A stretch of 34,038 nt of DNA from a virus: the IMG/VR virus record IMGVR_UViG_3300017697_004009, positions 1 to 34,038 of that record. One strand, written 5' to 3'. The notes beneath the pieces were generated by a model. That model saw nothing but the letters and a program-made list of their open reading frames with translations. It did not search any database and was not told the DNA's origin. This document shows, in pieces, positions 1 through 34,038 of this stretch; the stretch's first letter is position 1, and every line of letters begins with the position of its first letter. Both the position numbers and the translations under genes were made by a program.

Positions 1-45
1 GTCGTAAGATAGGTCTGATTGTTTTTTGAGTTCGCGAATATCCAT
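1..45 (-). CDS. N-terminal fragment of an unidentified gene (runs off the window)
   Basis: The first 15 codons read MDIRELKKQSDLSYD and continue beyond the left edge. An ATG sits on the complement of 43-45. It is preceded 6 nt upstream by a TATAAT box with a -35 element 17 nt further on, and no Shine-Dalgarno sequence is visible. The peptide is hydrophilic and gives no clue to function. I call it a gene because the frame is open to the edge, it follows the fibre gene at 94-1050 on the same strand, and it has a well-placed promoter. It could still be a chance open stretch. Confidence 0.5.
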   Translation of the reverse strand, partial: MDIRELKKQSDLSYD

Positions 46-51
46 ACCACA

Positions 52-80
52 ATTATACAATAATTATGGTGTAGAATCAA
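52..80 (-). promoter_or_regulatory. sigma70-type promoter before the gene at 1-45
   Basis: On the minus strand TTGATT (complement of 75-80) and TATAAT (complement of 52-57) are separated by exactly 17 nt. The ATG of the downstream gene begins 6 nt after the -10 box, so a start about 7 nt downstream would fall on the start codon. The promoter lies in the 48-nt gap between the fibre gene and the next gene. The boxes are read directly; activity is inferred. Confidence 0.6.
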
Positions 81-93
81 CCTGGTAAAATTA

Positions 94-1050
94 TTATGAT
101 GTTGAGTTACTAACTTCTGCGTTTGACGACGTTTTGATATCTGCCGAAAGTCCCTGCGTATCGTTAGGTGAAACTTCAATCAGTGCTAGAGTCATCCTTG
201 GTGCTTCGTTGGGGTTAGCCGGCACACCTGATGTGTTTGGTGACGTGTAAGTTGTGTCGTCTGCTGGGTCTGTTGAAACCATCTTGATGGTCAGTATCGT
301 GGCAGAGCCTACAGCCGCGTTCAATTTCGCTGAATACTCCACCGTGTTTGATGTGTAACCTGAGTTGTCTGAAGTCAATTTCAATAATACTGTGTAACTT
401 GTGCCTAGGTCATGGAAACCATTTGAAAGTCCGTTCGTAGTCAATGACTCTCCTGAACCTGATCTCGTCGTGGAGTGTGCCTTGAGGTCTAGGTTACCTG
501 TGGCTGTCACTGTAAGGTCATTGAACACGTCGTCTTTGGAACCGTCAATACCTGTCACGCAACTTGGGTCGATCCTGATCACGCCGCCTGCGTTGAAGAA
601 GTGTCTCATGGCGTCCGCACTTGCGAATGTCACAGATCTCTCAATAGTCGATGTAGAATTCCATGTGCCTGAGTTAGTTGATGAGCCAACTGCTGTGGTA
701 TCAAATGCAGTTGCATTTGTTGAACCACCCGCAACCGAAGCCGCCAATGTAGCCAGGTCAGCCTCTACAGCCGCTTTGATGGCAATAGTGTCACCTGCTG
801 ATACAGATGCTCTTGAAGTCATTGTGTCGTTTGTGTGATTGGCGATGTTGTCTATGCCTGTGAACAATGTGTTCCATTGTGAAGCCTGTACTGTTGCTCC
901 AGCCGAAGTTGTGGCTATGTGCGTCTGTCCTAGTCCGTATACGCCAGAACCTGTGCCCGCGAAATGATTGTAACCATATGGTGAACTTGAACTGTTCACA
1001 AACGTGTTGTACTCGTCGTCTAAAATTGTATCACCTGCTGAATATGCCAT
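94..1050 (-). CDS. virion structural protein, fibre-like
   Basis: The product is 318 residues, low in Cys and rich in Ser, Thr, Asn and Gly, as expected of beta-rich phage fibre or baseplate-attached proteins. The N-terminus (MAYSAGDTILDDEYNTFV) resembles a recurrent start of structural proteins in marine T4-like phages. No catalytic motif is evident. The gene lies 4 nt after the fibre gene 1055-2695 and has a plausible ribosome site (GGAG about 12 nt before ATG). The paired position suggests joint late expression and a role in, or attached to, the distal tail fibre. It could equally be a fibre-accessory or decoration protein. Structural class is fairly sure; exact location in the particle is not. 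Confidence 0.6.
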   Translation of the reverse strand: MAYSAGDTILDDEYNTFVNSSSSPYGYNHFAGTGSGVYGLGQTHIATTSAGATVQASQWNTLFTGIDNIANHTNDTMTSRASVSAGDTIAIKAAVEADLATLAASVAGGSTNATAFDTTAVGSSTNSGTWNSTSTIERSVTFASADAMRHFFNAGGVIRIDPSCVTGIDGSKDDVFNDLTVTATGNLDLKAHSTTRSGSGESLTTNGLSNGFHDLGTSYTVLLKLTSDNSGYTSNTVEYSAKLNAAVGSATILTIKMVSTDPADDTTYTSPNTSGVPANPNEAPRMTLALIEVSPNDTQGLSADIKTSSNAEVSNSTS

Positions 1051-1054
1051 ATTA

Positions 1055-2695
1055 TTATTTAACTCCTATCACGCACTCTGTTAATGCTGTTTCTACGTTG
1101 TATTTATCCTTGATCAGTCTACCTAGGGTATTAAAAGCGGTACATTCCTCTAGGTTGGCCACCCGGGCCTCGCCGGATCCGGCCGAAACCACACGATCCC
1201 CTGCTTTACCTGTGCCCTTTATTTTTACCATAACACGTCCTTTGAGTGCTATCATTGGATGAGTCTCATTGTTACCCGCCTGTGCGTTCATAAGGAACGC
1301 CGGGGATTCTGATACCACGCCAAAAACAGCGTCATCTAATTCTTTTGTACACTTCGTTATCTCTGCATGACCGCCTAAAATTACTATATCTCCTACCGTT
1401 AATTCGCAGTCGGACTCATATCTCTCGGCCAAGTCAGCGTATTGTGCCGATGTTGATGTAGCGTGTACCACGTTGGCTCTTATGTCCACCAGTGTTGGTG
1501 CCGATAACTCGTCTTGTCCGCCACCTGATTTGAATGCTGTCCAGGCACCTCCGGCATTGCCGAAAATTGTAGTACCATCGTCCGCAAAAGTCTCGTCCCA
1601 GACCCAGAAAAGATCCTGCTCTGTGGCGCTGGATGTTTCTCCCCTATTCACTTTGAGTCCTGAATAATTTGGCATTCCTGACGCACTAGAGACGTTCCTG
1701 TTAAGTTCTATGATATTGTCCTCCACTGTCAGAGTAGATGTGTTGCTTGTGACGGTGTCACCATCAATGGTCAAATTACCTGTTACTCTGAAGTCTCCAG
1801 ACACGTCTATGTTTCCGGTGTCCCCGGCCATGGTCATCACTGTCTTTGTGACGCCACCGTCGTTGACCTTGAAACTGATGTCACCATCTGACGTAACATT
1901 TGATATTGAGAAATTATCACCAGTCATTACCATTTCTATGTCTGAACCAGCACCAATTCTCAAACCGTTATCATTTAATATTTCTAGGTGTCCTGTGGTT
2001 GAATCGTTTTGATCTGATCTTAAAAAGTTTGCTACCGCAATCCCGCCCAGTGCATCTGAGTCTGTTGCTGTTCCCCTAAACTTGGCATTTGAAACTGTGC
2101 TTGAAAGTTGAACACCTTGTGCTACTGATGAGAATCCTGCGGCTGTCAATGCTACCGCATTTGTTTCTGTTCCACTAGGTGTGAAAGCAAGATTTGATAT
2201 TATTCCCACCACAGTGTCCTGGGTTACTAATTTTAATATTGATCTGTTTACCCCTGTGTTGTCCTGCACAGTTTCTGTGACAACTTGGGTCACACCCGAA
2301 CCTGCTATGGATGTTGGTCCAATCAAGGACCATGCACTACTGGTATAAACATAGAGCTGATTGTTGGCAGTATCGAACCAAAGATCTCCTTGTACCGCAT
2401 TGGTAGGAGATGTGGTAGAATTGGTCGTTGAGCCCACTGGTTTCCATTTGGCTCCAGTGTAAACATTGATTTGTTTGTTTGTCTGGTCGAACCAAATCTG
2501 TCCTTGTACCTTGTTTTCCGGAGCAGATGTGTTGTTAAAATTCTCTAAAATCTTTACGAAGTTCTCATTCAGTTTCTCACCGAAACCCGCATAGCCTTTT
2601 CCGAACAATGTAAGGTCTGTTGTGGCGGTGTCGATGGTGCCATCTGCTAGTGTGACCAGTAAAGTACCGAATGTGTTGTTAATTTTATATGCCAT
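1055..2695 (-). CDS. tail fibre-like protein with C-terminal YADLAERY domain
   Basis: The product has 546 residues. The N-terminal 120 residues carry a shared marine-phage module (GKGYAGFGEKLNENF) and two tryptophan-containing repeats, QGQIWFD...VYTGAKW and QGDLWFD...VYTSSAW. A middle section (FRGTATDSDALGGIA, FLRSDQND, FKVNDGGVTKTVM) is also present in the protein at 15370-16587, so the two are paralogues. The C-terminal 130 residues begin at YADLAERYESD, a motif seen in phage fibre tips and resembling intramolecular chaperone/auto-processing domains (Peptidase_G2-like); I cannot show that cleavage occurs. The ATG follows a late-promoter-like CATAAATA by 7 nt and has no Shine-Dalgarno sequence. 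A receptor-binding or fibre role is likely. Confidence 0.72.
   Translation of the reverse strand: MAYKINNTFGTLLVTLADGTIDTATTDLTLFGKGYAGFGEKLNENFVKILENFNNTSAPENKVQGQIWFDQTNKQINVYTGAKWKPVGSTTNSTTSPTNAVQGDLWFDTANNQLYVYTSSAWSLIGPTSIAGSGVTQVVTETVQDNTGVNRSILKLVTQDTVVGIISNLAFTPSGTETNAVALTAAGFSSVAQGVQLSSTVSNAKFRGTATDSDALGGIAVANFLRSDQNDSTTGHLEILNDNGLRIGAGSDIEMVMTGDNFSISNVTSDGDISFKVNDGGVTKTVMTMAGDTGNIDVSGDFRVTGNLTIDGDTVTSNTSTLTVEDNIIELNRNVSSASGMPNYSGLKVNRGETSSATEQDLFWVWDETFADDGTTIFGNAGGAWTAFKSGGGQDELSAPTLVDIRANVVHATSTSAQYADLAERYESDCELTVGDIVILGGHAEITKCTKELDDAVFGVVSESPAFLMNAQAGNNETHPMIALKGRVMVKIKGTGKAGDRVVSAGSGEARVANLEECTAFNTLGRLIKDKYNVETALTECVIGVK
1172..1183. repeat. 12-bp perfect palindrome in a GC-rich patch
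   Basis: GCCGGATCCGGC reads the same on both strands. It lies in the C-terminal domain of the fibre gene, within a 60-base line (1141-1200) that I counted at 39 G+C, far above the surrounding sequence. No function is evident. It may simply reflect codon use for the segment around GDRVVSAGSGEARVANL, or a recently acquired fibre tip. Confidence 0.4.
2001..2050 (-). repeat. DNA homology block shared with 15911-15960
   Basis: Aligned without gaps, 41 of 50 bases match 15911-15960, including an uninterrupted taaaaagttt. Both encode the FLRSDQND region and adjoining Ala/Gly-rich residues of the two fibre paralogues. The blocks are in direct orientation on either side of the 18-gene island, so recombination between them could in principle remove or exchange it. 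Confidence 0.6.
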
Positions 2696-2702
2696 GTACG
2701 GA

Positions 2703-2710
2703 TATTTATG
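2703..2710 (-). promoter_or_regulatory. T4-late-type promoter element CATAAATA
   Basis: CATAAATA differs by one base from the T4 late consensus TATAAATA. It lies 7 nt before the ATG of the fibre gene 1055-2695. The stop codon TAA of the upstream oxygenase gene is embedded in it. It would restart late transcription of the fibre genes downstream of the island. No -35 is expected for this class. Position and sequence are direct; function is inferred. Confidence 0.55.
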
Positions 2711-3590
2711 CTTTAATTAAAGGCTTTGTGTACCTGCTAAACGGAGTGTAATATCCCTCTAGTCGATTGTTGTATGTAGCGTCTGCCTTCATAAGGTGCA
2801 GTGTGAGTCCTGTTTTGTATTCGGCTCCCTGCTCTCTGAAATCTGTTGGTGCATGTAGAACACTAGAATCATGTATCAGTGCATCTTTTGGCCTCCATTT
2901 CAATATTTTTTCTATCGATAATCCTTCGTATATTGACATTGGTATATGCTTTGGCATTATTTTTTCCAATATGTGCATGTCCTTCTCATTGTGTTCTATG
3001 CCCTCTACTCCGTAATCCTCATAGGATTGATGTCTAATAACATTTGCGTAATTGGCAAAACTGCTGATATCTCTGCCCCTCATAAAGTGGGTCGCTCTGC
3101 CTCTGTATCTTTGGTTGAAAGTGACATAATGCGTCTCTTCTACCTTATCCAAATCTATAGGAATAATGATATCCTTGTAAGGTCTGTAGCCATTTATGTG
3201 GGTGACAGCATCTGTGTGTAGTCCGTAAGGTTTGACCGATTTGAAAAACTGATCGCCAACGCTCATAGGATCATCCTTTGCCACATCGCTGTAGAACACA
3301 ATATCATCGCCAAAATGTTTATATATTTTTGGTCTCACAATATCTGATATTTGTTTTATATCCATTGGATGCGTTATGTGTAGCACATGATCATTAATAT
3401 TCATTCCTATCTTTTCAAAATTATCTTTGAAGAAAGACGACAATACGTCACGTTCTACATCATTGATAAAATCCTTTACAACGTAACTTTCATCATATTG
3501 ACATTTGAAGAAAGAAGGATTAGGATCATGTATGATGTCCATGTTTTTAAGTGCTTCCTGTGAAAAAGGTCTATCTGTTTTGTATTTCAT
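2706..3590 (-). CDS. Fe(II)/2-oxoglutarate oxygenase-like protein (long form, last island gene)
   Basis: The product has 294 residues. A candidate metal triad is H125-x-D127 (in GLHTDAVTH) with the distal H246 in DSSVLHAPTDF. K259 in EYKTGLTLHL is placed to bind the 2-oxoglutarate carboxylate, as Lys does in prolyl-4-hydroxylase-like enzymes. Between them is the usual beta-strand pattern (IIIPIDL). Substrate unknown. The start ATG lies inside the end of the preceding gene (20-nt overlap), and that overlap is a near-copy of the one at 4193-4212. A weak AAAGG stands 12 nt before the ATG. The stop codon overlaps the late-type promoter of the fibre gene. It is more divergent than the other oxygenases, so the family call is good but not certain. 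Confidence 0.66.
   Translation of the reverse strand: MKYKTDRPFSQEALKNMDIIHDPNPSFFKCQYDESYVVKDFINDVERDVLSSFFKDNFEKIGMNINDHVLHITHPMDIKQISDIVRPKIYKHFGDDIVFYSDVAKDDPMSVGDQFFKSVKPYGLHTDAVTHINGYRPYKDIIIPIDLDKVEETHYVTFNQRYRGRATHFMRGRDISSFANYANVIRHQSYEDYGVEGIEHNEKDMHILEKIMPKHIPMSIYEGLSIEKILKWRPKDALIHDSSVLHAPTDFREQGAEYKTGLTLHLMKADATYNNRLEGYYTPFSRYTKPLIKA
3571..3590 (-). repeat. junction repeat copy 1 (start/stop overlap)
   Basis: Minus-strand sequence ATGAAATACAAAACAGATAG. It holds the start of gene 2706-3590 (MKYKTD) and, in another frame, the last codons EIQNR and stop of gene 3571-4212. It matches the junction at 4193-4212 at 19 of 20 positions and that at 8781-8800 at 16 of 20. Confidence 0.85.
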
Positions 3591-4212
3591 ATTTCGAATA
3601 AGACCTTTCTATTACATTGCTAGGAACTTTGCCACTGTATATCATGTGTAGCCTAGGCTCCTTACTTTTATTCTCCACCCAATGGTTATCAAATAGATTC
3701 ATCATGTTTACAGGGTTTGTATCGAAGTCTATAATTCCTGCCCTTTCATTATGGAAGTGGCAACCCTCTGGATTAGTGATAGCAACATTGGCACCATGTA
3801 AATTACTGTGTTGACTATCTCTGTGTACCCCTATGCTACCTCCAGGAAGAAGCCAACTGAAATACAGTCTGCCTATAAAGTTTTCTTCTTTAAAGGTATC
3901 TTTAAACCATTGCACTGTTATAGGACAGTCATTTGCCGCCTCTGTCCAAATATGTTTATTGTTGCTTATAAAACCATGCTGGTTGGAGTTTACTGTTGTT
4001 TTGCCAGGTGGCGGAGCAAACAGTTCAAGACTTTGCCATCCAACATGTCTAGAATCCATTGACCCATCTGTTTTGGTGTGTGGCGTTGCCTTGTCCATTA
4101 CTTTCTCCCATTCGCTGAAAATATCTTTTTGGGGGACGTCTATGTCAAGAGGCAAGTGACTTATACCACTTTCAAAAAGTATCCAGCCTGCACTACCTGT
4201 TTTGTATTTCAT
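3571..4212 (-). CDS. aspartyl/asparaginyl beta-hydroxylase-like oxygenase
   Basis: The product has 213 residues. The core LYFSWLLPGGSIGVHRDS holds H130-x-D132. The distal H177 lies in LFDNHWVENKS, and R187 in EPRLHMIYSG is at the +10 position expected for 2-oxoglutarate binding. The order (G-x-x-x-x-H-R-D, then N-H-W-V-x-N, then R-x-H) is typical of Asp/Asn beta-hydroxylase relatives. The target could be an Asp or Asn side chain of a protein or a small amino-acid derivative; this is family knowledge, not seen here. AGAGGA lies 6 nt before the ATG. The gene is bounded at both ends by near-identical 20-nt overlaps, so it looks like a removable cassette. Confidence 0.78.
   Translation of the reverse strand: MKYKTGSAGWILFESGISHLPLDIDVPQKDIFSEWEKVMDKATPHTKTDGSMDSRHVGWQSLELFAPPPGKTTVNSNQHGFISNNKHIWTEAANDCPITVQWFKDTFKEENFIGRLYFSWLLPGGSIGVHRDSQHSNLHGANVAITNPEGCHFHNERAGIIDFDTNPVNMMNLFDNHWVENKSKEPRLHMIYSGKVPSNVIERSYSKYEIQNR
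4193..4212 (-). repeat. junction repeat copy 2 (start/stop overlap)
   Basis: Minus-strand sequence ATGAAATACAAAACAGGTAG. It encodes MKYKTG at the start of gene 3571-4212 and, in another frame, EIQNR plus the stop of gene 4193-4675. It differs from copy 1 by one base. The two copies are direct repeats 622 nt apart, enclosing exactly one gene. Confidence 0.85.
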
Positions 4213-4675
4213 CTGGTATCCTCTTTACAATTTCTTTCCATGGGTGTCTTATACAAAACTTCAGCATCAGTCTGTCATAGTTTACTGGTTCTACCCAGTG
4301 TCTTAATTTGCCATTTTCCAATAGCACACATTCATAAGGTACCTGCTTATCTTCAACCACCATGACAGGTTGTTTGTCAAATAAATTTATTTGTATACTC
4401 GTCATATCGTCCTCATCCACATGTGGCGGAACATTGTTGTTTGCAAACAGATAAGCAAACCTGGGATATGTGTTCATACCCCATATTCCTAGGTCCTCTT
4501 CTACTTCCTTTGTAAGATGTCTTATATCTGAATCGTCGGGCAAGTATACTTTCCACCATGAAAGTTTAGGTTCGAATTTCTTCCATTGATACCATTCACC
4601 TCTTTGGTGTATATCATAGAATATTTTCCTATATTTTTCTTTGTCAATTTTGTAATTAAGATGGATCAAATTCAT
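4193..4675 (-). CDS. 2OG-Fe(II) oxygenase-like protein, small
   Basis: The product has 160 residues. The core FAYLFANNNVPPHVDEDD gives H85-x-D87. H126 in GKLRHWVEPVNYDR is the likely distal ligand, and R135, nine residues on, would bind 2-oxoglutarate. This is a compact single-domain oxygenase with no extra domain. A strong AAAGGAG lies 9 nt before the ATG and supports this start even though it falls 20 nt inside the upstream gene. Its own last codons (EIQNR) are written inside the next gene. Substrate unknown. Confidence 0.72.
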   Translation of the reverse strand: MNLIHLNYKIDKEKYRKIFYDIHQRGEWYQWKKFEPKLSWWKVYLPDDSDIRHLTKEVEEDLGIWGMNTYPRFAYLFANNNVPPHVDEDDMTSIQINLFDKQPVMVVEDKQVPYECVLLENGKLRHWVEPVNYDRLMLKFCIRHPWKEIVKRIPDEIQNR

Positions 4676-5138
4676 ATGCGTTGTCTCCTTTGAAAAATTT
4701 TAGGCATTTGTAAAATTCAATGCAATCTTCTATGTCATCTTCGAATGATATGTTCAAATTGATACGTTTGTTATTGTTGTTGAATACAGCATGTCTCGAC
4801 TGTGTGTTTAAAAACATAGGCGACGCTGTCTCACCTGGCTGGAATCGGCAAGGTGCGTAATCTTCCGTTAGTGGATATATCAAAGCAGTGTTACGCTTTC
4901 CGCCATCGGTGTGCCAATCCTGCACAGCATTTGGGCGTATCATAACCAGGTAACAGTTCCTGCCATGAAACGTTCTTTTCAAATCATAAAAATTTAAGAC
5001 ACTGGGTTTGCCGGTCCTTGTGGATTTGTGAACAGTCCAATCCTCGTCTTTCAAGTTCATACCTATATCCAGTAATTCTTGTTTTACTTCGTTGGATAAA
5101 AATTCTGGTAACTCGTAATGTGTTATATCACCAGGCAT
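4656..5138 (-). CDS. 2OG-Fe(II) oxygenase-like protein, small
   Basis: The product has 160 residues. YLVMIRPNAVQDWHTDGG provides H76-x-D78. H116 in NTQSRHAVFNNNNKR and R125 complete the triad and the 2-oxoglutarate site. The FLNTQSRHAVFNNNNKRINLN segment is typical of phage oxygenases of the prolyl-hydroxylase-like group. The ATG overlaps the upstream methyltransferase gene by 16 nt and is preceded by AGAGGA at 8 nt. One sampled 60-base line here (4801-4860) is 50% G+C, higher than the adjacent methyltransferase region, which hints at a separate origin. Substrate unknown. Confidence 0.75.
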   Translation of the reverse strand: MPGDITHYELPEFLSNEVKQELLDIGMNLKDEDWTVHKSTRTGKPSVLNFYDLKRTFHGRNCYLVMIRPNAVQDWHTDGGKRNTALIYPLTEDYAPCRFQPGETASPMFLNTQSRHAVFNNNNKRINLNISFEDDIEDCIEFYKCLKFFKGDNAYEFDPS

Positions 5139-5800
5139 CTGTGCAATCCTCTCATAGTGTTTCTAGGAAGTGTTGTGTCATGCCATGTTCCCCCCAGATG
5201 TTCGGCCAACCAATCGTCATCATAGAATGACCATAACCATTGTTCTGGCTTTTCTGTTTTGAGATAGAACACATCATGAGTTGATATCTGATCCCACATA
5301 TTAGGTTCAATATTTCTCCACTTGCATATCGCTTCGTATGCCTCTTTATCTCTGTTGGAATAGTAAGTGAGTAATAACTGATCACAATGCAATTTTAACA
5401 CATCAACTATAGGTTTGGTTTCTTCAAAAGTAAAATGTGTGAACACAGAAAAATTTATACACACATCATAATGACCTTTGATTTTAGGAAGGTGTTCCTT
5501 GCCCTCAGGATTATACATATAGTTGTATCCATCATAGTGTTCCCATTTGTACTGTGGGAAATCGAACTTGTTCTGATTACAAGTATCGAGGTCTATTTCT
5601 ATACCTGTGTAATTGCCATGTGGTTGAAAACTAATAAAGTTTCCGCGGCCGCAACCAAAGTCCAACACGCTCTTACCCTCAAACTGTGTGTACTGCTCAA
5701 AGTATTTGCGTAAAGACCCCCTAGCCCAATACTTGCCATACATATCTGTTTCGCCAGACTCGGCGTAACGTCTCTTTGCTTCCAACCCTACTTTATTCAT
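5123..5800 (-). CDS. class I SAM-dependent methyltransferase
   Basis: The product has 225 residues. Motif I is SVLDFGCGRGNF at about 44-55, followed by an acidic motif II (YTGIEIDLD) and a motif IV-like YDVCINFSVFTHF. This is the standard Rossmann methyltransferase plan. The acceptor cannot be predicted. A strong AAGGAG lies 5 nt before the ATG. The start overlaps the end of the CmoA-like gene by 8 nt (ATGAATAA), so the two are translationally coupled and probably act in one pathway. Confidence 0.8.
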   Translation of the reverse strand: MNKVGLEAKRRYAESGETDMYGKYWARGSLRKYFEQYTQFEGKSVLDFGCGRGNFISFQPHGNYTGIEIDLDTCNQNKFDFPQYKWEHYDGYNYMYNPEGKEHLPKIKGHYDVCINFSVFTHFTFEETKPIVDVLKLHCDQLLLTYYSNRDKEAYEAICKWRNIEPNMWDQISTHDVFYLKTEKPEQWLWSFYDDDWLAEHLGGTWHDTTLPRNTMRGLHRCLVI

Positions 5801-6497
5801 TTTGCTCCTTCATGGCAACCCCGCCTACGAACACATGATCCATCCAAAACGGTTGTGTCAATTTGAAATTAGCATCTGCCAACATGGTTTTTATTTCATC
5901 CCATGTGTTGGGTTTGAGCATACTTCTTAACTTCTTTTCCTTGTCTAATATTTCATCTGCACTAAAATGTTTTTCTTTGTAATCATAGTAATTAAATGTC
6001 AACATCTCTTGAAACTTTGCGTCTGAACAAATTATTTTTTCTGCAAATATAAAACAGCCTCCCTTATTAAGACCTTTATATATTTTTTTAATAACATCTG
6101 CCCTGTCTTTCACTGGCAAAAATTGCAGTGTAAACAGTGATGTTACTAGAGAACAATTATTAAATTCAAAATCACGTATATCTCCTTCTTTAAACTCAAT
6201 TTTAGTCTTAGGATATTTTCCTTTTATATCTTTTTCAGTTTCAATCAAACTATTATGAAAACCCTTTTCTACTTCTACGCCTATATAATTACAATCGATC
6301 TGATTTTTTGCTATTATTTCTTTCAACAAGTTTCCTGTAGAACATCCTATGTCTACCACATTTGTGTTCTTGTCTACAAAATACTGAGATAAATTTGTTA
6401 CATCATGCAGAAGATTACCGTAACCTCGTATAGATTTTGCTATGTGTTCATCGAAGTTTTCTGTCCCACCATGCCCAAAAGTAAATTTATGATTCAT
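5793..6497 (-). CDS. CmoA-like SAM-binding protein (carboxy-SAM synthase / methyltransferase family)
   Basis: The product has 234 residues, close to the roughly 247 of CmoA. It starts at the ATG on the complement of 6495-6497, which shares one base with the upstream stop (TAATG); a longer reading would need an upstream start inside the PP-loop gene. Shared with CmoA: FDEHIAKSIRGYG near the N-terminus, motif I VVDIGCSTGN (48-57), GDIRDF, FTLQFLPVKDRADVIKKIYKGL, and FAEKI. CmoA makes carboxy-SAM from SAM and prephenate for wobble-uridine modification. In a gapless alignment from memory, the carboxylate-binding Arg199 of E. coli CmoA falls on E187 here, so an ordinary methyltransferase is also possible. 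Confidence 0.72.
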   Translation of the reverse strand: MNHKFTFGHGGTENFDEHIAKSIRGYGNLLHDVTNLSQYFVDKNTNVVDIGCSTGNLLKEIIAKNQIDCNYIGVEVEKGFHNSLIETEKDIKGKYPKTKIEFKEGDIRDFEFNNCSLVTSLFTLQFLPVKDRADVIKKIYKGLNKGGCFIFAEKIICSDAKFQEMLTFNYYDYKEKHFSADEILDKEKKLRSMLKPNTWDEIKTMLADANFKLTQPFWMDHVFVGGVAMKEQNE

Positions 6498-7468
6498 TAT
6501 ATTTTTAATCCTTTTAAATGATGCACAAGTTTGTTGTACTCCCACGAATGCTCTGCGTTTAGATGTCCGTATTTTTCCATTAAAATAGTCCTACACTTCA
6601 AATCGAGATCCATTATCATTTCAAATCCAGTTTGCTTTTTATCTTGTGTAATGTTAGGAAATCCTTCTTCATAAATTTTTTTCTTGCTGAGTTCTATGTC
6701 TATTTCACCCCACTCTTTACATTCTGTTAAATGCTTTGCCCATGGATGCTGTAAGAAAGACAACAACACTTCAGGAGTGTATATGAAAAATCCAGGCACT
6801 GCTGGTTTTTGTCTTTGCATAGGATAACGAAAAATTGACATGTGTCTTTCATTCCTTTTAACGTACCAAGGCACTATTGGATAATTTTTTATTTCATTCT
6901 CAACTACCGTCATTGTTTTTATATCCCATTTCCAGTATTTGTGAAAATCCCTATGCACTATATTTGTGTTGTACCCTAACACAGGTAACCCTTCGACTTG
7001 ATCATATAACCATAAGAATGGTAGCATCTGTGGGCTGGGACAACTTGATAATTCTGCATATTCAAGTGCTTGAGATTCTAAAAACTTTGCAATATCTAAT
7101 TTACGTATTATTGGTTTAATGTTATTTGCATCACAAAACTTGTATGCACATGAAACATCCTGTACATTGAGATCGTTTTCAAATTCTGTAACATTGACAT
7201 TTACTGATATGTCCTGTTCTATAAAACTTCTCAGCATGACTTCACTATCAGCGCCACCACTATACATCACATCAACAGGTAATGATAATGCATCTGCTTT
7301 CTCTTTTATAAGTCTAGCAACTCTGTAACATTCTTCCTTAAATGTGCCAACTTTTCTTGTTGCCGGTCCGTACCCTGACCAAAATTTATCATCCTTATTT
7401 TCTCTTGCATTGTATTCTGTGCCATTGTATCCAAACTTAAAATGATTGTTTTCTGTGTATTCAAACAT
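6497..7468 (-). CDS. PP-loop ATP pyrophosphatase (asparagine-synthase/QueC-like superfamily)
   Basis: The product has 323 residues. A clear PP-loop, VMYSGGADSEV, has SGGADS at 70-75, the signature of N-type ATP pyrophosphatases that adenylate a carboxylate or carbonyl before attack by ammonia, sulfide or an amine. No zinc-finger cysteine set typical of QueC or TtcA is obvious. A pair of conserved-looking segments follows (SCPSPQMLPFLWLYDQ and LPVLGYNTN). The N-terminus HFKFGYNGTEYN resembles that of the next gene (HKFTFGHGGTENF). GAGGAATT precedes the ATG, which shares one base with the upstream stop. The activity class is sound; the substrate is unknown. Confidence 0.75.
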   Translation of the reverse strand: MFEYTENNHFKFGYNGTEYNARENKDDKFWSGYGPATRKVGTFKEECYRVARLIKEKADALSLPVDVMYSGGADSEVMLRSFIEQDISVNVNVTEFENDLNVQDVSCAYKFCDANNIKPIIRKLDIAKFLESQALEYAELSSCPSPQMLPFLWLYDQVEGLPVLGYNTNIVHRDFHKYWKWDIKTMTVVENEIKNYPIVPWYVKRNERHMSIFRYPMQRQKPAVPGFFIYTPEVLLSFLQHPWAKHLTECKEWGEIDIELSKKKIYEEGFPNITQDKKQTGFEMIMDLDLKCRTILMEKYGHLNAEHSWEYNKLVHHLKGLKI

Positions 7469-7989
7469 TATTTTAATTCCTCAAATCCAACATCGTGTAT
7501 TCCCATATGAAACACAATTCTTTCTTTTGACGGTGATCTTACTCCGTGAGGTTTCTTGGTATTAAGCACAACCATCGAGTCATACAATATACTGTCACCA
7601 TCTGTCCCGTCATCAAAATACAGTTCACCTGTGTTTTCCGTTATTGGGATAACAAAAGAACATTTACTTTTTACATCCGCATGAATAGGCAGTTCGCCTC
7701 CTTCTTTTACTCTAAAAAAATTACATCTAAACTCTTTAGGTCTTAATCCAAACTCGTTCCATATGTTTTTAATAAGCCTTAATAATTTACGATCAAAGTT
7801 GTTTATTTCCTGCACATAGAACTTGTTCATTTGTTTTCCGTCTGTTGCCTCATCCACATATTCAGAATACAACTTATTGCTGTCTTCCCACTTGCCGTTG
7901 AAATAGTCGTCCCAGAAATTTACTGGCACCTTATAATCAGTCTCAATAAAGAAGTTTTTATGCCATTTCTTTTGTATATGCTTTTTCAT
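7468..7989 (-). CDS. 2OG-Fe(II) oxygenase-like protein
   Basis: The product has 173 residues from the ATG at complement 7987-7989; an earlier TTG start is possible but lacks support. ELPIHADVKSKCSFVIPI contains H103-x-D105. LNTKKPHGVRSPSKER holds H148 and R157. GELYFDDG between them matches the strand that closes the double-stranded beta-helix. This start overlaps the TauD-like gene by 32 nt, the longest overlap in the island, and AGGAT lies about 11 nt upstream. Substrate unknown. The pattern of paired motifs makes the family call firm. Confidence 0.77.
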   Translation of the reverse strand: MKKHIQKKWHKNFFIETDYKVPVNFWDDYFNGKWEDSNKLYSEYVDEATDGKQMNKFYVQEINNFDRKLLRLIKNIWNEFGLRPKEFRCNFFRVKEGGELPIHADVKSKCSFVIPITENTGELYFDDGTDGDSILYDSMVVLNTKKPHGVRSPSKERIVFHMGIHDVGFEELK

Positions 7990-8800
7990 AATCAAATGCG
8001 ATCCTGTGTAATAATCTTTTTTGCATTCCACCAAACTGCCACCTTTTGTGTATACTCAGCCATTGTTCAGATATAACAAGATCTTTGTCTTGCCAATCAT
8101 GATGATAAATGTACTTTTCCTGTGTACAATGACTCTTTAAAAATGTATGTAATTCTTTCCATTGTTCTTTTGTTGCGCCGGACACTATATCATATGCTTG
8201 TTGAAACGGAAAATAAAGTCCTTTTTTGCCTTCCTTGTTCGTATGTACGATGTTGATAGGATTGTCATAATTAATTTTCTCTTTTGCAACTGCCATATCA
8301 CTGAAGGCGCCGACCTTGTAGCCGGATGCATATTTTATACCTTCTAGTTCCCTTTGCATACTGCCTGACAAATCGTTGTAGGCCATTTCTTGGTTTATCC
8401 AACTTGTACGTGACCCTGCACTACCCTTAACTGAGTACAACCAAACAAACGGATATCTTCGTTTGGCGTTTGCATGATGCGTGTGCCAATCTAGTTCTTC
8501 ATCATGTCCGAATAATCCTTTTTCACCTTTTGAATTCAGTTCTCCTGTAACCCTTATTACTCCAGGTTCTATTAATATACGTTCCTTTTCGTCGTCATTC
8601 TTGCCGTGATCTAGTTTAACGTTGCCGATGCTTGATGCAACTTGCATTTGGTCTTCTATTGTTAGATCTTGATTTCTGAAAATTACGACGTAGTGCCTAT
8701 TACACAGTCTCGCAACTTCGTGTAGTTGTTGCTGTGATAAACTTTTAATGTCCTCATCTATTGTGAGTGTCCAGCCGTTACTATCTGTTGATAATTTCAT
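7958..8800 (-). CDS. TauD/TfdA-family dioxygenase-like protein with an HxH motif
   Basis: The product has 280 residues, the usual TauD length. The N-terminal YVVIFRNQDLTIEDQMQVA matches the family's vvFR-q-l-t motif. The metal site reads LDWH106-T-H108-H109, where TauD-family enzymes have HxD. The distal H251 (SIHKRWQF) and R262 keep the 11-residue spacing of the TauD His/Arg pair. The Asp-to-His change is one base (GAT to CAT). It could mark an altered metal centre, a different ligand (H109) or loss of activity. The start overlaps the upstream oxygenase by exactly 20 nt in a junction repeat, with AGGAT just before. Confidence 0.78.
   Translation of the reverse strand: MKLSTDSNGWTLTIDEDIKSLSQQQLHEVARLCNRHYVVIFRNQDLTIEDQMQVASSIGNVKLDHGKNDDEKERILIEPGVIRVTGELNSKGEKGLFGHDEELDWHTHHANAKRRYPFVWLYSVKGSAGSRTSWINQEMAYNDLSGSMQRELEGIKYASGYKVGAFSDMAVAKEKINYDNPINIVHTNKEGKKGLYFPFQQAYDIVSGATKEQWKELHTFLKSHCTQEKYIYHHDWQDKDLVISEQWLSIHKRWQFGGMQKRLLHRIAFDYEKAYTKEMA
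8781..8800 (-). repeat. junction repeat copy 3 (diverged)
   Basis: Minus-strand sequence ATGAAATTATCAACAGATAG, 16 of 20 identical to the copy at 3571-3590. It encodes MKLSTD at the start of the TauD-like gene and EIINR plus the stop of the upstream oxygenase. The mismatches are four consecutive central bases; both ends are conserved. Confidence 0.75.
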
Positions 8801-9602
8801 CTAAATCCTGTTGTCCTTGTAGCGATATTATAATGTGTGATCGAGTTGTTGGACCTTTGTTCCAAGCACTGTGTCTCATTCCTTGATTCAAGAACCAGCA
8901 ACTGCCAGGTTCCATTGTTTGATAAACTTTCTCTCCAGACTTTCCAACACAGTAGAATCCACAATCTGCATTGGTTGTTATAGGTATATGGAAACGCACA
9001 GAATAATCAGTGTTATAATCAATGTGTTCTGCCACGTATGCACCAGGATCCATTATTGCTATTCTGGCCCTTGTGGTCTCTGCTTTGAAAGATGTTATTA
9101 CTTCCTCTAGGTATGTTCCTTTTACCCAGTCCTTAATTTTGTTGTAATGTCTTTCATCTAGTCTTGTTTTTGGAATCTTTTTATCGTAGACTCTTTTTTC
9201 TTCATTGGGATTGTATTGTGTCAGTGCTATCTGTTTATACGGAGATCCATTAACTTCATATTTGCCTTCCTTATCTTTTGCTATGTAGTTTTCAAACGGT
9301 TTCACATAGTTTCTGTAATCCCATGCCATTCTTTTATTACCTAATCCGTTTCTTAATTCTGACTCGTTTACATCATTGTCCTGTAAAAATTTATAAGCGT
9401 CTTCTATAGAATCAAACTTCAAACCAAACGCTTTCTGTAACTTAGGAGACTTACCCCCCACCTTGACTCCGTACCCGTACTTTGTTTTCAGATCATCCTC
9501 TGCTACAGGCATGTCCTGTACAACTTTGATCATTTTGTCAACATCAAACGTTTGCTCCAGTTTTACAAAAGGTGGTAGTTCGTATCTAGTCTTTAATTTC
9601 AT
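8781..9602 (-). CDS. 2OG-Fe(II) oxygenase (Asp/Asn hydroxylase-like) with a long N-terminal region
   Basis: The product has 273 residues from the ATG at complement 9600-9602, which has AAAGGAAG just upstream; a GTG 14 codons earlier is less likely. The catalytic domain is C-terminal: IAIMDPGAYVAEHIDYN (H193-x-D195), FHIPITTNADCGFY, then EPGSCWFLNQGMRHSAWNKG (H244) and R254. Residues 1-170 form a charged region, perhaps a substrate-recognition domain, that I do not recognise. The start overlaps the preceding gene by 17 nt. The triad spacing is textbook for the family. Substrate unknown. Confidence 0.8.
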   Translation of the reverse strand: MKLKTRYELPPFVKLEQTFDVDKMIKVVQDMPVAEDDLKTKYGYGVKVGGKSPKLQKAFGLKFDSIEDAYKFLQDNDVNESELRNGLGNKRMAWDYRNYVKPFENYIAKDKEGKYEVNGSPYKQIALTQYNPNEEKRVYDKKIPKTRLDERHYNKIKDWVKGTYLEEVITSFKAETTRARIAIMDPGAYVAEHIDYNTDYSVRFHIPITTNADCGFYCVGKSGEKVYQTMEPGSCWFLNQGMRHSAWNKGPTTRSHIIISLQGQQDLDEIINR

Positions 9603-10107
9603 AACTTCCTTTGTGTTGCCAGCATGACTCGTGTTTTGGATCACACACCGCTACTTTGCCTTCGTGCATGTTCCATTCTGTGTTTGTTTTTTTGCCTAGT
9701 TCTATAAAAAGTCTTTTCATAAATCCTGGGTTCCTGCATCTGCTAATAAACACTTTTGTGTAGCCTGCTTTTTTGGCGTATTCCAACTGGTGCTTTACTG
9801 TTGCAACCAAGTGTGGCCTTGCAATAATCCTGCCGTTCATTCTCAGTTTTGGATGTTCCCAATATCTATTTAATATCCTTGCCTCACCGGATTCATAATA
9901 TTCAGGTCTGTGCCAAACAGAACTGAAGCCTAGTATCTCATCATCCTTCATAAGCACAGTTATACAATCAAATGCGAACCAGTCTATGTCTTCGTAGTTG
10001 CTGGCTATCTCCTCGTTAGCAAAATCTATTTCCTTAAGCCGTTTTAAAATGTCAGTCCTGTCTTCCGGTGCGAAGCTCAACACGTCGCATTCGCTGTTCT
10101 TATTCAT
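9586..10107 (-). CDS. possible GNAT-like acyltransferase
   Basis: The product has 173 residues from the ATG at complement 10105-10107, 7 nt after the upstream stop and with TTGGAG upstream. A longer reading frame into the preceding gene uses a poorer start. The pattern ITVLMKDDEILGFSSVWHRPEYY followed by a helix (VKHQLEYAKKAGYTKVFISR) suggests the beta4-helix3 core of GCN5-related acetyltransferases, and a VAVCD strand near the end fits too. A clear acetyl-CoA pyrophosphate loop (Q/RxxGxG/A) is not evident, so I keep this tentative. It could also be a phage-specific protein of unknown fold. Its last codons (EIKD) lie inside the next gene. Confidence 0.5.
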   Translation of the reverse strand: MNKNSECDVLSFAPEDRTDILKRLKEIDFANEEIASNYEDIDWFAFDCITVLMKDDEILGFSSVWHRPEYYESGEARILNRYWEHPKLRMNGRIIARPHLVATVKHQLEYAKKAGYTKVFISRCRNPGFMKRLFIELGKKTNTEWNMHEGKVAVCDPKHESCWQHKGSYEIKD

Positions 10108-10114
10108 AAAATTT

Positions 10115-10699
10115 TTATCTCCAACTGTGAACACTGTCCCAAAACTCCTTTTTCTTTTTGCCATGCACCAATAGATGCACCCTCTCCTCATTTGAATTGT
10201 TTTCAACATAATGCTCATAATGAATATTCAACACCAACGGCATTCCAGGCACATAATCTACCTGTTTGTTGTTGAGCACAAATTTGTTGCCTTTTGGATA
10301 ACTTAAACAAATATTCAATGGTTCTAACCAATTGCGTTCTGGTACGTCTATGTGCTTTGTTATGTAACCGTTAGGTTTAATAACTAGGAACCTGATGTCA
10401 TCTATTCTAGCATAAGGCAAACTTTTTACCCACTCTATCGTTCGTGGACATCTTTCGCCCACATCTGTTATGCCAGGCTTTTGTTTTCTTCGGTCATACT
10501 CCCAATGACTATTTGTTTTTTCAGAATCAAATCCATATAGGGTGACTGCACACCAATCTTTGTGTCCATCCTCGGGTCTGTGTATTATTAATTTGTCTTT
10601 GATTAACTCGTACTCCGTTAATAGTTGTTTCACAGGAACATCAAAGTCCATCTGCACATATTCTACACTACTATCTCTGTCAAATGTTTGAGTATTCAT
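10115..10699 (-). CDS. aspartyl/asparaginyl beta-hydroxylase-like oxygenase
   Basis: The product has 194 residues from the ATG at complement 10697-10699. AAGGATCATC directly precedes it, which decides the start against an upstream TTG. FLVIKPNGYITKHIDVPE gives H116-x-D118. PLVLNIHYEHYVENNSNEER has the distal His (H163, or H160) and R173. The layout parallels the protein at 3571-4212 (G-x-I-x-x-H-x-D ... H-x-V-x-N-x-S). The start overlaps the desaturase gene by exactly 20 nt and supplies the desaturase's last codons. Substrate unknown; a relation to the desaturase pathway is possible only from adjacency. Confidence 0.77.
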   Translation of the reverse strand: MNTQTFDRDSSVEYVQMDFDVPVKQLLTEYELIKDKLIIHRPEDGHKDWCAVTLYGFDSEKTNSHWEYDRRKQKPGITDVGERCPRTIEWVKSLPYARIDDIRFLVIKPNGYITKHIDVPERNWLEPLNICLSYPKGNKFVLNNKQVDYVPGMPLVLNIHYEHYVENNSNEERVHLLVHGKKKKEFWDSVHSWR

Positions 10700-11243
10700 G
10701 ATGATCCTTGTGGTTCCCTTCAAACGGTGCAACTAAATTTATCAATAAATTGTTTGCGGGTCCTTTGGCATCATGTCCGTAAAAATTAAGTATACCAAAA
10801 CCCACATATGAAAGTATAAACAACATTAGGTTTATTATAACTGCATTTACGCCAAAAAGCAATGATGTTGTGATCCAGTGTGCGGCTAAAATAAATTTAC
10901 CGTACCTATGGAAAAACATCACTCTTGGATTTTTTATTAGATCTATCATGTATTTTCTTGGTATTTGTTTGACTTTCCAAAGACTGAACAGTATCACGTA
11001 CCAAGGATGGTTTTTTGGACTGTGCGGATCCTTTTCTGTGTCTGCATGAGCGTGGTGAATCCTATGCACACCTGCCCAAGTCAAAGCACTCCTGCCACCA
11101 CATAACAATCCAAGATACAATAACACAACTTCTGTTAATGAATTGGTCTTGTAATCGTTGTGTGAGAAATATCTATGATATCCGTAGGTGATACCAATGG
11201 CCGCTACCGCCCAATATATCATGTATCCGTATAAAACTATCAT
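10680..11243 (-). CDS. membrane fatty-acid desaturase-like protein, short form
   Basis: The product has 187 residues, against about 270-320 for acyl-CoA/acyl-lipid delta-9 desaturases. All three histidine boxes are present: H23-RYFS-H28, H60-RI-HH-A-H66, and H178-KD-HH182. These bind the di-iron centre that inserts a double bond into a fatty acyl chain. Hydrophobic membrane stretches lie at 1-20, 36-50 and 115-155. The protein ends five residues after the third box, so the usual C-terminal tail is missing. The N-terminal membrane hairpin is also shortened. The final codons are written in the start of the next gene. Likely site is the host inner membrane. Activity of so short a form is uncertain. 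Confidence 0.8.
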   Translation of the reverse strand: MIVLYGYMIYWAVAAIGITYGYHRYFSHNDYKTNSLTEVVLLYLGLLCGGRSALTWAGVHRIHHAHADTEKDPHSPKNHPWYVILFSLWKVKQIPRKYMIDLIKNPRVMFFHRYGKFILAAHWITTSLLFGVNAVIINLMLFILSYVGFGILNFYGHDAKGPANNLLINLVAPFEGNHKDHHEYSNI

Positions 11244-11950
11244 ACAAAATCCTTATAATCCTCCCAGTCATGTGGTTTATTTGTAGCATGAGTAAAATGC
11301 ACCATCTTTATGTCCGGATGGAACTCGCCACCCAAATAAACGTAATCGTTGCCAGTTACTTTTTCATATAACTGACTCGTCATAACCTTCCACTTATTTA
11401 AATCAAAATTCTTCACTCCGATGTCTTCCTTTGCACACCACCTAGCAACCCAGCTCTCAGGTACTGTAACTAACTCTAGTTCCTCATTTACATTGTCCTC
11501 AACAAAGTACTGCTCACCATTCACAGGTCCCTTTGCTATTCCCCTCTTGATGTAGTAGTTCTGCCAAAGGTCCGGATCTTCCATAAACTTGTCATAGATG
11601 TATCTGCAGTCTGTTGGATAATACTTAAAGAATCCACCATTTATCTTGTATCTCTTTTTTTCTGTGTCCCTCCACCAACCTGGTATGGAAAGGAATTGCC
11701 CTTTTTTGATAGGATACTCAAATAATTCTTTGTAATTGTTAACAAGTAAGATGTCGATGTCAATAACACAAATAGGTTCGTTTATATCCAAGCTCATTCC
11801 ATGCATTTTGTTCCACTGCAATAAAACATCCTCTCTAATTGGTTCACGTACCCATATGAATTCGTATTCTGGTAATTTTTCTTCTAGATATTTTTCGTAT
11901 TCTGGTCCATATCTGTCACCTATACGAACTGCCATTATCTTCATCGCCAT
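11240..11950 (-). CDS. glycosyltransferase-like protein (GT-A fold, DxD)
   Basis: The product has 236 residues. CVIDIDILLVNN carries D64-x-D66, the metal/nucleotide-sugar DxD motif, after a beta-alpha-beta N-terminus. INGGFFKYY and VNGEQYFVEDN further on resemble acceptor-side segments of GT-A enzymes. A C-terminal VHFTHA may supply a metal-binding His. It shares layout with the gene at 13306-13881 (FFDLDILINDN). The first ATG has GAGG 8 nt upstream; an ATG two codons on would make a 4-nt ATGA overlap. Donor sugar and acceptor are unknown. Confidence 0.68.
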   Translation of the reverse strand: MAMKIMAVRIGDRYGPEYEKYLEEKLPEYEFIWVREPIREDVLLQWNKMHGMSLDINEPICVIDIDILLVNNYKELFEYPIKKGQFLSIPGWWRDTEKKRYKINGGFFKYYPTDCRYIYDKFMEDPDLWQNYYIKRGIAKGPVNGEQYFVEDNVNEELELVTVPESWVARWCAKEDIGVKNFDLNKWKVMTSQLYEKVTGNDYVYLGGEFHPDIKMVHFTHATNKPHDWEDYKDFV

Positions 11951-12660
11951 TTCACTACCTCATCTAGTTTGGGTTTTTCAATCCAACTCTTATATTGCTT
12001 TGTATCCTGATCTCTATACCCAATACCTAAAAGAAAAGTCAGTCCTTTTCTCTCTAAAACGTCTGTGTGTATATGTTTATTGTAAAAGTAACACTTACAA
12101 AACGATACATCCAGGCCTTGCTCTAGTGCCAGCATTGATGTTACCATGGAATGCATTCCTGCCTGCATATTAAATTCATCTTTTGAAACTTTTGTAAGGT
12201 TGCTAAACACTTCAGATGCTCGACCTCTAGTAAAATATTCTCCTTGCTTTTGTGATTCCTTGACTTTTGCCTCAGCAGGATAATATCCTAGAAGATAAGG
12301 TGCAGTGACTTGCTCGTTGAAGTGCCATTTGTCCTTAATAACATATGACTTTGTCTCATCACCATGGTGAAAATCTAGCCAGTCTTGATAAGAGTTATCT
12401 AAATTTTTCCAATCCTGGTCAGTCAAGTTTGTTTGTCTATAGAAATCTTTATGTCCACTACACACAGTTGCTAGTGCTACTTTTCTTTTCTGTTCTTCGT
12501 GCTCTGGACCATACACATCTATTTCATAGTGCCAAAAGTTATTCTTGTGTGGTGTTAGATTATGAGCCTTTTCTATTATATCTTTTATGATTTGCTTGTC
12601 CGGTATCTTTTTGCTGAAGAACGTTATGTTACTTCTCTTTTTCAGGAAATCTTCTATCAT
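11941..12660 (-). CDS. nitroreductase-family-like flavoprotein
   Basis: The product has 239 residues. The N-terminus FLKKRSNITFFSKKIPDKQI followed by a helix and HNLTPHKNNFWHYEIDVYG matches the nitroreductase pattern (RRS...F...I, helix, P...N...Y.I.V). QAGMHSMVTSMLALEQGLD fits the FMN-site helix, and FLLGIGYRD the closing strand. Such proteins bind FMN and use NAD(P)H to reduce nitro groups, quinones or enone-like substrates, or act as dehydrogenases. Here it could supply a redox step in the island's pathway or electrons to the di-iron/Fe(II) enzymes; that is speculation. The start overlaps the upstream gene by 4 nt (ATGA). Confidence 0.62.
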   Translation of the reverse strand: MIEDFLKKRSNITFFSKKIPDKQIIKDIIEKAHNLTPHKNNFWHYEIDVYGPEHEEQKRKVALATVCSGHKDFYRQTNLTDQDWKNLDNSYQDWLDFHHGDETKSYVIKDKWHFNEQVTAPYLLGYYPAEAKVKESQKQGEYFTRGRASEVFSNLTKVSKDEFNMQAGMHSMVTSMLALEQGLDVSFCKCYFYNKHIHTDVLERKGLTFLLGIGYRDQDTKQYKSWIEKPKLDEVVKWR

Positions 12661-13313
12661 ATCTTTGTGCCTATCACCATAAAACGTTTGTATTTTACAA
12701 AATCTTTTTCGTAAAACTTCATGTTCCTTAATTTACCTACATACTGGTTGGCGAAATTTTCCATTGTGTCCACGTAATTAATATGTTGAGCAATTTCTTT
12801 ATAGTTGTTGCTCTGTAACACAACCAAAGTGTGTTCATCCAATTTTTCAATAGTAGAATAAATTATGTCTTGTTCCAAGTGCTCACAGGATGTGCATATG
12901 ACAATGGGGTCATTCAATTTGTCCAGTTCCTTTATATCTTTTTCAACAAACTTTATATAGGTTAGTATTCCGTTTTTCAAATTATCTGCGTCTACTTTTT
13001 TCCATAATCGCTTTGCAATTGGTTTTGCTCTTGGATCAAAGTCAATACAATCTATATTGCCAATTTTTTTCAATGTAAATTTTTCAAGCATTCTATACGC
13101 CAGTAGTCCGTACCAACTACCCAGTATAGATATGCCAAATTTTTTATCTAGGCTCTTGCATTTGAAATGATGGGGGTATTCATTAAGTTTTTCTATCAAC
13201 CAATCCTTGCTGGCATATTGATTAGCACTTAGGCTATCCAACACGTCTATGATCCTGTCAGGATAATTGTCCAATAATCTTTTAACCGTATCTAATGTGT
13301 CTCTATCAAACAT
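12657..13313 (-). CDS. Rossmann-type SAM methyltransferase-like protein
   Basis: The product has 218 residues. ISILGSWYGLLAYRMLEKF takes the place of motif I (GSWYG in a glycine-rich loop). IGNIDCIDFDPRAKPIAKRL matches motif II with an acidic residue after the strand, and DPIVICTSCEHLEQD the post-strand-4 region. Proteins with a GxWYG loop occur in marine myophages as class I methyltransferase relatives. The acceptor is unknown. The start overlaps the glycosyltransferase by 8 nt and no strong ribosome site is visible, so translation is probably by coupling. Confidence 0.62.
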   Translation of the reverse strand: MFDRDTLDTVKRLLDNYPDRIIDVLDSLSANQYASKDWLIEKLNEYPHHFKCKSLDKKFGISILGSWYGLLAYRMLEKFTLKKIGNIDCIDFDPRAKPIAKRLWKKVDADNLKNGILTYIKFVEKDIKELDKLNDPIVICTSCEHLEQDIIYSTIEKLDEHTLVVLQSNNYKEIAQHINYVDTMENFANQYVGKLRNMKFYEKDFVKYKRFMVIGTKI

Positions 13314-13881
13314 ATTTTTGATTGTGCAACAGTATTGTATTGTGTTTCACACCCTCCTGCCAACTGGATATTGCATCTCCCATGAAGTATTTGTACTTGA
13401 CATCCTCGTTGTATATAAATCTATCGATGCCGGAATACAATCTCACATATAAATCTCTATGCTTCATGAATCTTTCGAAAACTTTTGTTTCATCTGTCCA
13501 ACGCATGATGGACGAATTAACTAATGTGTTCTGTGTTATCCTAAATTTTACAGGTTCTTTCAAAGATTGTTGTTTCCACGGAGAACTATTCACCAATGTC
13601 AAACCATTAAATTCATTTGCTAAGAAATCTATGTTATCATTTATCAATATATCTAAATCAAAAAACAAACAGTTACCTGTGAACTGGAACAACGACAGTT
13701 TATGGAACACGCCCCTCAGTTCTGGGTGTGTGACCGGCTTGTCATATTCCTTCTCTGGCTTGTCTGTGAGGCAAGTGAATGTGTGTTCTAATGTGAGGTG
13801 CTTTGCGACGGAGTCCTTTAATTTTCTATCAAAGTCTCTATCATATTTCGTTCCAACATTAACACAATATACATCAATCAT
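13306..13881 (-). CDS. glycosyltransferase-like protein (GT-A fold, DxD)
   Basis: The product has 191 residues. The N-terminal strand MIDVYCVNVGTKYD is followed by GVFHKLSLFQF and CLFFDLDILINDN, with D75-x-D77 as the likely Mn/nucleotide-sugar motif. The K-L-x-L-F followed by a D-x-D strand is common in small glycosyltransferases that act on capsular or LPS-type glycans. The protein is short, so it may be a minimal catalytic domain. It overlaps the preceding gene by 8 nt. Together with 11240-11950 it makes two transferases in the island. Confidence 0.64.
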   Translation of the reverse strand: MIDVYCVNVGTKYDRDFDRKLKDSVAKHLTLEHTFTCLTDKPEKEYDKPVTHPELRGVFHKLSLFQFTGNCLFFDLDILINDNIDFLANEFNGLTLVNSSPWKQQSLKEPVKFRITQNTLVNSSIMRWTDETKVFERFMKHRDLYVRLYSGIDRFIYNEDVKYKYFMGDAISSWQEGVKHNTILLHNQKYV

Positions 13882-14344
13882 TTATTTTTTTATATTCTAT
13901 CAAAAGATCCATGGGTGTTTTTGCGGATCTCAATTTAGATTTTTGCTCTTTGTCCGCGGAATTCTTTAATTTTTTTGTTTCAAACATTTGAACCTTCATC
14001 GTGAACAGTATTTCCTTACACTCTTCGTTATTATGATCAAACTCTAATATTTTTTTCACAAAATCCTCAACAGATATCCTTTGCTTGACATCCGTTTTTG
14101 CTTTTATTCCAGCATCCACCATGTCACTTAACTGTTGTGCATATTTCCTGTTCCTTGCGATAGTGGCCTCTGCGATCTTGTCCGTGTCGTATTCCGCAAT
14201 TAGATCCTTGAAGTCTTGATTGTTGAAATCAACGGCAAGGTAATGGTTGATTGCTTTATCACCTTCCCTGTAGATAACTTCTACAGTGTTATTTTCTGAG
14301 TTTGCAAAATATGCCTCGATTATCTTTCCACTGAATATTGCCAT
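13874..14344 (-). CDS. hypothetical phage protein, first gene of the island
   Basis: The product has 156 residues. The N-terminal half (MAIFSGKIIEAYFANSENNT, INHYLAVDFNNQDFKDLI) is beta-rich; the C-terminal half is helical and charged (KKILEFDHNNEECKEIL, many K/E). I do not recognise an enzyme motif. Position after fibre genes suggests a fibre-assembly or chaperone-type protein, but this is only context. The ATG lies 6 nt after the TATAAT of a strong sigma70-type promoter and has no Shine-Dalgarno sequence, so a leaderless message is predicted. Its end overlaps the next gene by 8 nt. Confidence 0.6.
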   Translation of the reverse strand: MAIFSGKIIEAYFANSENNTVEVIYREGDKAINHYLAVDFNNQDFKDLIAEYDTDKIAEATIARNRKYAQQLSDMVDAGIKAKTDVKQRISVEDFVKKILEFDHNNEECKEILFTMKVQMFETKKLKNSADKEQKSKLRSAKTPMDLLIEYKKIND

Positions 14345-14350
14345 ATGTAT

Positions 14351-14379
14351 ATTATAAAGTACTATAGAGTAAAAGTCAA
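14351..14379 (-). promoter_or_regulatory. sigma70-type promoter of the 18-gene island
   Basis: TTGACT (complement of 14374-14379) and TATAAT (complement of 14351-14356) are separated by exactly 17 nt in the 35-nt gap before the first island gene. The pair is within one base of the bacterial consensus. The -35 begins directly after the TAA of the upstream gene. A start about 7 nt after the -10 would fall on the ATG. The island could therefore be read by unmodified host polymerase, early, unlike the late genes around it. Confidence 0.72.
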
Positions 14380-15318
14380 TTACGATTTCAGTACTTTGAA
14401 GGTGTATGTGTTGGCTGTTGCCGGAGTGCCATCTGGAAATTCTTGAGCCCTGTAGTCATTAGCATCAACAAATCTTGTTTGGTAATTACCACTACCGCCT
14501 GTAAGTTTGGTATTGACTATGGCAGTTCCCCTTGCAGTTCCGGAGCCATCAATGTTGTACTGTATAGTGTAGCCATCAACAGAGTTTATGACTTTATTTC
14601 TCACATATTCTTGCAACAATGCCCCAATTTCTGCAGTTGAGTATTGTTTTAAATTGTTTGACCCATCGATGTACACTGGTGGATTCTGATATGAGACCGG
14701 CAGTCCGCCGTTGATCAAGTGCAAATAGTAATTTGTTATAGTCTGTGGTTGGTCTAGTGGTTCCCCAATATCACTTGCTGAATACAAAGAAGTATCTGCC
14801 CTTGTATCTGTGAACACCGGCGTAGAAGATACCAAAGTTGATCCTGTTACAGAATCAGATGTGGCAATATGGTATGTGCCTGACTGATCTGCTGTCACAG
14901 TGCCCAATGCAAGGTTATCTATTGTTGGATGTATGAATGTGTCTATAAAATCTTGTTCAGTCATGGCCTGTACCTGTGTGCCATTCCAGTATACTGGAAA
15001 AGTTTTTCCTGTGTCTGATGTTGTGATGTTGGCAGTCTGTGCTGTTTGTGTTATCCTTTGATATGCTGTAGTCACTGTGCTTGGTTCTGCTGTAGTCGCC
15101 TCACTTGGAAAACCACCTGATGCTGTTGATGCCGCTCCTGCCTGTAATCTTGTGTCATCGATGCTTGTAAGATTACCACCTGAACCCGACACAGTGAGAA
15201 CTCTCGATGGATTCAAAGCATAATAGTACGCCGCCAAAGATTTCATGGCATTCAGATCCGAGCTCTTCATCTCTTGTAATTGAGATCCATTATAATATAA
15301 AGGTGTTCTAGCAGTCAT
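14380..15318 (-). CDS. virion structural protein with three short internal repeats
   Basis: The product has 312 residues. A repeated module occurs three times: PLYYNGSQLQEMKSSDLNAM, FPVYWNGTQVQAMTEQDFI and PPVYIDGSNNLKQYSTAEIG. Each has a Y-x-(N/D)-G-(S/T)-x2-(L/V)-Q turn and a short helix. Between them the sequence is Thr/Ser/Gly-rich and beta-prone. No enzyme motif is visible. The company of fibre and baseplate genes, and its composition, suggest a virion protein, perhaps a fibre or fibre adaptor. A sigma70-like promoter lies in front and no Shine-Dalgarno sequence is visible. It could be a fibre-network or decoration protein. Confidence 0.6.
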   Translation of the reverse strand: MTARTPLYYNGSQLQEMKSSDLNAMKSLAAYYYALNPSRVLTVSGSGGNLTSIDDTRLQAGAASTASGGFPSEATTAEPSTVTTAYQRITQTAQTANITTSDTGKTFPVYWNGTQVQAMTEQDFIDTFIHPTIDNLALGTVTADQSGTYHIATSDSVTGSTLVSSTPVFTDTRADTSLYSASDIGEPLDQPQTITNYYLHLINGGLPVSYQNPPVYIDGSNNLKQYSTAEIGALLQEYVRNKVINSVDGYTIQYNIDGSGTARGTAIVNTKLTGGSGNYQTRFVDANDYRAQEFPDGTPATANTYTFKVLKS

Positions 15319-15331
15319 ATGTTACTTTGTT

Positions 15332-15360
15332 ACTATAAACTATCTTGAAAAATAGTTCAA
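15332..15360 (-). promoter_or_regulatory. sigma70-type promoter before the gene at 14380-15318
   Basis: TTGAAC (complement of 15355-15360), a 17-nt spacer and TATAGT (complement of 15332-15337). The -10 ends 13 nt before the ATG, so the leader would be only a few bases. A small inverted repeat, TTGAA/TTCAA, overlaps the -35; I do not read it as a terminator. Confidence 0.5.
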
Positions 15361-15369
15361 CCATTAATA

Positions 15370-16587
15370 TTACACTCCTGCGCCGAATATGGTCTTAAGT
15401 ACCGCTCCCGTACTGCTAAGGACTTGTAATGATGTCGATGATGCAAACATGCCTGATGTTACCGATCCGGTATCACCTGTTGTTACCACGGTTCCAGTCA
15501 CGTTTGGTATGGTAATTGTTCTGTCTGCTGTTGGATTTGCTACAGTAAGTGTTGTTTCAAATCCGTCATCTGTTGAACCTTCAAATATTACAGTACCGTT
15601 CTGCGTTATTTGTATTCCTGATGTTGTAACAGCACCAGTGATTGGTCCTGTAAATGCTGTTGCATTAACTGTTCCACTGACATCTAATTTGGTGCTAGGA
15701 GTTGTAGTGCCTATACCGACTCTTGATTCAGCACCATCTATAGTCATAACCGTTGACGTAACTCCGCCATCGTTGACTTTGAAGGTCGTGTTAGTGTTTT
15801 GTATTGTATTGGAAAGATTGATACCTGTGCCGTCAACTGTTATTGATAAATCGTTGTCAGCACCAACTGTCATACCAGAGTCTGTAACAATACCCAGTGT
15901 TCCTGTTGTGGTATCATTTTGATCTGACCTTAAAAAGTTTGCCGCGGCAATTCCGCCTAATGCATCAGCATTTGTGGCTGTACCGTTAAGTTTAATGTCT
16001 GTAGGTGATGTTGTGAATGTAATTCCTTTTTTGACAGTAGCAAAACCCGTGATTGATGTTTGTGGTGTGAACTCTGTGTCTGAAATTATGGCTATCAGTG
16101 TGCCGTCGCTGTACCATTTCGTAATATTACGACTAGCAGTTGTCGAATCTGTAATTGCTTCAAAAACGAAACCATTTAGTGATCCAGTTGAAGTTGGTGG
16201 TCCGACTAGTACACTCTGAGATCCATCATAATAGAATAACTGCCCAATATCCGAATCTATCCAAAGGTCTCCCTGTTGTATTCCAGATGGTTGTGTTGAC
16301 TGGTAGGGTACATTTCCTCCTGCCGGCACAAAAAGGTTTCCAGTGTATACTTTTAATCTATCAACACTGCTGTCGTACCATAGTTGTCCTTGTAATGGCT
16401 TAGGCGGTGACGTTGTATTTGAAAAATTTTCTAACAGAGAAAGGAAGTTTTCCGCTATCAGTTCTCCATAACCTGCATAACCTTTTCCGATGAACGATAA
16501 ATCTGTCTGTGTATTAACCACACCGTCCTGTACTATGTACTGGTTGGGCGATGCTGACGAGTTATTCTTGTTTACTGTATAAGCCAT
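15370..16587 (-). CDS. tail fibre-like protein, paralogue of 1055-2695
   Basis: The product has 405 residues. Its N-terminal module GKGYAGYGELIAENFLSLLENF and the repeats QGQLWYD and QGDLWID correspond in order to those of 1055-2695. The middle also matches (LNGTATNADALGGIAAANFL, FKVNDGGVTSTVM). It then continues with VGIGTTTPSTKLDVSGTVNA, a motif of many phage and bacterial fibre proteins, and ends without the YADLAERY domain. It may be the shorter, trimer-forming partner or a proximal fibre segment, with 1055-2695 the distal one. Three nt separate it from the upstream gene. Confidence 0.68.
   Translation of the reverse strand: MAYTVNKNNSSASPNQYIVQDGVVNTQTDLSFIGKGYAGYGELIAENFLSLLENFSNTTSPPKPLQGQLWYDSSVDRLKVYTGNLFVPAGGNVPYQSTQPSGIQQGDLWIDSDIGQLFYYDGSQSVLVGPPTSTGSLNGFVFEAITDSTTASRNITKWYSDGTLIAIISDTEFTPQTSITGFATVKKGITFTTSPTDIKLNGTATNADALGGIAAANFLRSDQNDTTTGTLGIVTDSGMTVGADNDLSITVDGTGINLSNTIQNTNTTFKVNDGGVTSTVMTIDGAESRVGIGTTTPSTKLDVSGTVNATAFTGPITGAVTTSGIQITQNGTVIFEGSTDDGFETTLTVANPTADRTITIPNVTGTVVTTGDTGSVTSGMFASSTSLQVLSSTGAVLKTIFGAGV
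15911..15960 (-). repeat. DNA homology block shared with 2001-2050
   Basis: This is the other copy of the fibre-paralogue block, 41 of 50 bases identical, in the same orientation and 13.9 kb away. It flanks the far side of the 18-gene island. Confidence 0.6.
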
Positions 16588-16590
16588 TTA

Positions 16591-17316
16591 TTAATATCCG
16601 GTGTTACCACCTGCTGTTGTTCCACTCACTGTGTTCGATGTCGATAAGCCAGTTGAACTTGTCTCAGTGAATGTTGTTAAACTTTGAATCCTCAATGTGT
16701 AATCTATCTGTATTAACCTGTTCAGTGATTTCTGTACTGGATGAAAAACAACGTGTGTCAGTAATTTGTTTGTGGCACCGTTTTCAGTTCCCTCATAACT
16801 TTTAAGTCCTAACTCATCAAACACAAAATCACCATTGAAATTTGTTGTGTTATCAAAAGAATCCTGCCCTGTAGGTTCACCATAGTCCAATGTACAAGTA
16901 CAAACAATGTCCGTAAATTTGTTACCTGTAATGTGTCTGACTTCCATTTTGTTTCTAGTGGTATCCTTGTTGGTTGCAGAATTGTCGTCTATTACTTTGT
17001 AATAAGTTTGATTGTAAAGTGTAGCGTTAGTTCCTGTAGAATTTGGAGTAAGGTAAGTGATTATACCTGTTGGATCAACCGATGTGCCACCATTACCAAA
17101 TGCCATTTCATGTATAAAACCATTTGTTTTATTTGCGAGGCTATTTGCCATAGACTGTGACATGTTCTCGTAGTGTATTGCATTTCTCTTGTCTACAATA
17201 ACCTCACCTGTTTCAGGATCGAAAATCTTAATGTGTCCCGTCATCATCACTCCTGTGTGATCATTTGGCTTTTCGTTCTCTTGTTTTGATTCTGTTGGTT
17301 TGTTGTCCTGTGTCAT
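16591..17316 (-). CDS. virion structural protein of unknown role
   Basis: The product has 241 residues. A hydrophilic N-terminus (MTQDNKPTESKQENEKPNDH) precedes a conserved-looking core: GHIKIFDPETGEVIVDKRNA, FIHEMAFGNGG and TGIITYLTPN. A Ser/Thr/Gly-rich tail closes it. The core reads like a baseplate- or fibre-adaptor protein common in marine myoviruses, but I cannot tie it to a T4 gene; it does not resemble T4 gp8. It lies between the giant structural gene and the fibre genes. The ATG follows a late-type AATAAATA by 6 nt, with no Shine-Dalgarno sequence. Confidence 0.6.
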   Translation of the reverse strand: MTQDNKPTESKQENEKPNDHTGVMMTGHIKIFDPETGEVIVDKRNAIHYENMSQSMANSLANKTNGFIHEMAFGNGGTSVDPTGIITYLTPNSTGTNATLYNQTYYKVIDDNSATNKDTTRNKMEVRHITGNKFTDIVCTCTLDYGEPTGQDSFDNTTNFNGDFVFDELGLKSYEGTENGATNKLLTHVVFHPVQKSLNRLIQIDYTLRIQSLTTFTETSSTGLSTSNTVSGTTAGGNTGY

Positions 17317-17322
17317 CTAGTG

Positions 17323-17330
17323 TATTTATT
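17323..17330 (-). promoter_or_regulatory. T4-late-type promoter element AATAAATA
   Basis: AATAAATA, one base from the T4 late consensus, lies 6 nt before the ATG of 16591-17316. The TAA stop of the giant upstream gene is part of the element. A start at the usual distance for T4 late promoters would fall at or next to the ATG. Confidence 0.5.
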
Positions 17331-20300
17331 CAGGTGAGTTTGTGGGTTCATCAGCAATGAATCGTGCCTGTTGCGTAGTAGAACCTTGTAACCCTCTACC
17401 ATCAGCAGGATTTCCATCCTTACCGGTATACCATACCTGTCCTTTCTTGTGTAATATCTTAATCTGCACTCCGTTATCTGGTACTGTTGTAAGCGTTACA
17501 TTATTTCCAGTAATAGAGTAGTTTATAGTCGACCCGTCCTCGCTGAGCATCAACAATCGTTGGCCACCAATGAATATGTCTATCTGGTCAGCGGGGATAC
17601 CAGTCGCCGGAGACGATTGGTTTAACGTTGTAGTTAGGGTCTGTGTTGTCGTAAATGTAGCAGTACTTCCATCACCTGTGAAAGTGTCTGTGTGTACTGT
17701 GTCTACATAAGGGATGGTTTGAGTACCAGACGCATCTACGACTTCCGTGCCTGATCCATGCTCCTTAATTCCTGTTCCAAGTGTTCCACGTTTGAGTTGT
17801 CCCAAAATATTGTTAGTCTTGGTAAAATATTCTATTCTCTCTTTGTCCACAAATATAACACCTGGTATTATACTGCTTACTGTTGATCCATCCAGATCTA
17901 TCACGGTCTGAGGATCGGCCAATACTGTTCCATCAGCAACCGCAATTTCTGTTGCGTCTGTGGCAAGAGTTTGTGTCAATGGTGTTGTGTTTGTTTTTGA
18001 AATTCGTTTGTAGAATGTCCTGTTAATCATGTCCTTGAATATCCTGTACCCCACCGAACCCGTTGCATTTTTCAGTGCGAAGTACATGACATCTAATCTG
18101 TCAGATGATGTTATGGTTTTGCCCGATATTGTTATAGTGCTTCCTGAAAGTGTGTAATCAAATCCCTGTGCCAACTGTTCACCATTCAACCAGACATACA
18201 TGTAAGAAGAATTTAGTGGTGTGTAATACAGTTCATGAATACCGCTTGGTCTTCCCTCTAACACTTCTCTTCTCATCTTAGTACCGAGAGCATTATTGAA
18301 AGTTGTCACCCTCAATACCGAACCATCTGTAAGAGTGTGGCCATCTGCGGCAATTTGAGTAGTGTCTAAAACCAATGCAGACGAACTGTCACCACCGTCT
18401 ATTGTGTAATGCTTGTCGACCAAGGTTGTTATGGCTATTACATCACCGTCCACTGCACCAGTACCCTGCATATGTACAGTCTGGTTAACAAGATCTACTT
18501 CGTAGTTTCCTTCTTGTGCAACTGTTCCCTCTACTAATTTTCTTCCATTGTAGTGAACCTCGATCTGATTTTTGTTAGTAATCACTTTGGCAGGATCAAC
18601 TGTCGAACCGTCGCTCAGTCCAGACACTATACCGAAGGAGTAAGTAGTGCCGTCACCTACGTAATATGTTGTATCCGGTCCCCTCAAAACTTTTCCATCC
18701 AGTTCCACTATTGTTAATGCATGGAAAGGTGAAACCGATCCTGGTGGGAACGACATTGGTAAAGTTGTTGTTGAACCATCATATGTTAGGTCCTCTGCTC
18801 TGATCTGTGCCACGCTTCTGGATGTGCCTGATTTTTGGAATCCTGCAATCTGTATAAAGTCTCCTGCACCTGGAGCCTCCGCAAATGTTATTGTTAGACT
18901 ATTCGAAAAACTGCTTCCTGATGATACTGCAGATGTGAACGCAGTTGTAGGCAATCCGTTCTTAGTCACATATATCTCAGATGCTGTTGAATCTATGTTG
19001 AAGTCTTCCCTTATCGATGTGACAAACTCTACAGTAGATCCATCGCCTGTGTACTGATCCAACACTCTGTAATTCTGTCCTGATATAGCAAATACTTTTG
19101 TTGTTATAATGCTGTTGTTGGCTGGTGCTGATGTAAATGTAATAGTCTTCGCCGCCACATCCACTGTGTAGTCCGCCGCAGTTGAGCCATCCAACGAAAC
19201 TTTTTTGACTACTCCATCTACCGCTACAGTTACCGATGCCAATGTGCCTGGATACTCTCCTATAGAAAAAGTTGTTGTGCTTCCATTACCTAAGTAACTT
19301 TTCTCAGTGATAAAAGGCACGCCCGATTCTGGCGAAGTGTACACCTTGATATCTAATGTATCAAAAATCTGTCCTGGAACCACTTCCTCAGGTGCATAGC
19401 TCGTTGTAGGTGACAGCATCTCGTCGCCGTCCACATTGATGTCTGACGGTGCTGATCCCAATGCTGAGGCGTAAAGTCCGTCTTTTGTGAACAGGCCTCC
19501 TTTCACTATAGAGTCAAGCGTCCTATCATCAGTTGGTGTAAGCACGCCATCGTCGTCTGCTGGTATTAATTCAATAAGTGCGTTTTCATTTTGCACCGGA
19601 ATAGAGGTTATAGTTTGAGCACTGCCTGTGCCAATGATCGTAGTAGAAATTTTTGTACGTGTGCTGTCATCCTGAGATACGTACACGTGATAAACTGTGC
19701 CCGATTCAAGTGTTGCGGTGTAACTGCTCGTTGTACCATCAGCCAAGAACGGAATTGTTCTTGATAGACCATAGTTGTCCCATGGGTAGTCATACCAAGC
19801 CGAGTTGTCCCAGCCCTGACTTTGATTGAACAGTAGACCCGTTACCATTGTTCCACCGTAGTCAACACCGGACATCACCTGCGAAAGTTCGTTGCCCGGC
19901 ATTCCAGACGATGGTGTATAGAAACCTTTGATCCTATCTGCGGCTGTCAGTCCGGATTCATCTCCATAATACTTGGTTACAGCACCTTCGTTGTCATCGA
20001 AGTCTGTTGTTGATGTAAATCTGCTTACGGCTTTGTACAATTCATTTTTGTATCTTATTTTTGCTCCATATTCGTATACTGTGTTTGCCTCCCAGTCGAC
20101 CACAGTTGATGTGCTTGAAATCCTGTCAAATTTGATTGTGGCATTGAAATCTCTCACTAGGTCGTTACCTAGGTTGGCATATGCTTTGGCAGGATCTGAC
20201 GGAGCAGAACCATCAATCATACCACCAGTAAGTGTCACAGTTGGTGTTGTAGAGTAACCAAACCCTACTCCAGTCAATGTGATCGAAGTCACTACACCTC

Positions 20301-23300
20301 CGTATATTGTTGCAGTGGCAGTAGCACTTGTTGAATCATCACCTGTGATAGTAACCGTAGGTGCAACTTCATATCCTGATCCTCCATGGTACACAGTTAT
20401 ACTTTGTACATGTTTCCTGTGGTAGTCATACCAAAATTGCCATGGATATTGTGTAAGTTTGGCAACATCTGATTGGACGTTTATAGATCTTACCTTACTG
20501 ACTGTGTTATCATAGAAAGGTGGATTGTCAAAGTCGGTTATCACACTATCATGTTGTTCTGGTGCGTTGTAACCTAGTTTGTATTCACGTAATTTTGTAT
20601 GGAAAGGTTTGACTTCATTTATGTAACTTTCAATCCAACTGTCAGTCCCTATTGTGTATGTTTTTCTTTGATCAAACTGTCTAACTTTATTGACAGCATT
20701 TATGAAACTTGTTTTGAACATCCAATCTACATAAGTTTGATCCTCCAACACTTTTCTTAATCCAATAAAGAACAACGTATTGTATTCTACTGACAGATTA
20801 CCTATTAATAGGTCATCCCTCAATGCAGTCAGGACTTGACGTGTTTCAGTTACTGGTTCTTGGTCAAACGTGTTGTCATCAAAATTATCCTCGCCATCAA
20901 AACCGGTTGCATCTTGTGAGTAGTCGTAAAGTGTGGTGCTTAATCTTATAGTTCCGTTCTCTGTACCAACGTTTTTCCAACCAGATGCAGTCTTCATAAA
21001 CAGTTTCCATCCACCTGTATCAGCACTTGTCACTTTAACATGTTTTCCTATTGCAAGATCTAGTGTGTCTAATTCATATTCGTACTTGACCTGTTTGTCG
21101 ATCGGTGTGTTCTCGTCATGCACCATTTCATGTACATCCGGATCTGTACCATACCAGTCTGTGTAACTCCAGTAGTTGGATGTATTGTAGGTCTGTATGC
21201 TTGTTCTTGACCATTCTGTGCCATCCCATTTGTATATGGCCCAATAATTGTTTGCGGTCTCGTCTGATTTCACTAGGTAGTTCACCGTGCCTGAGAGGTC
21301 TGCTGTATTAAGGTAGCTCAGTTCTGCATATGTGTCCACCTGTCCGTCCCAAAGTCCACTGGCGCTGGTAGGTTCTGGTTCTTTGCTGTCTAAATTTGCA
21401 AGATTGATTCGTCCCACTAGTTGATTCTTTTTAAGAACCGAGTTTGCGTAATCAATTATTTCTTTAAGTGCAGAGAATCTGTCTGTGTACCAACTCTGTC
21501 TAGGTCTGATGTTGTTTCCATATTTCTGGTTCAAAGGTAGATCGACATCTGGCACAGCATCTCCCGTGATGTTTTTACCACATAACGAATCCCACCAACG
21601 TGATTCTATCTGGTGTCCGGGTCTGTAGTCCGGATCGCCCTCACGCACCAACTTCCATACTGAGTGTGCGTCGCCGTCAAATGTCGTTGTCCTGATGTCC
21701 ACATTCAACACAATGTTACTGTTAACGAGATCGTTAACACCGTTGATTAATAGTTTGTTGGTGTCTGTGACTGAATAATAATTTATTCCTGAGTTTTGAG
21801 GATTGGCAATTAAGTTGGCAACATATGCTGTTGTATTTTTCCTATGGACCACTGTATTGACAGGCACAGATGATTTATTTTTTACCCAGAAGTAATAAAA
21901 ATTGACAAATGTATCTAGTTTCGAACTGTACCTCTGTATTGTTGTAAATTTTTCAGATGCCTCTCCAGATACTGTAGCAAAGGATCCCTCTTGTGTGCCG
22001 GATAAGTTATTATATTCTGTAGGAGTATAGCGAGACTGTGTCCACTCGTATACATCTATGCTGGAGCCCGGGAAGATCTTGCCCCAGTTGTTGACCTTGT
22101 ATTCTTGTGTGTCTTGCTCGTACCATATCCATTTCACAGTTGAAAGATCCCACCATACCTCACCAATATGGTTTTCAGCCCATAGTATCTTGGTGTTGGC
22201 GTTGTCACCAGTGTTGTACACTGCCGGATCCCACGGAGACTTGATATTGATCTCCCTGTCTGCTACTCCCAAAATCCTGCCCTTTATTGGATCATATAGA
22301 TCGTAGTAGTTTCTGATCTGTTTGGTTCTGTTGTCAAAATCAAACACATGGCCTAGTTTCTCAATGTCCACAAGAGATGTTTCTGTTACTATGTTCTTCC
22401 AGGCATACTCATCTTCTACCGTTAAGTCATAACAATAAATCGATCCGTCATTGCTTAATCCGGTGTGACCCTCATCTTTTGGTGCTCCTATGTATAAGTT
22501 GTTGTCAATCATACACACACCCCTACCGTAGTCGTCGTTCTCAGACACATTCTCTGACACTATCCTGTCATCTAACACGAACTTGGTGTTGTACTTCGTA
22601 GCCGTGTATGTCGCACCGGATCCTGTGTTAAGATCCACGATGTTGGTATCCTGTAGATCGAACGTAGTCTCACCTGAGTCAAATTTCATTTCCCTAGGGT
22701 TTGCTGATTTCTCGGCACCTATGGCCAGTCTAGTTCCTGATTGGTTCATAGATAGTGAAGATCCAAATTTAGCATCTACTAAATCACCAGGTTCGTTTAT
22801 CGTCTGATCAAGTGTGTATGTATTTGTAGAATCATCGCGATTCCATTTGTAGATATAAACTGCACCTGCATCGGCCCTATCCGCATTATCCAATCCTGGT
22901 ACACCTATGGCCAGCGTAGTTCCGTCCTTGCTCATCGCTATCGACTCACCGAATGATGTGTTTAATGTAGAACCGTCTGTTGCAATACCTGTCAATGTCT
23001 GTACCAGTGAGAATGAATTTACTGAGCTTCCATCATTGGTTTGAGAAGATCTCACGAATATCTCTACCTTGCCTGCGTTGCCTGGAGCCAGAGAACTGAC
23101 AGCGAGTATATCACCGTTGTCGTTTGCTTCGATCCTGTGTCCAAACCTTTGTCCGGAGCCTCCCGCCGGTGCTTCTAGTGTGTAGTCCTGTGTCCATGTG
23201 TCATATGTTGAACCATCTACGCCAATGCCCCAAGTGTACATGTATACTCTACCCCTGTCGTTGTCGTGTCCAGGTGCAGATACAAACATATATTTTCTAG

Positions 23301-26300
23301 CAGTATCTCTCTGTGATGTTGATCCTGGCTCTGCTATTTTGTGTGCCCACCCAAAATTTAAATTTTCGTTTGCTGTAGAGCCATCTGTTGGTGCTGTCAC
23401 AGTTCCAAGTAAGCCGTACTGGAATCTGCTCGAATCCCAAACATAAACTTTAACTAATCCTTCATTATAGATCCTTGTGCTTCCGTCTAATCCAACTACG
23501 TTTGTATATGGTGCTCCCGCCACTACAAAGTTCTCATCGGTACTCATTGACAGTGATTCACCTAGTCTGCTGGTGTTATCATCGTTATCTGTCATTGTGG
23601 CAGTTGATTGTGTTACAAAAGTAGTGCCGGCATTATGGCTTGATCTAAATAAGAAATTAACTTCACCCTGTCCTTTTCCAGGAGCACTCACTACTAACGT
23701 CCTACCGTCATTACGTGCCACTGTACGGTACCCAAACTCTTGATCGTTCGTTAGTGTGTCTGGCGATAGCGTCCTAAATTCTGTGTAAGGATCTTGTTTC
23801 TCGTACACACGCCACAATCCTGAACTGTCAGCGTCGGCAAAAACTTTGTCACCCTCTACTTTGACTTGTTGATCTTCATCCTTGTCATTGTACACACTGT
23901 ATTTGAGTCTGTCATTGACGTTGTCTATCGAACTTAACCTAACAGAGATGAACTTGTATACGTTCCCATAACCGTCTGCTGTTGAGCCGTCTGCCAAGTT
24001 AGGTATAAAATTTACATTGTCGGTGTAGTCAACTATGACTGTCTTGTGGTCCGGTATGCTGGAAACCTGGAACACCTTGTTCAGTGTTGTAGACACGCTG
24101 TTATTAATAGCAAAGTAATCGGCCTCATTGGTGTTGGTTCCTGCCGACAGTCCATGTGAATCAGTGAACTTTATCAACAATTTAGTTGCATTATCTGCCG
24201 TCCTTAGTTGATCTATCTTTATTCCAGCATTGGTCAGTCGTAAAACGTCCCAATCTTTATTCTGTTTGTTGGCAACCCATATTAGATCATTATTTGTAAT
24301 AGAGTCTACGTCAAGATTTAGTAGATCCGACACATCGAATGCTGTGTGTTGTACTTGATCTAATTGTGGATAGCCTGCAGTCTTGTATACCTGCACTTTA
24401 TCCCTGTCCACTCCTTCTTGTGTGTAATCTATCAATGAGAATGTTGATGAGGCTGTGTACTCGATGGGTTTGCTGTATAAATCCTCTTTGACCACTTTTA
24501 ATGATCTACGGTATTCTTTTACGTCCGCAGAATTGTCCAAGAGCTCAATGCTCTGAGGATCTGCACTCACTTGGTCATCGCTCAGTGTGATCTGTACGCT
24601 TTCCTTAGAATCTGTGTTGCCAAATACGCCGGTCCTGATCATCCACTCTGGATACAGATCCAACTCGATGTCTGATCCTTCATACCGTGCCTTGAGCAGT
24701 TTGTCTATGGCCGCCTGTGTACCTTTCTCTCTAATGTATCCTTGGTAGAACTTATACTGCGAAACATCATTGACAAACAAGTTCTCTAGGTAATCTCTAG
24801 ATTGGTACCCTATCAATCTCTGTGCCAATTGTTGTTGTGATTCATCAAAATTGTTGGACTCTAGATTGTAGAAATCGTTGAACTGTGCAATCTTGTAATC
24901 AAAGTTGGGTATCAACTGCGGTGCTGGTTTGTCTGCTTTCAACGTCCAATTATTACTATCAAATTCGTTGATTGCATTGTGATTCACTTTGGCCACGTAG
25001 AACTTGCCTTGGTATTCAACGGAATCACCAATTCTATAATCTGTGTTTGCTGACCAGTAAGTGACCTTTGCGGCGTCAAAAACAAAACCTGGTGCGTAAT
25101 AGTCACCATTCCAACCCGCTGTCTTCCATCCGACTAATTTTAATCTCTGCTGTCTAAATCCTGTGAACGGTTCGTAAATAATGTCTGAGAATACCGTACT
25201 GTTATCAAATATCAGAACATGTTCTTTCTGTACTGTATTCAGAGAAATATTATAAAGTCCTACATCTTGTGATTTAATGTTCAAATCAAACGTCTTGCCC
25301 ACACGCTTGGTGCTGATCTCACGTATGTCAATTTTCCTACCACCTGAATCCAACAATGAATAGTCACCTGCTAGGTTCATCAGTTTTCCAACAATGCCGT
25401 TGTTAGTGTCTAATTCAAATCCGTCTGCGGCCGGGGATACTGTAATAGCAGAGCCAGGTGCCCATTCCTGTGTTGTCCAAAATAAAAATTCTCGTACTGC
25501 ATTGGTCCAGTTTAATGTTTCTTTAATCTCATTAGAATATTTGTTGAATCGGAATCCCTGTGATTCCAACCATTGTCCATATCCTAATAAGAAATCTGCA
25601 ACTTCCTGTATAGTATCGAACACATAACCATAAGGTATGGTCTGCACATTTTCTTTATAATTGCTATATCGTGAAACAGTAATAGATCCCGGCACCGATA
25701 GTGATCCTGCAACACTTGTCTTGACCGGATAATTGAATTTAAAATACGGATTCGTAGTCGAATAACCTAATACCCGATATCCGCCTAATAATGTTGATCC
25801 ATCTGCTCCTGCTTCTGTGTTCTTTTCTATTAATACACCCGAATAGTTGAAACTCTCAACCGGATTCGATACACGAAATAGTATTTTGTAGTTCTCGTCT
25901 GGTATGAATTTCGATCCTGCTGTTGATCCCGGAGACACAGAATCTGTCAGCACCTTGATATTATCCTTGTCTGTGAAACCCCCCAACTTGTAAGCCAGTT
26001 GGATATTCAAACCTTTCATTTTGTCGTAGTAGAATGTTACAGGGTCTAAATTCCTTGAGATAATATGATTCACTACAAATACCTGGTATCCTGCTGTTTG
26101 ATATCTTGTTGTAATACCTGTGTTATTATCGGTCACAGTTTCTAGATGGTACTTGGCAGTTGAAAGTTGTTTCCTTATTCCGGTATCTGCGTATATCTGG
26201 TTCCCGGCAGTGTTAGTTGATAATCTAGACACATCAAAGAAATTTGAGAAAAACTTCGCCGGCTTTGATACAGCCAGTGTCTTCATGACAGTAAATGGAT

Positions 26301-29300
26301 ATGCTGATGATCGTCTCCACGCCGTTTCCGCTGGTGATTGATCACCAAACTTCCAAGGCTGTGATCTAGCAGGAATGTTAAAGTCATCTATCAGTCCGAT
26401 CGCTATCGGATCAAGTAAATTTCCTGAAGCATCTACAGGTATGTAGTTTGCTATTCCTGGCTTGCCGTACCTGCCTGTTGCAGATGCAATGTCGTTCCAT
26501 AGAATATCATTTCCAGAAGTGTAAGGTGCTGATCCGTAAGTGTCATCCCAGGTGCTTGGTTTCTCCGAATGGCCTAACATCTCCCATGGTCTAATGTGTG
26601 GAGAATCTGTGTCGTAGTGATACTTGTATATCGCACGCCAGTGTCCTGGTAGTTTAGCACCCGTCAGCCTGCCTGTTGAATTTGCGTAATTGTAAGTGAA
26701 CGGAGAACCTTCAGAGAAGGTTGTGTTGTTAATGTATTGTACATTGTTCCTACCGGCCCACACATAGAAGTCCGTACCCATAATATCGTTGGTTTCATCG
26801 AGTGTGTAGTCTGTTGATGTGAATGCACTTGGCATCACATCCGATATGTCTAATAATGACGAATCATATGTTACCTTGATGTTGTTGTAGATCCTCTTCT
26901 CCAGTTCTAATATAAGATCGTCACGCTCGTCACCGTAGGCCTTTATGATAGATCCATCATGTCTCCTAATCATTGTCTGGCTAGTTGTATAAGTGTCGTC
27001 TGTAAAAGATTCTGGTTTAAATTTTGGATACATTCCTAACTTTGTCGGCGACGGTGGCATGTAACTGCCTGTGGTATCTGCATAATCCTTGATCACAATT
27101 TCATCACCTTCTGCAAGTGTTTTACTGATCTTTATACTGTCGTCTATTGTACTGAAAGTGTATTCTGTTCCTAATATAAGTTGGACACCATTGTGGTAAA
27201 CATACACTGCTCTATTGCTTAAAGTTGTAATATCGTGTTGTGAATCAAGTGCATATTCTGTTTGTGATGCTCCCTGTAACGTGTATGTCCTAGTTGAAAC
27301 ATTCTCTCCCCAACCCACCATGTCCTCGTAGTAGAACGGAAAAGTGCTGTTCCTGCCTTGATTTATAGCAGATATAATCTCATCTACTCTATCTCTGGCC
27401 ACTCCCTCGTATGCAGTGCCGGTGGCTTTTGTCAAAAAAGCATTGTACCATTTCTCGTATTCCTGATTGACATAATCTATGGCCGTTGTTGCATTTGCCT
27501 CTTGATCAGTTAAGTTAAACACGGCTGTGGCTATTGGTGCCTCGTGCTGGTGTATAGTTCCGCCTTTTAATCTTACTTCTGGCATGTCTCTAAGGTTGTT
27601 TGTGCCTGAGACAGATCCTGTTAGGTCTTGGTTCTTGTCAAAAATATCTGTGACATGTTTCAGTATCTGTCCGTATGTGAATGTACCTACTGTCTGATTA
27701 AGACCGTTAGTCGATAAATTCTCAGGCATCTCGTATATGCCCTTGTCAGAAACCTTCGTAGCACTGCTGAAACCGGCTATTCTAATTTGATCATTTACTT
27801 TTAATTCATTTACAAATCTAATATACTTGTTGGTAGTACCGTCAACCAATGTGTAATCTGTGATCACTGTTTTTCTCACACCATTCACAGACACAGATAT
27901 TTCTAAATCTGTTAACGAGTTAGAATCCTTATAGAAATCAATTGGAAACAGTCTCTTTTCTGTCTCATCCACAATGTGCGTCCTAATGACACGCTGTTTG
28001 CTTTCGTCAGTACTTTTTATCCAAGCACTCTTAGAGTTGTGTGTAGCCCTACCTGTTGTGTAGTGTAGGTGTCCTTCGGCGAGATTCTTTGTTACTGTTT
28101 TACCGTCTTCTTGGTATGTGAATGTGCCTGACGTGTGGTCAGACTCGAATACAATATCTCCCACATTGTTGATTGTGTTATACTTGACTTTTATTCCCAA
28201 CACTGTATCAGTAGTTGCTGTGTCTGACGTGGCATACTTGAATATTGATGCTCCTGCAAATGATGAATTGGGATAAGATGTGTCGTCGTCAAAACTGGTA
28301 TGGTTGTTGTCGTACATGTTGAACAACGGTTGTTGATTCAGTCCTGTCTTCTGTTGTGTAACCTTCCATGTTGAGCTAGCCGCATCATAGTAGTATGAAT
28401 TACCCTTGTTGTTAACACCGCCCTTGACGAACACCGTGTCTTTGTCTAGCGCCGTGCCGTTGGTGTCCTCGTTCAGTGTCAATGATAGTACTGTGGAATC
28501 GCCCGCATCAACGAAGTTGGCTACGTATATTCTCTGTCTCACTAACTGATCTGTGTCTGCCGAGAATATAATTCTCATGCCGTCTGTTATGGCTGTCTCA
28601 TCACAGAAGTAACCAAACTTTCCTGACACCTCACTAAAGGCGTCTCTGGTTGTGGTGTCAAAGAGATCTACCGGATTCTTGGCCACAGTACCCGAGTTGT
28701 AAAGTGATAGTCCAGAATCAAATTCTATAATTGGTCTTTTTGCCCTATCCGTCTCGTCTAGCACAGTAGTGGTGCCATTTATCTTAGATGCTTTTTCAAT
28801 GACAGATTTATGGAACCATCTATTGTACCTAGACCATGCATTGTGATCTAGTGAAGCTCTCTTGATTGTTATGTAGTCCTTGTCCACAGGAACATCATCA
28901 GTAGCATAACTTTCTGGTGTGGCTAGCACTGTGGTTTCTGTCAATGTTATGGAATCTCCAACACCCTCAACATAATATTCTTTGTCACGATAAGCACTTG
29001 CAACCTGACTGCTTTTAAATTTAATCTTCATACCGTTTGATAGGTCGAGTGTTCTTAATTTGTAATTTTTGACTCCAACAATATCGTCGGCTATGTTGAT
29101 CTGAGATGTAGACGCTACTGTCTTAATGTGTAGTATTCCGTACATGCCGTCATGACTTCCACACTGATAATATAAAGTGTCTGGAGCATCATTTGGAACG
29201 ACAAATGTCAATGTTCCATTCTTAGCCATGACACCGTTGTTGGTCACGCCAGAGCTATACAAAACTGTTGTCGATCCGTCTGCACTTATGCCGTCTTTGC

Positions 29301-30003
29301 TAGGTTCAGTCATAATCCAGAAAGGATGTCCTGCCTCGACCTTAGTAAATTTGTAAGTGTTACCTCTGTACAATGTAATTTCAGGATTTCTCTGATTTTC
29401 TAAATGCGGAAAACTGTATGCCCTTCCCGACGAACCGTCGTCTGGTAGTGCTTCGACCTTGTATTCAACAACTGCACCTGTGCCGACCGAATCTATTGTT
29501 ATCGCGGAAGGACCGTCCGATAGCCAATAATATTCTCTGTAGTTCACTAACTTATCTAGATCGATAGCAGGATTCCAACCATAGACAGATTCTTTGTTAA
29601 GCCTGTCATGATTATCAACTTTTCCACCTAGATATTTGATTTGATTTATATAGTCATCATATGTTCCTGTAAATTTAACCTGATCCTCTGGATTAACTGA
29701 TGTGGTGTCTCTGTCTGTGTATGTCACAGCAGGTTCTAATTGGTATGCGAATCTATCTTTACTTGTGGCTTCCAAGTATCTGTCAGTAGTTTGCCTAGTG
29801 TAAGCATCCTGTCTACCTATGTATCCGTCTAATCTTTCAAGCGAACCTTTTTGTACAAGTGGATCTAGAGTGCTTGACAGAAAACGCTGGTTGGTATCAG
29901 TCCTATAGAAAGCAGGTAAGTGCTGTACAGTACGTCTGTACTCGTTAGTTCCTTGCTTTACAACTTCGTTGTTTGTTAATGCGTTAGTAGGATCGTCCGC
30001 CAT
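17326..30003 (-). CDS. giant multidomain baseplate/fibre structural protein (4225 residues)
   Basis: This is one unbroken frame of 12.7 kb. It directly follows gp6, the place of gp7 in T4, but it is about four times the length of T4 gp7 and I see no clear gp7 match. Domains in order: an N-terminal region ([14 protein letters not shown]) probably contacting the baseplate; a cupredoxin-like module (about 207-296); beta modules of the tail-fibre type; a CBM5/12-like segment (about 1648-1688); seven FG-GAP repeats forming a likely beta-propeller (about 2085-2530); [14 protein letters not shown] repeats; a second CBM5/12-like segment (about 3303-3340); and several modules starting GDGSTxxF near the C-terminus. 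DGST occurs 14 times by my count. It overlaps gp6 by one base (TAATG). Likely role: a peripheral baseplate or side-fibre megaprotein that contacts cell-surface glycans. Confidence 0.8.
17440..19300 (-). other. tandem fibre-like beta modules at the C-terminus of the giant protein
   Basis: About five modules share an opening ([36 protein letters not shown]), a central V-x-V/I-(D/N/G)-G turn and a closing strand ending in a G-D/N-x-I-x-I pattern. They resemble repeat modules of fibre shafts. The same plan also occurs earlier in the protein, around the segments [21 protein letters not shown] and [18 protein letters not shown]. Boundaries are approximate. Confidence 0.6.
19985..20095 (-). other. 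CBM5/12-like carbohydrate-binding segment, second copy
   Basis: W-x-A-N-T-V-Y-x-x-G-A-x-I-x-Y-x-N-x-L-Y-x-A matches the short aromatic pattern of chitin-binding type 5/12 modules. It lies at about residues 3303-3340 of the giant protein. Such modules in phage tails usually bind surface glycans. Confidence 0.5.
22415..23745 (-). other. seven FG-GAP-type repeats (likely beta-propeller) in the giant protein
   Basis: Seven units start with an F/Y-G-type motif and carry a strand of the LAIGAP kind: [52 protein letters not shown]...[83 protein letters not shown]. Spacing of about 60-65 residues suits a seven-bladed integrin-alpha-like propeller. Several units lack the calcium DxDxDG loop. Confidence 0.75.
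24940..25060 (-). other. CBM5/12-like carbohydrate-binding segment, first copy
   Basis: The segment [20 protein letters not shown], then YVAKVNHNA and NNWTL, has the W/Y-x-x-x-x-x-Y-x-x-G-D-x-V-x-Y-x-G-x-x-Y-x-A pattern of short chitin-binding-like modules. It is at about residues 1648-1688 of the giant protein. Confidence 0.55.
29116..29385 (-). other. cupredoxin-like module in the giant protein
   Basis: At about residues 207-296 the sequence runs [11 protein letters not shown] ... GHPFWI ... [28 protein letters not shown]226, C281, H284 and M287 match the order of type-1 copper ligands in plastocyanin-like proteins (H, then C-x2-H-x-x-M). Related modules occur in marine phage virion proteins. 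Whether copper is bound cannot be told. Confidence 0.65.
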
Positions 30004-33000
30004 TAGTATCCTGCCCCACTACTGCCGGTGCTTGATCCGGAACCTGTTGTAGTAGAGCCTGACACTGCTGATCCTGTCGTGGTGTTGATAGTGGCAGTTG
30101 ATGTTGATGTGACCACAGTTCCAGAAGCCGCTAATTGGTTGGCTCCAAGTGCTGTTATGATTGACACATCATCAACGGTGGCCCCACTGATGAAAATCTC
30201 GTCTGCCGCTGAGTTGATCTGGAACAGAGACCCAAACCCCTGTCCTGACTCGTTTGGTACTATCACAACTGTTAGTAAATCTGGTGCTAATTCCTTGTGA
30301 ATGTATGCGGCTAATTCTGTAAAATAAAATGTATCTCCAAAGTCCCAATTATCCAAAGCGAAGAACTCGTTTACTGCGGCTATCACTCTAGTCTTGACCA
30401 CAGCGTCTGTGATGTTGGTCTTGGAATTCTTAACAACCTTAAACGTTGCCTGTAGTTGCTCACTGGCATTCGTTCCAAACAAAATATTATACTTGACCGG
30501 ATGGTATATGATTTGATCAGATAGTGATTTCAAAGGATTTAACACACCTGAGTAGTTGATTCTTAATTGATCTGCTGTCGAAGGAACTGGTTTGACACCA
30601 CTATCCTGTAGCCAGATTCTGAAAAGGTTGTCATATGTTCGTTCCAGCAAGTACACGTCAACAATGTTTGAAACACTAGGATCTATCCTTGTCTCCTGTC
30701 CTGCGTGATGTTTGTATTGGAAGTCTATAGAACTTCTACCCTTCCTGGCGTAGTAATTGGTTGTTGTAGTTAACGTATTTGTTGTTTCACTATATGATTT
30801 CACTACATTCTCAGCATCATCGTAAAAATAAAACAACTGTCCATTGGTATATGTTGATGTGTTGAGGTTAATATCTGATTCGTTTTTTGTTGTGATAAAA
30901 TTAGTTGCCGGGTACGGTTTGAATCTCTCGATACTATCATATGATATGTATTTTTCAAAAAATACAAATTTGGTCGTAATACTGGTATCTGGTTCTACAA
31001 ATATTTCAAATAATTCAGGATTGTCTACAACACCGTCGTCGTCGCTGTCGAAAAATCCAACTTTTACTTTCCTGTTGTCTTGGAATCCGTCTGCTTCGGT
31101 CACTGTGTCTGTGACTTGCCATGTTATTGGATATCCTATAGCATTTCCGGATGACACTATGGAATTGGTCTTTAGTATCTTGACTGTGTCTTTGACTACT
31201 CTACCTGTTTTATAGTCATAGATTCTTTCTTCCACGTCGTAGTGAAACTTGTTCTGTGATTCTGACTCAAAGATGTAGTCCATTTTTCTGTATTGGACCG
31301 TATACGTGTTGCCGTCGTTTGTGAACTTAAACCACCAACTGGCATCTAGATTTGTTCCTGACGTATTGCCTGTGTTGGCCAAACTAAATGCATTGTTAGT
31401 ATTTAGGTTAGTAGTCGTTATGACTCTCCATTCCTCAGAATCTATGTCGTATCTAAGGCCAAAATTTTCATATGCTTCTATCCTGTCAATGATATCTGTT
31501 TCCAATACCGTAGAGATAGATGTGACAAAGTTTGGTATTACACTATCAAGCACCGCACCGTTTGGAATGATGTCATTTAGTGTTATAGGTCCCAGTCCCG
31601 TTGATAAGTTTCCTAGGCCTCCGTTTGAACCATCACCTACTACATCTGATATCTTGGCCCATGCTCTGTCCTCTGCATCTTCTGTAGTTGATGTAACTAA
31701 CGAGTCATTTTTAAACTTTCTAGTGTCTGGAGAAGTAAATTTAATCAGTGCACCTTCCTTGGCGTACTTAAGATTGGATGTTGCCGAACTTCCGATTGCA
31801 AGTGCACCACCTGATGTAAAATATCCGGTATTAGTATTCGTTGTAGTTGTTGTTGAATTCCATGTTGCTGTCAGTGAGGTAATGTCCTTAGCGGCATACT
31901 TGTCATAATAAAACTGTCTAGCGTAAGCCTTTTTCAATTTAGGTTCTATCGATAGGTCAATCACCGATTGTATCTCACTCCTGTTATTGAATGAGAATGT
32001 AAATGTAGGTGTACTCTCTTCTTTGTAAAGTATGCCATCTTCTGCGAACACGCTTACATTTGAATATGCCCCTGTTGGATCTAATATTTCTTTTGCACGT
32101 GATATTCCTGATGCTGATCTGTTGACAGATCGTACTTTTACAATTTCTTGAGATGCACTCAAAGGAACAACTTGATAGTCCTCTGCTGTGATCATTCTGT
32201 TCTGTGAGTAGTAAACCTGCCCGGCCTTTTCCTTGATCGAATCACTTGACTCAGAAGCGGCCGAATTGTAAACGGATTGTTTAAGGCTTAACGACATTGT
32301 TAATGTCTGTTGAGAACCGTTAGCATCAATATATGGAACCGATAATGATACTGCCTGCATGTCACTAGGTTGTATTGCATACTTGGCGTTGTCGCTTATC
32401 CTATAATATGTTCTAAAATTTCCTAGTGGTAGATTAGAAAAGTTACCATCACCAAATACAAGATCTATCGAGTCATTGTTCTTAGTAACAACATTGTAGA
32501 TGTTTCTAATATCTTTTGATAACGAATTATAAATCGCATTGTTACCTGTAAGCGAAGGTACTTTGGCCCATTTCTCTGATATCTGTCCAAACTGATCTAA
32601 TCTATATAACCATACATCAGTGTTATTAACATTACTGGTGTCAAAACTTTTAATATAATTTGTTATAGCAGTATCGACTGAAAAGTCTTTTTGTTCTATT
32701 GTTCCTTGTTTGAATAGAAAGAAGAATCCTGTATTGTTGCTGTTGTCACCGGCACCATCTGACCTATAGGTATATGTGAGCCCTGTACCAGGCGTAGGCG
32801 GTAGCTCGTATATAGACTCCGAATCATTTATAGTGCTCGGCACTATTTCAAAACGTCTAGTTGTTCCTCCTACACTTTTGCTAAAAGTGAACACCGGAAG
32901 ATCTGTTTGGTTAGAACTTAAAGTGTATACCTCAGTGTCTACTCCCCCAATTTTATTTGATTCTCTAGGCTTCCCAAACAGTTGTCCTGTCTGATTGGCC

Positions 33001-33485
33001 ACGTTCATTATTGAGATGAACTGTTCTCTATAGTTAGAGTTTGCCGAGTCGTTCCAAATAATAGTTTGGTTTGCAAGATTTGTGCCTGAACTGTCATTGA
33101 CATTTTGTGTCGTAGAAATTGCGTCTACTTTCAACAACCCCGATGCCGGTAGATTTCTCTTGGCATTGTAGTTGATCAGCCTCGCTAATCTTAAAACCGA
33201 ATTCCTTCTCTCAGCAGTTTCTAGGAAGTTTTCCCTAGCGTTAAGATCAACCCTGAATGAAAGTGCTTGTGAAATATAAGCAATAAGATCTATCAGTGCC
33301 ACATACTCAGAACTTTCTACAAAGTCATTGAAATCATCCGGGTAGTTTTCTTGGAGATAGGCAACCATAGTCCTTCTCAAGGTCTCGAAATCGTATGATT
33401 TGAAATCAGCCTGTTGGAAAGCCTGGTAGATCTTTTTCCAATCTTCCGCTACTAATAATCTGTTCTGTCTATCTGTTGTGGCCAT
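30003..33485 (-). CDS. gp6: baseplate wedge protein gp6 (long form)
   Basis: The product has 1160 residues, against about 660 for T4 gp6. The N-terminus is the conserved gp6 domain: [57 protein letters not shown] and [15 protein letters not shown] baseplate-J-like core follows (around [20 protein letters not shown] and [20 protein letters not shown]). The extra length lies in beta-rich insertions in the C-terminal half, and the protein ends in a Ser/Thr/Gly-rich tail. gp6 dimers join neighbouring wedges into the inner ring of the baseplate. The late-type TATAAATA lies 14 nt before the ATG. The identity is firm. Confidence 0.92.
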
Positions 33486-33499
33486 TGTAATTACAATGG

Positions 33500-33507
33500 T
33501 ATTTATA
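33500..33507 (-). promoter_or_regulatory. T4-late promoter TATAAATA before gp6
   Basis: An exact copy of the T4 late consensus TATAAATA lies in the 42-nt gap between gp25 and gp6, ending 14 nt before the gp6 ATG. No ribosome site is seen between it and the ATG. It probably drives gp6 and the giant gene late in infection. Confidence 0.72.
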
Positions 33508-33527
33508 TGTTAGGAAATATGCGTATA

Positions 33528-33941
33528 TTAAGATAGGCGTAACAACGAATTCTCATCAAAGTTGAGCCTCAGTTTCTCAGTGATATTAAGAGGCACATAT
33601 GTTATAGTAGCCTGTATGGCTATTCCATGGTCCGCTTCTGAGACAAGTATCTCTTGTGTTGAAATTCGGGGATCCGCATTGAGATTAGCAGTGACATCCT
33701 CTACAATAGCGTCCTTCAATGCTTCCGTAAACGGTTCAAATATGGCATCGTATATGATTGTACCAAATTCAGGGTTCTCTACCCTCTCGCCCTTACGCAC
33801 ACTCAACCTGTTGATAAGGTCCTGCTTGGCCACCTCAAAGTCGTATTGTTTAAAATTATTTTTGTCAGCACGTGAACTGAAACCCTTGAAGGTCACTGAC
33901 TTGTTTGATAGGTCCCCTGATCCTGAATCTCCGTATGCCAT
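33528..33941 (-). CDS. gp25: baseplate wedge protein gp25
   Basis: The product has 137 residues, the usual gp25 length (T4: about 132). Conserved features are FKQYDFEVAKQDLINRLSVR, KGERVENPEFGTIIYDAIFE and the C-terminal strand pair ending ITEKLRLNFD. gp25 joins the wedge to the sheath and helps start sheath assembly; it belongs to the lysozyme-related GPW_gp25 family shared with type VI secretion baseplates. GGAG precedes the ATG, which shares a base with the upstream stop (TAATG). The gp6 gene follows after 42 nt, as in many T4-like phages. Confidence 0.93.
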   Translation of the reverse strand: MAYGDSGSGDLSNKSVTFKGFSSRADKNNFKQYDFEVAKQDLINRLSVRKGERVENPEFGTIIYDAIFEPFTEALKDAIVEDVTANLNADPRISTQEILVSEADHGIAIQATITYVPLNITEKLRLNFDENSLLRLS

Positions 33942-34038
33942 TAATGCAATCTCCTAAATTCCACGTCAACTTTGCTGTAATCAACAGCATAGAATCCTGT
34001 GTGTGTCATTGTTCTCGCCCATGGAACTTCCTGGGCCA
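33941..34038 (-). CDS. C-terminal fragment of an upstream phage gene
   Basis: The last 31 residues read AQEVPWARTMTHTGFYAVDY then SKVDVEFRRLH and a stop. The frame is open to the right edge and ends in TAATG, sharing one base with the gp25 start, so translation is coupled. In related phages a baseplate gene usually precedes gp25, and this is probably one, but 31 residues do not identify it. Confidence 0.6.
   Translation of the reverse strand, partial: AQEVPWARTMTHTGFYAVDYSKVDVEFRRLH

Follow-up and report, generated by a model that had tools for sequence, protein, structure and literature searches.

Why should every oxygenase gene of a marine phage gene island begin 16-32 nt inside the gene that precedes it? 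The question is raised by the window, by which we mean the whole stretch of DNA analysed (34,038 nt; IMG/VR record IMGVR_UViG_3300017697_004009, positions 1 to 34,038). An island lying between two paralogous tail genes in the window contains eight genes assigned to the 2OG/Fe(II) oxygenases (Table 1; genes are also named below by the position of their start). The remaining island genes, with the starts first used for them, overlap their neighbors by 8, 8, 4, 10, 4, 1, 1 and 8 nt, with one 7-nt gap. The original prediction took this difference as a sign that the oxygenase 5' end belongs to a module that carries a built-in stop in the alternative frame and is repeatedly added to the 3' ends of genes. 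We conclude instead that the island is probably a set of tightly packed genes that are gained, lost and swapped singly, and that the overlaps are the joints between them.

Table 1. Genes and sequence elements of the island, listed in the direction of transcription from F16a to F15.
Feature	Coordinates	Strand	Overlap with upstream gene	Basis and remarks
F16a, oxygenase (Asp_Arg_Hydrox)	10115..10699	(-)	20 nt (10680-10699), with desaturase 10680-11243	PF05118, 2e-12
F21, acetyltransferase-like, non-oxygenase	9586..10134	(-)		Probable GTG start at 10134; conserved start column
F20, oxygenase (Asp_Arg_Hydrox)	8781..9602	(-)	17 nt (9586-9602)	PF05118, 2.2e-12
F27, oxygenase (TauD)	7958..8800	(-)	20 nt (8781-8800)	PF02668, 5e-29; ATG within the LDEI codons of the upstream gene
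F10a, oxygenase-like (HxD...H)	7468..7989	(-)	32 nt (7958-7989)	Alignment; HMM family of the 4675 and 5138 genes
F23, methyltransferase, non-oxygenase	5123..5800	(-)		3' end RCLVI-stop holds the downstream start codon
F22, oxygenase-like	4656..5138	(-)	16 nt (5123-5138)	Shared HMM family
F10b, oxygenase-like (P4H/AspH fold)	4193..4675	(-)	20 nt (4656-4675)	Foldseek best match prolyl-4-hydroxylase 4j25, E 1.5e-6
F16b, oxygenase (Asp_Arg_Hydrox)	3571..4212	(-)	20 nt	PF05118, 2e-11; located between F10b and F15
Left overlap copy, ATGAAATACAAAACAGGTAG	4193..4212	(-)		End of F10b and start of F16b
Right overlap copy, ATGAAATACAAAACAGATAG	3571..3590	(-)		End of F16b and start of F15; 19/20 identical to left copy
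F15, oxygenase fold (2OG/Fe(II))	2706..3590	(-)	20 nt	Foldseek top matches all Fe/2OG enzymes, E 2.5e-5

All eight genes qualify as good candidates for 2OG/Fe(II) oxygenases, as judged from sequence similarity and predicted folds. Four of them (the 10699, 9602, 8800 and 4212 genes) have Pfam matches, and two others (the 4675 and 3590 genes) are supported by Foldseek searches with their predicted folds. The 7989 and 5138 genes are assigned only through an HMM family that they share with the 4675 gene and through the HxD...H motif, which in the 7989 gene is backed by alignment. The HxD/E...H metal triad is present in 99.7% of the 290 proteins of the oxygenase set but also in 46% of the non-oxygenase set, and is weak on its own. 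Three isolate phages, all remote, have matches to the TauD oxygenase, and no isolate phages with oxygenases of the 4675 or 10699 kind were found.

The oxygenase overlap lengths proposed originally are correct, and seven of the eight overlaps do lie in one relative frame (2 mod 3). The claim that the overlaps of oxygenases and of other genes do not mix fails, both in the relatives described below, in which short oxygenase overlaps and long non-oxygenase overlaps occur, and probably in the window itself at the acetyltransferase-like gene F21. The start position of the F21 family (44 members) is conserved at 10134, as GTG in the window, L006 and L010 and as ATG in L015 and L007, and the GTG is preceded by AGGAG. 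The ATG at 10107, which had been taken as the start and gave the 7-nt gap, is not a start codon in the nearest relatives. F21, which in the form 9586-10107 had no Pfam match at E 0.1, probably starts at GTG 10134 and overlaps the upstream oxygenase by 20 nt. The separation of oxygenases from other genes inside the window has p = 0.0005 with the first set of starts and p = 0.002 with the F21 start corrected, both values being post hoc and taken from non-independent junctions. This separation in a single window was dropped as decisive evidence once 114 non-redundant loci had been gathered.

Those loci were obtained from 80 found via the flanking tail gene and ~95 found via the 4675, 9602 and 10699 families. 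Genes were called in all 114 and the oxygenases were grouped with iterated HMMs (319 proteins). An automatic rule for conserved starts chose internal methionines in two families and was replaced by a hand rule (the upstream ATG or GTG at most 35 nt from the stop), on which the lengths for the 10699 and 3590 families depend. With start calls that are computational, loci that are metagenomic and junctions that are non-independent within families, 69 of 74 oxygenase junctions overlap, with a median of 16 nt, and 21 are of 1, 4 or 8 nt. Per gene-pair type, the median overlap is 14.5 nt for oxygenases (40 types) versus 8 nt for other genes (114 types; p ~0.10); 16 of the 40 oxygenase types are 10 nt or shorter, and 35 of the 114 non-oxygenase types are at least 16 nt. 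When distinct junction lengths are counted instead of types, oxygenases differ from island genes with p 0.011. A mild bias of oxygenases towards longer overlaps is possible.

In relatives, the oxygenase families of the window often have short overlaps of 1, 4, 7, 8 or 11 nt. For example, overlaps are 4 or 7 nt in 24 of 44 members of the F20 family (also 17, 23 nt and more), 8 nt in 25 of 46 of the F10a family, 4 or 8 nt in 8 of 18 of the F22 family, and 1 nt in 11 of 45 of the F16a family (range 1-32 nt, with hand-set starts). Across all families of window genes the range is 1 to 41 nt. Overlaps of non-oxygenases in relatives reach 35 nt or more, and the F23 methyltransferase overlaps by 26 or 29 nt when it is behind an oxygenase. 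With the depositor's starts, the oxygenases of the cultured pelagiphage Mosig have one 19-nt gap and overlaps of 4, 11, 17, 23 and 29 nt, and its other genes overlap by up to 26, 26, 29 and 35 nt. Short oxygenase overlaps in related genomes are the very observation that the original prediction had named as contradicting it. An oxygenase property or a special module is not supported, since other genes behave alike and oxygenases have short overlaps with other frames or partners.

The length of the overlaps can be read from the frame. Overlap length equals the distance from the start to the first stop in the frame of the upstream gene. In the 2 mod 3 frame, the first stop lies 11-32 nt from each of the eight oxygenase starts in the window; in the other frame, seven of these starts have it at 4 nt. 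Across all loci, the first 2 mod 3 stop comes at a median of 20 nt for oxygenases and of 20-32 nt for other genes. Overlaps of 2 mod 3 have no 1- or 4-nt option, and overlaps of 1 mod 3 are usually 4 nt. Seven of the eight window junctions use the 2 mod 3 frame and are therefore 17-32 nt long; their common frame and their length are a single observation. The supposed built-in stop is merely the first out-of-frame stop, which is present in every gene (median ~20 nt in this frame). Kingsford 2007, as covered in PMC3887535, had already tied the length of an overlap to gene 1 stops that fall within gene 2, and the distances found here match published models.

The nature of the junctions is seen where one partner has changed. 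In 17 combinations in which the upstream gene is kept and the downstream family differs, identity is 0.76 before the ATG and 0.48 then 0.31 after it. In 18 combinations in which the downstream gene is kept and the upstream family differs, it is 0.33/0.41 before the ATG and 0.69/0.77 after it. Such combinations are few and several have one common upstream family; within them, the profiles of oxygenases (9) and of other genes (9) are alike. Homology breaks at the gene boundary with differing neighbors, as at the joints of phage mosaics. In 17 of 25 combinations the start keeps its position within the upstream gene. In 19 of 32 downstream-gene combinations it is shifted by a few codons, and a break can therefore also fall away from the ATG itself; the joints of F16b are found where the overlap ends and not at its ATG.

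An SD-like motif precedes 53% of the long-overlap oxygenase starts versus 9% of internal ATGs, and for seven of the eight oxygenase starts in the window an SD-like site lies inside the upstream gene. The end of F23 has, 16 nt before its stop, a start codon for F22, F16b or a third gene in different phages. Similarly, the end of F20 (DLD, TTAGATG) provides the start of five different genes and the end of the desaturase (DHHEY) that of two. Stops come from the other partner. F15 ends three unrelated genes in QNR-stop (the 4675 gene, the 4212 gene and a 169-aa gene of L014), and the out-of-frame stops in its 5' end, KYKTDR, are used by differing upstream genes. F22 ends one neighbor at 16 nt and a second at 8 nt, with two different built-in stops; in L007 and L074 it is behind a different gene and the overlap is 8 nt. 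In the F10a family, TGGCATAA gives one TAA stop to two different upstream genes. In these comparisons the start signal (SD-like site and ATG) is a property of the upstream gene, with the stop brought by the downstream gene. The original prediction is half right at its core: the downstream 5' end is indeed the source of the stop and last codons for differing upstream genes, but this applies equally to non-oxygenases.

The 4212 gene, F16b, is the clearest case of a gene added at a junction. Gene order is F23-F22-F10b-F16b-F15 in the window and F23-F16b-F22-F10b-F15 in L006, L007 and L074, and F16b is absent from the islands of L010, L015 and L091. F10b adjoins F15 directly in L006, L007, L010, L015 and L074, and their overlap is ATGAAATACAAAACAGATAG in L006 and L010 and a small variant of it in L015, L074 and L007. 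The 20-mer or a near variant is present in two copies in the window and in one copy in L001, L005, L006 and L010, the pattern of an insertion flanked by repeats. Both termini of the window F16b are from the repeat (first residues MKYKTG, last YEIQNR). Its homologues at the other site begin MPGNLN, MSDNLN or MPGDLT and end ERGNNDV, ERGNSDA or EKDYRDA. At that site, between F23 and F22 in L006, L007 and L074, close variants of the F23/F22 overlap border F16b on both sides (14/16 in L074). Among 139,009 start pairs between different families, three reach 19/20, all of them window F16b versus F15. The F16b copies are only ~65% identical to each other, and no further close relatives of the gene were found beyond the three genomes already known. 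The 20-mer was considered as a widespread mobile element and rejected; it has only two other exact matches in IMG/VR, both in relatives.

Misassembly appears unlikely because both ends of F16b are in frame and its flanks match those of relatives. F16b does not look like a moron, a gene flanked by a promoter and terminator of its own; there is no intergenic DNA, and both of its ends overlap neighbors. An insert between two overlapping genes that are both kept intact leaves the overlap twice, and thus the ends of F16b need no dedicated mechanism. Of the repeated addition to 3' ends that was originally proposed, addition at a junction is supported for this gene by comparison of loci, with the direction (insertion or deletion) read from presence and absence alone; a dedicated oxygenase module is not supported. 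A separate observation concerns L007, in which F20 is found without TauD and the F20 tail has an apparent remnant of the TauD start. This state looks like the reverse event.

Taken together, where partners have changed, the upstream gene retains its last codons with the SD-like site and ATG, and the downstream gene brings all sequence beyond the ATG, the first out-of-frame stop that ends the upstream protein among it. The overlap length is then the ATG-to-first-stop distance in whichever frame the two genes happen to have. F16b lies between F10b and F15, both of which keep intact ends, so that their 20-nt overlap is present twice; F16b starts in one copy and stops in the other. We infer that the recombination behind the insertion (or the reverse deletion) was illegitimate or guided by short homology, with selection then favoring intact neighbors. 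Translation from the embedded starts may depend on SD-like sites of their own or on coupling.

Overlaps can also arise by point mutation, in which loss of the upstream stop lets the frame run on to the next stop within an unchanged neighbor, and the junction is then inherited. This is the standard model (Fonseca 2013, PMC3887535), most junctions here are vertically inherited, and the TauD/7989 junction, with overlaps of 17, 32 or 35 nt from one unchanged start, favors it. However, run-on leaves unexplained both the identical starts before unrelated downstream genes and the duplicated 20-mer around F16b, and the changed-partner junctions show exchange; we consider it unlikely. That the oxygenase gene is a dedicated add-on, joined time and again to gene 3' ends and bringing a built-in stop in another frame, seems very improbable to us. 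Although it fits the perfect separation in the window with the first set of starts and the stops that F15, F22 and F10a give to differing neighbors, relatives commonly have oxygenase overlaps of 1-11 nt, non-oxygenases have the same joints and overlaps of 26-35 nt, and it is the upstream gene that holds the start signal. We are at least as doubtful that translational coupling of the oxygenase to the preceding gene is what preserves overlaps of 16-32 nt. The SD-like site and ATG inside the upstream gene would suit coupling, which is known for short overlaps, but the source that describes it (PMC10666635) stresses overlaps of 4, 1 and 8 nt, with longer ones rare, and lengths here drift from 4 to 41 nt within one family.

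Returning to the exchange of single genes, we tentatively suggest a further reading, that the overlaps might be interchangeable linkers. With a start signal in the upstream 3' end and an out-of-frame stop in the downstream 5' end, genes could be inserted or excised as start-to-start units, with the short overlap repeats aiding recombination. If so, capture of a gene would require neither a start nor a stop of its own.

Supply of a stop by the downstream gene is a textbook route to overlaps. Unidirectional overlaps form when the stop of gene 1 falls within gene 2 or the start of gene 2 within gene 1 (Kingsford 2007 and Cock and Whitworth 2010, as summarized by Fonseca 2013, PMC3887535). As in those models, length here is set by gene 1 stops and gene 2 starts, and one phase lacks a short option. 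Unlike in those models, partners are exchanged between phages, and the overlap is a recombination joint, not only a run-on. Gene 68 of mycobacteriophage Island3 is an insertion whose 3' end has ~60 bp in common with the 3' end of its neighbor (PMC3029335). F16b is likewise a single gene between two that adjoin in a sister genome, is flanked by a duplicated gene end, and has its last residues and stop in common with the duplicate. However, the repeat at F16b is 20 nt, is the overlap itself, and supplies the start as well as the stop. PeSL-type mobile regulatory cassettes of T4-like phages have an early promoter and stem-loop at their joints; the joints in the window are inside coding overlaps. 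Several 2OG/Fe(II) oxygenases per genome are also found in marine T4-like phages, including cyanophages (PMC3037559) and pelagiphage Mosig EXVC030M, in which the oxygenases are beside tail-fibre genes. In contrast to those of such oxygenase-rich isolates, the window oxygenases match few or no isolates, and their island is between paralogous tail genes. A stop contributed by gene 2, joints that fall at gene boundaries in phages, and insertion with a duplicated end in mycobacteriophages were already known. Added here are the joint at an embedded start codon and one extra gene that borrows both its start and its stop.

These junctions give a base-level view of how phages swap overlapping genes without breaking either neighbor: the overlap is duplicated or re-used, and new protein ends are a by-product. 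The first residues and tails of such proteins follow the neighbor, not function, and should be interpreted with caution. Start positions in such islands are best called from family conservation.

The slot that holds the island is variable and adjoins tail genes. It is flanked by tail-gene paralogues (the 16587 and 2695 genes), and the gene set between these differs in most relatives, with some sets including a different Asp_Arg_Hydrox gene. A single open frame of 4225 codons in the window probably encodes a giant tail protein.

The first 20 nt of the TauD oxygenase gene that starts at 8800, ATGAAATTATCAACAGATAG, resemble the start of the oxygenase-fold 3590 family (17/20 versus L015). This likeness may reflect chance or exchange between overlaps. 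In the related phage locus L007, there is no TauD gene behind F20 (Asp_Arg_Hydrox), and the F20 tail retains a remnant of the TauD start that looks like a deletion scar.

Coordinates of the features discussed
Feature	Sequence	Position
Island	window	2706-14344
4225-codon frame	window	17326-30003
Start of 8800 gene	window	8781-8800
Different Asp_Arg_Hydrox gene	L019	8124-8792
F20 tail with remnant	L007	4672-4740
Asp_Arg_Hydrox, desaturase, TauD, methylase, acetyltransferase	L182 (Mosig EXVC030M)	16322-22575

The cultured pelagiphage Mosig EXVC030M carries a gene set similar to that of the island, adjoining tail-fibre genes and near nitroreductase and MoaA-like genes. This set provides a lead toward the function of the island.
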